A stretch of 64,000 bases of DNA, from contig JADFDG010000005.1 of NCBI GenBank assembly GCA_018262975.1, positions 62,001 through 126,000 on the forward strand, in the 5' to 3' direction. The position numbers were made by a program, and so were the translations under genes. The stretch comes from Gammaproteobacteria bacterium. Lineage in GTDB: Bacteria > Pseudomonadota > Gammaproteobacteria > Pseudomonadales > JADFDG01. This document shows positions 1-64,000 of this stretch, in pieces (positions within the stretch are counted from its first letter, which is position 1; the number at the start of each line of letters is the position of its first letter). The notes beneath the pieces are model-generated. The model was given only the letters and a program-made list of their open reading frames with translations. It was not told the origin of the DNA and did not search any database.

Positions 1-2
1 CG

Positions 3-608
3 TCCTTGAAGGGCGAGCGACTGTTCATGGCGGCGGAGGAAGTCCAGCGCCTCGGCGCGCAGGCACAGGTCGATCGCAGCAAGGGCGACGTGCACGCCGA
101 AGGCAACCCGCACGTGCACCTTGATCCGCGCCGCATGGTGCAGATCGGCAACGCCCTGGCGGCAACACTGGCCGGCATCGACGGCGCGCATGCCAGCGAC
201 TATCGCGCGAACGCCGCGCGCTTCTCCGCGGACATGAGCGCGGCCATCGCCGGCTGGGAAAAGTCGGCAAGCAGCGTGCGCGGCCAGGCGGTAATCGTCT
301 ATCACGACGCCTGGCCGTACCTGGTCGAGTGGCTCGGACTCGTACAGGCAGCCACCGTCGAACCCTTGCCCGGCGTACCGCCCGGCGCACAGCATCTCGC
401 GAAGGTCGCGCAGACCGCGCAAGCGCGCAACGCCCGCGCCGTACTGCACACCACCTACGACGACGTGCGCGCCGTGCGCCAGGTGGCACAGCAGGGCCGC
501 ACCTGCGCCATCGAACTGCCGTACACCGTCGGTGGCGCCCCCGGCACGGAAACGTTGCGCGCGTTCTACGACACCCTCGTCAACCGCATCGTGAAGGGTT
601 GCCGGTGA
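3..608 (+). CDS. Metal (Zn/Mn) ABC transporter substrate-binding protein, C-terminal part
   Basis: Only the last 201 residues are in the window; the 5' end lies upstream. The NPHVHLDP stretch, followed by a long helix, and the later YHDAWPYL stretch are the metal-ligand regions of the ZnuA/TroA (cluster A-I) family, which captures Zn2+ or Mn2+ in the periplasm and hands it to the membrane permease. The stop overlaps the permease start as GTGA, so the two genes are translationally coupled. The specific metal cannot be decided. No ATPase gene lies between them, so the ATPase is probably upstream of the window. Confidence 0.85.
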   Translation, partial: SLKGERLFMAAEEVQRLGAQAQVDRSKGDVHAEGNPHVHLDPRRMVQIGNALAATLAGIDGAHASDYRANAARFSADMSAAIAGWEKSASSVRGQAVIVYHDAWPYLVEWLGLVQAATVEPLPGVPPGAQHLAKVAQTAQARNARAVLHTTYDDVRAVRQVAQQGRTCAIELPYTVGGAPGTETLRAFYDTLVNRIVKGCR

Positions 609-1351
609 TCGCCCTCGAGCTGCTCGCTCCCGCCTTCTGTGCCGGCCTGCTGGTGCTGGCCACGCACGTCCCGCTCGGCCGGCAGGTACTCGCGCGCGGC
701 ATCATCTTCCTTGATCTGGCCATTGCGCAGGTGGCGGCCACCGGCGCACTGCTGACGCTGCTGGTCCTGCACGACCACGAGGCCTGGCAGGCACAGCTCG
801 GTGCCGGCGTTGCGGCACTGCTGGGCGCACTGCTGCTGCACGAATGCGACAAGCGCTGGCCGCAAATCCAGGAAGCGATCATCGGCACCACTTTCGTGCT
901 GTCGGCCACGCTCGCGCTGTTGTTGCTGGCCAGCGACCCGCACGGCGGCGAAGCGCTGCGCGATGCGCTGGCGGGGCAGATCCTGTGGGTGGACTGGGCG
1001 CAGTTGCTGACCGCCGGCGCGTTGAGCGTGCTGGTGCTGTTGCTGCTGCGCCACGGCCGCGGCGCGCTGCTCGGGTTCTACCTGCCGTTCGCGCTGGCGG
1101 TGACGGTATCGGTGCAGATGGTGGGCGTGTACCTGGTGTTCTCCAGCCTGATCCTGCCGGCACTGGCGGTACGCGGCCTGCAAGGACGCGTCGCGCTCGC
1201 GCACGCACTGCTGGTTGGCGCCGCCGGCTACGCGCTGGGCCTGGCCGCTTCCTGGTACGGCGACCTGCCCGCCGGCCCCGCGGCCGTGTGGGGACTGGCC
1301 CTGGCCGCACTCGCCGGTCGCTTCCTGCTGCCCCGCCCCCGCTCTTCGTAG
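605..1351 (+). CDS. Metal ABC transporter permease (ZnuB-like)
   Basis: Very hydrophobic 248-residue protein with about seven to eight membrane segments, resembling the ABC-3 permease family (ZnuB/MntB), which forms the inner-membrane channel for Zn2+ or Mn2+. A GTG at 605 overlaps the upstream stop by four bases and gives a start of normal family length; the longer frame upstream reads through the binding-protein gene and is rejected. The stop TAG (1349-1351) is part of the GTAG foot of the first REP unit, so the last residues (PRPRSS) end exactly where the repeat begins. Confidence 0.85.
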   Translation: MIALELLAPAFCAGLLVLATHVPLGRQVLARGIIFLDLAIAQVAATGALLTLLVLHDHEAWQAQLGAGVAALLGALLLHECDKRWPQIQEAIIGTTFVLSATLALLLLASDPHGGEALRDALAGQILWVDWAQLLTAGALSVLVLLLLRHGRGALLGFYLPFALAVTVSVQMVGVYLVFSSLILPALAVRGLQGRVALAHALLVGAAGYALGLAASWYGDLPAGPAAVWGLALAALAGRFLLPRPRSS

Positions 1352-1441
1352 CGAGGGGGCCATGCCCCCGACCGCTTTTGCCCTTCCCGCTCTTCGTCGC
1401 GCCCCGACGCCACAATGTCGGGGGCATGGCCCCCTCGCCAC
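1348..1441. repeat. REP pair (BIME), site 1
   Basis: Forward unit 1348-1371 (GTAG foot, GCGAG variant) and reverse unit 1418-1441, separated by a 46-nt loop. It provides the permease stop codon and ends 15 nt before the TonB-like gene. Confidence 0.95.
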
Positions 1442-1456
1442 GAGGGCGCGGGCATA

Positions 1457-2239
1457 ATGCAGGCCGTGGACACACCGCTGCCCTTTCCCGCCATCCCGCT
1501 CGCTTCCGACGACTATGTCGCCGGTGACGCGGCACTGCGCCCGCAACGCGGCGCACGACGCGCGCTGTTGCTGTCGCTGCTGCTGCACGCGGCGCTGATC
1601 GGCGTACTGGCCATGCTGCCGAAGCCGCCGGCCCTGTGGGGCGAGGAATCGGTCGTGCGCATTGCCCTGCTGCACGGGCTGCCGGCCGCGGCGACATCGA
1701 TCAGCGAGATCAGTGATGCCACCACGCCCGCCGTGCCGGCCAGCGCGGCCACGCCCGCGCCTGCGCCTGCGGAACAACCGCGGCGCGAACCGGACACGCC
1801 GGCCGTGACGCCGGCAACGCCTGCCGCGCAACCGCCAACCCCGGCCACGCAAGCAGCCGCCAGCGCACCGCTGATCGATCGCCAGGGAGCCGCCGTCATC
1901 GACGCACCGCCGGGCGTGCAAATCGACATGCACATGATCGATTCCATCCGTGACGGCTACCTGCGCGATCTCAATGCCTACCTGCGCCAGCAACCGGTCA
2001 CCTATCCGGAAGAAGCGCGACGCCGCAACGAAAGTGGCCACGCGATGGTGGAAATCTCGCTGGACCGCGCCGGCAACCTGCTGTCGGTCCGGCTCGACCA
2101 GTCCAGCGGCAGCGACATCCTCGACGCCGCCGCGATGGACACCGTGCGTCGCGCGGCCCCCTACCCGGCGCCACCGCTGGGCTTGCCCTACGCGGAAGTC
2201 AGCGGCATCGTGCTGCCGGTATTCTTCCGGCTGCAATAA
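1457..2239 (+). CDS. TonB family energy-transducing protein
   Basis: A 260-residue protein with one hydrophobic anchor near residues 38-56 (ALLLSLLLHAALIGVLAML), a long Ala/Pro-rich periplasmic linker (about 85-140) and a C-terminal TonB-type domain with the YPEEARRR and PYPAPPLG stretches. TonB proteins couple the ExbB-ExbD proton motor to outer-membrane receptors. No exbB/exbD is adjacent. The start ATG at 1457 lies 15 nt after a REP unit. A frame extending upstream begins inside the REP and is rejected. Next to a metal ABC importer, uptake of a metal or its chelate is a reasonable guess only. Confidence 0.8.
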   Translation: MQAVDTPLPFPAIPLASDDYVAGDAALRPQRGARRALLLSLLLHAALIGVLAMLPKPPALWGEESVVRIALLHGLPAAATSISEISDATTPAVPASAATPAPAPAEQPRREPDTPAVTPATPAAQPPTPATQAAASAPLIDRQGAAVIDAPPGVQIDMHMIDSIRDGYLRDLNAYLRQQPVTYPEEARRRNESGHAMVEISLDRAGNLLSVRLDQSSGSDILDAAAMDTVRRAAPYPAPPLGLPYAEVSGIVLPVFFRLQ

Positions 2240-2258
2240 CCCATCCTGGAGCAACCGC

Positions 2259-3317
2259 ATGCAAACGCCCGCCGCGCGACCGGACCTGCCGCGCAACCTG
2301 CTCACGCTGCTGGTGGCCGGCGGCCTCATCGTCGGCTGCTACCTCGTGCTGGCGCCGTTCCTGTTGTCGTTGCTGTGGGCAGCGGCCATCGTCGTGGCCA
2401 CCTGGCCCTTGATGATCGCCCTGCAGGATCGCCTCGGTGGCCGGCGCGCGCTGGCGGTCGCCATCATCACCGTCTGCCTGTTGTTGTTGCTGGTGGCGCC
2501 ACTGACAGTCGCGGTGGTCACCATCGTCGGCAACATCGACGAACTCACCATGCTCACCGCGCGCATCGCCCACTACGCCAGCCTGCCGCCGCCGGCATGG
2601 CTCAACGAACTGCCGGCCAGCGCGCAACTGGTGGAGGCCTGGCAGCGCGCGGCCTCGCTGACGCCCGCCGAACTGCAGGAAAAATTCACGCCCTATGCCA
2701 CGCGCATGGCCGGCTGGCTGCTCAGCGAAGCCGGCAGCATCACCGTGGTGGTGGTCCAGTTCCTGCTCACCGTGGCGATGAGCGCGGTGCTGTTCATGGG
2801 TGGCGAAACCGCGGCCCGCGGCGTGCGTCGCTTCGCGCATCGACTGGGCGGCGAACGCGGTGACAACGCGGTGGTGCTGGCCGCACAGGCCGTGCGCGCC
2901 GTGGCGCTCGGCGTGGTGGTGACGGCCGTGGTGCAGTCTTCGCTGGCCGGCATCGGCATGGCGATGGCCGGCATTCCCTTCGCCGGGCTACTCACCGCGG
3001 TCACGCTGTTGCTGTGCATCGCGCAGATCGGCGTGTTCCCGGTACTGCTGCCGGCGGTGATCTGGCTGTTCTGGTCCGGCGACACCGGCTGGGGCATCTT
3101 CCTGGCGGTGTGGTCGGTGATCGTCGGCACGCTCGACAATTTCCTGCGCCCCTGGCTGATCCGCCGCGGCGCCGACCTCCCGCTGGTGCTGATCCTCGCC
3201 GGCGTCATCGGCGGCCTGCTGGCCTTCGGCATCATCGGGCTGTTCGTCGGGCCGGTACTGCTGGCGGTGAGCTACCGCCTGCTGCAGGCGTGGATCGACG
3301 CCACCCCGGCGCCCTGA
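2259..3317 (+). CDS. AI-2E family transporter (YdiK/PerM-type permease)
   Basis: A 352-residue membrane protein with two N-terminal helices, a central soluble stretch (about residues 95-150) and a C-terminal block of hydrophobic helices (GVVVTAVVQ, GIPFAGLLTAVT, PVLLPAVIW). This pattern is typical of the AI-2E transporter/PerM superfamily. Members have been linked to export of signalling molecules or to ion exchange; the substrate here is unknown. Start ATG 2259 is preceded by GGAG at 2248-2251, and the gene follows the TonB-like gene by 19 nt, probably in one transcript. Confidence 0.8.
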   Translation: MQTPAARPDLPRNLLTLLVAGGLIVGCYLVLAPFLLSLLWAAAIVVATWPLMIALQDRLGGRRALAVAIITVCLLLLLVAPLTVAVVTIVGNIDELTMLTARIAHYASLPPPAWLNELPASAQLVEAWQRAASLTPAELQEKFTPYATRMAGWLLSEAGSITVVVVQFLLTVAMSAVLFMGGETAARGVRRFAHRLGGERGDNAVVLAAQAVRAVALGVVVTAVVQSSLAGIGMAMAGIPFAGLLTAVTLLLCIAQIGVFPVLLPAVIWLFWSGDTGWGIFLAVWSVIVGTLDNFLRPWLIRRGADLPLVLILAGVIGGLLAFGIIGLFVGPVLLAVSYRLLQAWIDATPAP

Positions 3318-3318
3318 T

Positions 3319-3415
3319 GTAGAGAGGGGGCCATGCCCCCGACGCTTTTCCTCTCTTCAAACAAAAACGGCGCCCGAAGGCGCCGTTTTTATCGGGGGCA
3401 TGGCCCCCTCTCTAC
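3319..3415. repeat. REP pair with a terminator in its loop, site 2
   Basis: Forward unit 3319-3342 and reverse unit 3392-3415 enclose an intrinsic terminator, between two convergent genes. Confidence 0.95.
3363..3390. terminator. Bidirectional intrinsic terminator
   Basis: Perfect inverted repeat ACGGCGCC-CGAA-GGCGCCGT flanked by A5 on the left and T5 on the right, so it can stop transcription of both the AI-2E gene (+) and the acyl-CoA dehydrogenase gene (-). It is nested inside a REP pair. Confidence 0.9.
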
Positions 3416-3422
3416 AAGACGA

Positions 3423-5225
3423 TCAGAAGCGGAAGTCGTCGGCGGGCATGGCCATCAGGCTGGCGGCGCCGGCGAGCATGTTCTCGCGGTGCACCAGCGT
3501 GCGCGGCAGCATGCGGTCGAACCAGAACTGAGCGGTGTTCAGCTTGGCCTGGTGGAACTTCGCATCGCCCTCGCCGGCCGCCAGCTTCGCTGCCGACACC
3601 GCCGCCATGCGCGCCCACCAGTACGACACCACCACGTAGCCCGAGTACATCAGGTAGTCCACGCTGGCGGCACCGGCCTCGTCGAAGCCACCGCTCATGG
3701 TCTTCATGATCACTTTCTGCGTGAGCTCCTGCCACTCGTCGAGTTTCGCCGACAGCGCCGCCACGTGCGGCTTCACCGCCTCGTTGTTGGCATGGGCCGC
3801 GCAGAACGCGCGCAGTTGCTCCACGAACGCCGCCAGCGGCTTGCCCTGCGCCATCAGCGTCTTGCGGCCAACCAGGTCGAGCGCCTGCACCTGGGTGGTG
3901 CCCTCGTAGATGGTGGCGATGCGGCAATCACGCACCAGTTGCTCCATCCCGTGCTCGCGCATGTAGCCGTGGCCACCCATCACCTGCACGCCGTGGTTGG
4001 TGGCCTCGTAGCCCACCTCGGTGATGAAGCCCTTGATGATCGGCGTGAGGAAGCCGAGTTCGTTGTTGGCCTGCTTGCGGATCTCCGGCGAGGCACCGTG
4101 ACCGGCCAGGTCGGCGAGGCGCGCGCCCTCATGGATCAATGCGCGACAGCCCTCGGTGATGGCCTTCTGCGTCATCAGCATCTGGCGCACGCCCGGGTGC
4201 ACGATGATCGGGTCGGCGGCACCGTTGGGGTTCTTGGCACCGGTGAGCGAACGCATCTGCAGGCGATCCTTCGCGTATTGCAGTGCGCCCTGGAAGGACG
4301 CATCGGCCAGGCCGAGCGCCTGCACGCCGGACCCGATACGCGCGTTGTTCATCAGCGTGAACATCGCCTTCAGGCCGCCATTCACTTCGCCCACCAGCCA
4401 GCCGGTGGCGCCGTCGAAGTTCATCACGCAGGTGGGCGACGCCATGTAGCCCATCTTGTGCTCGATGGAACCGCAGCTCACCGCGTTGCGCGCGCCATTG
4501 CTCCCGTCGGCGTTGAGGATGAGCTTGGGCACCACGAACAGCGAGATGCCGGCCGTGCCGTCCGGCGCACCCGGCAACTTCGCCAGCACCAGGTGGATGA
4601 TGTTCTCGGTGACATCCTGCTCGCCGAACGAGATGAAGATCTTGGTGCCGGTGACCTTGTACGAACCATCGGCCTGCGGCTCGGCTTTCGTCTTGATGAT
4701 GCCGAGGTCGGTGCCGGCGTGCGGCTCGGTCAGGCACATGGTGGCGCCGTAGCGGCCATCGACCAGGCCGGGGAAATATTGCTGGCGCTGTTCCTCGCTG
4801 CCGTGCGAATCGATGGTGTGCATCACCGCCATCGGCAGGCCCACCAGCATCACCCACGGCGGATTCACCGCGCCCATCATCTCGTTGGCCACCAGGCCCA
4901 GCGAAGCGGGCAGGCCCTGGCCGCCCCAGCGCGGCGCCGCGGCCATGCGCGTCCAGCCGTTGGCCACGAACAGTTCGCGGGCCGCCTTGTAGCCCTTGGG
5001 CAGGCGCACCTGGCCCTTGTCGAAGTGGCAGCCTTCCTCGTCGCCGCTGCGGTACAGCGGGTGCAGCACGTCCTCGGCGAAACGCGCCGCCTCGCCGAGC
5101 ATCATGTCGATGGTCTCGCCGTCCACCGCGTCACCGCCCGGCAGCCCCCGGTAGTGGGCCGGGAAGTCGATGACGTCCTTCATCAGGTACTGGATGTCGG
5201 CAAGCGGGGCCTTGTACTGCGCCAT
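3423..5225 (-). CDS. Acyl-CoA dehydrogenase, long (DmdC-like) type
   Basis: A 600-residue flavoprotein of the acyl-CoA dehydrogenase family, longer than the usual 380-400 because of a C-terminal extra domain. Visible hallmarks are the CLTEPHAGTDLG loop near residue 160, the MGGHGY stretch and the catalytic-region IYEGTTQVQALDL near 430. The MAQYKAPL start and the length match the family that includes 3-methylmercaptopropionyl-CoA dehydrogenase DmdC and long-chain acyl-CoA dehydrogenases; the substrate cannot be told from sequence alone. The start at 5225 is chosen because upstream codons do not resemble the family. Divergent from the ectoine operon. Confidence 0.85.
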   Translation of the reverse strand: MAQYKAPLADIQYLMKDVIDFPAHYRGLPGGDAVDGETIDMMLGEAARFAEDVLHPLYRSGDEEGCHFDKGQVRLPKGYKAARELFVANGWTRMAAAPRWGGQGLPASLGLVANEMMGAVNPPWVMLVGLPMAVMHTIDSHGSEEQRQQYFPGLVDGRYGATMCLTEPHAGTDLGIIKTKAEPQADGSYKVTGTKIFISFGEQDVTENIIHLVLAKLPGAPDGTAGISLFVVPKLILNADGSNGARNAVSCGSIEHKMGYMASPTCVMNFDGATGWLVGEVNGGLKAMFTLMNNARIGSGVQALGLADASFQGALQYAKDRLQMRSLTGAKNPNGAADPIIVHPGVRQMLMTQKAITEGCRALIHEGARLADLAGHGASPEIRKQANNELGFLTPIIKGFITEVGYEATNHGVQVMGGHGYMREHGMEQLVRDCRIATIYEGTTQVQALDLVGRKTLMAQGKPLAAFVEQLRAFCAAHANNEAVKPHVAALSAKLDEWQELTQKVIMKTMSGGFDEAGAASVDYLMYSGYVVVSYWWARMAAVSAAKLAAGEGDAKFHQAKLNTAQFWFDRMLPRTLVHRENMLAGAASLMAMPADDFRF

Positions 5226-5332
5226 GGCGAGGGTCTCCGGGAGGGAAAATGTCAGGCCCGGAGCATAGGGCGGGCGGCGTGACCCGGCAGTCGCACAATG
5301 GATCAAGTCGATTGGCCGGGACCGCTCGTCGG

Positions 5333-5389
5333 CATGTATTTTGACATCAAAGCATTATCGAGGCATAACGTTCGTCCACGAAATACATG
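5333..5389. promoter_or_regulatory. 9-bp inverted repeat bracketing the ectoine promoter
   Basis: CATGTATTT (5333-5341) and AAATACATG (5381-5389) are perfect reverse complements 39 nt apart. The left arm touches the -35 box and the right arm ends 12 nt before the start of the MarR-EctA gene. A second small palindrome, TTCGT-CC-ACGAA, lies at 5371-5382. Plausible operator for the MarR domain; binding is inferred. Confidence 0.5.
5341..5369 (+). promoter_or_regulatory. Sigma-70-type promoter of the ectoine operon
   Basis: TTGACA (5341-5346), a 17-nt spacer, then CATAAC (5364-5369). The -35 box is a perfect consensus match. The start codon is 33 nt downstream. Confidence 0.65.
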
Positions 5390-6368
5390 AGGTGACGGCC
5401 CATGACCCGCCAGGACGAGGTCCTTGTCGCCCTGCGGCGCATCATTCGCGCCACTGACCAGAACTCCAAGCGTCTGGGCCGTGACACCGGCCTGACGGTG
5501 CCGCAGATCGTGCTGATGCGCGCGATCGCCACCAATCCCGGCTCCACCGCCGGCTTCCTCACCGGGCAGGTGAGCCTGTCGCAGGCCACCGTATCGACCA
5601 TTCTCGACCGGCTGGAGGAGCGAGGGCTGGTGACGCGCCAGCGCAACCCGCGCGACAAGCGCGTGGTCAACGTGGCACTCACCGACGCCGGCCGCGCGCT
5701 GCTCGAGCAGGCGCCGGCGCCGCTGCAGGAATCCTTCCGCGCCCGTTTCGAGATGCTGCCGGGCAACCAGCGCGAACTGATCGTGCAGGCCCTCGATACC
5801 GTCGCCACCATGATGGGCGCCGGCAACCTCGATGCCGCGCCCATCCTCACGCTGGGCAACATCCCGGAGCAACTGCCGTCGCCGGCCAGTCTCGCCACGT
5901 TGCGCCCGCCCACCGCCGATGACGGCCCGGCACTGCACGCGCTGGTGCGCGCCTGCCCGCCGCTCGATGAGAACTCGCGCTACTGCAACCTGCTGCAGTG
6001 CACGCACTTCGCGGACACCGCAGTGGTGGCCGAACACGACGGGCGACTGGTCGGCGCCATCACCGGCTACCGCCTGCCGGCGCGCCCGGACACGTTGTTC
6101 GTCTGGCAGGTAGCCACCCACCCCGACGCACGCGGCCACGGCCTCGGCAAGCGCATGCTCGCGCACCTGCTGGCGCGCGAATCATTGCAGGACATCAAGC
6201 ATCTCGAGACCACCGTCACCGCGGGCAACGCGCCGTCGGCGGCACTGTTCGACGCGTTCGCGCGCAGCCACGACTGCGGCGTGACACGCACACCACTGTT
6301 CGACCGCGAGCGCCACCTGGGCAACAGCCAGGACAGCGAGTGGCTGCTGCACATCGGCCCGCTTTCCC

Positions 6369-8228
<1,860 letters not shown>

Positions 8229-8232
<4 letters not shown>

Positions 8233-8852
8233 ACGGCGAGGCATTCTTCAAGTCGGCGTCGCTGCTGTTCCTGCTGCTCAACCCGTTCCTGATGAGCGTC
8301 TACCTGGTCCAGCTCGTGCGCGAACTGGACCAGCGCAGCTTCCGCCAGGTGATGCGGCGCGCCCACCTGATCTCGCTGGGCGTCTTCGGGCTGTTTGCAG
8401 TGGCCGGCGACATGCTGTTCGAGCGCGTGCTCAGCGTGCGCTTCGCGTCGTTCCTGATCTTCGGCGGCATCGTGTTCCTGCTGATCGGCATCCGCTCGGT
8501 GTTCAACGGCACCGTGGCGCTCAGCGAAACGCGCGGCCTGCCGGAGCACCTGGCCGGCTCGGTGGCCATGCCGTTCATGATCGGGCCAGGCACCGTGAGT
8601 GCCAGCGTGATGGCCGGCGCCCAGCAACCGGCGTGGCTCGCACTGGCCGCGGTGTCTTGCGCGCTGGCGGCTTCCTATTTCTCCATCGTCGCGCTCAAGC
8701 GCGTGCTCGACTCGGTGCGCCGGCGCAATGAGTCGCTGGTACAACGCTACATGGAGGTCACCGGCCGCATCGTCGCGTTGTTCACCGGTACCTATGCAGT
8801 GGAAATGATCGTGCGCGGCGTGGAGATCATCGTCGCCGAGCGCGGTGTCTGA
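8229..8852 (+). CDS. MarC family (UPF0056) integral membrane protein inside the ectoine operon
   Basis: A 207-residue protein with about six membrane segments and the MarC signatures [11 protein letters not shown] near the N-terminus and [10 protein letters not shown] in the middle. MarC proteins have no firmly established function. A GTG start at 8229 overlaps the ectC stop, and ectD follows after 14 nt, so it is an integral member of the operon. A link to ectoine or hydroxyectoine movement, or to membrane tension, is inference from position only. Confidence 0.8.
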
Positions 8853-8866
8853 ACGGAGCGAATACC

Positions 8867-9772
8867 ATGATTGACCATTACCCCGGCCGCCAGGGCGGCT
8901 CACCGCTGATCCTGCCGCGCCTCGAACCGGTGACATGGCGCAAGTGGCAGCGCGGTGCTCCGCTGACGCAGACCCAGCACGCGCGCTGGACCGTCGACGG
9001 CTTCCTCGTACACCAGGAACTGTTCACCGCCGCCGAGCTGGCCTGCTTCCAGGAGGAGGCGGCACGCCTGGCGGAAGACGCGCGCGTACTGGCGGACGAA
9101 TCCGCCATCACCGAGCGCGGCAGCGGCGCGCTGCGCTCGCTGTTCCGGCCGCAGGCGCACAGCGCGCTGGTACGCCGCCTGATGCAGGATCCCCGCATCC
9201 TCGACATCGTCGAATACCTGCTCGACAGCCCGGTGTACGTCCACCAGTCGCGCATCAACTACAAGCCCGCATTCCGCGGCCGCGAATTCTGGTGGCACTC
9301 GGATTTCGAGACCTGGCACCACGAGGACGGCCTGCCGGGCATGCGCACCATCAGCGTGTCGATCAGCCTGACCGACAACACGCCGTACAACGGTCCGCTG
9401 CTGCTGATACCCGGCTCGCACCGCTGGTACGTGAGCTGCCCCACGCCCACGCCGCCCGACCACTTCCGCGCGTCGTTGCGCGAGCAGACGGTGGGCACGC
9501 CGGACGAGGGCAGCCTGCGCAGGCTGGCGGAACGCGGCGTCGAGGCGGTGACCGGCCCGGCCGGCCTGGTGACCTTTTTCGACTGCAACACCATGCACGG
9601 CTCGCCGGGCAACATCACCCCGTGGCCACGCAGCAACCTGTTCTTCGTCTACAACAGCGTGCACAACACCCCCGAGGCGCCCTTCGGCGGCCAACCGCCA
9701 CGCCCCGCCTTCGTCGCCGAACGTCGCGACTTCACGCCGCTCGGTCGCGCCGGCACCACCACTCCCGCCTGA
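8867..9772 (+). CDS. ectD: Ectoine 5-hydroxylase EctD
   Basis: A 301-residue non-heme Fe(II)/2-oxoglutarate dioxygenase that converts ectoine to 5-hydroxyectoine. Iron ligands are visible as H144 and D146 in FWWHSDFETWH and H244 in NTMHGSPGN. The surrounding residues match the EctD signature that separates it from other PhyH-type enzymes. Start ATG 8867 has GGAGCG 10 nt upstream. Last gene of the operon; the next gene is 156 nt away across a REP unit. Confidence 0.95.
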   Translation: MIDHYPGRQGGSPLILPRLEPVTWRKWQRGAPLTQTQHARWTVDGFLVHQELFTAAELACFQEEAARLAEDARVLADESAITERGSGALRSLFRPQAHSALVRRLMQDPRILDIVEYLLDSPVYVHQSRINYKPAFRGREFWWHSDFETWHHEDGLPGMRTISVSISLTDNTPYNGPLLLIPGSHRWYVSCPTPTPPDHFRASLREQTVGTPDEGSLRRLAERGVEAVTGPAGLVTFFDCNTMHGSPGNITPWPRSNLFFVYNSVHNTPEAPFGGQPPRPAFVAERRDFTPLGRAGTTTPA

Positions 9773-9840
9773 GCGCCTTGTCAACCGCCCAAGCGCTTGC
9801 TAGGTTGGCCGGAACCCGTCGGTTCCCCCTCTCGCCCCCT

Positions 9841-9864
9841 GCAGAGAGGGGGCCATGCCCCCGA
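9841..9864 (+). repeat. Single REP unit with GCAG foot, site 4
   Basis: One forward unit whose foot is GCAG rather than GTAG. No clear reverse partner; a short GGGGC/GCCCC palindrome follows near 9884-9896. Confidence 0.9.
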
Positions 9865-9928
9865 CGCTTTTGCGCTTCCTGCCGTGGGGCACGCCCCGGC
9901 CCATAACAACAACAACGAGGTGCGGTCG

Positions 9929-11248
9929 ATGTCGCAGTTCCACCCCCTGCTGAACAAACTGCCCGAACCCGTGCGCGCCGCCCTTCCCGGCGCCAACCAG
10001 CGCGCCGTCTACAGCCTGCCCGCCGACGCGCCCACCCGCGTGCCCGATCCCAACGCGCGTCTCACGCTGAAGACCACCGCACTCAAGCGCATCCTGGGCA
10101 CGAAGAACGATCCCAACCCCACGCAGGCGCAGTACGCGGAATTCGTCGGCTTCCTGTACAAGGGCGATCCGCTCGCCGACGCCGTGGTCGGCTGGATGCA
10201 CGAGACCGGCCACAAGAAAGCGCGCGCCATCATCGAGCGCGCTACCGAACACGGCATCGCCTCCATCGACGATCCGGCACCGGCACTGAAGGCGTTTTTC
10301 GACCAGGTGGAATTCGTGCCGCTGTGGGTCGACCCGGCCAAGCTCGACCTCGGCTGCGATGCACACCGCCGCACCGGCCCGATGGCCGAACTGGTGCTGC
10401 GCAACGTCGCGCTGATGGGCGGCTACGTGGCCGCCGCCGCCACCAAGCCGCTGGCGTTCACCGCGCAACTGGACAAGGCCACCGCGCGCCGCCTGGTGGA
10501 AACCGGCAAATACTGGGTGGAAGTGACTACCCGCGGCTCGCTGCTGCCGGGCAACCCTGGCTGGAAAACCTCCATCCACGTGCGCCTGATGCACGCGCAG
10601 GTGCGCTGGATGCTCACCCATTCGGGCAAGTGGGACAGCCGCGCCTGGGGCGCGCCGCTCAACCAGGCGGACACCGTCGCCACCAACCTGCTGTTCTCGT
10701 ACATCTTCATGCACTCGCTGCGCGCGCTGGGCTTCCATTTCACCAGCGACGAGCGCGATTCCATCATCCACCTGTGGCGCTACGCCGGCTACCTGATGGG
10801 CGTGGACGAACGACTGTTGCCGGCCAGCGAGGATGACGCCGCGCGCATCGCCTTCCTCAACTACCTCACGCTGGCCGAGCCCGACGAGGACAGCCGCCGC
10901 CTGGCGCAGTCGCTGCTGGACGTGTCGTGGGAATTCGGCGAGAAGACGCCGGGCATGCCGCGCTGGCTGGTGAACATCGAGTACCACTACCGCGCCGGTT
11001 TCTCGCGGCTGATCCTCGGCAAGCAAAGTTCGGACATGCTCGGCCTGCCGGACACCGCCGCCAAGTTCGGCGTGCTGGCCACCGTGCCGCTGGTGGCCGG
11101 TTTCGAGGCGGTGCGCCGCCTGGTGCCGGGCGCCACGAAACTGGTGGTGAAGGCCGGGGAACTGCTGCACGAGCGCGGCCTGGAGCAGGCCATCAACACC
11201 TACAACGCCGACACCACCTTCACCCCGGTCAAGCAACTGGCCCGTTGA
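9929..11248 (+). CDS. DUF2236 / MpaB-type oxygenase family protein
   Basis: A 439-residue protein resembling the DUF2236 (MpaB/Lcp-like) family, whose known members are heme-dependent oxygenases acting on hydrophobic substrates such as rubber or prenyl side chains. Visible family-like stretches are WMHETGHKKAR and FVPLWVDP near the N-terminus, HVRLMHAQVRWML with conserved His/Arg in the middle, and WRYAGYLMGVDERLLP. Start ATG 9929 is 8 nt after GAGG; the longer frame starts in the REP and is rejected. The substrate is unknown. Confidence 0.7.
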   Translation: MSQFHPLLNKLPEPVRAALPGANQRAVYSLPADAPTRVPDPNARLTLKTTALKRILGTKNDPNPTQAQYAEFVGFLYKGDPLADAVVGWMHETGHKKARAIIERATEHGIASIDDPAPALKAFFDQVEFVPLWVDPAKLDLGCDAHRRTGPMAELVLRNVALMGGYVAAAATKPLAFTAQLDKATARRLVETGKYWVEVTTRGSLLPGNPGWKTSIHVRLMHAQVRWMLTHSGKWDSRAWGAPLNQADTVATNLLFSYIFMHSLRALGFHFTSDERDSIIHLWRYAGYLMGVDERLLPASEDDAARIAFLNYLTLAEPDEDSRRLAQSLLDVSWEFGEKTPGMPRWLVNIEYHYRAGFSRLILGKQSSDMLGLPDTAAKFGVLATVPLVAGFEAVRRLVPGATKLVVKAGELLHERGLEQAINTYNADTTFTPVKQLAR

Positions 11249-11264
11249 CCGTTCTTCGCCCTTC

Positions 11265-11332
11265 GTAGAGAGGGGGCCATGCCCCCGACTGCCCTTGCTG
11301 TTCGCGTATCGGGGGCATGGCCCCCTCTCTAC
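11265..11332. repeat. REP pair, site 5
   Basis: Forward 11265-11288 and reverse 11309-11332, 20-nt loop, directly after the MpaB-like gene. Confidence 0.95.
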
Positions 11333-11394
11333 AGCACGTATGCAGCGGCCTTATGCTAGGGGAATCGCCGTAACCGCGAGGACGAGGAAGTCCG

Positions 11395-12045
11395 ATGTCC
11401 GACAGCACCCACCGCGTCGTGTTTGCCGGCAAGCCGCTGCCCGGTGTCGACCGCGACACCGCCATCGGCAATTTCGCGCAACTGCTCAAGCGCACCCCCG
11501 AGCAGGTCGCCGCCGCCTTTTCAGGCAAGCCCACCGTCCTCAAGAAAGGCCTCAGCGCCGCGGATGCCGAGAAGTATTGCCGCGCGCTGGAGAAAGCCGG
11601 CCTGGCCGTGACGGTCGAGTCCGAAGCCCCGGCGCCGGCGGCCTCGCCGTCGCTGTCACTGTCGCTCGCACCCACCGACGACGAGCCGGTCCGCGCCGCG
11701 GCGCCAGCGCCCGCGCCGGCCCCGGTGGTAGCCGCGCCGAAGATTTCCGCTTCCCTGGCCCTCGTGGACGACGAACCCAAGCACGAAGAATCGGCCGCCT
11801 CGCCCGCGGCGCAGAAGAACTCGGCCACCATGACCTGCCCGGCCTGCGGCCACCAGCAGGCCAAGGCCGAGGTGTGCGAAGCGTGCCACGTGGTGATCGC
11901 GAAATTCCTGGCGCGCAAGGCCGAGAAGGAAAAGCAGGAAGCCGAGCGCGCTGCCCGCGAAGCCGCGGCGGCCACCGAGGTGGTGGAAGAGCAGCCCGCC
12001 GAAGCGAAGCCCTCGCTCCTGTCCCGCCTGTTCGGCAAGAAATAA
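11395..12045 (+). CDS. Hypothetical protein with N-terminal small domain and C-terminal zinc ribbon
   Basis: A 216-residue soluble protein. Residues 1-70 form a compact domain (VVFAGKPLPGVDRDT, then FSGKPTVLKKGLSA) that I recall from other gammaproteobacterial proteins but cannot name. Residues 75-140 are an Ala/Pro/Ser-rich low-complexity linker with two copies of a LSLALxDDEP-like motif. Residues 143-165 form a zinc ribbon of the CPACG...CEACH type. The tail is a charged helix ending in LLSRLFGKK. A good ribosome site (GAGGAAG) precedes ATG 11395. Function unknown. Confidence 0.75.
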   Translation: MSDSTHRVVFAGKPLPGVDRDTAIGNFAQLLKRTPEQVAAAFSGKPTVLKKGLSAADAEKYCRALEKAGLAVTVESEAPAPAASPSLSLSLAPTDDEPVRAAAPAPAPAPVVAAPKISASLALVDDEPKHEESAASPAAQKNSATMTCPACGHQQAKAEVCEACHVVIAKFLARKAEKEKQEAERAAREAAAATEVVEEQPAEAKPSLLSRLFGKK

Positions 12046-12056
12046 CGCCGCTCTTC

Positions 12057-12151
12057 GTAGAGAGGGGGCCATGCCCCCGATAGAAAAGGCGCCCGATGGG
12101 CGCCTTTTTGCTGGAAACGAAAAAGCGTCGGGGGCATGGCCCCCTCTCTAC
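12057..12151. repeat. REP pair with a terminator in its loop, site 6
   Basis: Forward 12057-12080 and reverse 12128-12151 around a terminator hairpin, between convergent genes (zinc-ribbon gene and bioD). Confidence 0.95.
12084..12109. terminator. Bidirectional intrinsic terminator
   Basis: Stem AAAAGGCGCCC-GAT-GGGCGCCTTTTT. A-tract and T-tract on opposite sides suit both the zinc-ribbon gene and the biotin operon. Confidence 0.9.
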
Positions 12152-12158
12152 ATGAGCG

Positions 12159-12830
12159 TCATGTGCCCAATGGCGCCAGGTCAAACTGCGGCGCCGCGTC
12201 GTCCCACTCCACCACGCCCAGCAACGGTGCCTGCAATGCCGCGCGCAGCGTGTCGATGTTTTCCGCGCGCGCTTCCATGTGCGGATCCACCGCGTTCGCT
12301 ACCCAGCCCGCGAGGCGCAGGCCATCGCGACGGATCGCTTCGGCCGTCAGCAGCGCGTGATTGAGGCACCCGAGGCGCAGGCCCACCACCAGGATCACCG
12401 GCACGGCGAGGTCGCGGGCGAAATCGGCCAGCGTTTCCATGTCGTTCAACGGCACGCGCCAGCCACCGGCGCCTTCCACCAGCGTCACGTCGGCGCGCGC
12501 CTGCATGATCGCGCCGCGCACCAGCCCGGACAGCTGGTTCACGCGCACGCGCCGTGATTCACGCGCCGCGGCGATGTGCGGCGACAGCGGCGCCACCAGC
12601 GCCACCGGGTTCACCTGCGCATAGGGCAACTGCACGGTCGATGCCGCCATCAACGCCAGCGCATCGTCATTGCGCAAACCGTCGCCGGAATCCACGCAAC
12701 CGGCCGCCACCGGCTTCAGGCCCAGCACCTGCTTGCCTTCCGCAGCCAGCGCGCGCAGCAGCAACGCGGTGACGTGCGTCTTGCCCACGCCCGTGTCGGT
12801 GCCGGTGACGAAGAAAACGCGACGACTCAC
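12159..12830 (-). CDS. bioD: Dethiobiotin synthetase BioD
   Basis: A 223-residue P-loop enzyme that closes the ureido ring of biotin, turning 7,8-diaminopelargonate, CO2 and ATP into dethiobiotin. The GTDTGVGKT nucleotide loop is at residues 10-18 and the EGAGGW motif is visible near 118. Overlaps bioC by four bases as the last gene of the bioB-F-H-C-D operon. bioA is not in the window. Confidence 0.95.
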   Translation of the reverse strand: MSRRVFFVTGTDTGVGKTHVTALLLRALAAEGKQVLGLKPVAAGCVDSGDGLRNDDALALMAASTVQLPYAQVNPVALVAPLSPHIAAARESRRVRVNQLSGLVRGAIMQARADVTLVEGAGGWRVPLNDMETLADFARDLAVPVILVVGLRLGCLNHALLTAEAIRRDGLRLAGWVANAVDPHMEARAENIDTLRAALQAPLLGVVEWDDAAPQFDLAPLGT

Positions 12831-13609
12831 CGGCGCGCCTCCAGGATCAGCACTTTCCAGGTGACCGGCAGGCCGGCCGGCTCGCGGCGCGCTTCGTAGG
12901 CATCGACCACCCGCTGCAGCGTGCGCGGACTGGTCAGGCCGGTGGCGCGACCCGGGTGCTGGTTGTGCGCGCCCAGCGCCTTCAGGCTGCGCATCAGCGT
13001 GACGGCATCGGGCACGTGCACGCGCAGCGTGCGCTGGAGGATGTCCGCATGCGCGAAACCCGCCGCCGCCACGGCGTCCGCCAGCTCGTCTTCGCTCATG
13101 AAGCGATGCACGTGGGGCGCGGCGTCCACGGTCGCCCAGGCTTCCGCCAGCTCACGCAGCGAACCCTCGCCCGGCAACGACAGCACCAGCTGGCCGCCGC
13201 GGTGCAACACGCGCCGCATATCGGTGAGCGCGCGCACCGGGTCCGGACACCACTGCAACATGAAATTGCTGTACACCAGGTCGAACGCCTTTTCCTCGAA
13301 GGGAATTTCCTCGGCGTCGCCCACGTAATAGCTGATCTGCGGATGGTCATGCACTTCCACCGCGTACTCGAGCATGCCTTCGGCAATGTCGATGGCGTCC
13401 ACTTCGGCAATCGGCAGTCGCTGCGCCAGTTGCAGCGTCATGGCACCGCTGCCGCAACCCACGTCGAGGGCGTTGCGGATCTCCTGCTGGTGCTGGATGG
13501 ACTTCAGCAACCAGCCCCCTACCGTGCGCTGCACGTCGGCCACCGAATCGTAGTCGGCGGCGGCACGCGAAAAACTGCCGGCCACGGCCTGCTTGTCGAA
13601 CGAGGTCAT
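12827..13609 (-). CDS. bioC: Malonyl-ACP O-methyltransferase BioC
   Basis: A 260-residue class-I SAM-dependent methyltransferase. BioC methylates malonyl-ACP so that the fatty-acid machinery can build the pimeloyl chain. The SAM motif ALDVGCGSGAMTL lies near residue 50, and NFMLQWCPDPVRAL is typical of BioC. The start [13 protein letters not shown] at 13609 overlaps the bioH stop as ATGA; a longer frame reaching into bioH is rejected. Confidence 0.93.
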   Translation of the reverse strand: MTSFDKQAVAGSFSRAAADYDSVADVQRTVGGWLLKSIQHQQEIRNALDVGCGSGAMTLQLAQRLPIAEVDAIDIAEGMLEYAVEVHDHPQISYYVGDAEEIPFEEKAFDLVYSNFMLQWCPDPVRALTDMRRVLHRGGQLVLSLPGEGSLRELAEAWATVDAAPHVHRFMSEDELADAVAAAGFAHADILQRTLRVHVPDAVTLMRSLKALGAHNQHPGRATGLTSPRTLQRVVDAYEARREPAGLPVTWKVLILEARR

Positions 13610-14451
13610 GCGAACTCCAGGAAGAAGGCGTCGAGGTCGGCGGCCACGGCCACCGGCGCGGAAAGAAAGGGGGCGTGCGCGGCGCCGGCGACGATACGCG
13701 TGCGGGCCCCGGGCAGGCAATGCGCGATGTCCGCAGCGGCAGCCGCCGGCACCAGCGCGTCATACTCGCCGAACAGCCACAGAGACGGACAGGCCAGGGT
13801 TGCGCCGCGCAGGTCGGCATCGCGCAGGGCGGTGAGCGTGTGCAGCAACAGCGCGGGATCCGGCGACGGCGCGGCGTCGATGGCGGCGCGCAAGGTGCGC
13901 AGGTCGGCCTTCGCGCCCTTCGTAGCGAGGGGGCCATGCCCCCGATGCTCTTCAAGAGCGGTCGGGGGCATGGCCCCCTCGCTACAAAGAGCAGGAATCG
14001 GGGGCATGGCCCCCTCGCCACGAAGAGCGGGAGCGGCTGCGCGGACAACCAGCGCGGCAAAACGGCCCAGCGCCACTACCGGATCGGCCGCCACCTGCGC
14101 GTAAAACGCCGCGAACTCATCCGCGGGCATCGCCGCCGGCCAGTCCTCGCGCGCCACGAACACCAGGTTGCTGCCGATGGCCGCCACCGCGCGCACGCGC
14201 TGCGGTGCTGCCCGCGCGGCGGCCACGGCCACCATGCCGCCCAGCGACCAGCCCACCCACACCGCGCGTGACGGTGCCTGCGCCAGCGCCTGCGTGGCCA
14301 GCGCATCCAGCGACGCGCCATCAGCGAGCGCCAGCACGTGCACGCACCAGCGCGCGGACAGCGCATCAACCAGCGGCGCCAGCACCGTCGCCGGCAATCC
14401 CCAGCCGGGCAGCAGCACCAGGTCCGGCTTCGGCAGGTCGGTCATGTTCAC
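13606..14451 (-). CDS. bioH: Pimeloyl-ACP methyl ester carboxylesterase BioH with in-frame REP insertion
   Basis: Alpha/beta hydrolase that removes the methyl group from pimeloyl-ACP methyl ester. The catalytic triad is visible: S69 in GWSLGG, D231 in GEYDALVP and H259 in GAAHAPF. The protein is 281 residues, longer than the E. coli enzyme (256). Residues about 143-179 ([20 protein letters not shown] onward) are encoded by three REP units and their spacers. The Ser-Asp distance is 162 residues against 125 in E. coli BioH (S82-D207), a difference of 37 that equals the insert; the Asp-His distance is 28 in both. The insert falls in the region of the lid domain and keeps the frame. Whether the enzyme remains active is unknown. 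Confidence 0.9.
13922..14021. repeat. REP triplet inside the bioH coding sequence, site 7
   Basis: Forward unit 13922-13945, reverse units 13962-13985 and 13998-14021. In the bioH direction two units are read as SEGAMPP/GEGAMPP and one as RGHGPLAT, so no stop arises. The unit at 13998 has GTGG instead of GTAG as its foot. Confidence 0.95.
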
Positions 14452-15647
14452 TCCGCCGCCGGCACCGCCACCGCGCGCGCAAAACGCGGCGCCAGTTGCG
14501 CGAGCACGTCCAGCAGGCGTTCCACGTGCGCTTCATCGTGCGCGGCACTGAAGGTGATGCGCAGGCGCGCGCTGCCCTCGGGCACCGTCGGCGGACGGAT
14601 CGCCGCCACCAGGATCCCGGCCTCGCGCAGCGCCGCGCTGAACGCCAGCGCATCTTCGCTGGTGCCCACCAGCAGCGGCTGGATCGGCGTGGACGATGGC
14701 ATCAACGAATAACCCAGTGCACTGGCACCGGCGCGGAAGCGTTCAACGTGCGCAGCGAGTCGTTCGCGACGCCACTCATCGCGCCGCACCAGCTCCAGGC
14801 TGGCCAGCGTCGCCACGGCGACCGCCGGCGGCATCGCCGTGGTGTAGATGTAACTGCGCGCCGACTGGATGAGCGTTTCCACCAGGTCGTCGCTGCCGGC
14901 AACGAAGGCGCCGAAAGTACCGAAGGCCTTGCCCAGCGTACCTACCAGCACCGGCACGTCATCCACGCCCAGCCCCGCGGCATCCACGCAACCGCGGCCC
15001 TCGTCGCCGAGCACACCCATGCCGTGTGCGTCATCCACCATCAGCCACGCGTCGCGCGCGCGGCACACGGCGGCCAGTTCGCCCAGCGGTGCCACGTCGC
15101 CGTCCATGCTGAACACGCCGTCGGTGACTACCAGCTTGCGGTTCGCCTCGCCCTTGTCGAGCAGCGCGGCGCACTGGTCCACGTCGTTGTGGCGATAGCG
15201 GCGGAAGCGCGCGCCGCTGGCCAGGCCGCCATCGATCAGCGACGCATGGTTGAGGCGGTCTTCCAGCACTGCGTCACCGGCGCCCACCAGCGCCGCGAGC
15301 GTGCCGGTGTTGGCCATCCAGCCGGTGGAAAACAGCAAGGCGCGCGGCCGGCGCGTGAAATCCGCCAGCGCTTCCTCGAGCTCGTGGTGCGCGCGCGTGT
15401 GACCGGTGACCAGGTGCGATGCGCCGCTGCCAACGCCGTACTCGGTGGCGCCGGCGTGGAACGCCGCCACCACCTGTGGATGATTGGCGAGGCCGAGGTA
15501 ATCGTTGCTGCAGAAGTTGAGCAGGCGCGCGCCGTCGATGACGGTTTCGGCGCCGGCCGGCGCATCCACCGTGCGCCGCTCGCGGTACAGGTGCGCCGCC
15601 CGCCGCTCCGCCAGCGCCGTGGAGAGCGGGCGGTCAGCTGGCGGCAT
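14448..15647 (-). CDS. bioF: 8-amino-7-oxononanoate synthase BioF
   Basis: A 399-residue PLP enzyme that condenses pimeloyl-ACP (or -CoA) with L-alanine. [15 protein letters not shown] at the N-terminus, the [11 protein letters not shown] aspartate region and the PLP lysine in [13 protein letters not shown] are diagnostic. It overlaps bioH by four bases (14448-14451) and bioB by 14 bases. Confidence 0.95.
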
Positions 15648-16677
15648 GCTCGCCGATATTCATCGGGTGGATGCCCAGGCGCTGGAACAGCGCCTGGTCG
15701 GCGCTCATTTCCTTGTTGGTGGTGGTGAGCAGCTTGCAGCCGTAGAAAATCGAGTTGGCACCGGCGAGGAAGCACAGCGCCTGCGTGCTGTCGTCCATCG
15801 ACTCGCGGCCCGCGGACAGGCGCACGAACGATTTCGGCATCAGCAGGCGCGCCACGGCGATGGTGCGCACGAATTCCAGGTGATCGAGATCGTCCACGCC
15901 TTCCAGCGGCGTGCCGGCGATCTTCACCAGCATGTTGATCGGTACCGAATCCGGGTGCTGCGGCAGGTTGGCCAGCGACTGCAACAGACCGATGCGGTCG
16001 TTGCGCGTCTCGCCCATGCCGATGATGCCGCCGGAGCACACCTTCATGCCCGCCTCGCGCACATACGACAGCGTGTCCAGGCGATCCTGGTAGGTGCGCG
16101 TGGTGATGATCTGGTTGTAGTACTCGGGCGAGGTGTCGAGGTTGTGGTTGTAGTAGTCCAGCCCGGCCTCGGCCAGTTGCTGCGACTGGTCGCGCGACAG
16201 CATGCCCAGCGTCATGCAGGTTTCCAGGCCCAGCGCTTTCACCTGGCGCACCATCTCCAGCACGTACGGCATGTCCTTCTCGCGCGGGCTGCGCCAGGCG
16301 GCGCCCATGCAGAAGCGCGACGAACCGGCTTCCTTCGCGGCCTTCGCCTCGGCGATGACCTTCTCGATCTCCAGCAGCTTTTCCTTCTCGAGGCCGGTGC
16401 TGTGGTGGCCCGACTGCGAGCAGTACTTGCAGTCTTCCGGGCAGGCGCCGGTCTTGATCGACAGCAGCGTGGACACCTGCACGGCGTTGGCATCGAAATG
16501 CTGGCGGTGCACGGTCTGCGCGCGGAACAGCAGGTCGTTGAACGGCAGGCGGAACAGCGCCTCGATCTCGCCGCGCGACCAGTCATGGCGCAGGCCATCG
16601 TCGGCGTGCACGGCGGGCTGCTTGCCTACGCCAGCACGGGGATCGAACTGCTGAACGGCATCCGGGGAAATGGCCAT
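15634..16677 (-). CDS. bioB: Biotin synthase BioB
   Basis: A 347-residue radical-SAM enzyme that inserts sulfur into dethiobiotin. The [4Fe-4S] motif CPEDCKYC gives C79, C83 and C86. [13 protein letters not shown] and the RLSAGRESM arginine region of the second cluster are present. First gene of the operon; a promoter lies about 80 nt upstream. Confidence 0.97.
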
Positions 16678-16757
16678 GATCGGGGACCTCGGGCGGCGGT
16701 CGGCCGCTTGCTGGTGCGGGACGCGGGGCGTCGGGAAAGGGGGGACTCAACGTATCC

Positions 16758-16785
16758 ATGTTATCCCGCCCGACCGAGTGGTCAA
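16758..16785 (-). promoter_or_regulatory. Promoter of the biotin operon
   Basis: On the minus strand TTGACC (16785-16780), a 16-nt spacer and TAACAT (16763-16758). Good sigma-70 match, 80 nt before the bioB start. No convincing BirA or BioR operator overlaps it. Confidence 0.6.
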
Positions 16786-16803
16786 CCTGGAAGGACCCGG
16801 AAG

Positions 16804-17526
16804 GTGAATATCTGGACGTTTTTTGACCTTGCGCAGCCTGCCTGCCTCGTCTGCGGGCTGGCCAGTGGCCGCGGCCTGCCGCTGTGTGCCGGCTGCGAAG
16901 CGGACCTGCCCCGCCTCGGCCCGGCCTGCCCGCGCTGCGCCCTGCCGGAGGCCGACCCCGCCCTGCCCGACCCCGCGCGCGCACTGCGCCCGGGCAGCCC
17001 CTGCGCACACTGCCGCCGCCATCCCCCGCTCACCGCCCTCACCCTGGCGCCCTGCCGCTACGAGTTCCCCGCCGACCGCCTGGTGCAGGAGCTCAAGTTC
17101 CACGGGCGGCTACCGGCCGCGCGCGTGCTCGGGCACCTGCTCGCGCAGGCCGCCACCGCCGCGCACGCCAACCGGCCCCTGCCGGCGGCGCTGGTGCCCA
17201 TCCCGCTGCACCGCAAGCGCCTGCGCGAACGCGGTTTCAACCAGGCCGAACGCATCGCCCGCGAAGCGGGCCGGCGGCTGGGCATTCCCGTGGATACCCG
17301 CGCGCTGGAGCGCACCCGCCACACCAGCGCGCAATCGGGCCTCGACCTCGCGCTGCGCCGGAACAACCTGGTCGGTGCGTTCCGCGTGGTGGCGCCCTTG
17401 CCGGCGCACGTCGCCATCGTCGACGACGTGATCACCTCCGGCAGCACCATGCTGGCGGTGGCCGAAACGCTCGCCGCCGCCGGCGTCACCACCATCGAAG
17501 CCTGGTCCGCCACCCGCACCCTGTAA
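16804..17526 (+). CDS. comF: ComF family phosphoribosyltransferase-like protein
   Basis: A 240-residue ComF protein, associated with DNA uptake. The N-terminal double zinc finger has CLVCG, CAGC, CPRC and CAHC pairs. The C-terminal PRTase domain contains the PRPP loop VAIVDDVITSGST near residue 205 and the family motif RKRLRERGFNQAE. GTG 16804 is chosen because it sits just before the Cys-rich domain with GGAAGG upstream; the longer frame runs antisense through bioB. The stop TAA lies in the GTAA foot of a REP unit. Confidence 0.88.
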   Translation: MNIWTFFDLAQPACLVCGLASGRGLPLCAGCEADLPRLGPACPRCALPEADPALPDPARALRPGSPCAHCRRHPPLTALTLAPCRYEFPADRLVQELKFHGRLPAARVLGHLLAQAATAAHANRPLPAALVPIPLHRKRLRERGFNQAERIAREAGRRLGIPVDTRALERTRHTSAQSGLDLALRRNNLVGAFRVVAPLPAHVAIVDDVITSGSTMLAVAETLAAAGVTTIEAWSATRTL

Positions 17527-17590
17527 CGAGGGGGCCATGCCCCCGACGCTTTTTTTCAACAACCCATCGGGGGCACGGCCCCCTCTCTAC
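17523..17590. repeat. REP pair, site 8
   Basis: Forward unit 17523-17546 has foot GTAA (supplying the comF stop) and is followed by seven T residues, so it may itself terminate transcription. Reverse unit 17567-17590 has loop variant CAC. Confidence 0.9.
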
Positions 17591-17591
17591 A

Positions 17592-17597
17592 TACAAT
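17592..17597 (+). promoter_or_regulatory. TACAAT hexamer exactly 6 nt before the srkA ATG
   Basis: -10-like TACAAT 6 nt upstream of ATG 17604, with no Shine-Dalgarno sequence between. Transcription starting at the usual distance would begin on the start codon. No recognisable -35 box. Confidence 0.45.
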
Positions 17598-17603
17598 GGG
17601 TGG

Positions 17604-18575
17604 ATGAACATCACCGACTACGCGGCGCTCTCGCCGGACCTCGTCATCGACGCCATCGAAGCCACCGGGCGCACCAGCGACGCGCGCGTGCTCGCCCTCA
17701 ACAGCTACGAAAACCGCGTGTACCAGGTCGGCATCGAGGACGGCGTGCCCGTCATCGCCAAGTTCTACCGCCCCAACCGCTGGAGCGACGCGCAGATCCG
17801 CGAGGAACACGCCTTCTGCCTGGAACTGGCCGACGCCGAACTGCCGGTGGTCGCGCCACTGGCCAACGTGCACGGCGACACGCTGCACACCCACGCCGGC
17901 TACCGCTACGCACTGTTCACCCGCAAGGGCGGCCAGGCACCGGAGCCGGGCGATCTCGACCAGATGCACCGCATCGGCACCCTGCTGGGCCGCATCCACG
18001 CGGTGGCGCAGGCGCAGCCATTCGCGCACAGGCCCACGCTGGACATCGCCGGCTTCCTCGACCGCCCGGTGCAATGCCTGCAGCCGTTCCTGCCCGACGC
18101 GCTGGCCACGCAGTACAACCGCCTGGTGACCGACCTGCGCGCGCTGCTCGAGCCGGTCCTGCGCAACGCCACCACCATCCGCACCCAGGGCGACTGTCAT
18201 CCGGGCAACATCGTCTGGACGCGCGACGACGGCCCCTGGTTCGTGGATTTCGACGACTGCCGCATGGCCCCGGCGGTACAGGACCTGTGGATGATGCTCT
18301 CCGGCGACCGCCTCGAGCAGGAACGCGGGCTGGGCGAAATGCTCGACGGCTATACCGCCTTCTGCGATTTCGACGCGCGCGAACTGGCGCTGGTGGAGCC
18401 GCTGCGCACGCTGCGCCTCATCCACTACGCCGGCTGGATCGCCGAACGCTGGGAAGACCCGGCCTTCCCGCGCGCCTTCCCCTGGTTCAACTCGCCGCGC
18501 TGGTGGCAGTCCCACCTGGGCGAACTGGAAGAACAGCGCCAGTTGCTGGCCGAACCACCCCTGCGCTGGCTGTGA
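17604..18575 (+). CDS. srkA: Stress response kinase A (SrkA/YihE)
   Basis: A 323-residue aminoglycoside-phosphotransferase-fold protein kinase of the SrkA/YihE family, known in enteric bacteria to counter stress-induced death and act with the Cpx response. Visible motifs: LNSYENRVYQVG at the N-terminus, catalytic loop GDCHPGNIVW and metal-binding FVDFDDC near residue 215. Full length. Start ATG 17604 lacks a ribosome site and has a -10-like hexamer just upstream. Confidence 0.9.
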   Translation: MNITDYAALSPDLVIDAIEATGRTSDARVLALNSYENRVYQVGIEDGVPVIAKFYRPNRWSDAQIREEHAFCLELADAELPVVAPLANVHGDTLHTHAGYRYALFTRKGGQAPEPGDLDQMHRIGTLLGRIHAVAQAQPFAHRPTLDIAGFLDRPVQCLQPFLPDALATQYNRLVTDLRALLEPVLRNATTIRTQGDCHPGNIVWTRDDGPWFVDFDDCRMAPAVQDLWMMLSGDRLEQERGLGEMLDGYTAFCDFDARELALVEPLRTLRLIHYAGWIAERWEDPAFPRAFPWFNSPRWWQSHLGELEEQRQLLAEPPLRWL

Positions 18576-18661
18576 CCCGCAGGCCGTCGGGCCCGGCTAT
18601 CGGCGCGGCCCTTTCCGGCTAGAATGCGCAGGCCTGACGGATTCGGGCCCAGGAGAAAACC

Positions 18662-19192
18662 ATGCGATCGCTGCGCACGACCCTTTCCGGTGGCCTGCTT
18701 GCCACCCTGCTTGCCGCCACCGCCACCCCTGCCTTCAGCGCCGACAGCGCCTACGACGGCGTCACCATCATCCGTGGCACCGTCTACTCGGTGGGTCGCG
18801 CCGACCCGCGCGGCCAGGGCCTCCCGGATGATCTCGATTCCGGCGTGTTCATCGACGCCAACTATTCCAGCGTGATGCTCAACGGCGGCGTGGGTGCCAA
18901 GGACTTCAACGGCCACCGCGTGGTGAACGCCTACGCCGGCTTCGGCTTCGGCCGCCTGATCCAGATCCAGGCCGGCTACGGCGATCGCGGCACGCTCGGC
19001 CGCGTGCGTTCCGACCTGAACCTGCGCTCGGTGTACAACTTCCTGACGCAGCAGCGCCAGGCCAAGCGCGAGCGCACGCTCGCCGACCGCATCACCTTCA
19101 CCTACACGGCCGAGCGCTACAGCGACAAGGAAAGCGAAGAATTCGACAACGGCACCATCGGTGTCGGCGTCCTCTTCGAAGGCCCGTTCTAA
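18662..19192 (+). CDS. Secreted hypothetical protein, possible small beta-barrel
   Basis: A 176-residue protein with a clear signal peptide (Arg near the start, hydrophobic stretch, cleavage probably after AFSA at 26). The rest has alternating polar and aromatic strands (AYAGFGFGRLIQIQAGYG; RITFTYTAERY) and ends in F (GVLFEGPF), a common last residue of outer-membrane barrels. No family recognised. Ribosome site AGGAGAAAA precedes ATG 18662; a TAGAAT hexamer at 18620-18625 could be its -10 box. Confidence 0.65.
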   Translation: MRSLRTTLSGGLLATLLAATATPAFSADSAYDGVTIIRGTVYSVGRADPRGQGLPDDLDSGVFIDANYSSVMLNGGVGAKDFNGHRVVNAYAGFGFGRLIQIQAGYGDRGTLGRVRSDLNLRSVYNFLTQQRQAKRERTLADRITFTYTAERYSDKESEEFDNGTIGVGVLFEGPF

Positions 19193-19219
19193 GCCCCGCC
19201 CTACCGCTCTCCGCTCTTC

Positions 19220-19282
19220 GTAGAGAGGGGGCCATGCCCCCGATGTTTTTCAAAAGCATCGGGGGCATGGCCCCCTCTCTAC
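19220..19282. repeat. REP pair, site 9
   Basis: Forward 19220-19243, reverse 19259-19282. The 15-nt loop is T-rich then A-rich and extends the stem (GATG...CATC), so the pair can fold into one long hairpin between convergent genes. Confidence 0.95.
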
Positions 19283-19289
19283 ATTGGAA

Positions 19290-20219
19290 TCAGAGCCCCG
19301 CGTTCTTCAACCGGTTGGCCTGCTGGCGGTACACCGCCACCGGGTTGCCACCGAAGATATCCACCAGCCCGAACACGTGGTTGATCTCGTCCACGTGGTT
19401 CATGTGGTAGTCGTCGCGTATCACCTTGCCCAGCCGGCTCTTGCAGCTGGAAATCAGGCCGTCGTTCTTGCCGGTGTAGAACAGCGAAGTGATCGCCAGC
19501 AGCGGGTCGCTGATGTCAGCGGCGTTGGTCAACTGCGAGCCGCCGCTCCACGAGTAGTAGCGCACGCCGTTCACCACCTCGGCGCCGTTGCCGCAGTACT
19601 GCGCCGGGATGCCTTGCGGGTACTTCGCGTTGAATTCCGCCGCGCCCGCCGACAGCGCATACAACGCCGCCGCGCCGTCCTGCTGGTAGTCGGTACCGGA
19701 CAGCAGACCGATCAGGCTGCCCAGCGCCGAGGCCACCTTGTCCACGAGCACGTCGGTGACCGGCACGTTGCTGGTCACGCCGTAGATCACGTCCGCCAGA
19801 TCAGCACTGCCGTTGGCACCACCCACGCTGGTCACCGACGCCACCAGGTCCGGGCGCACCGCTGCCACGTAACGGATGGTGGGGCCGCCGTGGCTGTGCC
19901 CGACCAGGTTCACTTTCTTCGCACCGGTGGCGGCGAGGATCTGTTTCACCTGCAGCAGCAGCGCTTCGCCACGGATTTCCGAGCTGTTCGCCTGCGGCAC
20001 TTCCACCGTGTACACCTTGCCGCCGCTGCGCGAGATCTCCCAGGGAATGCGGTAGAAATACTCGATGCCGGCGATGTCATCGAAGCCCATCAGGCCGTGC
20101 ACCAGCACGGTCGGGTACTTCGTCTTCGTGTAGGTATCGGTGAACAGGAAAGCGGATGCGGTGGAACTCAGGCCAACCAGCACGAGCAAACCGGCCAATC
20201 GCAGGTAAATCCTTTTCAT
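19290..20219 (-). CDS. Secreted triacylglycerol lipase (family I.1/I.2)
   Basis: A 309-residue alpha/beta hydrolase with a signal peptide (about 23 residues). PTVLVHGLMGFDDI forms the oxyanion loop, and the nucleophile elbow GHSHGG (S109) is typical of Pseudomonas/Burkholderia lipases. The Asp in GKNDGLISSC, the His in DEINHVFG and two cysteines (QYCGN, SSCKS) complete the expected triad and disulfide. Such lipases usually need a foldase (Lif), which is not adjacent. It lies downstream of a TetR gene on the same strand. Confidence 0.9.
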   Translation of the reverse strand: MKRIYLRLAGLLVLVGLSSTASAFLFTDTYTKTKYPTVLVHGLMGFDDIAGIEYFYRIPWEISRSGGKVYTVEVPQANSSEIRGEALLLQVKQILAATGAKKVNLVGHSHGGPTIRYVAAVRPDLVASVTSVGGANGSADLADVIYGVTSNVPVTDVLVDKVASALGSLIGLLSGTDYQQDGAAALYALSAGAAEFNAKYPQGIPAQYCGNGAEVVNGVRYYSWSGGSQLTNAADISDPLLAITSLFYTGKNDGLISSCKSRLGKVIRDDYHMNHVDEINHVFGLVDIFGGNPVAVYRQQANRLKNAGL

Positions 20220-20369
20220 GACGCCATCCTTAGGTTGTTTTTCTGATGCAAACGATCGCGACTGCGCACACGCGACCAGGCACGTTCAGGACAGCAAGAA
20301 GCGTTCCAGCAGCGACGAGCGGCTGACATGCGCGTCACGCGCGGCGACAAGAAAACTCGCGCGTTTCCA

Positions 20370-20421
20370 CCGGTAACACCGGGCCACGCGCACGCGCGGG
20401 CACTGCGCGTCCGGTAACACC
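20370..20421. repeat. Two 11-bp direct repeats upstream of the lipase gene
   Basis: CCGGTAACACC at 20370-20380 and again at 20411-20421, start-to-start distance 41 bp (about four helical turns), in the 237-bp gap between the TetR stop and the lipase start. Possible regulator sites; nothing else is recognised in this gap. Confidence 0.4.
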
Positions 20422-20456
20422 CGGCGCGCAGGCAGCGTAAGAAGAAAAGGCGAGCG

Positions 20457-21083
20457 TCAGGTGCGCGGTGTGCCCGGCGTCCAGCGACCCATCACCGGGG
20501 CCACGCGGTTGAAGTAGAAATCGACCTCGTCGGTGAGCCGGCCGGTGTCGGCCACCACCCAGCCCCACAGCACGCCGATGCCGGCGTTGGTCAGCAACTT
20601 CATCAGTTCCGGCGTGGTGAGATCGGGCACCTCGCCGCGCTTGCGCAGGCGGATGAAGAACGTCTCGGCCATCGGCGCGTTCTGCGCCACCATCGAGCCG
20701 TACATCTGCTGTATCACCGGCATGAACTCGCCGGCCTCGCGTACCAGCACGCGGCAGAACGGCTTGTTCTGGTCGAGGTAGGTGGCTGCCGCGTAGAGCA
20801 CGATGCGCAGGCGCTCCATCGGCGGCTCGCCGGCGGGACCGACGAGGTTGGCGAGCACGATGCCGGCCAGCTGGCGGAAGTTTTCCTCGACGATGGTGAC
20901 GAGGATCTCGTCCTTGCTGGTGAACACCTTGTAGATGGTGGCCTTGCTGACCCCGGCGCGCTCGGCAATGTCCTGCACTTCCGCGGCACGGAAACCCTTC
21001 TCGGAGAACACGCTCTGCGCGGCGGTGAGGATCCGCTCGCGCCGATCCACCGCGTCATGCCCCAGCCACTGCCCGTCAGTCAT
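20457..21083 (-). CDS. TetR/AcrR family transcriptional regulator
   Basis: A 208-residue protein. The N-terminal helix-turn-helix is clear: RERILTAAQSVFSEKGF, then IAERAGVSKATIYKVFTSKDEIL (residues about 17-60). The C-terminal ligand domain resembles the AcrR-C type. ATG at 21083 (MTDGQWLGHD) is chosen; a longer frame begins inside a REP unit. Possible targets are the downstream lipase gene or itself; no palindromic operator could be assigned. Confidence 0.88.
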   Translation of the reverse strand: MTDGQWLGHDAVDRRERILTAAQSVFSEKGFRAAEVQDIAERAGVSKATIYKVFTSKDEILVTIVEENFRQLAGIVLANLVGPAGEPPMERLRIVLYAAATYLDQNKPFCRVLVREAGEFMPVIQQMYGSMVAQNAPMAETFFIRLRKRGEVPDLTTPELMKLLTNAGIGVLWGWVVADTGRLTDEVDFYFNRVAPVMGRWTPGTPRT

Positions 21084-21112
21084 CCACCCACCTGCTTCTG
21101 CTCTTGCTCTTC

Positions 21113-21192
21113 GTAGAGAGGGGGCCATGCCCCCGATTGCTCTTCGCTCTCGCTCTTCCGTAAAAGCATCGGGGGCATGGCCCCCTCTCTAC
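21113..21192. repeat. REP pair, site 10
   Basis: Forward 21113-21136, reverse 21169-21192, 32-nt loop, between the deaminase gene and the tetR gene (both minus strand). Confidence 0.95.
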
Positions 21193-21203
21193 AGGGTCCG
21201 TTG

Positions 21204-21782
21204 TTACAGGATAGCGGGATTACCGTTGTAGCGCGGACCGCCGCGCGCCAGGTAATCGGCCAGCACCGCCCGGGCCGCCGGCCGCAGGCGCGGCCCCACC
21301 ACCTCGATACCCCGCCCGGCCAGCTCGCGCCGCCAGGCGGCCGGGCGCGGGCCCTCGTCGAAGCCGATGGCCTCCACGTCGGCACGGGTGGCCGCATAAA
21401 GCAACCGACGCACGCCGCTCCAGGCAATGGCCCCGGTGCACATGCCACAGGGCTCGGCGCTGCTCACCAGCACCGCCGCCCGGCCGGCCAGCGACCATTG
21501 CCCGGCGCCCTGTTGCGCCAGCCCCAGCGCCACGGTCTCGGCGTGCGCCAGCGCGCACTGGCTGGGCACCACGGTATTCACCGCACAGCCCAGGCGCTCG
21601 CCGCTGGCCTCGTCGTACACCACTGCCGCGAACGGGCCGCCGGTACCCCGCGCCACCTGCTCGCTGGCCAGATCGAGCACCTCGGCAAGGCGCGCGCGAT
21701 CGTCGGCCGGCAGGGCCCGGGCGGCCAGCCAGGGCGCCAGCCAGCCGGGCTGGGCGATGCGCAGTTCGGTATTCATTCCCAT
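21204..21782 (-). CDS. Cytidine/deoxycytidylate deaminase family protein (guanine deaminase-like)
   Basis: A 192-residue zinc deaminase with the HAE motif in CALAHAETVAL and PCGMC in SSAEPCGMCTGAIAW. This arrangement is typical of the tRNA-adenosine/guanine deaminase branch rather than of classical cytidine deaminases. The GFDEGPRPAAW region and the C-terminal YNGNPAIL differ from TadA. The substrate (guanine or another base) cannot be fixed. Start 21782 or 21776 (both ATG) are equally possible. Confidence 0.8.
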   Translation of the reverse strand: MGMNTELRIAQPGWLAPWLAARALPADDRARLAEVLDLASEQVARGTGGPFAAVVYDEASGERLGCAVNTVVPSQCALAHAETVALGLAQQGAGQWSLAGRAAVLVSSAEPCGMCTGAIAWSGVRRLLYAATRADVEAIGFDEGPRPAAWRRELAGRGIEVVGPRLRPAARAVLADYLARGGPRYNGNPAIL

Positions 21783-21898
21783 GCGTCCCGTATCCGTTTG
21801 CAGGACAGGGATTGTCGCTGACGCAAACGCTCAGTGAAATGTGCAGCGCGGACAGTGACAGGAGCGGGGGCAGGGCCGACCCTGTACCCCGCATACAT

Positions 21899-22006
21899 GT
21901 AGAGAGGGGGCCATGCCCCCGATAAAAGCGTCGGGGGCGTGGCCCCCTCTCTACGAAGAGCAAGGGCAAATAGCGAAGAGCGTCGGGGGCATGGCCCCCT
22001 CTCTAC
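21899..22006. repeat. REP triplet upstream of an acyl-CoA dehydrogenase gene, site 11
   Basis: Forward 21899-21922, reverse 21931-21954 (CGT loop) and 21983-22006. The last unit ends 19 nt before the ATG, so the hairpins would lie in the 5' leader if the promoter is upstream. Confidence 0.95.
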
Positions 22007-22025
22007 AACACCGAGGAGTGCCGAG

Positions 22026-23267
22026 ATGATCGAGTGGTCTGAATCCCAGCGGATGATCCAGAAGATGGTGCGCGACTTCGTCGAGAAGGAAATCGTGCCC
22101 AACATCGACGCCATCGAATACGAAGGCGTACCCCCCTACGACATCCTGCGCAAGCTGGCGAAAACCTTCGGCCTCGACGTGATGGCCAAGATGGAATTCG
22201 ACAAGCAGATCGCTGCTGCCGAAGCCGCCGAGCGTGGTGAGGTGAAGGAGAAGAAGGAGCGCAAGGAAGGCTTCAATGCCATGGCCGCCGAAGAAGCCGC
22301 CATGCGCATGATCCCGATCATCGAGATCTGCCGCCACGCGCAGGGCCTGGTCACCGCCATGGGCGTTTCCATCGGCCTCACCGGTGGCGCCATCATGAGC
22401 AAGGGCACCATCGAGCAGAAGAAGCGCTGGGCGCTGGACCTGCTCACCCTGAACAAGATTGGCGCATGGGCCATCTCCGAGCCGAACGCCGGTTCCGATG
22501 CCTTCGGCCAGATGAAGACGGTTGCCCGCCGCGACGGCAACGGCGGCTACGTCATCAACGGTTCCAAGACCTGGATCACCAACGGCCCGTACGCCGACAC
22601 CATCGTGCTGATCTGCAAGCTCGACGAGCCGGGCGTGGATCCGAAGGATCGCAAGATCGTTTCGTTCATCCTCGACAAGGGCATGCCGGGCCTCGAGCAG
22701 TCCAAGCCGTTCAAGAAGATGGGCATCGGCTCCTCGCCCACCGGCGAACTGTTCCTCAATGACGTGCACTGCGGCCCTGAGCGCCTGATGGGCGGCAGCG
22801 AGGACGGCTACGGCCGCTCCGGCGCCAAGGGCACCTTCTCCACGGAGCGCGCTGGCGTTGCCGCCATGGCACTCGGCATGGTTGAACGCGCGCTGGAACT
22901 GTCGCTGGAATACTCCAAGACCCGCGTCCAGTTCGGCAAGCCGATCGGCGAGAACCAGCTGATCCAGCTCAAGCTCGCCAAGATGGAAGTGGCGCGCGTG
23001 AACCTGCAGAACCTGGTGTTCCGCTACATCGAGCTGATGGGCTACGGCAAGGACATGACGCTGGCCGAAGCCTCGGCGATGAAACTGTACGCCGCGCAGA
23101 CCTGCATGGAAGTCACCACCGAAGCCGTACAGATCTTCGGCGGCATGGGCTACATGCGCGAAGCGCGCGTCGAGCAGCTGATGCGCGACTCGAAGATCCT
23201 GCAGATCTACGCCGGTACCGACGAGATGCAGGTCATCGCCATCGCGAAGGACCTGCTGTCGCGCTGA
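22026..23267 (+). CDS. Acyl-CoA dehydrogenase
   Basis: A 413-residue acyl-CoA dehydrogenase with ISEPNAGSDAFGQMKT (FAD/substrate loop), WITNGPYADT, the central KTRVQFGKPIGENQ and the C-terminal FGGMGYMREARVEQLMRD...YAGTDEMQ block. It oxidises acyl-CoA thioesters to trans-2-enoyl-CoA; chain-length preference is not readable. A Lys/Glu-rich insert (EVKEKKERKEG, near residues 72-83) is unusual. Start ATG 22026 follows GAGGAG. The upstream frame passes through the REPs and is rejected. Confidence 0.9.
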   Translation: MIEWSESQRMIQKMVRDFVEKEIVPNIDAIEYEGVPPYDILRKLAKTFGLDVMAKMEFDKQIAAAEAAERGEVKEKKERKEGFNAMAAEEAAMRMIPIIEICRHAQGLVTAMGVSIGLTGGAIMSKGTIEQKKRWALDLLTLNKIGAWAISEPNAGSDAFGQMKTVARRDGNGGYVINGSKTWITNGPYADTIVLICKLDEPGVDPKDRKIVSFILDKGMPGLEQSKPFKKMGIGSSPTGELFLNDVHCGPERLMGGSEDGYGRSGAKGTFSTERAGVAAMALGMVERALELSLEYSKTRVQFGKPIGENQLIQLKLAKMEVARVNLQNLVFRYIELMGYGKDMTLAEASAMKLYAAQTCMEVTTEAVQIFGGMGYMREARVEQLMRDSKILQIYAGTDEMQVIAIAKDLLSR

Positions 23268-23290
23268 TCGCTGTCAGCCCTTCGCTCTTC

Positions 23291-23353
23291 GTAGAGAGGG
23301 GGCCATGCCCCCGACGCTCCTGAAAATCGTCGGGGGCATGGCCCCCTCTCTAC
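23291..23353. repeat. REP pair, site 12
   Basis: Forward 23291-23314, reverse 23330-23353, 15-nt loop. Followed at 23359-23375 by a separate G7/C7 hairpin without a T-tract. Confidence 0.95.
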
Positions 23354-23425
23354 AAAGCGGGGGGGCCTCCCCCCCCGTATCCCCAATGATGTTGACACCG
23401 CTCAACGTGCGCCGCCGGACCTGCA

Positions 23426-23454
23426 TTGACATGAACCGGGGCAGGGCCTAGCCT
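23426..23454 (+). promoter_or_regulatory. Putative promoter of the CTERM protein gene
   Basis: TTGACA (23426-23431), 17-nt spacer, TAGCCT (23449-23454). Perfect -35, weak -10. Confidence 0.45.
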
Positions 23455-23471
23455 GCCAACTCCCCCGTGCT

Positions 23472-23489
23472 TGTAACCGGCTGGTTACA
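23472..23489. promoter_or_regulatory. Perfect 7-bp palindrome upstream of the CTERM gene
   Basis: TGTAACC-GGCT-GGTTACA, downstream of the putative promoter and 32 nt before the ATG. Operator-like position; the regulator is unknown. Confidence 0.45.
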
Positions 23490-23521
23490 TTTCATTCATC
23501 AGACCGAAAGGACTTTCGACT

Positions 23522-24538
23522 ATGACGACCAAGAACAAGAGTGGCTTCCAGCGCCTGCGCGGCGTGGCGGCTGCAGGTGTTGCCGCCACTGCCGGCCTCT
23601 TCGGCGCTGCCGGTTCGGCCCGTGCTGCCACCACTGACTGGAGCACCATTACCATTGCCGCCGTCCCGGCCATTAACGGCTGGGATGCAATCTGGTCGTT
23701 CGGCTCTTCCTCTTCGGCCTATGTCAGCGAGCTGACCCTGACCAATGGCACCAGCTACCGTAGCGACGGTCTGGACGGCGCCCTGTACTTGGCCGTTGAC
23801 GGTAACTGGTATGAGAACCCGGAAGGCGTCTTCGACGTTACTGACGGCGTCGCCACCTACCCGACCCAAGAGAACATTGTCCCGGGCGTGAATGCGGGCA
23901 TTGAATACCGCTTCTTCGACCAGCGTGCTGCCGTACGCGCGGTGTACACGCTCACCAACACCACCGGGGCGCCGATCACCATCAACGCCGCCATTTTCGG
24001 AGACGTGGGTTCGGACGGCTCCACCACCGTCCAGCGCAGTTCCGATGGCAACCTGACCGCCGATGACAGCGACCTGTGGACCATCACCAGCGACCAGGAC
24101 GTGGGTGTTGACTCCACCGATGGCGACGATCCGGTGATGATCATCACCCGCCACGGTGCTGGCGCACGCGTCACCGGCGAACAGAGCTGGGTGTTCGGCG
24201 ATGGCGACGACGAGTTCCAGAACGAGTACGCCATCACCATCCCGGCCAACAGCACCGTCCGCCTGCTGGCCTTCATCGAAGGCACGGCGACGCTGGCACA
24301 GGCCAAGGCCCAGGTTTCCGCATACAACGACATCGGCACGCTGCAAGCGGCCGGGTTGCTTGAAGGCTTGAGCGCCGAAGAAATCGCTTCTGTCGTCAAC
24401 TACGGCGGCGGCGGCGGCTACGTCAGCGGCTTCGGCTCCGGTACCGGCAGCGTGGGTGGCGGCGGTGCGCTTCCGGCCGGCCTGCTGGTCGGCCTGGCTG
24501 GCCTGCTCGCCCTGCGCGTGCGCCGCAAGCAAGCCTGA
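23522..24538 (+). CDS. Surface/secreted protein with C-terminal CTERM-type sorting signal
   Basis: A 338-residue protein with an N-terminal signal region (RLRGVAAAGVAATAGLFGAAGSARA), an Asp/Thr-rich extracellular body rich in predicted strands and a C-terminus of Gly run, short hydrophobic helix and basic end (GGGGALPAGLLVGLAGLLAL then RVRRKQA). This tripartite tail resembles GlyGly-CTERM signals processed by rhombosortase; the exact CTERM subclass is uncertain. Asp-rich stretches (DSTDGDDP; GDGDDEFQNE) could bind Ca2+. Start ATG 23522 has AAAGGA upstream. No sortase gene is in the window. Function unknown. Confidence 0.7.
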   Translation: MTTKNKSGFQRLRGVAAAGVAATAGLFGAAGSARAATTDWSTITIAAVPAINGWDAIWSFGSSSSAYVSELTLTNGTSYRSDGLDGALYLAVDGNWYENPEGVFDVTDGVATYPTQENIVPGVNAGIEYRFFDQRAAVRAVYTLTNTTGAPITINAAIFGDVGSDGSTTVQRSSDGNLTADDSDLWTITSDQDVGVDSTDGDDPVMIITRHGAGARVTGEQSWVFGDGDDEFQNEYAITIPANSTVRLLAFIEGTATLAQAKAQVSAYNDIGTLQAAGLLEGLSAEEIASVVNYGGGGGYVSGFGSGTGSVGGGGALPAGLLVGLAGLLALRVRRKQA

Positions 24539-24556
24539 CGCGTCACCTCGCAGGAC

Positions 24557-24582
24557 AAAGAGCCGCCGCAAGGCGGCTCTTT
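24557..24582 (+). terminator. Intrinsic terminator of the CTERM gene
   Basis: AGAGCCGCC-GCAA-GGCGGCTCTTT stem-loop 18 nt after the stop; it separates this gene from the TPR-sulfotransferase gene. Confidence 0.9.
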
Positions 24583-24617
24583 CATTTCTGTCACCCGCTT
24601 TGCAGGATCACGATCGC

Positions 24618-26831
24618 ATGGAAACCGTCGCCGGAAAGTCGTTGGTACTCGGGCTGCTCGGCAGGGGCCGCCTCGTCGAGGCACGCGACGCCGCCGAGCA
24701 ACTGCTGACGCGCGCACCGGAGGACACCGATGCGCTTTACGCGGCCGCCATGGCGCGCCTGGTAGGCGGCGACACCGCGTCGGCGTTGCCACTGCTGGTC
24801 ACGGCTGCCGCACGACTGCCCCTGGACCCCGTCATAGCCTGCAACCTGGGCATGGCCCACCTGCGACTGGGCGACAGCTCCGCGGGCATTCCCCACCTGC
24901 AGCGAGCACTGGCGCTGCGCCCCGAATACGACCTGGCCGCCTACAACCTCGCCTGCGCCCACATCGCCGCCGGGCAGGTCGAAGCGGCGCAGCCGTTGCT
25001 GCGCGACCTGCTGGCAAAATCCCCTGGCAATGCCGAATGGCAGTGCGCGCTCGCCGACACCTATCGCCTGAAAGGCGACTGGCGACGAGCCATCAAGGGT
25101 TACCAACAGGCGCTGGCGCACAATCCCGCGCTGTTCAGTGCCAATCTCAACATTTCCGGGTTGCTCACCCACGTGGGTGAAGCCGAACAGGCCATCGAGC
25201 ACGCCCGCCGCGCACTGGCGGCATCGCCAAAGGATGCCAACGCGCACCTGCACCTGGGCCGCGCACTGGCAGCCACCGAACACTACGAAGAAGCGATGGA
25301 CGTACTGGCCGACGGCCACGACATCGACCCGACGCACCGCGGACTGGGCATTGCCATCGGGCGCTGCTTCATGAGCCAGGGCGAGCACCACGAAGCGGGT
25401 GACTGGTTCAGCCAGGTCCTGCAGCAGCACCCCGACGATCTCGATGCGCTGTGCGGCCTGGCGAAGACCGCGCTCGAGGACGAAAACGCCGAACGGGCAC
25501 TGCAGATCCTGCTGCCGCACCGCGAACGCGGCGACAACAACCCGGAATACCTGCTCACGCTAGCCGACGCGCAATGGGACGACGGCGACGCCGATGGCGC
25601 CCTGGCGACGCTGGAGCGCGCACGCGAACTTCATCCGCAACGTGCTTCCGTCCACGTGCGCATGGGCAACATCCATTCGTCCTCTGGCGACGTGCCCAAG
25701 GCCATTGCCTGCTTCGAGCAGGCGCTCGCCGACCAGCCGAATTGCGTACCGGCCATCAATGGCCTGGCCAGCGCACAGCGCGGCAAGATCGATCCCGCCA
25801 TCATCAACAAGGCGCACGACTTGCTCAACAAGGCGGGCATCCCGGACGGCCCGGCCGCCACACTGAACTTCGCACTGGCCTTCTACCACGACGGCCGCAA
25901 GGAACCGGAAATCGCCGCACGGCACCTGCGCGAAGGCAACCGCCTGCAGTGGGAAGCGCGCAGCCGGCGCGGCTGGACGTATGACCCGGCCGACCACAAG
26001 CGACAGATCGATGCGCTCATCGCCACATTCACGAAGGAATTCTTCGAAGAACACCAGGGCATCGGCAACCCGGACCCGATGCCGGCGTTCATCGTCGGCA
26101 TGCCGCGATCCGGCACCACGCTCACCGAGCAGATCCTCGCGCGGCACAGCCAGGTACTCGGGGTAGGCGAGCGAAACTATGCAACGCGCGCCTTCAATGC
26201 CTTCGTGCACAAGAACGCGAATGGAAAACTCGACGTCGCCACTGCGTTCAGGAACGTCACGGCATTGGACCTTGCGCCATTCGCCGCCGAGTACCTGCGC
26301 ATCCTGCAGAAACTCGCCGACAAATCCGGCAAGCCCGGCGTCACCCGCGTGCTCGACAAGATGCCGGACAACTACTCGATGGTGGGCTGGATAGCGCTGC
26401 TGTTCCCCAACGCGAAAATCATCCATGCGCGCCGTGACGTGCGCGACGTGGCGATGAGTTGTTTCCAGACGCAGTTCGGCGCCATCCGCTGGGCCTGCCA
26501 TCCGGAACACATCGTCGAGCGTATCCGCCAGTACCAGCGCATCATGCAGCACTGGCGCGAAGTGCTGCCGGGGCGTTTCTTCGAGAGCAGCTACGAAACG
26601 CTCACCAACGACCAGGAGCTCGAATCACGGCGACTGGTGCGCTGGCTCGACCTGCCGTGGGAAGACCAGTGCCTGAAGTTCTACGAATCCGACCGCCTGG
26701 TGCGCACCGCCAGCATCACGCAAGTGCGCCAGCCGATCTACAAGACGTCGGTGGCGAAGTGGAAGGCGTACGAGCCGTACCTGCCGGACCTGCTCGAGCC
26801 CCTCGCCGCCCTCAACCACAAACCCCTGTAG
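24618..26831 (+). CDS. TPR-repeat sulfotransferase family protein
   Basis: A 737-residue protein. Residues about 1-450 consist of roughly twelve tetratricopeptide repeats (for example ALAHNPALFSANLNISGLL). Residues about 490-735 form a sulfotransferase domain with the 5'-phosphosulfate loop GMPRSGTTLTEQIL and the 3'-phosphate-binding region RRDVRDVAMSCF. Such proteins transfer sulfate from PAPS to proteins or glycans, the TPR part selecting the substrate. The start is the ATG at 24618; the frame upstream crosses the terminator. The stop TAG is the foot of a REP unit. It follows the CTERM surface-protein gene on the same strand. Confidence 0.82.
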   Translation: METVAGKSLVLGLLGRGRLVEARDAAEQLLTRAPEDTDALYAAAMARLVGGDTASALPLLVTAAARLPLDPVIACNLGMAHLRLGDSSAGIPHLQRALALRPEYDLAAYNLACAHIAAGQVEAAQPLLRDLLAKSPGNAEWQCALADTYRLKGDWRRAIKGYQQALAHNPALFSANLNISGLLTHVGEAEQAIEHARRALAASPKDANAHLHLGRALAATEHYEEAMDVLADGHDIDPTHRGLGIAIGRCFMSQGEHHEAGDWFSQVLQQHPDDLDALCGLAKTALEDENAERALQILLPHRERGDNNPEYLLTLADAQWDDGDADGALATLERARELHPQRASVHVRMGNIHSSSGDVPKAIACFEQALADQPNCVPAINGLASAQRGKIDPAIINKAHDLLNKAGIPDGPAATLNFALAFYHDGRKEPEIAARHLREGNRLQWEARSRRGWTYDPADHKRQIDALIATFTKEFFEEHQGIGNPDPMPAFIVGMPRSGTTLTEQILARHSQVLGVGERNYATRAFNAFVHKNANGKLDVATAFRNVTALDLAPFAAEYLRILQKLADKSGKPGVTRVLDKMPDNYSMVGWIALLFPNAKIIHARRDVRDVAMSCFQTQFGAIRWACHPEHIVERIRQYQRIMQHWREVLPGRFFESSYETLTNDQELESRRLVRWLDLPWEDQCLKFYESDRLVRTASITQVRQPIYKTSVAKWKAYEPYLPDLLEPLAALNHKPL

Positions 26832-26954
26832 AGAGGGGGCCATGCCCCCGATGCTCTTCGCTCTTCGTAGAGAGGGGGCCATGCCCCCGATAAAAAACGC
26901 CGCGCATTGCGCGGCGTTCTTTTGAACCCATCGGGGGCATGGCCCCCTCTCTAC
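26828..26954. repeat. REP triplet with a terminator, site 13
   Basis: Forward units 26828-26851 (stop of the sulfotransferase gene) and 26867-26890, reverse unit 26931-26954, enclosing a terminator between convergent genes. Confidence 0.95.
26892..26923. terminator. Bidirectional intrinsic terminator
   Basis: A6 followed by CGCCGCGC-ATT-GCGCGGCG and TTCTTTT; nested inside REP site 13. Confidence 0.85.
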
Positions 26955-26965
26955 AGGAGAGCGAA

Positions 26966-27400
26966 TCAGCTGCCGCGAATCCGCCGCCAGCCCCACTCCA
27001 CGAACACCCCCGCCAGCATCGCCCCCACGAACAGGAAGGCCTCGCTGTGCCCGTACACCAGCGCGCCCACCGCCGGCGCCGGGCAGTAGCCGAACAGGCC
27101 CCAGCCGATACCGAACAGCACCGAGCCGAACACCAGGCGGAAATCGATGTCGGTGCGCGTCGGCAGCCAGAACTTGTCGTCGAACAGCGGCGTCTTGCGG
27201 CGCAGCACCAGGCGGAAGCACACCAGCGTCACCGTCACCGCGGCGCCCATCACGAACACCAGGGTCGGGTCCCAGGCGCCGAACAGGTCGAGGAAGGCCT
27301 GCACCTTGCGCGGGTCGGTCATGCCGGCGGCGGCCAGGCCCGCACCGAACAGCGCACCGGCGACCAGCGCCAGCAGGTTGCGTTTCTGTACGTTGTTCAT
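26966..27400 (-). CDS. YeeE/YedE family membrane protein, second half-unit
   Basis: A 144-residue protein with four hydrophobic segments and the signatures GMTDPRKVQAFLDLFG and WGLFGYCPAPAV with a conserved cysteine. YeeE/YedE (TsuA-like) proteins move thiosulfate or related sulfur species. It is paired with the gene at 27405 and lies downstream of cysD-cysN, which fits sulfur assimilation. Confidence 0.85.
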   Translation of the reverse strand: MNNVQKRNLLALVAGALFGAGLAAAGMTDPRKVQAFLDLFGAWDPTLVFVMGAAVTVTLVCFRLVLRRKTPLFDDKFWLPTRTDIDFRLVFGSVLFGIGWGLFGYCPAPAVGALVYGHSEAFLFVGAMLAGVFVEWGWRRIRGS

Positions 27401-27404
27401 CGCG

Positions 27405-27821
27405 TCAGCCTCCCAGCACGTGGCGGACCACGTACACCGTCACGGCGCCGGCGCCCATGAAACTCAGCGTGGCCACCAGCGAACGCGCCGACAGGCGCCC
27501 CAGGCCGCACACGCCGTGGCCGCTGGTGCAGCCGTTGGCCATCTGCGTGCCGAAGCCCACGATGAGCCCGGCGGCAATCACCAGCCACGGCGACGCGCCG
27601 GTTGCATCGGGTACCGGCAGGCCGGACGCGAAGTGCCACAGCAGCGTGCCGAGCGCGAGGCCGGCAAGGAACAACCAGCGCCAGGTGCGCTCGCTGTTGT
27701 CGGGCAGGATGGCGGCGGCGAGGATGCCGCAGATGCCGGCGATGCGGCCGTTGAACAGCAGCAGCAGCGTGGCGGAAAGGCCGATCAACAGGCCGCCGAT
27801 AATCGCGTACGCGTAAGTCAT
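27405..27821 (-). CDS. YeeE/YedE family membrane protein, first half-unit
   Basis: A 138-residue membrane protein with GRIAGICGILA and the cysteine motif NGCTSGHGVCGLGRLS, the sulfur-relay signature of YeeE/YedE. Its partner follows after four bases, so the two half-size proteins probably act as one transporter. Start ATG 27821 (MTYAYAIIGG), 16 nt after the cysN stop; a longer frame would overlap cysN and is rejected. Confidence 0.85.
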   Translation of the reverse strand: MTYAYAIIGGLLIGLSATLLLLFNGRIAGICGILAAAILPDNSERTWRWLFLAGLALGTLLWHFASGLPVPDATGASPWLVIAAGLIVGFGTQMANGCTSGHGVCGLGRLSARSLVATLSFMGAGAVTVYVVRHVLGG

Positions 27822-27837
27822 TTCCAGGTATCCGTCA

Positions 27838-29379
27838 TCAACGCGTCGGTTGCAGGACGATGAGGCCGGCATCCAGCAGCGCGTCGATCAACGCCTGCGG
27901 TGCATCCGCCGCCACCACGTACGTGTGCCGTCCCTCGGCAAACAACTTGCGCTCTTCCAGTCGCGCACGCGCGATGTCGCCATCCACGCGCACCAGCCCG
28001 GCCTGCTGACCCTTCATCGCTTCACGCGCCGCGCGATCCACGTCCACGTCGGCCACCGCCGCACCACCGGCAGACGCGCCCTTCAACAGGCCGGCGCCCA
28101 CCGTGTTGTTGGTGAGACGGTCAATGAGGATGAAACCGCCGGTGTCCTTGTTGTCCACGTAGGGATCGAAGGCAATCGCGCGGTCCAGGCTCACCGTGCA
28201 CTCGGCAATGCCGTTCAACTCCAGCTTGCTGGCCGCGCTGTGCTCCAGCGTATTCACGTTCACCTGGTGACGGATGCCCGTCACGGTGGCATTCACCGTG
28301 CGCGTACCGATCTTCAGCAGGTACGGGCGGCCCGGCTGCAGCGCTTCCTCGTGCATCCACACCAGCATCACGTCGAAGCGGCTGGCCACCGCGGCCGGCG
28401 CCGTGGCCAGCGAAATCACGTCGCCGCGCGAAATGTCGATCTCGTCGGCCAGCGTCAGCGTCACCGACTGCCCGGCACTGGCCTCGGCGAGATCGCCGTC
28501 CATGGTGACGATGCGCGTGACGGTGCTCTCGCGGCCGGACGGCTGCGCCACGATGCGGTCACCGGTCTTCACCACGCCGCTGGCGATGGTGCCGGCGAAG
28601 CCGCGGAAATCCAGGTTCGGGCGGTTCACCCACTGCACCGGCAGGCGGAAGGCGCCGCGGCGCGCGCGCTCCTCGTCAATGGACACCGTTTCCAGGTAGT
28701 CCATCAGCGTGGTGCCCGTGTACCAGGGCGTGTTGGCGCTGCGCTCGGTGATGTTGTCGCCCTTGAACGCCGACATCGGAATCGGGGTGATGTCCGCGGC
28801 CACGCCCACCTGCGCGGCGAACGCGCGGTAATCGGCAACAATCTTGTCGAACACGTCCTGGCGGTAATCCATCAGGTCCATCTTGTTGATGGCCAGCACG
28901 ATGTGGCGGATGCCCAGCAGGTTCACCAGGTAGCTGTGGCGGCGCGTCTGCGTCAGCACGCCCTTGCGCGCATCGATCATCAGCACGGCCACGTCGGCGG
29001 TGGAGGCGCCGGTCACCATGTTGCGCGTGTACTGCTCGTGCCCGGGGGTGTCGGCCACGATGAACTTGCGCTTGTCCGTGGAGAAGAACCGGTAGGCCAC
29101 GTCGATGGTGATGCCCTGCTCGCGCTCGGCGGCCAGGCCATCAACCAGCAGCGCGAAGTCGATCTGGTCGCCCTGGGTGCCGAACTTCTTCGAGTCGGCT
29201 TCCACGGCGGCCAGCTGGTCCTCGAACAGCATCTTCGATTCGTACAGCAGGCGACCGATCAGCGTGCTCTTGCCGTCGTCCACGCTGCCGCAGGTGATGA
29301 AGCGCAGCAGGCTCTTGTACTGGTGCGACTTGAGGTAGGCCTCGATGTCGGTGGCGATGAGGTCGGAGACGTGTGCCAT
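27838..29379 (-). CDS. cysN: Sulfate adenylyltransferase subunit 1 CysN, with degenerate CysC-like tail
   Basis: A 513-residue GTPase subunit of ATP sulfurylase. GTP motifs: GSVDDGKST (residues 32-40), DTPGHEQYT and NKMDLMD. EF-Tu-like domains follow to about residue 430. Residues about 445-513 resemble a decayed APS kinase: [20 protein letters not shown] and [11 protein letters not shown] align by eye with CysC, but the P-loop is absent and the DGDN motif is replaced. A full CysNC fusion would be about 630 residues. Starts one base after the cysD stop. Confidence 0.93.
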
Positions 29380-29380
29380 G

Positions 29381-30280
29381 TCAGAAGTACCCTTCCTGCT
29401 TCTTCTTCTCCATCGACGCGGACTGATCGTGGTCGATCATGCGGCCCTGGCGCTCGGAGTGACGGGTGAGCAGCATTTCCTGGATGATCGCCGGCAGCGT
29501 GTCGGCCTCGGACTCGATGGCACCGGACAGCGGGTAGCAGCCGAGCGTGCGGAAGCGCACCTTCTTCATTACCGGCTGTTCGCCGGGCTTCAGGCGCATG
29601 CGGTCGTCATCGACCATGATCAGCGTACCGTCGCGATCCACCACCGGGCGCTCCGCGGCGAAATACAGCGGCACGATCGGGATGTTCTCGAGGTAGATGT
29701 ATTGCCAGATGTCCAGCTCGGTCCAGTTGGAGATCGGGAACACGCGGATGGACTCGCCCTTGTGCTTGCGCGCGTTGTACAGCTTCCACAGCTCCGGGCG
29801 CTGGTTCTTCGGGTCCCAGCGGTGCTCGGCGGAACGGAAGGAGAACACGCGCTCCTTCGCGCGCGACTTTTCCTCGTCGCGGCGCGCGCCACCGAAGGCG
29901 GCATCGAAACCGTACTTGTCGAGCGCCTGCTTGAGGCCCTCGGTCTTCATCACGTCGGTGTGGATGGCCGAACCGTGGTCGAAGGGATTGATGTTGCGCG
30001 CCACGCCTTCCGGGTTGATGTGCACCAGCAGGTCCATGCCGGACTCGCGCGCCATGCGGTCGCGCATCGCGTACATGTCGCGGAACTTCCAGCGCGTGTC
30101 CACGTGCAGCAGCGGGAACGGCGGCGGCGCCGGGAAGAACGCCTTGCGCGCCAGGTGCAGCATTACGGCGCTGTCCTTGCCGATGGAATAGAGCATCACC
30201 GGGTTGTCGGACTCGGCGACAACCTCGCGCATGATGTGGATGCTCTCGGCTTCCAGCCGTTGCAGGTGGGTGAGGGACAT
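29381..30280 (-). CDS. cysD: Sulfate adenylyltransferase subunit 2 CysD
   Basis: A 299-residue PP-loop ATP-binding subunit that adenylates sulfate to APS together with CysN. Motifs: [19 protein letters not shown], the conserved [20 protein letters not shown] and [10 protein letters not shown]. Start [10 protein letters not shown] at 30280 is the family start; codons further upstream are not conserved. First gene of cysD-cysN-yeeE-yedE. No cysB-type site was identified. Confidence 0.95.
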
Positions 30281-30382
30281 GGGGGCCTCAACGGGAATTC
30301 GGGGATTTGACCGGGCGGCAAGATAGCCGGTCCCGGCCACCCGGAACAGGAATAAACAGTCCTATCCTTATTCCTATTTCCT

Positions 30383-30442
30383 GTAGAGAGGGGGCCATGC
30401 CCCCGAGCTTTTTACAAATCGGGGGCATGGCCCCCTCTCTAC
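30383..30442. repeat. REP pair, site 14
   Basis: Forward 30383-30406 followed by a T5 run, reverse 30419-30442; 12-nt loop, the shortest in the window, between the cysD leader and the hydrolase gene. Confidence 0.95.
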
Positions 30443-30456
30443 GAAGAGCGGAGCGG

Positions 30457-31086
30457 TCAGGACAGGAACGGGTTGTACTTCTTCTCGTCCCCGAAGGTGC
30501 TCATGGGCCCGTGGCCGGGGATGAAGGCCACGTCGTCGCCCAGGGGCAGCAGATTGTCCTTGATGGCGCTGATCAACTGGTCGTAGTTGCCGCCCGGGAA
30601 GTCGGTGCGGCCGATACTGTTCTGGAACAGCACGTCGCCCACGATGGCCAGGCGGTCGGCCGGCGAGAAGAACACCACGTGGCCGGGGGTGTGGCCGGGG
30701 CAGTGGCGCACGTCGAGGGTGACGTTGCCCACCTGGACGGTATCGCCCTGGTGCAGCCAGCGGTCGGGCTTGAACGGCAGGGCCGGCGGGAAGCCGAACA
30801 TCTTCGCCTGCTGCACCAGGCCGTCAATCCAGTACTGGTCGCCCTCGTGCGGGCCCTCGATGGGGATGCCCAGCTTCTGCGCCAGCTCGCCGGTACCGCC
30901 GGCGTGGTCGATGTGGGCGTGGGTCAGCAGGATCTTGCTGATGGTCACCCCCTCCTCGGCCGCCGCCTCGAGGATCTGGTCGAGGTCGCCGCCCGGGTCG
31001 ATGACCGCCCCCTGCTTCGTCTCCTCGCACCACAGCAGGGTGCAGTTCTGCTCGAACTGCGTCACCGGAATGATCACCACACGCAC
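30457..31086 (-). CDS. Metallo-beta-lactamase fold hydrolase (YcbL/glyoxalase II-like)
   Basis: A 209-residue hydrolase with the binuclear zinc motif THAHIDHAGG, HCPGHTPGH, GDVLF and the C-terminal IPGHGP histidine. The short length and absence of the glyoxalase II substrate domain place it with the YcbL-like type II glyoxalases; the thioester substrate is not known. GTG at 31086 (MRVVIIPVTQFEQNC) is preferred to GTG 31095 because GAGGAG (31100-31095) then has normal spacing. Confidence 0.88.
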   Translation of the reverse strand: MRVVIIPVTQFEQNCTLLWCEETKQGAVIDPGGDLDQILEAAAEEGVTISKILLTHAHIDHAGGTGELAQKLGIPIEGPHEGDQYWIDGLVQQAKMFGFPPALPFKPDRWLHQGDTVQVGNVTLDVRHCPGHTPGHVVFFSPADRLAIVGDVLFQNSIGRTDFPGGNYDQLISAIKDNLLPLGDDVAFIPGHGPMSTFGDEKKYNPFLS

Positions 31087-31121
31087 GCTGCACACTCCTC
31101 AATGGGGCTCAGCCGCCTATT

Positions 31122-31226
31122 GTAGAGAGGGGGCCATGCCCCCGACGCCCTTCCGCCCCAAAAAACAATCGGGGGCATGGCCCCCTCGCTACGAAAAGCG
31201 GGTCGGGGGCATGGCCCCCTCGCTAC
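31122..31226. repeat. REP triplet, site 15
   Basis: Forward 31122-31145; reverse 31169-31192 and 31203-31226. The last unit ends ten bases before the DUF4279 start codon, and its terminal TAC is part of a -10-like TACAAT. Confidence 0.95.
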
Positions 31227-31229
31227 AAT
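31224..31229 (+). promoter_or_regulatory. TACAAT hexamer made partly from a REP end, 6 nt before ATG
   Basis: The first three bases are the reverse complement of the REP GTA foot. Distance to ATG 31236 is 6 nt, the same as at srkA, with no ribosome site. Confidence 0.45.
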
Positions 31230-31235
31230 GACGGG

Positions 31236-31694
31236 ATGATCAACCCCGACCTGGCCATCTACCTGCTCATCACCGGCTACGGCGACGACCCGGCGCCGGT
31301 GACGGACCTGCTGGGCCTCACCCCCACCCACGTGTGGCGACGCGGCGACGCCTTCTGCGAGGACGTGCCCGAAGCGCGCCGCCTGCGCAGCCAGTGGATG
31401 CTGGCCAGCGGCCTGCCGGCGCACGAGGCCGGTTTCGGCGCCCATGCCCGCGCCCTGCTGGAGATGCTCGAACCGCGCGCCGAGGCCGTGCAGCGCGCCG
31501 CGCAGCAGTGGCAGGTGTCGCTGGTGGTGGGCAGCTTCTTCCACCACGGCGACCCCGCGCTCTATCTCGACGAGGACGTCCTCACGCGTCTGGCGGCACT
31601 GGGCCTGGAGGCCAGCTTCGACCAGATCGAACACCGCCCCGGCTTCGGCACCCCGCTCGCCTTCGACGACGAGCCCACCGACCCCTTCCTGTAG
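31236..31694 (+). CDS. DUF4279 domain protein
   Basis: A 152-residue soluble protein matching the DUF4279 pattern: YLLITGYGDDPAPVTDLLGLTPTHVWRRGD at the N-terminus, a Trp/Leu-rich middle and a C-terminal strand. Family function is unknown; members are often found in accessory regions. No ribosome site, possible leaderless message. The stop TAG is the foot of a REP unit. Confidence 0.75.
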   Translation: MINPDLAIYLLITGYGDDPAPVTDLLGLTPTHVWRRGDAFCEDVPEARRLRSQWMLASGLPAHEAGFGAHARALLEMLEPRAEAVQRAAQQWQVSLVVGSFFHHGDPALYLDEDVLTRLAALGLEASFDQIEHRPGFGTPLAFDDEPTDPFL

Positions 31695-31757
31695 CGAGGG
31701 GGCCATGCCCCCGATGCTTTTGCTTTCTACAAATCGGGGGCGTGGCCCCCTCTCTAC
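31691..31757. repeat. REP pair, site 16
   Basis: Forward 31691-31714 (gives the DUF4279 stop), reverse 31734-31757 (CGT loop). Confidence 0.95.
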
Positions 31758-31888
31758 GCGCGGGGCGAACCATCGTGCGAAATATCACGCGCAACGTCTG
31801 GCTAACGAATCACATATCCTGTTGTTTTACTTAGCAACAATAATGGGATACGCTTCGCAAATACCCCCGAAATCCCGACCGAACAGGT

Positions 31889-33094
31889 ATGTACGCCCCT
31901 ACCCCCTGGCTGCCATCAGAGTCCTCCCCGAACACCGCCTCGCTGGCGGCGCTGCGGACCATGGCCAGCGAACTGCGGCGACTGGACGCGACGCTAGCCG
32001 CCCGGGTCTCCGCAGGGGCGCGGCCCGGACTGAGCGCGGCACTGGCACTGGTCAACAGTTATTACTCCAACCGCATTGAAGGCAACCCGACCCGCCTGCG
32101 CGACATCGAGCAGGCCGCGGCCAGGCAGCCCGCTGCCCAAGACCACCACACGCGCGAACACACCGCGTGGATACGCACGCAGGGCCAACTCGATACGCTG
32201 GCCGCGCAATTCCCGGTCGCCAGCATTGATTTCATCAACGCAGTACACGGCGCGCTTTACGCAGACGCCACACCCGAGTCACTCGCCTTGCGCAACAGCG
32301 TCGGCGAAACCAAGGCCCACATGGCAGCCGGCGCATTGCGGCCGGATCAACCGGAGCCGGCGGCGCGGGAAGTCCTGGTCGGCCTGCACCATGCGCCCGG
32401 TGCACACGAAGTGCGCGCACTGCTCGAGCAACTGTTCGCGCAAGTGAATGCACCCACCATCACCGGTGACCGGCAACTGATTGCCGCGGCCTGCCTGCAT
32501 CACCGCTTGTCATGGATCCACCCGTATCCGGATGGCAATGGCCGCATCAACCGCCTGCAAACCGACGCCTGGCTGCGCCACGCCTGCGGCCTGGAAGGCT
32601 ATGGCCTGTGGTCGATGTCGCGCGGCTTCGCGCGAAGCGTCACCACATACATGAACGCCTTGCGGCAGGCGGACCGGGAGCGCGCAGGAGATCTCGACGG
32701 CCGCGGCAACCTGAGCGAACGTGGCCTGCTGGCCTTCTGCGAGTACTTCCTGCAAACGGCAGTCGACCAGACGCGCTTCATGAGCGACGCGCTGGACCCA
32801 CCGCAATTCCTCGACCGACTCGAAAAATGGGCGCTAGTCGGCGGCCCGGGCTTCGACGTCGCACGCAAACTGTCGAGCAAGCACCTGCTCGCGCTCGAGC
32901 TCGCCTGGACCCGGGGCCATGTCACCAGCGCCCAACTGGCCTCGCGCGCCAACGCCACCGAGCGCACGGCCCAATACTGCATCCGGGACCTGCAGGACTG
33001 CTCGCGCCCCTTCCTTGCCGAAGTGGGCGCCGGCCGCTACGCCATGCAGTTTCCGGTGGCCGCCTGCGAACACTGGTTCCCCGACCTGTTCTGA
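31889..33094 (+). CDS. Fic family protein (AMP-transferase fold)
   Basis: A 401-residue protein with the Fic core HPYPDGNGRINR (residues about 211-222), which normally transfers AMP or another phosphate-containing group to a target Ser, Thr or Tyr. The N-terminal YYSNRIEGNPT helix carries the (S/T)xxxE(G/N) inhibitory motif, so this is a self-inhibited class II Fic. The C-terminus (STRATERTAQYC-like winged helix, about 340-385) may bind DNA or a partner. Upstream, TGTTG and CAACA arms flank ten bases (about 31819-31838). Targets unknown. Confidence 0.85.
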   Translation: MYAPTPWLPSESSPNTASLAALRTMASELRRLDATLAARVSAGARPGLSAALALVNSYYSNRIEGNPTRLRDIEQAAARQPAAQDHHTREHTAWIRTQGQLDTLAAQFPVASIDFINAVHGALYADATPESLALRNSVGETKAHMAAGALRPDQPEPAAREVLVGLHHAPGAHEVRALLEQLFAQVNAPTITGDRQLIAAACLHHRLSWIHPYPDGNGRINRLQTDAWLRHACGLEGYGLWSMSRGFARSVTTYMNALRQADRERAGDLDGRGNLSERGLLAFCEYFLQTAVDQTRFMSDALDPPQFLDRLEKWALVGGPGFDVARKLSSKHLLALELAWTRGHVTSAQLASRANATERTAQYCIRDLQDCSRPFLAEVGAGRYAMQFPVAACEHWFPDLF

Positions 33095-33111
33095 CCCCCG
33101 CCCCACCCTTC

Positions 33112-33210
33112 GTAGCGAGGGGGCCATGCCCCAACCCGCCCTTGCCCTTCGTAGAGAGGGGGCCATGCCCCCGATTGGTAAAAGCGTCGGGGGCATGGCC
33201 CCCCCTCTAC
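33112..33210. repeat. REP triplet, site 17
   Basis: Forward units 33112-33132 (3' end diverged after GCCCC) and 33151-33174, reverse unit 33187-33210 (one base changed in the foot side). Confidence 0.9.
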
Positions 33211-33219
33211 AGAAGAGCG

Positions 33220-33337
33220 GTTCTGCGATCGCAGATTATCCGGGGCGCAATCACCCCGTCCCCTACAAAAATCCACGCTCGCAGATTTTTCCGCCCCATC
33301 CCACCGCGCAACAGGTAATATTCTGCGATCGAAGAAT
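33220..33337. promoter_or_regulatory. Two HipB-type operators and one half-site at exact 50-bp spacing
   Basis: O1 33220-33237 reads GTTCT-N8-AGATT with perfect inner palindrome TCTGCGATCGCAGA. O2 33320-33337 reads ATTCT-N8-AGAAT with a GCGATCGA core. A half-site CGCAGATT occurs at 33280-33287, exactly 50 bp after the same bases of O1 (33230-33237) and 50 before the equivalent position of O2. O2 ends 12 nt before hipB. Confidence 0.6.
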
Positions 33338-33349
33338 CCGGGCCTACCC

Positions 33350-33583
33350 ATGGATCCCACCGTCCCCATCCGCACGCCCGCCGACCTGGGCGACCTCATC
33401 CGGCGCACCCGCAAGCAACTGGGGATGACGCAGGCCGAGCTGGCCGCCATCACCGGCCTGAGCCTCGCGTTCGTCAATCACGTGGAGAACGGCAAGGCGA
33501 CTGCGCAACTGGGCAAAACATTGATGCTGCTGCAGCAACTGGGCATCCGCCTGCACGCGCGGACACCGGAGCACCCGGCATGA
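33350..33583 (+). CDS. hipB: HipB-like antitoxin, XRE-family repressor
   Basis: A 77-residue protein with one helix-turn-helix (MTQAELAAITGLSLAFVNHVENGKA, residues 25-49), matching HipB antitoxins that bind the operator DNA and sequester HipA. The stop overlaps the hipA start (ATGA), the classical hipBA arrangement. Expected to repress its own promoter through the upstream repeats. Confidence 0.88.
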   Translation: MDPTVPIRTPADLGDLIRRTRKQLGMTQAELAAITGLSLAFVNHVENGKATAQLGKTLMLLQQLGIRLHARTPEHPA

Positions 33584-34881
33584 GCGGACCGTGGGAAGCC
33601 GGCGCGCGCCGGCTGGACGTCTTCCTCAACGAATCGCGCGTTGGCGAACTGGCAACGCGCGATGACATCTGGGCATTTCGCTACGACAGCGGCTGGATGG
33701 ACCGGCAGCGCATGCCGCTGTGCAACAGCCTGCCGCTCGCACCGCACTGGCAGATCGACACGCCCACGCAGCGACCCGCCTTCTGGTTTTTCGAAAACCT
33801 GCTGCCGGAAGAACAGGCCCTGCAGGCCACGGCGCGCACGCTGGGACTACGTCCCGAGCAGCACTTCGAACTGCTGGCAGCGCTGGGCGCCGAATCCGCC
33901 GGTGCGCTCACGCTGCTGCCGCCGGGCAGCGCGCCCGGTGCAGCCGATATCCGCATCCTCGATGACAGCACGTTTCAACATCGCCTGCGCGACCTGGCCG
34001 GCGGCAGCCTGACGCGTGACGCACCGAAACGCATGAGCCTCGCCGGTGCGCAGCACAAACTCGCGGTGATCTACGACAGCACCCACGATTGCCTCTACGA
34101 ACCCGTGGGTACCCAAGCGTCCACGCACATCCTCAAGCCACAGCACCCGCACCCTTACTACAGCCACAGCGTCGCCAACGAATATTTCTGCATGCGGCTG
34201 GCAGACGCGAGCGGATTGCCGGTGCCACCTGTCTGGATCCACCGGACCGGGACACAGTCCGTTTACCTGGTTGAGCGATTTGACCGGCGACGCGGGCCGG
34301 ATGACGTGCAGCGACTCTACGCGCTGGATACCTGCCAGTTACTGGGCATTCCGCGCCGCAGCAAATACGACGCCTCCACACTGGAGAACCTGCGCCTCGC
34401 GATCGACCAGACCACCGCACCGGCGGCCACCCGGCAACAGGTCCTGCGCTGGATCGCCTTCAACGTACTGATCGGCAACGGCGACGCGCACCTGAAAAAC
34501 CTGAGTTTCCTGCGCGACGGCGATGAACTCTGGCTGGCACCGGCCTATGACCTGGTGTCCACGGCGGTGTATGCCGTGGACGACGCCGCAGAAAGCGGCC
34601 AGGCCGACGGCCTGGCGCGCGTGGACATGGTCGTGCCGCTGGCCGGGGAGACCCGGTTGCTGGCCCTGCGCCGCCAGCACCTGCGCGACAGCGCGCGCGC
34701 CCTGGGCGCCCGCCCGGCGGCAATGGATACCGTCCTCGACCGGCTGCTCGCGCAGTTGCCAGCCGCCGCCGACCGCCTGCTGGCGGAAATCGAAACGGCC
34801 GCCTGGGCCGACGCGGGCGCACGCCGCCTGCTGCGCCAGATCCGCCACGCCGTCATCGCCCGCATGGCCCCCTCGCTATAA
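33580..34881 (+). CDS. hipA: HipA family serine/threonine kinase toxin
   Basis: A 433-residue HipA kinase. Classical members phosphorylate glutamyl-tRNA synthetase and induce dormancy. Visible: N-terminal DVFLNESRVGEL subdomain, SLAGAQHKLAVIYD ATP-binding loop, STHILKPQHPHPYY, catalytic NVLIGNGDAHLKNLSF and metal-binding APAYDLVST. All catalytic parts look intact. The last five residues (MAPSL) and the stop are encoded by a partial REP unit at 34862-34878, so the natural C-terminus seems to have been replaced. Confidence 0.88.
   Translation: MSGPWEAGARRLDVFLNESRVGELATRDDIWAFRYDSGWMDRQRMPLCNSLPLAPHWQIDTPTQRPAFWFFENLLPEEQALQATARTLGLRPEQHFELLAALGAESAGALTLLPPGSAPGAADIRILDDSTFQHRLRDLAGGSLTRDAPKRMSLAGAQHKLAVIYDSTHDCLYEPVGTQASTHILKPQHPHPYYSHSVANEYFCMRLADASGLPVPPVWIHRTGTQSVYLVERFDRRRGPDDVQRLYALDTCQLLGIPRRSKYDASTLENLRLAIDQTTAPAATRQQVLRWIAFNVLIGNGDAHLKNLSFLRDGDELWLAPAYDLVSTAVYAVDDAAESGQADGLARVDMVVPLAGETRLLALRRQHLRDSARALGARPAAMDTVLDRLLAQLPAAADRLLAEIETAAWADAGARRLLRQIRHAVIARMAPSL
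34862..34878 (-). repeat. Partial REP unit forming the end of hipA, site 18
   Basis: Reverse unit lacking its TCGGGG start: GCATGGCCCCCTCGCTA remains, and the final CTAC is changed to CTAT so that TAA follows. Confidence 0.8.
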
Positions 34882-35664
34882 ATGAACGAAAATGACCGGA
34901 TGACCGCCCGCCTGCTCACGCTCCCCGAAAACACCGCCGGCCGCGACTTCGTGGTGAGCGACATCCACGGCTATTTCGATGCGCTGGACGCCGCACTCGC
35001 CACACGAGCATTCGATGCGCAGAAGGACCGCCTGGTCTCCGTGGGCGACCTCATCGACCGCGGCCCGCAATCGCCGCGGGCGCTGCACTACCTCGCACAA
35101 CCGTGGTTCTTCTGCGTGCGCGGCAACCACGAGCAGGCCATGCTCGACTGGCTGAACCCGCTGCTGGCCGGCGCCGCACCGGCCATCGTGCGCGATGCCG
35201 CCATGCGCCATGCGTCATTCGGTGGCGACTGGGTATTGCCGCTGCTCACGCGCGCGCTGCACCCGCAACAACCGGACACGCGCGAAGCCGCGCAATGGCA
35301 GCAGGCACTCGGCGCGCTGCCGCTGGCCATCGAGATCCCGCGCAAGGGCGAGCGCATCGGCGTGGTGCATGCCACGGTGCCGGGCGGCGACTGGGCGCAA
35401 TATGAAAACCGCGCGCCGCTGGACGAACCGCTGGCGCCGGGCGAACTGGCGACGTTCTGGCACCGTCGCCCGCTGGACGATGCCCCCGAACAACGCGTGC
35501 GCGGCATCGACCGCGTGTACGCCGGTCACAACGTGGTGGACAAGCCGGAAGTGATCGGCAACCTGCACATGATCGAGACGGGTGCGTGGAAAGGCCGCGC
35601 GCTGACGCTCATTGATCTCGACGACAAGCCCGCCCCGAAAAAACGCTGGCGACTCTTCCTGTAG
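34882..35664 (+). CDS. PPP-type metallophosphatase (lambda/PrpA-like)
   Basis: A 260-residue Ser/Thr phosphatase-like protein with the full metal signature: DIHG (residues about 28-31), GDLIDRGP, RGNHE and a late GH in YAGHNVV. Bacterial members include the lambda and PrpA/PrpB phosphatases and ApaH relatives. ATG 34882 directly abuts the hipA stop, so it may be co-transcribed with hipBA; an antagonistic pairing of kinase and phosphatase is only a suggestion. The stop TAG is the foot of a REP unit. Confidence 0.85.
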   Translation: MNENDRMTARLLTLPENTAGRDFVVSDIHGYFDALDAALATRAFDAQKDRLVSVGDLIDRGPQSPRALHYLAQPWFFCVRGNHEQAMLDWLNPLLAGAAPAIVRDAAMRHASFGGDWVLPLLTRALHPQQPDTREAAQWQQALGALPLAIEIPRKGERIGVVHATVPGGDWAQYENRAPLDEPLAPGELATFWHRRPLDDAPEQRVRGIDRVYAGHNVVDKPEVIGNLHMIETGAWKGRALTLIDLDDKPAPKKRWRLFL

Positions 35665-35796
35665 AGAGGGGGCCATGCCCCCGATGCTCTTGCTTTACGC
35701 CAATCGGGGGCATGGCCCCCTCTCTACGAAGTGCGGGTCGGGGGCATGGCCCCCTCGCTACGAAGTGCGGGTCGGGGCCATGGCCCCCCTCTCTAC
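35661..35796. repeat. REP quadruplet, site 19
   Basis: Forward 35661-35684 (stop of the phosphatase gene); reverse 35704-35727, 35738-35761 and 35772-35796 (variant with G4-CCATGG-C6). The last unit provides the TAG stop of the minus-strand gene at 35793. Confidence 0.93.
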
Positions 35797-36842
35797 AGCT
35801 TGATATTGGCAAGTGCATCTTCGAATTCGGCGAGCGCGCGTGGCGACGCCGCGAGCGCTTCGTCCACGGCCGGCTTCGCGCGCTTGAGGTAGCGGAGCGC
35901 CGAAGCGGGAAGTTCCGCCACAGCCGACTCCACCGCGCCAGGGAAACGCTCTCCCAGCACCGCCAACAGGACGCTGGCCTGGTGAATATCCTTGTCGCTC
36001 TTGGCATCACGGCCCGTGCGCAACTGCGACACCACCAATTTGTGGATCGCAAACCGCTCAGCCACAGGCACCCGCACAGGGCACGCGCCCTCGCTGCACA
36101 GCAAGGTAGCCATCGTTGTTTCTCCCAGCAGGTAAGCCAGGAATGGCAAGGTGGTGGCGTGCGCTTTCAGCTCCGGTACTTCCGCAATGCCTATGCTCGC
36201 GTCCCGGGAAGGAACCAGCAGATCGACATGGAATCTCGACTTGCCCTGCCTCTTGAAACTGGATGAAGGCTTGCGGATATCGAGCTGCGGAACCTCCACG
36301 AAATGGATACCACTGTCCCTCAACATCTCCAGAAAGGAGCTTTCCGGGTATTTTTCGAAGGCCAGTTCTTCTCGCCTGGCGACATCAACATCCTCGGTCG
36401 CGTATGCAGCCGCCCGCACGCCCATCTGGTTCAACAGGATGCCAAATGCGTGCGAGCCCACGAGCGTGGCGCCTGCCTGGAACAGGCCGTGCAGGTGCAG
36501 GGCCGCGAGCGTGGCATAGGTCTGCGAATCGGCCGCCTGAAATCCCTCGCGGATCAACAGGCGGATATCGCGCAGCAGCGCCTTGGTTTCGTTGATGCGG
36601 CCGCGAAGTGCCTCGACACCCTCATCGGCCTCGCCCACCAACCCGAGGTATTTTTCCCGCTGGGTACCCGCGCCGTCGTAGTAACGATGCACGTAATACT
36701 GCCGGCCATGCTGGTTGCTGCGCACACTGATCGAGCCCGGTGTGCCCGCAAAGACCGGCGCCCCGGATTTCACATGGCCGTCGATGGTGCCGTAGAGCGT
36801 GGAGAGCGCCGGCGGAACGGAATGGAACAGCGGTGTGCTCAT
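35793..36842 (-). CDS. GSU2403-type nucleotidyltransferase-fold protein
   Basis: A 349-residue protein. Residues 40-70 (SVRSNQHGRQYYVHRYYDGAG) resemble a small N-terminal DNA/RNA-handling module. The central part (LVGSHAFGILLNQMGVR, then ATEDVDVA) is the nucleotidyltransferase fold of the GSU2403 family, with the paired acidic residues in TEDVDVA. The C-terminal half includes AERFAIHKLVVSQLR and FHVDLLVPSRDA. Relatives resemble AbiEii/MNT-type nucleotidyl transferases, some of which act in defence or toxin systems, but no cognate partner is next to it. The stop lies in a REP foot. Confidence 0.7.
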   Translation of the reverse strand: MSTPLFHSVPPALSTLYGTIDGHVKSGAPVFAGTPGSISVRSNQHGRQYYVHRYYDGAGTQREKYLGLVGEADEGVEALRGRINETKALLRDIRLLIREGFQAADSQTYATLAALHLHGLFQAGATLVGSHAFGILLNQMGVRAAAYATEDVDVARREELAFEKYPESSFLEMLRDSGIHFVEVPQLDIRKPSSSFKRQGKSRFHVDLLVPSRDASIGIAEVPELKAHATTLPFLAYLLGETTMATLLCSEGACPVRVPVAERFAIHKLVVSQLRTGRDAKSDKDIHQASVLLAVLGERFPGAVESAVAELPASALRYLKRAKPAVDEALAASPRALAEFEDALANIKL

Positions 36843-36931
36843 GGCAGTGCCCTGATGGCGGCGAGACCAGACCGCCTATATCCCTCAAGATATCAACTCA
36901 AGGGATACGGTGCCAGCCCGCTCATCACCCT

Positions 36932-37049
36932 CTAGAGAGGGGGCCATGCCCCCGACACCTTTGCTCTCCCGCTCTTCGTAGAGAGGGGGCCATGCCCCCG
37001 ATTTTTCGTTTGAAGAGCCAGAGCATCGGGGGCATGGCCCCCTCTCTAC
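36932..37049. repeat. REP triplet, site 20
   Basis: Forward 36932-36955 (foot CTAG) and 36978-37001, reverse 37026-37049. It lies between the divergent GSU2403-type and parD-like genes, so here REPs occupy a promoter region. Confidence 0.93.
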
Positions 37050-37078
37050 ATCGGGAGTGCTGGACAACCCTGCACTTG

Positions 37079-37093
37079 TATGACACTGTCATA
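37079..37093. promoter_or_regulatory. Operator-like palindrome upstream of parDE
   Basis: TATGACA-C-TGTCATA, perfect 7-bp arms, overlapping a CATAAT -10-like hexamer (37090-37095), 34 nt before the antitoxin ATG. Expected site for the ribbon-helix-helix antitoxin. Confidence 0.6.
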
Positions 37094-37127
37094 ATTCTTC
37101 ATACACCCCGAAAGGTAGATATCCGTC

Positions 37128-37406
37128 ATGGCCAGCACCGTCGCCAAAAGCGTCCGGCTTGATGCCGACATCGACGCCCGGCTCGAAAGCCTGGCGCAAG
37201 CCAAGGACCGCGCGCCGCACTACCTGATGCGACAAGCCATCCAGGAATACGTCGAGCGCGAAGAAAAGCGGATGGCCTTCATCAGCGAAGGGCGGGCTGC
37301 CTGGGAAAATTACCAGCGCACCGGCGAGCACCTGACGATGGATGAATTCTCGACGCTGGTCGCCGAACTCAAGGCGAGGCAGGGCGGCAAGAACGCGCCG
37401 GAATGA
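37128..37406 (+). CDS. Ribbon-helix-helix antitoxin (ParD/CopG-like)
   Basis: A 92-residue protein whose first 45 residues form the ribbon-helix-helix DNA-binding fold (SVRLDADIDARLESLAQ...HYLMRQAIQEYVE). The C-terminal helix (MDEFSTLVAELKARQGG) would bind the toxin. Its stop overlaps the toxin start by four bases. Autoregulation through the palindrome at 37079 is likely. Confidence 0.85.
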   Translation: MASTVAKSVRLDADIDARLESLAQAKDRAPHYLMRQAIQEYVEREEKRMAFISEGRAAWENYQRTGEHLTMDEFSTLVAELKARQGGKNAPE

Positions 37407-37699
37407 AGGTTGTCATTACGCCGGAAGCGGCAAACGACCTGCGGCGCCTGCACGCCTTCCTCGACGAGAAGAACCCCGTAGCCGCCGATCGCGCGGTGGA
37501 TGACATCCTGGATGCGCTGCACATGCTGTCCGGGAATCCCCGCGCCGGCTTTCCTTGCCCCGAGGAACCCGACGCTCGGGAGTTGATCATACCGTCGGGA
37601 AAATCCGGCTACGTCGTGCTCTACCGGGAAGACCAGCGAACACTGGTCGTGCTTGCCATCCGCCACCAATCCGAAGCCGGCTACCCTCCACCCCTGTAG
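37403..37699 (+). CDS. RelE/ParE family toxin
   Basis: A 98-residue toxin of the RelE/ParE superfamily with the typical opening VVITPEAANDLRRLHAFL and C-terminal YVVLYREDQRTLVVLAIRH. Whether it cuts mRNA or poisons gyrase cannot be told; pairing with a ribbon-helix-helix antitoxin favours ParE-like. The last residues (PPPL) and the TAG stop run into a 29-nt palindrome of REP origin. Confidence 0.85.
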   Translation: MKVVITPEAANDLRRLHAFLDEKNPVAADRAVDDILDALHMLSGNPRAGFPCPEEPDARELIIPSGKSGYVVLYREDQRTLVVLAIRHQSEAGYPPPL

Positions 37700-37724
37700 C
37701 GAGGGGGCGATGCCCCCTCGCTAC
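37696..37724. repeat. Fused REP palindrome giving stop codons to two convergent genes, site 21
   Basis: A perfect 13-bp stem GTAGCGAGGGGGC with loop GAT and its full complement. TAG at 37697-37699 ends the toxin gene; CTA at 37721-37723 ends the minus-strand membrane gene. It looks like a forward and a reverse unit merged at their hairpin loops. Confidence 0.93.
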
Positions 37725-38056
37725 GAAGATCGGTGCGAACCGGGCAACCAGCCGAGGCGCCCCAGCACGCTCAGCACCGTGGGCCAGAAGATCGTATTGA
37801 GGACGTCGTGCAGGCTTTCGTGCCAATTCCAGATGCCGTTGTGGGCGAAATCACCGCGCATGTCCACGGCCTCGCCGGCCAGCGCCGCGGCCAGCACCAC
37901 CACCCAGGGCAGCCAGCTGCCCAGCGGTTTGCGCAGGGCCACGCACAGGCCCACCAGCAGCAGCAGACCCACGTACACGTGCAGGGCGTCCTGGCTGAGG
38001 TGGGTCACCTGCATGGCGAAGCGCTTGGCCTGCGAGACCAGTTCCGGATCCATCAT
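37721..38056 (-). CDS. Small membrane protein of unknown function
   Basis: A 111-residue protein with two or three hydrophobic segments (LHVYVGLLLLVGLCVAL; LPWVVVLAAALAGEAVD) and a conserved-looking GIWNWHESLHDVLNTIFWPTVL. I do not recognise the family. ATG at 38056 or 38053 are both possible. The stop codon is in the REP palindrome. Confidence 0.6.
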   Translation of the reverse strand: MMDPELVSQAKRFAMQVTHLSQDALHVYVGLLLLVGLCVALRKPLGSWLPWVVVLAAALAGEAVDMRGDFAHNGIWNWHESLHDVLNTIFWPTVLSVLGRLGWLPGSHRSS

Positions 38057-38098
38057 TCCCGCCGTTCAGCCCGATACTCGAAGGCAGCGATATTCGCG

Positions 38099-38116
38099 GT
38101 AGCGCCCGCAGGGCGC
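38099..38116. repeat. GTAG-footed hairpin of a second sequence class
   Basis: GTA followed by GCGCCC-GCA-GGGCGC: the same layout (GTAG foot, short stem, 3-nt loop) but a different stem from the main REP family. A truncated main-family head (GTAGAGAGGG, 38121-38130) follows directly, upstream of galE. Confidence 0.55.
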
Positions 38117-38145
38117 AAGCGTAGAGAGGGAGGTAGACTGGCGGG

Positions 38146-38844
38146 ATGAACATCCTCGTCACCGGCGGTGCCGGTTACATCGGCTCGCACACCGTGCTGG
38201 CCCTGCTGGAAGCGGGCCACCGGGTCGTGGTGGTCGACAACCTCTGCAAGAGTTCGCCCGAATCCCTGCGCCGGGTGGCCGAGCTGGCCGGCCGCGCCCC
38301 TGCCTTCGTCCAGGGCGACATCCGCGACCGCCCCCTCATCACGACTCTGCTCCACGAACACCACATCGACGCCGTGGTGCACCTCGCGGGACTTAAGGCC
38401 GTCGCCGAATCCGTAGCCAACCCGCAGCAGTACCACGACAACAACGTCACCGGCAGCCTGTGCCTGCTGCAGGCCATGCAGGACTCCGGCGTCAAACACA
38501 TCGTGTTCAGTTCATCGGCCACCGTGTACGGCGACCCGGTGTTCCTGCCCTACACGGAAGACCATCCGCTCAACCCCGCCAACCCGTATGGCATGACCAA
38601 GCTGGCGGTAGAAAACGCCCTGCGCGACCTGTACCGCGCGCAACCGGACTGGCGCATTGCCATCCTGCGCTACTTCAACCCGGTGAGCGCCCATGAAAGC
38701 GGACGCATTGGCGAGGATCCGCACGGCACGCCGAACAACCTGATGCCCCTCCTCGCGCAGGTGGCCGCCGGCCGGCGCGAAAGCCTGCAAGTATTCGGCA
38801 ACGACTACGCCACGCCCGACGGCACCGGCGTGCGCGATTACCTG
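38146..38844 (+). pseudogene. galE: UDP-glucose 4-epimerase GalE, 5' part, interrupted by an IS element
   Basis: Residues 1-233 of GalE, which interconverts UDP-glucose and UDP-galactose. NAD-binding TGGAGYIGSH (residues 6-15), catalytic Ser region FSSSATVYG and YGMTKLAVE are intact. The frame enters the insertion sequence after GVRDYL and ends 11 codons later. Joined to 40067-40378 it would give a normal 336-residue GalE. TAGACT (38134-38139) lies exactly 6 nt before the ATG. Confidence 0.93.
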
Positions 38845-38919
38845 TGTAAGCTCCCCCGCGTCCTGGACACCCATAAGTAGAGGTTTCTGCCAGACTAACC
38901 CCTGACAGGAGACCGAGAT

Positions 38920-39186
38920 ATGCGTAAGTCGAAGTTCACCGAGAGCCAGATCCTGGCGGCCCTGAAGCAGGCCGAGTCGGGCCTGCCGGTCAACGACGTG
39001 TGCCGGCAGATCGGCGTGAGTCCGGCGACGTTCTACAAGTGGCGCGCCAAGTACGGCGGGCTGGACGCCTCGGAGCTGTCCCGGATGCGGGAGCTCGAGG
39101 AGGAGAACGCCAAGCTCAAGCAGATGTACGCCGAGTTGAGCCTGCGGGCCCGCGCCATGGAAGTGGTCATCGCAAAAAAGTTCTGA
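38920..39186 (+). CDS. IS3-family transposase OrfA
   Basis: An 88-residue protein with helix-turn-helix (FTESQILAALKQAESGLPVNDVC; SPATFYKWRAKYGG) and a leucine-zipper-like ELEEENAKLKQMY, typical of IS407-group OrfA. It ends two codons after the slippery site. Confidence 0.93.
   Translation: MRKSKFTESQILAALKQAESGLPVNDVCRQIGVSPATFYKWRAKYGGLDASELSRMRELEEENAKLKQMYAELSLRARAMEVVIAKKF
39174..39180 (+). other. -1 ribosomal frameshift site A-AAA-AAG
   Basis: Slippery heptamer in the OrfA frame (AAA AAG codons at 39175-39180), just before the OrfA stop at 39184. A shift back by one base joins OrfA to OrfB. Confidence 0.85.
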
Positions 39187-40037
39187 GCCTCGACCACAAG
39201 CGGCAGTTGGTGGGGCAGCTGGTTGAAGCCGAAGGTACCAGCGTTTTGATGGCCTGCGATGTCGTGGGCCTTGAGCGCAGCAGCTGGTACTCGGTGCCGC
39301 AACGCAAGCCGAAGCCTGAAGATCTGCTGATCGAGGAGTTCCTCCGGCAGTGCGTGGAGAAGCGTCCGCGACGCGGCTTCTGGAAGTGCTACAAGCTGGC
39401 CCGCCGCAAGGGCTTTGTCTGGAATCATAAGCGCGTATATCGCGTTTACCGGCAGATTGGCCTGCATTTACGCCGTCGCGTGCGTTACCGGCCGCCGGCA
39501 GCGGTGAAGCAGCCGATGCCGACGCAGGTGGCACCGGGTGTGGTCTGGGCCATGGATTTCATGAGGGACACGCTGATGAGCGGCCAGGTCTTCCGCACGC
39601 TGAACCTGATCGACGAGTTCAACCGCGAGGCCTTGGCCATCGAGATCGATCTCTCCATGCCGTCCGAGCGCGTGATCCGGGTGCTCGACCAGGTGAAGGC
39701 CTGGCGGGTCCTGCCGATGATGATCCGCGTCGACAACGGGCCGGAGTTCGTGGCGGAAGCCCTGGCGGAATGGGGCGAACGGAACGGCGTGCTGCTGCAC
39801 TTTATCCCCAAGGGCAGCCCGCAGAGCAACAGCTTGATCGAGCGGTTCAACCGGAGCTTCCGGGAAGACATCCTGGACTGCTACCTGTTCGAGTCGCTGG
39901 ACGAGGTCCGGGATGCCGCGTGGGAGTGGTTGCTCGAATACAACGAGGAGCGCCCGCACGACAGCCTGGACGACATGACCCCGCTGGAGTACCGGCGCAA
40001 GTACGAGTCACAACAGGCGGAGGTCTCTACGAACTGA
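39180..40037 (+). CDS. IS3-family transposase OrfB (DDE integrase domain)
   Basis: A 285-residue catalytic part, probably made as an OrfAB fusion. The DDE triad is visible in WAMDFMRD, RVDNGPEF and SNSLIERFNRSFRED. The upstream HTH_21-like segment (PRRGFWKCYKLARRKGF) is present. It is intact to the C-terminal MTPLEYRRKY. Confidence 0.93.
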   Translation, partial: VLSLDHKRQLVGQLVEAEGTSVLMACDVVGLERSSWYSVPQRKPKPEDLLIEEFLRQCVEKRPRRGFWKCYKLARRKGFVWNHKRVYRVYRQIGLHLRRRVRYRPPAAVKQPMPTQVAPGVVWAMDFMRDTLMSGQVFRTLNLIDEFNREALAIEIDLSMPSERVIRVLDQVKAWRVLPMMIRVDNGPEFVAEALAEWGERNGVLLHFIPKGSPQSNSLIERFNRSFREDILDCYLFESLDEVRDAAWEWLLEYNEERPHDSLDDMTPLEYRRKYESQQAEVSTN

Positions 40038-40062
40038 TGTCCAGTTGACGGGGGAGCTTACA

Positions 40063-40378
40063 CCTGCACGTGATGGACCTGGCGATGGGCCACCTGCGCA
40101 CCCTCGACTGGTTGGCGCATGAAAAGGGAGTGCTCACCGTGAACCTCGGCACCGGGCAAGGGCACTCGGTGCTGGAAATGGTGAAGGCGTTCGAGCGGGC
40201 CAGTGGCTGCCGCGTGGCGTACGAGATGGCACCGCGCAGGCCGGGTGACATTGCGGCCTATTACGCCTCTGCCGCGCAGGCAGGGAAGATCCTCGGGTGG
40301 AAAGCCACGCGGGGCATCGACGAGATGTGCCGCGACGCGTGGAACTGGCAACAACAGAACCCAAACGGCTACATGTAG
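40063..40378 (+). pseudogene. galE: GalE, 3' part, separated by the IS
   Basis: Begins with the duplicated CCTG, then CAC GTG ATG GAC in the GalE frame (HVMDLAMGHL) and continues to GYM and TAG. NLGTGQGHSVLEMVKAFERASG and KILGWKATRGIDEMCRDAWNW are typical GalE C-terminal motifs. No plausible independent start with a complete domain. The stop TAG lies in the foot of a mutated REP unit. Confidence 0.93.
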
Positions 40379-42333
40379 AGAGGACGCCACGCGCCCGATA
40401 CGGCGTCCGTCGGCAGCGGGGTGCTGGTCGGGGGCATGGCCCCCTCGCTACAAGAAACGCGGTCGCAGGTGGGCGCGGTGAGGTCGGGGATATAACCTTC
40501 CACCACCTCGGTGAGCACTTCCTTCAGGCCCTGCACGTCGTTCTCGCGCGCCAGTTCCTGCAGCGTCGTCAGCATGGCCAGGTAGTCTTCCAGCGGCAGG
40601 AAGTTTTCCATGGCGCGCATGATGCGCGGGTGCGCGGTGCCGGTGACGTTGTCGCCAATCAGCAACTCCTCGTACAGCTTCTCGCCGGGGCGCAGGCCGC
40701 TGAAAGCGATCTCGATGTCGCCGTCGCCGTCCGCGGTTTTTTCGGTGAGACCACTCAGGTGGATCATCTTGCGCGCGAGATCAAGAATGCGCACCGGCTC
40801 GCCCATGTCCAGCACGAACACGTCGCCGCCCGCGCCCATGGCACCGGCCTGGATCACCAGTTGCGAGGCCTCGGGAATGGTCATGAAATAACGGGTGACT
40901 TCCGGGTGGGTCACGGTCACCGGGCCGCCGGCCGCGATCTGCTTGCGGAACAGCGGCACCACCGAACCCGACGAACCCAGCACGTTGCCGAAGCGCACCA
41001 TGCAGAAGCGCGTTTTCACGCCCGGCGCGTCGGCCAGCGCCTGCAAGGCCAGCTCGGCCACGCGCTTGGAGGCGCCCATGACGTTGGTGGGGCGCACGGC
41101 CTTGTCGGTGGAAATGAGCACGAAAGTGGCCACGTTGGCGCGCACGGCGGCCCGCGCGGCGCGGAAGGTACCGAAGGTGTTGTTGACGATGCCCTCGAAC
41201 GGGTTGGACTCCACCAGCGGCACGTGCTTGTAGGCCGCCGCGTGGTACACCGTGTTCACGCGGTGCAACCACATCACGCTGGCCATGCGCTCCTCGTGCA
41301 TCACCGAGCCCAGCACCGGCACGATGGGCACGTTGCCGGGCATCGCCTGCAGTTCCTGCTCGATGTTGTACAGCGCGAACTCGCTCACATCCCAGATGAT
41401 CAGTTTCGACGGGCGGTTCAGCAGCACCTGACGGCACAGCTCGGAACCGATGGAGCCCCCGGCGCCGGTCACCATCACGCACTTGCCGGTGATGTCCTTC
41501 TGCAGCAGGCCGTCCACCGGCGGCACCGGGTCGCGGCCCAGCAGGTCGGCAATGTCCACGTCGCGCACGTCGGACATGGACACCTGGCCGCCCACCAGTT
41601 GCGTCATGCCCGGCAGCGCGCGCACGTGCACCTTGAACGGCTCCAGGCGATTGATCACCTCGCGGCGACGCGCACGGCTGGCCGAGGGCATGGCCAGCAG
41701 CACTTCATCGATGCGCAGGTCCTGGAACAGCTCGGCAAAGTCCTTGCCGGCGTACACGCGCAGGCCCAGCACGGTGGTGCCGGCGAGGCTCTTGTCGTCG
41801 TCGAAGAACGCCACCGGGCAGTACTCGGACGAGGCACGCAGGGCCGCCAGTAATTGCTGGCCGGCGGCGCCGGCGCCGTAAATTGCCACGCGGTGCGCGC
41901 AGCCGTCGGCGAACAGGAACTTGCGGATGAGCGCGCGGATGCCCGAGCGGGTGGCCCACACCCACAGGAACATGAAGAAGCCGAAACTGAAGGGCACGCT
42001 GCGCGGCAGGAAGGTGATGCCGGAAATGGCCACCGCGAGCAACATCGCGGCCACGGCCGTCACCGCGATCATCAGGTCATGCAGCAACTTTTCATCGAAG
42101 GCACGCACCACGGCACGGTAAACACCGCTGACGTACAGCGCGCCCACGGTGAGCAAGGCAATCCACGCCGGCCACAACGGCAGGTCCGGCAAGATGGCCG
42201 GGTGCACGGTGTCCATGCGCAAGGCATGCGCCAACCAGAACAGCAGCGGCAGCGCCACGGCATCGGCGGCGAGCAGCACCAGTTGCTTGCCGCGCCGCGG
42301 CAAGGCGGAAAGTTGCACCAACATCGGTTTCAT
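40369..42333 (-). CDS. Nucleoside-diphosphate-sugar 4,6-dehydratase, PglF/CapD-like, with REP-encoded tail
   Basis: A 654-residue inner-membrane enzyme. Four N-terminal membrane helices (to about residue 150) are followed by a first Rossmann domain (IYGAGAAGQQLLAAL) and the catalytic extended SDR domain (TGAGGSIGSELCRQ; AAAYKHVPLVE) of the UDP-GlcNAc 4,6-dehydratase type. It would make the 4-keto-6-deoxy precursor of bacillosamine. The last 30 residues or so (SCSEGAMPP onward) are encoded by a REP pair, and the end overlaps the galE stop antisense. Last gene of the polysaccharide operon. Confidence 0.88.
   Translation of the reverse strand: MKPMLVQLSALPRRGKQLVLLAADAVALPLLFWLAHALRMDTVHPAILPDLPLWPAWIALLTVGALYVSGVYRAVVRAFDEKLLHDLMIAVTAVAAMLLAVAISGITFLPRSVPFSFGFFMFLWVWATRSGIRALIRKFLFADGCAHRVAIYGAGAAGQQLLAALRASSEYCPVAFFDDDKSLAGTTVLGLRVYAGKDFAELFQDLRIDEVLLAMPSASRARRREVINRLEPFKVHVRALPGMTQLVGGQVSMSDVRDVDIADLLGRDPVPPVDGLLQKDITGKCVMVTGAGGSIGSELCRQVLLNRPSKLIIWDVSEFALYNIEQELQAMPGNVPIVPVLGSVMHEERMASVMWLHRVNTVYHAAAYKHVPLVESNPFEGIVNNTFGTFRAARAAVRANVATFVLISTDKAVRPTNVMGASKRVAELALQALADAPGVKTRFCMVRFGNVLGSSGSVVPLFRKQIAAGGPVTVTHPEVTRYFMTIPEASQLVIQAGAMGAGGDVFVLDMGEPVRILDLARKMIHLSGLTEKTADGDGDIEIAFSGLRPGEKLYEELLIGDNVTGTAHPRIMRAMENFLPLEDYLAMLTTLQELARENDVQGLKEVLTEVVEGYIPDLTAPTCDRVSCSEGAMPPTSTPLPTDAVSGAWRPLYM
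40375..40451. repeat. Degenerate REP pair, site 22
   Basis: Forward unit 40375-40398 is heavily mutated (GAGGACGCCACGCGCCC); reverse unit 40428-40451 is intact. Read through by the PglF-like gene. Confidence 0.85.
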
Positions 42334-42389
42334 TGGATTTGTCCTTATCCTGCCGGCCCGAGGCCGTACATCTCCATTTCGAACACAGG

Positions 42390-43565
42390 TCAGCGCAAAG
42401 CCAGCGCCGCTACCTCGCGGATTACCGCGCAGGTCTTTTCAATCTCGGCCGGCGTCAGCGTGGGGTGGGTGAGGAACATCAGGCTGGTTTCGCCCAGTTC
42501 CCTTGCCACCGGCAAACGCTCGGCAGGCCGCCAGGGCGTGCCATCAAAGGCCTTTTCCAGGTACACCTCGGAACAGGACCCCGAATAGCACGGCACCCCG
42601 CGGGCCACGATCTCGTTCATGATGCGATCGCGGCTCCAGCCCTCAGCCAGGGCCTCGGGGCGGACGAAAGCATAAGCCCGATACCAGGCGTGTTCCACTT
42701 CGGCGGGTACCGGCGGTACGCGCAGCACGGGTGAACGGCTGCACGCCTCGAGGATGGCGGTGGCGTTGGCAGTACGGGCGCGGTGCCAGTCGGCCATGCG
42801 GCCCAGCTGAATGCGGCCAATCACGCCCTGCATCTCCAGCATGCGCCAGTTGGTGCCGAAGGACTCGTGCAGCCAGCGGAAACCCGGCGCGTGCTGGCGG
42901 TTGTACACCGCGTCGTAACTCTTGCCGTGGTCCTTGTACGACCAGCCGGCACTCCACAAATCCGGACTGTTGGTGGTGAACATGCCGCCTTCGCCACCGG
43001 TGGTCATGATCTTGTCCTGGCAGAACGACCAGGCCGCCGCGTCGCCCAGCCCGCCCACCGGCGTGCCGCGCCATTTGGCGCCATGGGCCTGCGCGCAATC
43101 CTCGATCACGGCGAGGTCATGTTCCAGGGCCAGCGCATTGAGGCCGTCCATGTCGCAGGGCCAGCCGGCCAGGTGCACGGCAATGATGGCGCGGGTGCGC
43201 GGCGTGATCACGCGCGCCACCGTGTCCGGGGTGATGTTCTGGGAGTCGCGGCACACGTCGGCGAACACCGGCGTGGCACCGGCAGTGACGATGGTGCTCA
43301 CCGAGGCCAGGAAGGTGCGCGGGGTCACGATGACCTCGTCGCCGGGGCCGATGCCGAGCACCCTCAGGGCAAGATCCAGCGCCAACGTGCCGTTGGACAG
43401 CGCGACCGCATGCGGCACTTCGCACCAGGCGGCGAATTCCTTTTCGAATTCGCGGCATTCCTGGCCGGTCCAGTAGTTCACCTTGTTGGAGAGCAGCACG
43501 CGCGAAACGGCGTCGGCTTCTTCAGGGGTGAAGCTGGGCCAGGGGGAAAAGGGGGTGTTCAACAT
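42390..43565 (-). CDS. DegT/DnrJ/EryC1 aminotransferase (PglE-like)
   Basis: A 391-residue PLP-dependent sugar aminotransferase. FTPEEADAVSRVLLSNKVNYWTG at the N-terminus, EDCAQAHGA and the cofactor lysine in WSFCQDKIMTTGGEGG (about residue 190) are family hallmarks. Between a PglF-like dehydratase and a PglD-like acetyltransferase it most likely aminates the 4-keto sugar to UDP-4-amino-4,6-dideoxy-GlcNAc. Confidence 0.88.
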   Translation of the reverse strand: MLNTPFSPWPSFTPEEADAVSRVLLSNKVNYWTGQECREFEKEFAAWCEVPHAVALSNGTLALDLALRVLGIGPGDEVIVTPRTFLASVSTIVTAGATPVFADVCRDSQNITPDTVARVITPRTRAIIAVHLAGWPCDMDGLNALALEHDLAVIEDCAQAHGAKWRGTPVGGLGDAAAWSFCQDKIMTTGGEGGMFTTNSPDLWSAGWSYKDHGKSYDAVYNRQHAPGFRWLHESFGTNWRMLEMQGVIGRIQLGRMADWHRARTANATAILEACSRSPVLRVPPVPAEVEHAWYRAYAFVRPEALAEGWSRDRIMNEIVARGVPCYSGSCSEVYLEKAFDGTPWRPAERLPVARELGETSLMFLTHPTLTPAEIEKTCAVIREVAALALR

Positions 43566-43582
43566 GTTCGCACAACCTGAAA

Positions 43583-44242
43583 TTATGACTTGATCAAAGG
43601 CCGGGCCGGATTGCCCACCACCGTGATACCCGCAGGAACATCGCGGGTCACCACGGCACCCATACCCACCACGGCGCCCTTGCCAATGACCAGCGGCTTG
43701 CCGGGGACACCCTGCTTGATCACCGCGCCGGCGCCGATGTAGGCGTGGTCTTCAATGACGATATTACCGTTGCACTTCACGCCGGGCGCGAACGTGACGT
43801 AATTACCGATCACGCAATCGTGCTCCACGTAACTGTAGAGATTGGCCTGGAAGTGCCTGCCGATACGGATGTTCGAGGTGATGGTCACGAAGGGGCTGAG
43901 TGCGGCCCCCTCGCCTATCTGGACATCATCCATCAGGACCGCATTGGCTGCCTGCACGGACCAGAACTGTATTCCGTCCGCGGCAAGTTGCTGCGCGAGC
44001 CTTTCCCGTACCCGGCTGTTGGCAATGCCAATGACCACGTGGCGGGACGATGCGGGCAAGGCCAGGAACTCGGCATACCGGCATACCTGATGGCCGTTGG
44101 CCCGTTCGGCAGCCGGGTTGTCGTCGATAAAGACCAGACGGTCCAGCGGCACACCGGCCGCCCGCAGCATTTCCCGCGCCAGCGGCATGATGCCGCGACC
44201 GCAGCCACTCACCCCGTAGACCGCATACAGCGGGGCCCTCAT
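43583..44242 (-). CDS. Sugar N-acetyltransferase, PglD/NeuD-like
   Basis: A 219-residue two-part enzyme: an N-terminal PglD-type Rossmann domain (LYAVYGVSGCGRGIMPLARE) and a C-terminal left-handed beta-helix of hexapeptide repeats (IGEGAALSPFVTITSNIRIG...VIGKGAVVGMGAVVTRDV). It transfers acetyl from acetyl-CoA to the 4-amino group of the UDP-sugar. Overlaps the priming transferase by four bases. Confidence 0.88.
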   Translation of the reverse strand: MRAPLYAVYGVSGCGRGIMPLAREMLRAAGVPLDRLVFIDDNPAAERANGHQVCRYAEFLALPASSRHVVIGIANSRVRERLAQQLAADGIQFWSVQAANAVLMDDVQIGEGAALSPFVTITSNIRIGRHFQANLYSYVEHDCVIGNYVTFAPGVKCNGNIVIEDHAYIGAGAVIKQGVPGKPLVIGKGAVVGMGAVVTRDVPAGITVVGNPARPLIKS

Positions 44243-44838
44243 GGCGACTTGCTACCGGTGAACTTGCTCATGGTGGCCTCGCCTTCCGCGGAAATACCGT
44301 CGCGGACCAACACCTTCTTTACGGTGAGAAAAAGAATCTTGATATCAAGCCAGAAGGACTGGTTATCCACGTACCACACATCCAGCTTGAACTTGTCTTC
44401 CCAACTGAGGGCGTTGCGGCCGTTGACCTGGGCCCAGCCGGTGACGCCGGGGCGAGCATCGTGACGACGAGCCTGCTCCGGCGAGTAAAGCGGCAGGTAC
44501 TCCATCAGCAAAGGACGGGGGCCGACCAGGCTCATATCGCCCTTGAGTACGTTCCACAACTCCGGAAACTCATCCAGGCTGGACGACCGCAGGAAACGCC
44601 CCAACGCCGTTAGCCGCAGCTCATCCGGCAATGGATTACCTTGTTCATCCAAAGCATCGCGCATGGTACGGAACTTCACCATCAGGAAGGGCTTGCCGTG
44701 CAGCCCAGGGCGAACCTGGCGAAAAAGGATCGGAGAACCGAGATTGAAACGAATCAGGCCGGCCACAACCACCAGCACGGGGGAAAGCGCCAGCAGCCCG
44801 CCTGCGGAAGCAACGATATCGAATGCACGCTTGATCAC
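44239..44838 (-). CDS. Initiating phosphoglycosyl transferase (PglC-like)
   Basis: A 199-residue monotopic transferase that puts the first sugar-phosphate onto undecaprenyl phosphate. VIKRAFDIVASAGGLLAL (re-entrant membrane helix), KFRTMRDA, RSSSLDEFPELWNVLKGDMSLVGPRP and PGVTGWAQVNGRN are the hallmarks of the small PglC type rather than the long WbaP/WcaJ type. GTG at 44838 overlaps the upstream glycosyltransferase stop; the longer frame lacks conservation. Confidence 0.88.
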   Translation of the reverse strand: MIKRAFDIVASAGGLLALSPVLVVVAGLIRFNLGSPILFRQVRPGLHGKPFLMVKFRTMRDALDEQGNPLPDELRLTALGRFLRSSSLDEFPELWNVLKGDMSLVGPRPLLMEYLPLYSPEQARRHDARPGVTGWAQVNGRNALSWEDKFKLDVWYVDNQSFWLDIKILFLTVKKVLVRDGISAEGEATMSKFTGSKSP

Positions 44839-46046
44839 GTCACTGCCCCTTCCACCCACGCCACGAATCGCGCCGCCAGAATATCCCGATCGTATTCGGC
44901 CCTCGCCAACTCGCGAGCACGCTGCCCCATGGCCGGCAGCAGGTCGCGGTGGTCCGCCGCGTGCACCAGGGCATTGGCGAAGGCCTCGGGATCTTCCGGG
45001 CCAACCGGATAGCCGCACTGGCTCTTCTGAATCAGTTCGGCCAGCCAGCCCGGGTAGTTATTCAGTACCGGCAGCCCGGCGGCAATATAGTCAAAAAACT
45101 TGTTGGGGGACGTGCCGTAATAGAAGGCCGGGACGTTGGCGAGGATCTGCATGCCAATATCCGCCGACGCCATGAGACCGGCCAGCTTCCTCTTGGATAC
45201 CGGCGGATGAAAGACCACATTGTCGAGCCCTTCGCGTGCCGCCCGAGCCTGCAGGCCGGGCTTGAGCATGCCGTCACCCACCAGCACCAGTTTGATGTCA
45301 CCACGCCCACGACGCTTCAGAACCGCTGCGGCATCAAGCACGGCATCCAGGCCATTCGCCAGACCATGAGTGCCAGTAAAAATCGCCATCAGATCACTGG
45401 CAGCCACGGATTCAGGACGCCACGGCTCGACCGCTTCGGCAAAGATGTCCAGATCGCAGCCGTTGGGCACCGCTATTACACGGTCGGACGAAATCCCGCG
45501 TTTCATGATCCCCTCGACAATGCCCGGGGAAAGACCGATCAAACGATGGGCCGAGTGGTAGGAAGCCCATTCCAGGACAGACATCATCGCCAGCACAACG
45601 GGATTGGTAATGACTCCCATGGCCTTGGGCAACTCAGGCCAGAGGTCGCGCACTTCGAAGACGAATGGCTTGCCGCGCAGCCATCGCGCGAAGATGCCCG
45701 GAATGCCCGCGGTCAGTGGCGTGGTGGTGGCGAACACCACGTCACAGTCATGGCGCAGCGCAACCATTATGCTGCGCCAGGCAAACAGCAGGAAAACCAG
45801 CGCCCGGCTAACGAACCCCATCTTGTTGGAGTACGGCAACTCGAACTCGATGACATCAATGCCACTGACGTTCCCGGTGCGGCGCCCGTGTTCGAAGGCC
45901 TGCTCAAGCCCCGTATGCCCGGTGCTGCCACAGACCATGGTCACTGTATGACCACGAGCGATGAGGCGACGCGCCATTTCGTAAGATCGCGTCCCGGTCG
46001 ACCCCTGAGGTGTCGAAAAGTGCTGGTGAAAATAGAGGATCTTCAT
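44835..46046 (-). CDS. Glycosyltransferase family 4 (WbuB-like)
   Basis: A 403-residue GT-B enzyme. ILYFHQHFSTPQGSTGTRSYEMAR is the usual WbuB-type start; FEVRDLWPELP and FYYGTSPNKFFDYIAAGLPVL form the nucleotide-sugar binding half. It adds a sugar (often FucNAc-like) to the lipid-linked primer; the actual donor is unknown. ATG 46046 overlaps the heparinase-like stop as ATGA. Confidence 0.85.
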   Translation of the reverse strand: MKILYFHQHFSTPQGSTGTRSYEMARRLIARGHTVTMVCGSTGHTGLEQAFEHGRRTGNVSGIDVIEFELPYSNKMGFVSRALVFLLFAWRSIMVALRHDCDVVFATTTPLTAGIPGIFARWLRGKPFVFEVRDLWPELPKAMGVITNPVVLAMMSVLEWASYHSAHRLIGLSPGIVEGIMKRGISSDRVIAVPNGCDLDIFAEAVEPWRPESVAASDLMAIFTGTHGLANGLDAVLDAAAVLKRRGRGDIKLVLVGDGMLKPGLQARAAREGLDNVVFHPPVSKRKLAGLMASADIGMQILANVPAFYYGTSPNKFFDYIAAGLPVLNNYPGWLAELIQKSQCGYPVGPEDPEAFANALVHAADHRDLLPAMGQRARELARAEYDRDILAARFVAWVEGAVT

Positions 46047-47884
46047 GAATTCCACTCAACGATCGTCCGGATCGTGCCAGCCTGACTGACCTCAACCTCA
46101 AGAACGGGTAATGCTGTTTTCTGCAGGTAATAACGGGATTCCCAACCCTCTGCCAGCGCCATACGATCAACCGGCAGGTCCGTCACAACGGTCAGTCTGA
46201 CGCGACCGTTGGTCCATGTAGTGCGCTCACGCGTCCACTCACCGGGCTGCAAGCGCCAACGCAGGACGGCGTTCTTGCGGAAGCCGGCAACCCGGTCCTC
46301 CACAACCATACGGCCAACCTCCAGAGCAACCTTGCGCTGGTGTTCCGCGCGCCAACCATCCCGATATCCAACCTCAACCCTATCGGCCACTTCGGTGGTG
46401 ATGAACACCGGCTTGCCAGACACCTTGAGCCAGTCGCCGAACAGGAAGCGACTGATGCGCGGCATCTGGTCCCGACCGTCAAACTGAACGGTGTTGTGCG
46501 ATCCGGTGCCCGGGAAGTAAGACAGCCACTCATCCCCGGCGTTGTAGCTGTAGGAACCGGCGTCACGAAGCACATTCTCACCGTCCAGCCACAAATCAAG
46601 GTGCAGGGCATCAGCCTGACTCGGGCGGAAACGGAAGCGAGGATAGCGCAAAGCGACAAAGGCCCGCCCCCTGTAAAGACAGGCATAACCGCCGTCATCA
46701 AACAGCCGCGTCACAGGAGGCGGCTCAACCTGGTCCGGCACGGGCAAGCCAAGCCAAAGCAAGGGTTCATTCCAGCTACCCGCACCTGACCATGCCGATT
46801 TGCCTGAAAACAGGGTCATGGCTAACTGCACGGATGGCCGGTAGTCGCGGTAATCAGTTACCGACAACGGCAGGAGGCGCGCCCCGTCATTGGCACCGAG
46901 ATTGGGAGCATCCCCGTTATCCCCGCGAGTCATGGCACGCAACCACTTCGTTGCGGCCTGCGCACGCTCATAGAACAGCGCGGAGAAAGCATCCAGCGCA
47001 AGATCCCGGCGCCAGAGTTCGGCCATGGACAAAGTGTCCAGCATCACGCGATGGTAGTTCACCGAGTATTGGCTGAAGCTTCCGTCGGGGGAGATCAGCC
47101 GGGCAATGCGGTTCTCCAGCCAACGGCGCCCCATGGCCTGCCACTTGGCGCCGCGCGAAGCGGGCCGGTGCCTGTAGAGCCAGCTTCCGCCAATGAATAG
47201 CGCCGCCGCCTCGGATGTGCCGTGGTTGTTGTCTTGGGCGACTGCATAGCCAATGGTGGGCGCGATGCGCTGCAAATGAAGATCTATCAAGTCGAGCAGG
47301 CTGTCCGACGGTGACGAATGTTGCCCTAGAAGACGCGCCGCCATGGCCAAATGCATGACACGAATGGATGCTTCCTGGCCGCACTTCCAGTTGGGTCCGA
47401 GATATGGCGGATTGGCCCGGCTCCAATCACAGAGCCACGCGTCCAGACGTTGCAACGCTTCCTTATCTCCGGCCACAGCATGCTGGGCACAAGCAAGCAC
47501 CCAGTCGAAGCGGGACGCTTCCCAAACCACCTTGATGTCGCCAACGCGGCCGTCGAAGTCCGGAATCTGCCACCAAGGTCGGTCCGGTTGCCCTATCGCC
47601 TGACCGAGCAGCACATTGGCATGCCATGCAGGTGGCACTTCGCTAATAGGCAGCTCAAAGACGCCAAAGTAGCGGAGCGATGCATACCAGTTGGCAGGCA
47701 GCGGCGCTCCGCACAACATTTGCGTCATGCGCTGATCAACAAAGAAAGGGCCCTGTGGTACCGGCGCCACAAGGCTCCGCACCGGGTTCACCCCGGTCCT
47801 TACGCCCAAGCGATATGCCAGCACCCGCAAGAGGTTCATCACCCCGAGCAAGTACGCCGTACGCGCCTTTGTAACCAGCAACAT
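46043..47884 (-). CDS. Heparinase II/III family protein (alginate lyase-like fold)
   Basis: A 613-residue protein with an N-terminal alpha/alpha-toroid (WYASLRYFGVFELP; NPPYLGPNWKCGQEASIR; AQDNNHGTSEAAALF) and a C-terminal beta domain (HLDLWLDGENVLRDAGSYSYN; GTGSHNTVQFDGRDQM). N..H and Tyr residues expected for polysaccharide lyase catalysis are present. No signal peptide. Such genes commonly sit next to bi-domain oxidoreductase genes in surface-polysaccharide loci; the polymer target is unknown. Confidence 0.8.
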   Translation of the reverse strand: MLLVTKARTAYLLGVMNLLRVLAYRLGVRTGVNPVRSLVAPVPQGPFFVDQRMTQMLCGAPLPANWYASLRYFGVFELPISEVPPAWHANVLLGQAIGQPDRPWWQIPDFDGRVGDIKVVWEASRFDWVLACAQHAVAGDKEALQRLDAWLCDWSRANPPYLGPNWKCGQEASIRVMHLAMAARLLGQHSSPSDSLLDLIDLHLQRIAPTIGYAVAQDNNHGTSEAAALFIGGSWLYRHRPASRGAKWQAMGRRWLENRIARLISPDGSFSQYSVNYHRVMLDTLSMAELWRRDLALDAFSALFYERAQAATKWLRAMTRGDNGDAPNLGANDGARLLPLSVTDYRDYRPSVQLAMTLFSGKSAWSGAGSWNEPLLWLGLPVPDQVEPPPVTRLFDDGGYACLYRGRAFVALRYPRFRFRPSQADALHLDLWLDGENVLRDAGSYSYNAGDEWLSYFPGTGSHNTVQFDGRDQMPRISRFLFGDWLKVSGKPVFITTEVADRVEVGYRDGWRAEHQRKVALEVGRMVVEDRVAGFRKNAVLRWRLQPGEWTRERTTWTNGRVRLTVVTDLPVDRMALAEGWESRYYLQKTALPVLEVEVSQAGTIRTIVEWNS

Positions 47885-47900
47885 ATAGGGCGCCTGAGGG

Positions 47901-50039
47901 CTACTGGCTTCTCAGAAGCTGAGCAGCCTGAATAGTCACGCTGGCCACCTCAAAGATCTCATCCACCGGAATTGGCGCTGGCTTGCCCTTGGCGACAGCA
48001 TCCAGGAAGGCGGCCGAACAAGCCTCCTGTCCTTTATCCTGCCGCCAAAGATTCATTTTTCCGAAGCCGGGCCAGCCGTAGCCCTTGAGCTTGCGGAAAT
48101 TATCCAATTGCAGAACTCGACCAGCCGCAAATACCTCGACGCGCTCCTTGGGGAAACTCGCAGCGCCGTTCGCAAGATAATGAATGGTGCCAAATGATCC
48201 GTCTGCAAAGCCCAACGTGATGGAAGCCTTGTCCTCGGAAACCTGGACACCCGGAGCATTGCCCATCCGCCGAGCCTGAACAGACACCACCGGCGAACCG
48301 GCGAGATAACGCATCAAATCGATGAAGTGGCAGGCCTCGCCGATGATCCGACCGCCGCCGACTGCGGGATCTTGCGTCCAATGTTCAGAGGGGATAGCCC
48401 CGGCATTCATGGTCATGATGAAGGATTTTGGCTCCTTAACAGCACCAAGCAGTTCCTTCATCTTGACGACCTGCGGCGCAAATCGTCGGTTAAAGCCCAC
48501 CATGAGGTGCCGCGGCGTACTGGTCGCCACCACACGCTGCCACGCGTCCTTTACCAAGCCAAGCTCGTCTTCCGTGATGGCCAAGGGCTTTTCTACGAAC
48601 ACATGCTTTCCAGCCTCAAGCGCCTGCACAACGAATCGGGCGTGAGTATTGTGACGGGTGACAACGGCAACAGTGTTGATATCGGGATCAGCCAGCATGG
48701 CAGCCACATCCGTGGATGCCTGGGCAAATCCAGCCTTTTCGCCGTGAATGACGCCGTTTATGCCGCCGGCTGTCACAATCGTATGGAACTGTGCCCCAGC
48801 CTTCTTGAAGGCCGGAATCAGCATGCGCGATGCGTAGTTACCCGCACCGATAAACCCACAGACAGGCTTGGCAGAATCAAACTGAATACCAGGATTCAGC
48901 GTGACCTGCCGCTGGACCAAGTCAACCGCCGCCGGGTTGTACTGCAGCAAGATACCGAGAGCTTTCTTGTCCGCGGTCAGCACCTCATAAGCATCAGGGG
49001 CGCTATCGAATGCGAAGCGATGCGTAATCAACGGCTTAACGTCCAGGCGGCCATCCGCCATCATGTCAAGCACCGCCTCGAAGTTCCGCTGCTCGGTCCA
49101 GCGTACAAATCCGAAGGGATAATCCTGACCGTGCTCTTCGTAAGCAGGATCGTAACGCCCAGGACCATACGAGCAGGAAACCTGGAATGACAGTTCTTTC
49201 TCGTAAAAATCAGCCCGATTGAGTTCAAGTCCGGTCACACCGACCAGTACAATGCGGCCACGCTTGCGCGACATACGCGCGGCCTGCATAACGGGGTCCG
49301 ATGACGGCGTGGACGCGGTAATGATGACACCATCAACTCCGCGACCACGACTGAACGCCATGCCGGCCGCGATGGGGTCTTCCCCCCTACCGGGATTACA
49401 CGTTTCCGCACCAAACTGGCGCGCCAATGCCAACTTGTGCTCGTCAAAATCGATGGCCAGCACGCGGCAACCTTGAGCACGCAGCAACTGGACGGTCAGC
49501 AGTCCGATAAGACCAGTCCCAGTCACAACAAAGGTTTCTCCCAAGGTGGGCGCAGCCAAGCGAATCCCTTGAAGCCCAATGCTGGCGACGACAGTAAAGG
49601 CCGCACTTTCGTCATCGACCGCATCGGGAATACGTGCACACAAGTTCTTCCCGACCTTTACGACCTCGGAATGAGGACCGTTAGACACGACCCGATCACC
49701 GGGGGTAAATCCAGCTACTTCCCCGCCTACAGCCGAGACAACACCGACATTGCAGTACCCCAATGGCAGCGGCTGGCCCAATTTTGAACGAACAGCGTCA
49801 ACGGTGGCCAACAACCCATCGGTCTGGACCTTCTCCAGAACCATCTTTACCTTCTCGGGCTGCCGCAAGGCCTTATGCGCAAGAGATGCTCGCCCAAATT
49901 CAACAAGCATGCGCTCGGTGCCGGCGGATATTAGCGACGCGGACGAAAATATAGCGAGCTCATGGGAATTGGGAATTGGGCTTGGACTCTCTTGGAGATA
50001 TGTCATACCGCCCCCCAGGTCCTGCAAAATCTGCCTCAT
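47901..50039 (-). CDS. Bi-domain oxidoreductase: zinc-type dehydrogenase plus Gfo/Idh/MocA
   Basis: A 712-residue fusion. Residues 1-350 resemble a medium-chain alcohol dehydrogenase (PGDRVVSNGPHSEVV; FVVTGTGLIGLLTVQLLRAQG). Residues 385-712 are a Gfo/Idh/MocA oxidoreductase (VCGFIGAGNYASRMLIPAFKKAG; HVFVEKPLAI). Found in many polysaccharide clusters, where it is thought to modify an activated sugar acid; the reaction is not settled. G+C is lower than in the flanking chromosome. One base separates it from the upstream acetyltransferase gene. Confidence 0.82.
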   Translation of the reverse strand: MRQILQDLGGGMTYLQESPSPIPNSHELAIFSSASLISAGTERMLVEFGRASLAHKALRQPEKVKMVLEKVQTDGLLATVDAVRSKLGQPLPLGYCNVGVVSAVGGEVAGFTPGDRVVSNGPHSEVVKVGKNLCARIPDAVDDESAAFTVVASIGLQGIRLAAPTLGETFVVTGTGLIGLLTVQLLRAQGCRVLAIDFDEHKLALARQFGAETCNPGRGEDPIAAGMAFSRGRGVDGVIITASTPSSDPVMQAARMSRKRGRIVLVGVTGLELNRADFYEKELSFQVSCSYGPGRYDPAYEEHGQDYPFGFVRWTEQRNFEAVLDMMADGRLDVKPLITHRFAFDSAPDAYEVLTADKKALGILLQYNPAAVDLVQRQVTLNPGIQFDSAKPVCGFIGAGNYASRMLIPAFKKAGAQFHTIVTAGGINGVIHGEKAGFAQASTDVAAMLADPDINTVAVVTRHNTHARFVVQALEAGKHVFVEKPLAITEDELGLVKDAWQRVVATSTPRHLMVGFNRRFAPQVVKMKELLGAVKEPKSFIMTMNAGAIPSEHWTQDPAVGGGRIIGEACHFIDLMRYLAGSPVVSVQARRMGNAPGVQVSEDKASITLGFADGSFGTIHYLANGAASFPKERVEVFAAGRVLQLDNFRKLKGYGWPGFGKMNLWRQDKGQEACSAAFLDAVAKGKPAPIPVDEIFEVASVTIQAAQLLRSQ

Positions 50040-50040
50040 C

Positions 50041-50553
50041 TTAATCTCGCTCTCGAATCACTTTTGCCGGAACACCCGCCACGATCACAAAGGGAGGAAC
50101 ATTTCGAGTCACCACACTACCTGCCGCCACGACCGCTCCTTCGCCAATGGAAACCCCTGGCAAAATTACACAATGTGCGCCAATCCAAACATCGGAAGCG
50201 ATGCGCACCGCCCCCCGTAAGTGGCCGGCACCAAATATTCTACCCCTAGTGGCCGGAACCACATGATTCGACGAAAGGATCTGCGTGTAGTAGCCAACCA
50301 AAGTTCGATCACCGATCGTCACGCCCCCATCAGTTGTGATTAGGACCCCCAAAGCCAGATCCACATCATCACCGAGCTGCAGATTGCGGCCAGTACAAAC
50401 CCAGACCCCAGGGTAATACACCACCCGCCTGCCAACCCGCGCGCCCAGCAGGCGTAGAAAGGCGGACTTAAGCGAATTCAATGCCCTATACCGCGGCAAA
50501 GAGAAAATGGCTCTCATAACCATCTCGAAGGTGACTACCAGAAAGTACTTCAT
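50041..50553 (-). CDS. Hexapeptide-repeat O-acetyltransferase (WcaF/maltose-acetyltransferase-like)
   Basis: A 170-residue left-handed beta-helix acyltransferase ([70 protein letters not shown]) with the catalytic-type His in SSNHVVPA. Likely acetylates a sugar residue of the surface glycan. Low G+C. ATGA overlap with the gene upstream. Confidence 0.82.
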
Positions 50554-51683
50554 TTCGCCGCCCTAAGATTCTTCCAAATACCTGCCGCCCGTTGCTTCTG
50601 GCTGGGCAATCGATCGAGATTTTCCCTTCCAACCATAAGCATGCGCATTACATCCGCGCTCGGAGCCGAGATTATTGACTCAATTGCACTGACCACAGAC
50701 GGAACACTATGGGGGTCACAGTAGAGGGCGCTCTCCCGACAGATTTCCCGGGCGAAATCACGATCAGAGCAGATTAGGACGGTCGACGTTCGCCAAGCCT
50801 CCATATAGTTATTCGAATAGCTCTCGAGATCGGACAGACTAATAAGGACCGAGCATCGCGCGTACAGACCGCCTATGGCTTCCGGACCAACTGAACCAAT
50901 AAAGTCAAAGCAGTCATCAAGAATCCCGCTATCGATTACCGAATGCTTCTCTACCGCCTTCAAGCACCGCAAGAAATCCCGGCGAGAAAAGCTGCAAACA
51001 AACCGCACACGACTACCATTACGGCGCAAGAGCTCAGCAACCTCATACAGGCGCCACGTGTTTTTATGGTACGCAACCCCACTTAATACCAATACCTCCA
51101 AAATGTTGCCGGCCACAGGCCGACGATCTGACGGAGCGATATCGGGTATAAATTCACTTGGAGATGGCGGCGAGACAAATATCTCCACATCTGCACCTAA
51201 GACCGACAACAATCTTTTCCGCATCACCTCCGTCTCGCAAAGGATTGTTGTAGCCCGCCTAAGTCGCGAGATCCTTACAAAGTTCCACAGCCTCTTTTTA
51301 AGTCTCTCAATCCGAGGAACATATGACCAGTATGGGCTATCCTCATAGCAAATAATCGGATACGCGACACTTACGACAGCGCGAACACCGTTAGTCACGG
51401 GCATGCCTGCTCCAAAAAACGTGTAGATGCTCTCGACTTGGTACTTTCGCAACAGGCGAGGAAATTGAACATACTCAAACAGGGCTCGCCCAATAAGGCC
51501 ATTTGGCACGACCCCTACAACACTGAACTCACCATCACACAGTCTTTGAGCGATCGCAGCACTTACTACTAAGTGGACATCTACCGAATTGTGAAGCTCC
51601 TCCTTGCTTACCGAAAGAAAGTTGGACGCGAGTTGAAGGCCGCCTCCAGATTTGATCGCCGATAGATCAATTAAGTAAGACAC
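50550..51683 (-). CDS. Glycosyltransferase family 1/4 protein
   Basis: A 377-residue GT-B-like protein. [25 protein letters not shown] and [17 protein letters not shown] (the donor-binding E-x7-E-like region) suggest a GT4-type enzyme, although the N-terminal part is poorly conserved. The donor and acceptor are unknown. Low G+C and many rare codons set it apart from genes outside the block. Confidence 0.75.
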
Positions 51684-51990
51684 GCGAACCTCACAGATAA
51701 TCCAAGTAAATTGGCACGTCCCTCAACGAAGGGCGCGAGCGAGCTACAACCCGCACACCCACTCGATCGGCGCCACCTCCCTATTCGCGATGCAGCTCCT
51801 CGCCGACCCAATCGCCTCACCTGCGTCTTGTCACACATCACATCGACTCATCAATCCCACCTTGGGCTCGACAAACTGAGCGCTGAAACTCATAGCGCCT
51901 TGATATGCGATGCCTTTACTAGCGCGCCCCAATAAACCATAGGGGATTCCATGGATGACTCGAATAGAAAGTAGACATAGGACAACTTCT
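51684..51990. other. 307-bp non-coding gap in the polysaccharide operon
   Basis: Short frames here have no recognisable protein features. The region is lower in G+C and holds no REP, clear promoter or terminator; possibly a remnant of a lost gene or an internal leader for the downstream half of the operon. Confidence 0.4.
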
Positions 51991-53256
51991 CTAACGTTGG
52001 CCGGGATACCCCCCCTGCGTCGACCATGCAAACTTGTGAAAGACGTATACCGCAAGCATCGGAACGTTTTGGATTACGCCAAAGAGAAATAGCGACGTAA
52101 CCCCGTCTCGATACACCTGAATAAACGACACCATTACTGCCAAATAGACATACATTGCGACCGATCGGCTGCCACCCGACAGCGCCAAGCAGAACCAGCG
52201 AGTAAGTACCCAAGCCAACACAAAGGGAATAAGGACAATTCCAACATACCCGAAGTTTACATAGGCCTCTCCCAAGTACGTAATAATCCGACCCTCTTTA
52301 TCATAGGGACGATCCTGTGTTGCCATGGCGATGGTGTGATCGCCGAGCCCCGGTTTGTCCGGCCAGATTGCCCTAGGAATAAATAGGGTAATAGCACTCA
52401 AATAGGTTTCACCGAAATATCTAGTCCCAAACTCATCGGAAAGGGTCAATGCTCCGGCGAACTGATCAAGGAAGGTTGATTTGGCCTGGGCATCTTGCTC
52501 CACAAGCAGAAACGCCTGTCGTATACGGTGACTAATTTCCTGGGCATCGCCTGCCTGATATGCCATCCCGATATATTTTAGTTGCGGGAACAGCAGGACA
52601 AGTAGGAGTCCAATCAAGGCAACCCTTTGATTCGGCCATCGCAGGTTTCGTTGCGCCAAATACGATGACATGAGAAAAATCATCGGCAGCACCATCATGA
52701 AGCGATGATAGCCTTGGAGTGAGACCACAATCAGCAAGGCCCCGAGACCAACAAGAAGATACCAGCGAAATCCCCACACATGTATTGCAAGACATAGCGC
52801 CCCGATAGGCCACATTGAAAAGACCTTATAGAGCTGCTCCCCCGCGCCGAAAATTTCCGCGCTATTCCGCGTAAGCAGAAAGAATGGCATACCCGCCAAT
52901 AGGAAAAAGACGACTATGTAGAGCACCTTTCGCGGATTCAACTCAAGCCGCGAAACCTTGGCCCTCGGCCTACTAGGCGCGCATAGCACCCCCAACCCAA
53001 ACAAAATTAGCGCAATATCCGCAACAATAATCGCCCGAGCAATCTCCCCGCTGTCGATCATCCTGAACGCAAGAACGTCGCCATATAGCGGCACATCACC
53101 CAGCGCCAAACCAACCAGCCGTATTGAGAAGGCGTATACATGGAAGAACAGATAGACAGTCGCCGGATGAGCAAACGTCAACCTTCGATATAGCAGCGCC
53201 AAAAATGCCCCGACGCAGACGACGTCGAGAATCACAAGCCCAAAAAGGTCGTCCAT
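51991..53256 (-). CDS. wzy: O-antigen/oligosaccharide repeat-unit polymerase (Wzy-like)
   Basis: A 421-residue inner-membrane protein with about ten to eleven hydrophobic helices and a long periplasmic loop (about residues 260-345, with SDEFGTRYFGETYLSAITLFIPRAIWPDKPG), the pattern of Wzy polymerases that join undecaprenyl-linked repeat units. The sequence between genes for a Wzx flippase and glycosyltransferases supports this. Low G+C, as usual for wzy. Confidence 0.75.
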   Translation of the reverse strand: MDDLFGLVILDVVCVGAFLALLYRRLTFAHPATVYLFFHVYAFSIRLVGLALGDVPLYGDVLAFRMIDSGEIARAIIVADIALILFGLGVLCAPSRPRAKVSRLELNPRKVLYIVVFFLLAGMPFFLLTRNSAEIFGAGEQLYKVFSMWPIGALCLAIHVWGFRWYLLVGLGALLIVVSLQGYHRFMMVLPMIFLMSSYLAQRNLRWPNQRVALIGLLLVLLFPQLKYIGMAYQAGDAQEISHRIRQAFLLVEQDAQAKSTFLDQFAGALTLSDEFGTRYFGETYLSAITLFIPRAIWPDKPGLGDHTIAMATQDRPYDKEGRIITYLGEAYVNFGYVGIVLIPFVLAWVLTRWFCLALSGGSRSVAMYVYLAVMVSFIQVYRDGVTSLFLFGVIQNVPMLAVYVFHKFAWSTQGGYPGQR

Positions 53257-53270
53257 GCACTAATCACCAG

Positions 53271-54395
53271 CTATTTCAATTGACGCAAAATCATCTCGGC
53301 GCGAATCTGGCAAACGGATGTATGCCGCTCAAACAAATACCAGACCAGATAACCGGCGGCTATAGCGCACAGAAGAGCAGACGCAAACAGCAGTAGCGCA
53401 GGCATACCAAACTGTTGCCGCGCCCCACCCGTAGCAGCCCCAACAACAAGCACAACTAGTGGCAAATGGGTTGCGTATAGCGAATAGGAAATCTTCGCGA
53501 AGAAAGTCGAGATTCGAGAAAGCCCATGCAACGGCAGCGGCCGATCTACAGCCGCATGTATCAGCAGGGAAAATGCAATGGCAACACATACATCCATCCA
53601 AATCGATGGGGCAGCCTTTACGGAAAGGGTTATTGCGCCAAGAAAGGTCGTCATCGCCAAAAGAATATATTTAGACGAAGCGTGACCACGCGAGTTGAGC
53701 CCAGGTCTACCCCTTAGGTGCGCGACGAGGGCGCCCATGGCCCAAATGCCGAAATAGCCCGCCCCCTGCAGCCCGGACAGCCCTACAAAGCCAAGCAGAG
53801 CCAGAAGCGACGGCCAAAGTAACCGCCCGTTTCGAATCGAAAGTGGATACAGTATCGCTGGAAATAGAATGTAGAACCAAAATTCGTACGCCAAACTCCA
53901 TAGCGCGCCATTTGAACCAAATGTCTGCACTATGATCGACTGAAGAAAAAAGATGTTCCCTAATAGTACATCTGGAGCCAAGCGCCCACTGACGTCAAAG
54001 TTAATTAGCGCGCCACTTGATTGGCCGGCATACAGAGATTCCGCAACACCCGTGGATATGCCAACATAATCCAGAATAAGGGTGAGCGCGAGCGCGGGCA
54101 GCAAGACAATGGAAAGCCGGATATAGCGACGAAGTATGTATGAGCGGAAATTCCAAGATCCCCTCCGCATAGAAAATATCGCACTTCCCCCAACCAAATA
54201 CCCACTCAAAACAAAGAATACGATTACTGCCTGATGGCCGAGCGCGGTCACGAAATAGAAGGCTAACTGAAGAGTCCCACCCCCATCCCAAGGCTCAAAG
54301 ATGAGCGCCCTCAGGTGCCCTGCGACCACAAGAAGTGCCGCCATCCCCCTAATCAAATCCAGGACATCATCATGCCTAGATCCAGCATCGCTCAT
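53271..54395 (-). CDS. Acyltransferase family 3 (OafA/NodX-like) membrane protein
   Basis: A 374-residue protein with about ten membrane helices. LDLIRGMAALLVVAGHLRAL contains the conserved R and H of this family, followed by IVFFVLSGYLVGG and SLAYEFWFYILFPA. It would O-acylate a glycan residue using a cytoplasmic acyl-CoA. Low G+C. ATGA overlap with the upstream glycosyltransferase gene. Confidence 0.85.
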   Translation of the reverse strand: MSDAGSRHDDVLDLIRGMAALLVVAGHLRALIFEPWDGGGTLQLAFYFVTALGHQAVIVFFVLSGYLVGGSAIFSMRRGSWNFRSYILRRYIRLSIVLLPALALTLILDYVGISTGVAESLYAGQSSGALINFDVSGRLAPDVLLGNIFFLQSIIVQTFGSNGALWSLAYEFWFYILFPAILYPLSIRNGRLLWPSLLALLGFVGLSGLQGAGYFGIWAMGALVAHLRGRPGLNSRGHASSKYILLAMTTFLGAITLSVKAAPSIWMDVCVAIAFSLLIHAAVDRPLPLHGLSRISTFFAKISYSLYATHLPLVVLVVGAATGGARQQFGMPALLLFASALLCAIAAGYLVWYLFERHTSVCQIRAEMILRQLK

Positions 54396-55573
54396 GAGTT
54401 TATCTCCCAGAAGATCTTCTCCGAGCGCTCAAAGCAAAACTGCTTTGCTGTCTCATAGGCTCGAGATGACATCTGCTTGAGGAGATCTTCATTAGCCAAG
54501 AGCTTTTCCAGGCTCGAGGCAATCTCGGGTGCCGATCTGGCTGAAACAACAAACCCGTTCTCACTATCCCGAACAACCTCTCCACAATTCCTAGTTGCAA
54601 TCACGGGAAGTCCGAACGACATTGCCTCAAGCTGTACCTGCCCAAACCCATCAGAAAGGCTTGGAAACACCAACACATGGGCTTCAAGGTATTGCTCAGT
54701 CAACTGCCTCCTATTGATGTGCCCGAGGAGCGTAACTTTCCACCCCCTAGCGGCCATGAACTCTGGCGAGATATGTACCGCACCTGCCGCGACAAATTCA
54801 TATCTATCCCTTAGCAGCTTTTCAGCCTCAGCAAAATATTGAAATCCCTTTGCAAGGCATACGCTGCCTACGAACAATACCCTTGGCTTTTGTCCTTGCT
54901 TTGGCGGAACCAGAGTTCTAGTCGACTCTGGCATCTGCACACTTAGCGGAAGGATGGCAACCTTCTCTGGTCGCACGCCTCGACTAACGATCGCCGCTTT
55001 CGAATGCTCGGAGTTCACAATAATCGAATCAGCCTCCTCCCATTCAGCGTGGAGTCGGTCAATGTACCTTGCGTTAGGCAACATCACCGTCGGTTCCGCG
55101 CCAGGCCACATATCTGACTCTTCTTGACGCATTTCATACCAAGCAATGCCCGGATCGATTTGGCCGTACACAGCCCTTGCGCCCACGCTGTGGGCCAAGC
55201 GGATAACCTCTAGCCCTGCACAGGTATATGCAAAGACCGTATCTCCATCATCGATCCCAACGGAAGAAATTCTGCGGCTTGCCCAGTCTCCAAATGATCG
55301 CCCCTCGTAGCACCAAGCATCAAACCTAGTAAAGCGCCGTAATGCTATCCGTTGGGCTATCGAATAGACATTTCGAGACATCACTCGAGCACCCACCAGC
55401 TCACTATTGAATCTACTCTTCATCCTATACAACGGGCCCGGCAAATCAACGCGATTTGCCCACGGGATCCACATGTCGGTGGAAAGAGACTTCAGCAGTG
55501 ACTTCTTGTGTAGTAGGCGTGGTATCAGGTATGACTCACGCGCACCAATTTGAGTTGCATGCCAGCCCATCAC
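54392..55573 (-). CDS. Glycosyltransferase family 4
   Basis: A 393-residue GT4 enzyme: RVLFVGSVCLAKGFQYFAEAEKLL and LVFPSLSDGFGQVQLEAMSFGLPVIAT (donor-binding EX7E region) are clear. It adds one sugar of the repeat unit. Low G+C. It overlaps the flippase gene by four bases. Confidence 0.87.
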   Translation of the reverse strand: MMGWHATQIGARESYLIPRLLHKKSLLKSLSTDMWIPWANRVDLPGPLYRMKSRFNSELVGARVMSRNVYSIAQRIALRRFTRFDAWCYEGRSFGDWASRRISSVGIDDGDTVFAYTCAGLEVIRLAHSVGARAVYGQIDPGIAWYEMRQEESDMWPGAEPTVMLPNARYIDRLHAEWEEADSIIVNSEHSKAAIVSRGVRPEKVAILPLSVQMPESTRTLVPPKQGQKPRVLFVGSVCLAKGFQYFAEAEKLLRDRYEFVAAGAVHISPEFMAARGWKVTLLGHINRRQLTEQYLEAHVLVFPSLSDGFGQVQLEAMSFGLPVIATRNCGEVVRDSENGFVVSARSAPEIASSLEKLLANEDLLKQMSSRAYETAKQFCFERSEKIFWEINS

Positions 55574-56751
55574 AATCGCGCCCCATTTATCCGGGCCTCT
55601 ATTTTGTCTATAACCAGCAAGAGAATGAGGCCAAAGATTCCAGAAGCCGCATAGAGGTACAAAAATTCTGCCAAACCAACGTCAAGGAGGCGCGACACTA
55701 TTGTCATAGAGACAACCAGAATTACGAACGCCATCTCCCCATATAGAACGGCAACACTCCTACCAATAATCTTCATCAGCCTCACAAGGACAACCCGGAA
55801 GTTAGACACAACCCCAACCAACGCAACCGCCGATGAAATATCAACCATTGGCAAATACTTATCTCCGAGCACCAATTCAACAACTACTGGGACGACTGCG
55901 GTCATTAGCAATGCCACGACTATTAGCACTAAAGCCAATTTCGAGAGTAGGAAGGCATAGGTCTCAATGTTGGGATCAACATCACCTACAAGCTTGGAGA
56001 GTAGCAGCGTTGCGGTAGCTTGGCCGACTACAGCCAAAGGAGCACCGATGATGGTCATTCCGACTAGGTAGTGCGCCACTTCAGAACTCGAAAACAAAAG
56101 AGATGCCGCGACCCTATCAAACTGCGAAGCAAGAACACCTACCACAGCAGCAAGGCTTATCACGCGCCACCTATGCCACTCAACCTGTACTGGCTCAGCC
56201 AACTCGTTGCGGCCGGTGCCACCAACAACCAGCGCCGCATACAGAATAAGGTTAGATGCGAGGTTGGCGGCCAGCAGCCATTCGACAGAGAAATCGCCTA
56301 GCGACCAAAGCACTGCTAGGCCTACCATGTAGCCAACCGGCTGAATTAATTTATAGACCGAAAGCACATGCACCTTGCCTAGCAGGGTAATCTGCGCAAT
56401 CTTCACTGCGGAATAGAAATTCAATGGCACAAATAGCAGGGCGTACCAAAGGAATCTTGACAATCCATCTATCGCGAGAATCGCGCACAGTGCGAGAAAA
56501 GTCACAATGCAAAGAAGCACAACGTCGCGACGCAAGAATGGAAATCTGGAAGGTTTTCGCCCTGAAAGATAATAATCGACATGCCCAGTCAAGAAAGCCC
56601 CAGACAAAAGAGTTACCCATATGAGCACCTCGCCAAACACACCCCGATCCTCCACCGAAGCGCATCTCGCGACCAGAATTCCCCCAGCAAATCCCAACCC
56701 AGTAATTATTGCGTTAGAGGTTAGGAGACTTGCCATTCTTAATCGCGACAT
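55570..56751 (-). CDS. wzx: Oligosaccharide flippase (Wzx-like)
   Basis: A 393-residue polytopic protein with about twelve helices, of the MOP/polysaccharide-synthase fold (NAIITGLGFAGGILVARCASVEDRG at the N-terminus; FDRVAASLLFSSSEVAHYLVGM in the middle). It moves the lipid-linked unit across the inner membrane. ATG 56751 is preferred to 56778 because GAGGG precedes it and the longer version overlaps wecC. Low G+C. Confidence 0.8.
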   Translation of the reverse strand: MSRLRMASLLTSNAIITGLGFAGGILVARCASVEDRGVFGEVLIWVTLLSGAFLTGHVDYYLSGRKPSRFPFLRRDVVLLCIVTFLALCAILAIDGLSRFLWYALLFVPLNFYSAVKIAQITLLGKVHVLSVYKLIQPVGYMVGLAVLWSLGDFSVEWLLAANLASNLILYAALVVGGTGRNELAEPVQVEWHRWRVISLAAVVGVLASQFDRVAASLLFSSSEVAHYLVGMTIIGAPLAVVGQATATLLLSKLVGDVDPNIETYAFLLSKLALVLIVVALLMTAVVPVVVELVLGDKYLPMVDISSAVALVGVVSNFRVVLVRLMKIIGRSVAVLYGEMAFVILVVSMTIVSRLLDVGLAEFLYLYAASGIFGLILLLVIDKIEARINGARL

Positions 56752-56761
56752 CGAGATGCCC

Positions 56762-58021
56762 TCAATCAGTAGACTCACGACGGGGCAGACCTAACCTCCC
56801 TCTCGTATCTATGGCCACCTTTCCATCAGGAATTGTTATTCCGTCAAAACACTTGTGGTCGACAAGGAGCAAAATTATATCCGCCGCATGAATCGCGTCA
56901 TCCAAGCTCACGACCGGCACCTCAGGAACCCACTTCACAACATCTACGACATGAGGCTCGACCGCAATCACATCTACTTCTTTGCACGCCGAGAGCTTTT
57001 TCGTAACTTCTACGGCAGGACTTTCCCTTAGGTCATCTATATCGGCCTTAAAGCTTAATCCCAAGCACGCAACCACGGGTTTTGGCTTCGCAAGACTTGC
57101 CGCAACATTGCGAACTCTGCTTACAACCCAGTCTGGCTTCCGGTCATTTACCTGCCGTGCCGTTGCAATTAGGCGAGCCTCATCCGGCGCGGACGCCACA
57201 ATAAACCACGGATCCACCGCGATGCAGTGCCCGCCAACACCTGGGCCAGGCTGCAGGACATTTACACGAGGATGGCGGTTCGCGAGAGAAATCAGCTCCC
57301 ATACATTGATCTGCAATTTTTCGCAAATCATGGAAAGCTCATTGGCGAATGCTATATTCACATCCCGGAATGAGTTTTCCGTCAGTTTGCACATCTCCGC
57401 CGTCCGCGCATTCGTGACGACGCACTCCCCCTGCACAAACAACTTGTAAAGGCTCACCGCCGCCCGTGAGCACTTCGGCGTCATGCCGCCAATCACGCGG
57501 TCATTATTGACCAACTCCACCAACACCTTCCCCGGCAACACCCGCTCCGGGCAATGCGCCACGCACACATCGGCATCTTCGCCGGCCTGCTGCGGAAAGC
57601 TCAGGTCCGGCCGCGCTTCGGCCAGCCACGCCGCCATCTGCTCGGTAGCACCCACCGGCGACGTCGATTCGAGAATGACCAGGTTGCCCTTCTTGAGCAC
57701 CGGCGCGATCGCCTTCGCAGCCGCCTCGATGTACTTCAGGTCTGGCTGTTTGTCTTCCTTGAACGGCGTCGGCACCGCCACGATGAAGGCATCCGCCGGC
57801 TCCGGCTTGGTGGTGGCACGCAGGTTGCCCGACTGCACCACCGAGCGCACCACGATATCCAGGTCGGGCTCGATGATATGGATGCCGCCGCTGTTGATCG
57901 TGTCCACAGCCTTCTGGTTCACGTCCACGCCAATCACCTTCAGCCCGCGCGAGGCAAAGGTGGCGGCGGTGGGCAGGCCGATATAGCCCAGGCCAATAAC
58001 GGAGAGGGTTTCAAACTTCAT
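56762..58021 (-). CDS. wecC: UDP-N-acetyl-D-mannosamine dehydrogenase WecC, compositionally mosaic
   Basis: A 419-residue NAD-dependent UDP-sugar dehydrogenase that oxidises UDP-ManNAc to UDP-ManNAcA. Motifs: VIGLGYIGLPTAATFA, LTENSFRDVNIAFANE, catalytic Cys in GVGGHCIAVDPWF and FKADIDDLRESPAVE. Start ATG 58021 (MKFETLSV). Base composition changes abruptly near 57480 (about residue 180): the first part is GC-rich like the chromosome, the rest is AT-richer like the wzx-wzy block, which indicates a recombination junction inside the gene. Confidence 0.93.
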   Translation of the reverse strand: MKFETLSVIGLGYIGLPTAATFASRGLKVIGVDVNQKAVDTINSGGIHIIEPDLDIVVRSVVQSGNLRATTKPEPADAFIVAVPTPFKEDKQPDLKYIEAAAKAIAPVLKKGNLVILESTSPVGATEQMAAWLAEARPDLSFPQQAGEDADVCVAHCPERVLPGKVLVELVNNDRVIGGMTPKCSRAAVSLYKLFVQGECVVTNARTAEMCKLTENSFRDVNIAFANELSMICEKLQINVWELISLANRHPRVNVLQPGPGVGGHCIAVDPWFIVASAPDEARLIATARQVNDRKPDWVVSRVRNVAASLAKPKPVVACLGLSFKADIDDLRESPAVEVTKKLSACKEVDVIAVEPHVVDVVKWVPEVPVVSLDDAIHAADIILLLVDHKCFDGITIPDGKVAIDTRGRLGLPRRESTD

Positions 58022-58053
58022 GTGATCGCCCTTGTTTGGCATGTCGCAATGAC

Positions 58054-59181
58054 TCAGTGCGTGGACAGTGCGCGCGCGATGCGCTCGCAGGCCTTGCCGT
58101 CGCCGTAGGGGTTATGGGAAAACGCCATGGCCTTGTAGGCATCGGCATCGTTCAACAGGGTCGCCGCTTCGCGGCAGATAACGTCGGTGTCGGTGCCCAC
58201 CAGCTTCACGGTGCCGGCCGCCACGGCTTCCGGGCGTTCGGTGGTGTCACGCATCACCAGCACCGGCTTGCCCAGCGACGGCGCTTCTTCCTGGATGCCG
58301 CCGGAGTCCGTGAGGATCAGCGTGCTGCGGTCCATCAGGTATACGAACGGCAGGTAGTCCTGCGGATCGATCAGATGCACGTTACCAATGCCGCCCAGCA
58401 GGCGCTTCACCGGCTCCTGCACGTTCGGGTTGAGGTGCACCGGGTAAAGCACCTGCACGTCGGCATTTTCCCGCGCAATGCGCGCCAGCGCTTCGCAGAT
58501 GCGCTCGAAGCCGCCGCCAAAGTTCTCCCGGCGGTGGCCCGTCACTAGCACCAGTCGCTTGCCGGCGTCGAGGAACGAGAACTGCGCGGCAAAGCGCTGT
58601 TGCAGGGCTTCATCGCTGCGAATCTTGTCGCGTACCTGCAGCAGCGCATCGATCACCGTGTTGCCGGTGACATGGATTGCGTCCGCGCTTACGCCTTCGC
58701 GCAACAGGTTATCGCGTGATGCCGTGGTGGGTGCGAAGTGCCACTGGGTCAGCACGCCGGTAAGTTTGCGGTTGGCCTCTTCCGGCCAGGGCGAGTACAG
58801 GTTGCCGGTGCGCAGGCCTGCTTCCACGTGACCCACGGCAATGCGCTGGTAATAGGCAGCCAGCGAGGCGGCAAACGTGGTGGAGGTGTCACCGTGCACC
58901 AGCACCACGTCCGGGCGCCATTCGGCGAACACGGTCTTCATACCCTGCAGTACGCCGCTGGTGATGTCCGTGAGGTCCTGCCCCGGCTTCATCAGGTTCA
59001 GGTCAAATTCGGGCTTGATACCGAACAGCTCCAGCACCTGGTCGAGCATTTGCCGGTGTTGGCCGGTCACGCACACGCGGGCATCGAAGGCGCTGTTGGC
59101 CTTGAGGGTCTGTACCAACGGCGCCATCTTGATGGCTTCGGGGCGGGTACCGAATACGAGCAGGACTTTCGTGGCTTCCAT
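58054..59181 (-). CDS. wecB: UDP-N-acetylglucosamine 2-epimerase WecB
   Basis: A 375-residue non-hydrolysing epimerase giving UDP-ManNAc for Wec[16 protein letters not shown] at the N-terminus, [29 protein letters not shown] and [21 protein letters not shown] are diagnostic. GC-rich. First gene of the minus-strand polysaccharide operon; the 5' leader reaches to the REPs at 59438. Confidence 0.95.
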
Positions 59182-59437
59182 GTCAATGCGCTGCGATTAC
59201 GTTGCGGGCGTCCGCGGGTGTTCCGGGTATGGGATCAAGCCCCGGGCCTGTGCAGGCGCCATGGAGTGTTTCACCACGGGCCGCTAGACGGCCCGTGCCG
59301 GGGGTTGAGTCCATTCGATTGGCGTCCCTTGGTGCTGAGGCTGTGCCGTCCCGGGAGCCCGGGGATTTGGGGGCGCATTGTGCCCCAACGGGTGTGGAAT
59401 TCTAATGACCAATTTGGGGGATGTGGCGCGCGGATCT
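59182..59437 (-). promoter_or_regulatory. Leader region of the polysaccharide operon
   Basis: No gene seen in 256 bp. It contains a perfect 9-bp hairpin CACGGGCCG-N5-CGGCCCGTG at 59275-59297 without a T-tract, and a TAGAAT hexamer on the minus strand (59404-59399) that could be a -10 box. No JUMPstart/ops element was found. Confidence 0.4.
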
Positions 59438-59589
59438 GTAGAGAGGGGGCCATGCCCCCGATCTGTCGGCGGGGATCGCGAACAACCCGACGGGTGGTCG
59501 GGGGCATGGCCCCCTCGCTACGAAGAGCGGTCGGGGGTGTGGCCCCCGCGCCGCGAAAGGCACAGTCGGGGGCGTGGCCCCCTCGCTAC
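59438..59589. repeat. REP quadruplet, site 23
   Basis: Forward 59438-59461; reverse 59498-59521, 59531-59554 (degenerate: TGT loop and altered foot) and 59566-59589. It lies between the divergent polysaccharide operon and the small secreted-protein gene and is the first REP after 19 kb without any. Confidence 0.93.
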
Positions 59590-59703
59590 ATAGAAGGAAG
59601 GGGGTGTAATGGTTTTGGCGTTGAGCTTGGGCGGGTGGGGCTGTAGGATGCCGGGACTTGTTATGGCCCGGTGTGGGCCGCACCGTTTCCGGAGGGACCC
59701 CTC

Positions 59704-60273
59704 ATGCAAGTCACCCGTATCCTCGCCCGTGGCATCGCCCTGCTGATGCTGCTGGTTTCCGTGAGCGCCTGGGCCGTTACCCAGCAGCAAGTGCTCACCG
59801 CCATCAAGAACAAGGACGCCAGCGCCCACGAGAAGCTCGCCGCTTACGCCGCCGAGAACAACACGTCGGTGGCCGAGGTCGTAGGTACCCTGGTGGCTGC
59901 CAACCCGAGTTTGGCCGGCTCCATCACCGCCGCCGGCGTGAAGGCCAACCCCAGCAACGCCGGTGAGATCACCCGCGCCGCGCTCACTGCCGTGCAGAAC
60001 AACCCCAACGTCACGCCCGCCCAGTTGCAGGCGGTGCAGGCGGCCATCATCCAGAACGCCGTGGCCAATGCGCCGGAAGGCCAGATCGCCAACATCCGTA
60101 GCGCCGCCGCTACGGAAGGCGTGCCGGCTTCGGTGGTCAACAGCGCCGTGGTCGCCGGCCAGACCGCCGCATCGGCCGCCACGGCCAGCGCGTCGCTGGT
60201 GTCCAGCCTGCCCACCAACAGCACCACCTACACCGGTGACGCCAGCACTGGCGGCGGCGTGTCCAGCCCCTGA
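59704..60273 (+). CDS. Small secreted Ala/Asn-rich protein of unknown function
   Basis: A 189-residue protein with a clear signal peptide (ILARGIALLMLLVSVSAWA, cleavage near residue 24). The mature part is Ala/Val/Asn-rich and helical with repeating patterns such as AAxNPSLAGSITAAGV / KANPSNAGEITRAAL, and ends in a Thr/Ser/Gly tail. No family recognised. GGAGGG 9 nt upstream supports ATG 59704; upstream codons of the same frame are rejected. Confidence 0.7.
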   Translation: MQVTRILARGIALLMLLVSVSAWAVTQQQVLTAIKNKDASAHEKLAAYAAENNTSVAEVVGTLVAANPSLAGSITAAGVKANPSNAGEITRAALTAVQNNPNVTPAQLQAVQAAIIQNAVANAPEGQIANIRSAAATEGVPASVVNSAVVAGQTAASAATASASLVSSLPTNSTTYTGDASTGGGVSSP

Positions 60274-60292
60274 TCCGGGTGGCTGTACGCTG

Positions 60293-60319
60293 AAGGCCGG
60301 GCATGTCCCGGCCTTTTTT
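60293..60319 (+). terminator. Intrinsic terminator
   Basis: AAGGCCGGG-CATGT-CCCGGCCTT followed by a T-run, 20 nt after the stop of the secreted protein gene. Confidence 0.92.
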
Positions 60320-60333
60320 GTTCCTGCTGTTGT

Positions 60334-60345
60334 GTAGAGAGGGGG
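60334..60345 (+). repeat. Truncated REP head acting as possible ribosome-binding site, site 24
   Basis: Only GTAGAGAGGGGG remains. The purine run lies 12 nt before ATG 60358 of the ligase gene, where a Shine-Dalgarno sequence would be expected. Confidence 0.6.
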
Positions 60346-60357
60346 TTGGGTGTGTCC

Positions 60358-61653
60358 ATGGGCCGTCTGCCACTCATCGCGCTCGTTGTTTCGCCCTTCC
60401 TGCTGGGCCTGAACCGGCCGCTGGCGTGGGTGGCCCTGGGCCTGTTGCTGCTGCTAGGCTGGCTGCGCCGGCCGGTGGCGCTGTGGCCGGCCACCCCGGG
60501 CCTGCGCCTGCTGCTGGCACTGGCCGCGGGCTTCGCCCTGCTGCTGCCCTTGCTGCAACTGGCCGGTGGCACCTGCAGTGCCGTGCCCTCCCCCTGGCCC
60601 TGCACCACCGACCCCGAGCGCACCTGGCTGGCGCTGCCGCTGTGGGGGCTGTTGCTGTTCTGGTTTGCGTGGCTGCTCTCCCCGGCCCGCCCGTCCACCG
60701 ATGACCTGTTGAAGGCAGTAGCCATCAGCGGCAGCGTGCAGGCGGCTTACGGGCTGGCGCTGCATTTCACGGGCAGCACGCCGCTGTTCATGGCGCACGT
60801 GTTCCATAACGAGGGCGTGCCCATCGGCGGCTTTACCAACCGCAACCATTTCGCCGCGTTCCTGTACCTGTGCATCTTCGCCACCGTGGCGCTGGTGCTG
60901 CGCCTGCCCGCCGACACCGGCCAGGGTCGCGCCGCGCGCTGGCGGCTGCTGCTGGACCAACGCCTGCTGTGGCGCCTGCTCATCGTGTTGATGGTGCTGG
61001 CGCTCATCGCCACCCGGTCGCGCGCCGGCAACGCCGGTTTGCTGATTGGCCTGGCCGCGGGTTTTGCCTGGTTGTGGCTGGTGGAGCGCCGCCGCAGTGC
61101 GCGCGGCGGCCGGCCGTTGCGCCTGGGCTTCGTGGGGCTGGTGATCGGTTCAGTGGTGCTGGTGGACTCGGTGCTGATCGGCAGTTTTGTCGGGCTGGAG
61201 AAAGTGCAGCAGCGCCTCGCCGAAACGTCACTGCAAACGGAAGTGCGCGTGGACGTGAATGCCGTGCTGGCCAATCACGCGCAGTTGTTCACCCCGCTGG
61301 GCCACGGCAGCGGCAGTTTCCTCGCCGCGTTCGAGCCGGTGAAGCCCGCCGATGCGCCGCTGCTGTTCATCCAGGCGCACAACGATTACCTGCAGGTGCT
61401 GGTGGAACGCGGCTGGCTGGGGGCGTTGTGGTTTGCGCTGGTGTTGGCGGTGTTGTGCGCACTGGCGCTGCGCGGCGGGCGCTCGGGCCGGGGCGCGGAG
61501 GTGCGCTTCGCGTTCGTGGCCGCCACGGTGGCGCTGCTGGTGCATGCGGGGGTGGAGTACGTGACGCAGATACCGGCGATCTGGTTGGCGTGGCTGGTGC
61601 TGGCCGCGCTGGCCGTGCGCCCCGGCGTAACGCCGCCGACCGGGCGCCGATAA
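60358..61653 (+). CDS. O-antigen ligase family protein (WaaL/Wzy_C domain)
   Basis: A 431-residue membrane protein with about ten to twelve helices and the Wzy_C signature in the large periplasmic loop (GGFTNRNHFAAFLYL; RSRAGNAGLLIGL; LGHGSGSFLAAFEP; QAHNDYLQVLVERGWLGAL). It would transfer the finished glycan to lipid A-core, or in PglL-like relatives to a protein. The short length favours WaaL. Start: ATG 60358; TTG 60346 and GTG 60352 are in the same frame. Separated from the operon by the secreted-protein gene and on the opposite strand. Confidence 0.82.
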   Translation: MGRLPLIALVVSPFLLGLNRPLAWVALGLLLLLGWLRRPVALWPATPGLRLLLALAAGFALLLPLLQLAGGTCSAVPSPWPCTTDPERTWLALPLWGLLLFWFAWLLSPARPSTDDLLKAVAISGSVQAAYGLALHFTGSTPLFMAHVFHNEGVPIGGFTNRNHFAAFLYLCIFATVALVLRLPADTGQGRAARWRLLLDQRLLWRLLIVLMVLALIATRSRAGNAGLLIGLAAGFAWLWLVERRRSARGGRPLRLGFVGLVIGSVVLVDSVLIGSFVGLEKVQQRLAETSLQTEVRVDVNAVLANHAQLFTPLGHGSGSFLAAFEPVKPADAPLLFIQAHNDYLQVLVERGWLGALWFALVLAVLCALALRGGRSGRGAEVRFAFVAATVALLVHAGVEYVTQIPAIWLAWLVLAALAVRPGVTPPTGRR

Positions 61654-61657
61654 AACA

Positions 61658-61789
61658 TCGGGGGCATGGCCCCCTCACCACATGTAGAGAGGGGGCCATG
61701 CCCCCGATCGTTTCCCCGTAGAGAGGGGGCCATGCCCCCGATTGGGCGTCGGAAAATCAAAAGCGTCGGGGGCATGGCCCCCTCGCCAC
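61658..61789. repeat. REP quadruplet, site 25
   Basis: Reverse 61658-61681, forward 61684-61707 and 61718-61741, reverse 61766-61789. The segment 61684-61789 is nearly the same as 62386-62491, a duplicated block of about 106 bp flanking the DUF4160/DUF2442 genes. Confidence 0.93.
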
Positions 61790-61861
61790 GATACTATGAC
61801 GCGACACAGCGCCCGGACGGCACCCCATAGCCCCTACCTCATTGATAAGGCACGAGAAAAG

Positions 61862-62101
61862 ATGAGTCCGACTATCCATAGGGAGAAGGGGTACAGATTC
61901 TTTTTCTTCTCCAGGGAGGAGCCTAGAATGCATGTGCACGTCATGTGCGAGACAGGAGAGGCCAAGTTCTGGCTGGAGCCCGAAATTGAGTTGGCAAAGA
62001 ACTTCAGCTTGAGCCGCCTGCAACTTCGTGAAATCGAGAGCGTCATTGAGGCCCATAGCCATGAGTTCATTAGCGCGTGGAAAGAGCACTTCGGCGGCTG
62101 A
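61862..62101 (+). CDS. DUF4160 family protein
   Basis: A 79-residue protein with the DUF4160 pattern: PTIHREKGYRFFFFSREEPRMHVHV, then EAKFWLEPEIELAKNFSLS. ATG 61862 gives the family start (MSPTI) with GAGAAAAG upstream; the longer frame (from 61742) begins in a REP. It overlaps the DUF2442 gene by 41 bases. The pair often occurs together in bacteria and has been suspected of being a toxin-antitoxin-like module; function unproven. AT-richer than its surroundings. Confidence 0.8.
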   Translation: MSPTIHREKGYRFFFFSREEPRMHVHVMCETGEAKFWLEPEIELAKNFSLSRLQLREIESVIEAHSHEFISAWKEHFGG

Positions 62102-62321
62102 AGTCACCCACGTCTCCAGCCATGGCGTTTGGATTCTTGTGCAAGACGAAGAGCTGTTCATGTCATACCAGGATTTCCCCTGGTTCAAGGACCAACCGCT
62201 CAAGGCAGTCCTTGCCGTTCAGGAAGCGGCCAACGGCCGTCTCTACTGGCCGGAAATCGACGTGGATCTCACCATCGACATCATCAGGAATCCTGAACGC
62301 TTCCCGCTTACGGCCAAGTAG
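62061..62321 (+). CDS. DUF2442 family protein
   Basis: An 86-residue protein resembling DUF2442: EVTHVSSHGVWILVQDEELFMSYQDFPWF followed by RLYWPEIDVDLTIDII. ATG 62061 lies inside the DUF4160 gene, a start typical of coupled pairs; later in-frame starts are also possible. The TAG stop belongs to a REP unit. Confidence 0.75.
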   Translation: MSSLARGKSTSAAEVTHVSSHGVWILVQDEELFMSYQDFPWFKDQPLKAVLAVQEAANGRLYWPEIDVDLTIDIIRNPERFPLTAK

Positions 62322-62491
62322 CGAGGGGGCCATGCCCCCGATTTGACGTCGTTAAAACATCGGGCGCATGGCGCCCTCGCTACATGTAGAGAGGGGGCCA
62401 TGCCCCCGACCGTTTCCCTGTAGAGAGGGGGCCATGCCCCCGATTGGGCGTCGGAAGAGCAAAAACGTCGGGGGCATGGCCCCCTCGCTAC
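62318..62491. repeat. REP quintuplet, site 26
   Basis: Forward 62318-62341 (DUF2442 stop), reverse 62360-62383 with compensated stem GGGCGC/GCGCCC, forward 62386-62409 and 62420-62443, reverse 62468-62491 (provides the vapC-like stop). Confidence 0.95.
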
Positions 62492-62877
62492 GGGCGCTCT
62501 ACGCGTCGGTCGGTGTGCTTCCTGGCGCTCTTGATGAAGTCGGCGTCAAAAGTCTTGAGCACCTCCTGCTCCTTGCTGAGCGCAAGATGAAACGCATCAG
62601 CAAAGTCAAACCCGGCTTCATGCCAGTCAATGACTTGCGCCACGCGTTGGCCATCGCTGACGGTGACGTTGTGCAGGCCACAGATACGCCGGAAAGCCGT
62701 GCATATTTCGGCCGGGGTCAGGTCAAAGGCAACGCGTAGCACCCACTCCGCCTCCAGCAGCACCGTATCCGGGATGAAGATGTCCCCGGAAGTGAACAGC
62801 TCATGGCAGGCCTTGCTCTGTGCCGGGTTATCGACAACCAGCAATCGCACCAGGACATTGGTATCAATTGCTACCAC
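62488..62877 (-). CDS. PIN-domain ribonuclease toxin (VapC-like)
   Basis: A 129-residue PIN-domain protein with acidic residues of the active site: D in VAIDTNVLVRLL, E in LLEAEWVLR, and D in FDFADAFHLALS plus FDADF near the end. VapC toxins cut tRNA or rRNA. GTG 62877 (VAIDTN) follows GGAGGAGG and overlaps the antitoxin stop. The longer frame (from 62988) is Arg-rich antisense sequence and rejected. The TAG stop is a REP foot. Confidence 0.85.
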   Translation of the reverse strand: MVAIDTNVLVRLLVVDNPAQSKACHELFTSGDIFIPDTVLLEAEWVLRVAFDLTPAEICTAFRRICGLHNVTVSDGQRVAQVIDWHEAGFDFADAFHLALSKEQEVLKTFDADFIKSARKHTDRRVERP

Positions 62878-63127
62878 GCCACCTCCTCCGCAAGTCCTGC
62901 GCCAAAGCGGCCTCGATCTCCTCGTCAGTCTTCGGCGTGACCTTGCCCTTGAACATGCCAAAGACCTCGGCAAGCTCCGTGGGGGCAAACGGCGCTTTGG
63001 GCTTCAGCAAGAGGCCATCCCCGGTGTCGATCACGATCAGCTCAAGGCCGGGCTCCCAGTGAAGGGCGCTGCGAAAGGCCTTGGGAATGATCACCTGGCC
63101 TTTGCTGGAGAGCTTGGTGGTTTCCAT
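62864..63127 (-). CDS. AbrB/MazE-type antitoxin (VapB-like)
   Basis: An 87-residue protein with an N-terminal swapped-hairpin DNA-binding domain (METTKLSSKGQVIIPKAFRSALHWEPG) and a C-terminal toxin-binding tail (FGMFKGKVTPKTDEEIEAAL). It precedes and overlaps the PIN toxin. Two GTAAGA copies (63142-63147 and 63153-63158, 11 bp apart) just upstream could be its operator. Confidence 0.85.
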   Translation of the reverse strand: METTKLSSKGQVIIPKAFRSALHWEPGLELIVIDTGDGLLLKPKAPFAPTELAEVFGMFKGKVTPKTDEEIEAALAQDLRRRWRGSN

Positions 63128-63210
63128 GGGGGCACCCAAAAGTAAGACGTGTGTAAGATTACGGCGCCCGCCGCTGCCCCGTCAACCCACGCCCAATCCC
63201 CTCACCACAC

Positions 63211-63302
63211 GTAGCGAGGGGGCCATGCCCCCGATTGGGTGTCGTTAAAACATCGGGCGCATGGCGCCCTCGCTACATGTAGCGAGGGGGCCATGCCCCC
63301 GA
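63211..63302. repeat. REP triplet, site 27
   Basis: Forward 63211-63234, reverse 63253-63276 with the same compensated stem as site 26, forward 63279-63302. Reverse and forward units meet as CTACAT-GTAG. Confidence 0.95.
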
Positions 63303-63338
63303 TTGGGCGCCGGTGGTGGGGGTAGCAAACGGGAAAAT

Positions 63339-63365
63339 GGGTGTAATTGGGTGTAGTATTGGGTG
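63339..63365 (+). promoter_or_regulatory. Three GGGTG direct repeats and a TANNNT box upstream of the second fic gene
   Basis: GGGTG at 63339, 63349 and 63361, spaced 10 and 12 bp (about one helical turn). TAGTAT at 63354-63359 lies exactly 6 nt before ATG 63366. Possible repressor sites over a leaderless promoter. Confidence 0.45.
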
Positions 63366-64000
63366 ATGCTACTCACCGACACCCTCCGGATCACCCCCGA
63401 AATCCTCGGCCTGATCGCCCGCATCGACGAATTCAAGGGCGCATGGCGGGCCTTGGGCACGCTCGCGCCGGAGCGCCTGTCGGCACTGCGGCGGGTGGCC
63501 ACCATCGAGAGCATCGGCTCGTCCACCCGTATCGAGGGCAGCCAGCTCACCGACCGCGAGGTGGAGCGCCTGCTCTCCAACCTGGCCATCCAGGCCTTCC
63601 ACACCCGCGACGAGCAGGAGGTGGCCGGCTACGCCGAGCTGATGGATCTGGTGTTCAGCGCGTGGCAGGACATCCCGTTCAACGAGAACCACATCAAGCA
63701 ACTGCACCAGGTCCTGCTGCGCCACAGCGGAAAGGACGCACGCCACCGCGGCCAGTACAAGACCAACTCGAACAGCGTCGCCGCCTTTGACGAGGACGGC
63801 ACACAGATCGGTATCGTCTTCGAGACCGCCACGCCTTTCGACACGCCACGCTTGATGGCCGAACTGGTGGCGTGGGTGAACAATGAACGCGCGAAGGGTC
63901 TTCTGCACCCTTTGCTGGTCATCGCGATCTTCGTGGTGGTGTTCCTGGAGATCCATCCCTTCCAGGATGGCAACGGACGTTTGAGCCGGGCATTGACGAC
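63366..64000 (+). CDS. Fic family protein, 5' part
   Basis: The open frame runs past the window end; 211 residues are visible. The Fic motif HPFQDGNGRLSR is present near residue 198. The N-terminal helix SSTRIEGSQLT carries the inhibitory motif S/T-x3-E-G, and the following RHRGQYKTNSN flap binds the target peptide. Proteins of this kind usually end in a winged helix that binds DNA. Start ATG 63366 (MLLTDTLRITPEILGLI) has no clear ribosome site. Confidence 0.85.
   Translation, partial: MLLTDTLRITPEILGLIARIDEFKGAWRALGTLAPERLSALRRVATIESIGSSTRIEGSQLTDREVERLLSNLAIQAFHTRDEQEVAGYAELMDLVFSAWQDIPFNENHIKQLHQVLLRHSGKDARHRGQYKTNSNSVAAFDEDGTQIGIVFETATPFDTPRLMAELVAWVNNERAKGLLHPLLVIAIFVVVFLEIHPFQDGNGRLSRALT

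Follow-up and report, generated by a model that had tools for sequence, protein, structure and literature searches.

In enterobacteria, the serotype locus is exchanged through crossovers that fall in genes beside it, gnd and galF among them. The locus that we describe here, built around the gene wecC, resembles those cases in that a conserved flanking gene would supply the homology for replacing a cassette; however, gnd and galF lie outside the variable pathway, whereas wecC is itself one of the cluster's sugar-nucleotide genes, so that an exchange within it would rebuild a pathway enzyme. The locus is found in a stretch of 64,000 nucleotides from a gammaproteobacterium of the order Pseudomonadales, which we call the window.

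Replacement flexible genomic islands, as described in the main text of PMC4033161, are swapped by homologous recombination: they comprise surface-glycan clusters that occupy a fixed site, with contents varying among relatives, and their borders carry recombination signatures, one border tending to be the sharper. The window is like these islands in holding a surface-glycan cluster with one edge sharper than the other. It differs in that the islands were recognized from pairs of strains and from SNP peaks in other flanking genes, whereas the border in the window is read from the composition of a single genome; a word search of the same main text finds no word beginning with 'wec'. Comparable too is the wbm O-antigen locus of Bordetella, where a GC-rich genome (~67%) houses lower-GC variable regions between conserved bounding genes, and where some of the predicted recombination breakpoints fall inside genes (PMC3849452). 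The window shares with it the GC-rich genome, the lower-GC variable region, the conserved bounding genes and a probable breakpoint within a gene; however, the passages of PMC3849452 on the Bordetella locus concern other genes (wbm), compared directly between strains, and wecC is not the junction that they report. In Vibrio parahaemolyticus, the passages of PMC7829505 that name wecC list it in 5 of 40 capsule groups, with one duplication, and not as a crossover site.

Replacement-type polysaccharide islands are thus a known process, while for wecC as the crossover or splice gene we found no description in the titles and abstract openings of the open-licence literature. What the window would add is a concrete crossover gene for the exchange of coat-sugar cassettes, wecC, paired with a bi-domain oxidoreductase as the second anchor. 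It would also furnish a testable rule, namely that breaks of composition or identity within wecC flag coat switches, even where there is one genome per species.

The wecC gene and its cluster

All genes of the cluster considered here are on the minus strand. The wecC gene (56762..58042) has an intact frame of 426 residues with a mosaic composition. Against NF008286, the NCBIfam equivalog model for WecC, the protein reaches 694.7 bits (cut-off 459), and a Pfam search recovers the complete three-domain architecture (PF03721, PF00984, PF03720), with the NAD-binding domain at residues 13-196, the central domain at 213-300 and the UDP-binding domain at 325-415. The top-scoring solved relative is Cap5O, whose alignment spans residues 8-402. 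By family score and domains, the predicted product is UDP-N-acetyl-D-mannosamine (UDP-ManNAc) dehydrogenase. A protein search of the genome for paralogues returned just two distant relatives (33% and 27% identity), and a DNA search of its 29 contigs (99.95% complete) found wecC as a single copy with no partial remnant; hence, we rejected a second copy as source or remnant.

The first-pass annotation had pointed to a sharp change of codon use and G+C near 57480, within wecC, and this change is confirmed. In 300-bp windows the GC falls from 0.65 (57450-57749) through 0.56 (57300-57599) to 0.49-0.51 (windows covering 56550-57149). GC3 is 0.84 for residues 1-218 and 0.51 for residues 219-426: the maximum-likelihood change-point lies after residue 218 (57389), with a logLR of 26.7 and a 2-lnL interval of residues 214-228 (57401-57359). 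None of 5000 permutations matched this value, the largest permuted one being 12.4, and the largest logLR among 18 chromosomal ORFs of the window, selected for high GC3, is 12.3. With a step, the fit improves by 6.6 lnL over a linear gradient, and a transition ~20 codons wide is still compatible with the data. A scan of synonymous-codon log-odds, with wecB, the wbpM-like gene and the aminotransferase set against six cassette genes as the reference, peaks at residue 191 (2-unit interval residues 154-204, 57581-57431), and the peak moves to residue 197 (57452) when the 18 chromosomal ORFs are used. The GC3 and codon-usage estimates are therefore 27 residues apart and their intervals do not overlap. 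Many of the codons at residues ~166-218 still end in G or C, yet they include TTG and GGG, to whose use GC3 is blind. As the two measures place the change differently, we give the junction as a combined range, 57359..57581 (residues ~154-228), which includes 57480. On its 5' side (57582..58042) the codon use of wecC is like that of the chromosome, and on its 3' side (56762..57358) like that of the cassette. The further claim, that the GC-rich part is like wecB and the AT-rich part like wzx and wzy, agrees with codon usage: the N-terminal part resembles wecB (GC3 0.82), and the C-terminal part resembles wzx (0.52), wzy (0.57) and the neighbouring glycosyltransferases (0.53).

Upstream, on the backbone side, the neighbour is wecB (58054..59181), a non-hydrolysing UDP-GlcNAc 2-epimerase by its match to TIGR00236 (532.9 bits). 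Downstream comes a run of low-GC3 genes. It opens with the wzx-like gene (55570..56778), a putative flippase on the strength of its position and of the earlier annotation, whose protein matches no Pfam or NCBIfam family. This is followed by a family-4 glycosyltransferase (54392..55573; by Pfam, GC3 0.53), an acyltransferase 3 (53271..54395; PF01757, 0.53), a wzy-like oligosaccharide repeat polymerase (51991..53256; TIGR04370 at 35.1 bits, below the cut-off of 40), a second glycosyltransferase (50550..51683; by Pfam) and a WcaF-like hexapeptide acetyltransferase (50041..50553; under the family cut-off, 0.56). At the far end from wecC, the bi-domain oxidoreductase (ADH + Gfo/Idh/MocA; 47901..50039, GC3 0.62), which is a candidate for the 3' anchor of the cassette, borders this most AT-rich block of the window. 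The 3' flank (40369..47884) comprises heparinase-like (GC3 0.69), wbuB-like (0.72), sugar transferase (0.67), neuD-like (0.78), aminotransferase (0.85) and wbpM-like (0.90) genes, of which the labels wbuB and wbpM are ones that we presume, their family matches being below the cut-offs. Taken together, wecB, wecC, the glycosyltransferases, the wzy-like gene, the acetyltransferases, the sugar transferase and the wbpM-like gene point to a cluster for surface glycan synthesis, some of these matches being below the cut-offs. No tRNA gene, the mark of an additive island when it stands at a border, is present anywhere in the window.

When the operon from wecB to the wbpM-like gene is divided by GC3, the stretch from wecB to wecC residue 218 has a value of 0.83 and that from wecC residue 219 to the bi-domain oxidoreductase 0.54; past it the value is 0.68 as far as the sugar transferase, then 0.82 and then 0.91. 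The 5' edge of the AT-rich block is thus sharp, and the 3' edge is graded, GC3 generally climbing over the seven genes from the bi-domain oxidoreductase onward (40369-50039). A clean second edge inside the bi-domain oxidoreductase was rejected, since 664 of 1000 shuffles reach its internal GC3 step, which is not significant. The earlier description of wecC as one edge of an exchange was right about that edge, and the opposite one is not sharp. Within the graded region, a possible additional junction is a weak GC3 step (0.50 to 0.73; 17 of 1000 shuffles) at residue 72 of the sugar-transferase ORF (44239-45018), whose start may be mis-set, as the preceding gene ends within it and covers its first ~61 codons.

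Exchange at wecC in other genomes

A direct comparison is offered by two genomes of the genus g43 (G079 and G369), which belongs to the same order as the organism of the window. Across residues 10-150 the DNA of their wecC genes is 99% identical, a figure that falls to 46% across residues 320-415, and the identity of third positions in the same two segments is 0.96 and 0.30. In bins of 60 nucleotides, the first 160 codons are 95-100% identical and those past the junction 38-77%, the junction itself lying at nucleotides 502-509 of the gene (codon 168-170). GC3 falls at this point as well, from 0.61 to 0.37 in the one genome and from 0.56 to 0.37 in the other. Similarity resumes 15 nucleotides ahead of the match to the bi-domain oxidoreductase and holds at 94.7% over 6.5 kb; on the upstream side there are long matching stretches of 89-94% identity, and the flanks as a whole are 89-95% identical. 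Between these anchors lie cassettes of 7915 and 8634 bases (GC 0.396 and 0.381, respectively). When their plus-strand ORFs of at least 150 residues were compared by blastp (E 1e-5), the cassettes shared, wecC apart, only a weak similarity among hexapeptide acetyltransferases (28-44% over 54-114 residues). At the level of the genome sequences, this shows a coat-cassette exchange with its edges inside wecC and at the bi-domain oxidoreductase. The start of wecC (95-100% per bin) is more similar between the two genomes than is wecB (82-100% per bin). Upstream of wecB, in locus L192 at ~2700-6600 and the corresponding part of locus L191, numerous short direct and some inverted repeat matches are seen between G079 and G369.

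The window and this pair are alike in the junction within wecC, the bi-domain oxidoreductase at the 3' edge and the low GC of the cassette. However, the exchange in the pair is read from a direct genome comparison, whereas the border in the window is read from the composition of one genome. Moreover, the junction of the pair is ~20-50 codons nearer the start of wecC than the two estimates for the window (residues 191 and 218), while falling within the codon-usage interval of the latter (154-204).

A coincidence of composition and identity is also found in Limnohabitans sp. 2KL-1. Its wecC has a GC3 step at residue 285 (0.73 to 0.28; logLR 41.2), where its DNA similarity to another Limnohabitans ends (codon ~284). 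This is the only one of 87 other wecC loci with a GC3 step exceeding that of the window. The comparison took in 88 loci of 50% identity or more, counting the window, and among these L002 and L045 are one gene; dropped from it were 23 of the 111 matched loci, 21 for lying below 50% identity and two that had been shortened by the frame finder. A step of the size seen in the window is absent from most wecC loci that stand beside lower-GC cassettes. The linker between the NAD-binding and central domains (residues 196-213) overlaps the junction interval, but we rejected it as the cause of the break because 86 of the 87 other loci have no such step.

Survey of wecC loci and ancestry of the two halves

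Of 100 loci that exceed 8 kb, not counting that of the window, 98 contain wecB. The bi-domain oxidoreductase of the window is present in at least 23, this count being a lower bound as most of the loci stop ~8 kb from wecC: in 20 it lies 1.2-9.2 kb downstream of wecC (two of these at only 38-39% identity) and in three upstream. Three genomes of the genus g43 (L196, L197 and L198) have it between wecB and wecC rather than downstream. The wzx-like gene, the first glycosyltransferase, the acyltransferase and the wzy-like gene of the window have no match in these 100 loci at E 1e-15. Flanking genes common to other genomes around a middle that differs are thus seen, though only across other genera and orders.

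The composition of wecC was also compared by thirds in the 99 of 133 distinct genes with enough flank, a set that includes G079 and G369, leaves out the window for its short flanks and is made up of loci that are not all independent. The Enterobacterales were used as controls because we take their wecC to be a gene of the enterobacterial common antigen operon. Of 25 loci outside the Enterobacterales whose GC drops by 0.08 or more across wecC, 21 have a lower GC3 in the last third of the gene than in the first; the same holds for 6 of 29 Enterobacterales loci and 14 of 45 other loci. In pairs whose N-terminal parts are 0.80-0.85 identical, the median identity of the C-terminal third is 0.47 outside the Enterobacterales (632 pairs) and 0.68 within them (224 pairs). 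The C-terminal third diverges faster than the N-terminal part in the Enterobacterales as well, so that part of its divergence is ordinary. Such faster evolution would explain part of the pattern, but it would not produce the GC3 steps, nor the fall of third-position identity at one place in G079 and G369. The mean DNA identity across 68 wecC genes, 0.62 overall, rises to 0.74 at residues 161-170 and to 0.70-0.82 over residues 211-280; some stretches of the N-terminal part are as conserved as these.

We then turn to the ancestry of the halves, for which the organism of the window is the only representative of its genus and of its family in the survey. Among 390 genomes of the order, its own included, the N-terminal half is found in 54 (E 1e-60) and the C-terminal half in 55 (E 1e-50). 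The best identities besides the window itself are 76% and 63%, respectively, in the order, and 74% and 63% in 369 genomes of the class; hence, neither these genomes nor the named relatives hold a donor for the C-terminal half above ~63-65% identity. The first-pass annotation had proposed separate phylogenies of the two halves, and these establish neither a separate nor a common placement for them. In quick trees of 67 rows, the N-terminal half sits in a large group, and its end branch is short (0.15; median 0.17). The branch of the C-terminal half is long (0.94; median 0.43), and this half is placed weakly (support 83) beside the group 'class B' and L148. In a constrained test of 40 rows, joining the window to class B is rejected for neither half (p 0.486 for N, 0.648 for C). 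When each half was placed on a fixed 59-row backbone, from which seven mostly long-branched rows had been excluded, the N-terminal half accepts 7 of 115 branches and the C-terminal half 51, all seven being common to both. The best placement of the C-terminal half is rejected by the N-terminal data (p 0.0003), and the best placement of the N-terminal half is unrejected by the C-terminal data (p 0.11).

Several apparent signs of discordance were set aside. Class B supplies the top hit for the C-terminal half among the genomes of the order, but named relatives from other orders match or exceed it, and a profile log-odds of +17.9 assigns this half to neither class (the median of class A being 130 and the values of class B -17 to -116), so that the hit ranking was dropped as a sign of discordance. 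The correlation between the identity profiles of the two halves is -0.09 for the window, the second lowest of 128 (median 0.52), and several other rows are nearly as low, so that it was not retained as proof. If the donor was a close relative with another coat, as may be the case in G079 and G369, a deep discordance of the halves is not expected.

Explanations for the break

We consider it probable that a polysaccharide cassette, of O-antigen or capsule type, has its 5' edge at the break and was exchanged by homologous recombination with wecC as its 5' anchor. In this process a double crossover, within wecC on one side and at the bi-domain oxidoreductase or past it on the other, would have replaced the cassette in an ancestor. 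The chromosome would have kept the half of WecC that binds NAD, while the central and UDP-sugar-binding half would move along with the AT-rich wzx, wzy and glycosyltransferase genes. A crossover in conserved wecC sequence would retain the reading frame and the domains, and we propose this as the reason why both are intact. The 3' anchor is most likely the bi-domain oxidoreductase together with the genes that follow it, and the gradual composition edge on that side may have been left by crossovers at varied places or by older exchanges. The first-pass annotation went as far as to name wecC the homologous anchor of a serotype-switching exchange. An exchange edged by wecC is what G079 and G369 display; for the window's own lineage, we infer the exchange from the composition step and the case of that pair in the same order, and a different sugar coat, i.e. 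a serotype switch, would be its product. Selection by phages or host immunity, which has been proposed for such loci (PMC4033161, PMC3849452), may drive the exchange of the cassettes.

On a broader and more tentative reading, which we think unlikely, wecC is a recurrent splice point: the cofactor half would stay, the sugar-nucleotide half would arrive with each cassette and co-evolve with its glycosyltransferases, and the step would show how far homologous exchange on the backbone side has reached over the long term.

Other explanations lead to a break of this kind by different routes. The whole cluster, wecC included, might have been acquired long ago in an AT-rich state, with frequent homologous exchange with relatives that have this part in common raising the GC of just the backbone-side part of wecC, in which case the step would be the limit of recurrent conversion and not the mark of a single import. 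GC-biased conversion can be part of such exchange. In keeping with this, the GC3 of the backbone side (0.83 from wecB to wecC residue 218) is a little below the 0.86 of the chromosomal reference ORFs, themselves chosen for high GC3, the recovery on the 3' side is graded, and the start of wecC in G079 and G369 is more similar than wecB, as if converted later; however, a single exchange accounts for the step equally and with fewer events, and we regard this history as unlikely. The break could also have arisen with no recombination at all, from a codon constraint specific to a domain or from a gradient of composition along the gene or operon. That the C-terminal third is more divergent than the N-terminal part in both groups of wecC compared, and that a gradient is present on the far side of the AT-rich block, would fit such a cause. 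Yet the step outperforms the linear gradient, 86 of the 87 wecC loci compared with it show none as large, and the step is at third positions, with the neighbours on each side matching their own half of wecC. This explanation is accordingly disfavoured and very improbable.

An assembly artifact, in which the wecC genes of two organisms were joined at a conserved stretch, is suggested by the conservation of wecC and by the change of composition at one place. Against it, the frame and all three domains are intact. The longest exact run of aligned DNA against 68 relatives is 28 nucleotides, which is short for an assembler to join, although the true donor is not among the 68. Moreover, the AT-rich block grades back to chromosomal composition on its other side within the same contig of 199,803 bases, and in the nearly complete 29-contig genome the gene occurs once, with no partial duplicate found by DNA search. 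Hence, we give a chimera hardly any credence, and retain the exchange of a cassette through wecC as the best explanation.

Outside the polysaccharide cluster, the window is rich in a short near-palindromic element, GGGGGCATGGCCCCC, of which it has 61 copies with at most one mismatch as against 0.02 expected; the genome has 549. The density of ~1 per kb in the window is well over the genome mean of ~1 per 6 kb, and the copies are often close pairs in opposite orientation. They are found at 1355-40444 and 59445-63300, with none in the cluster (40445-59444), a distribution that may partly reflect the tight packing of its genes. The window also encodes a HipA-like protein (33580-34881) with a match to the HipA N-terminal domain (TIGR03071).
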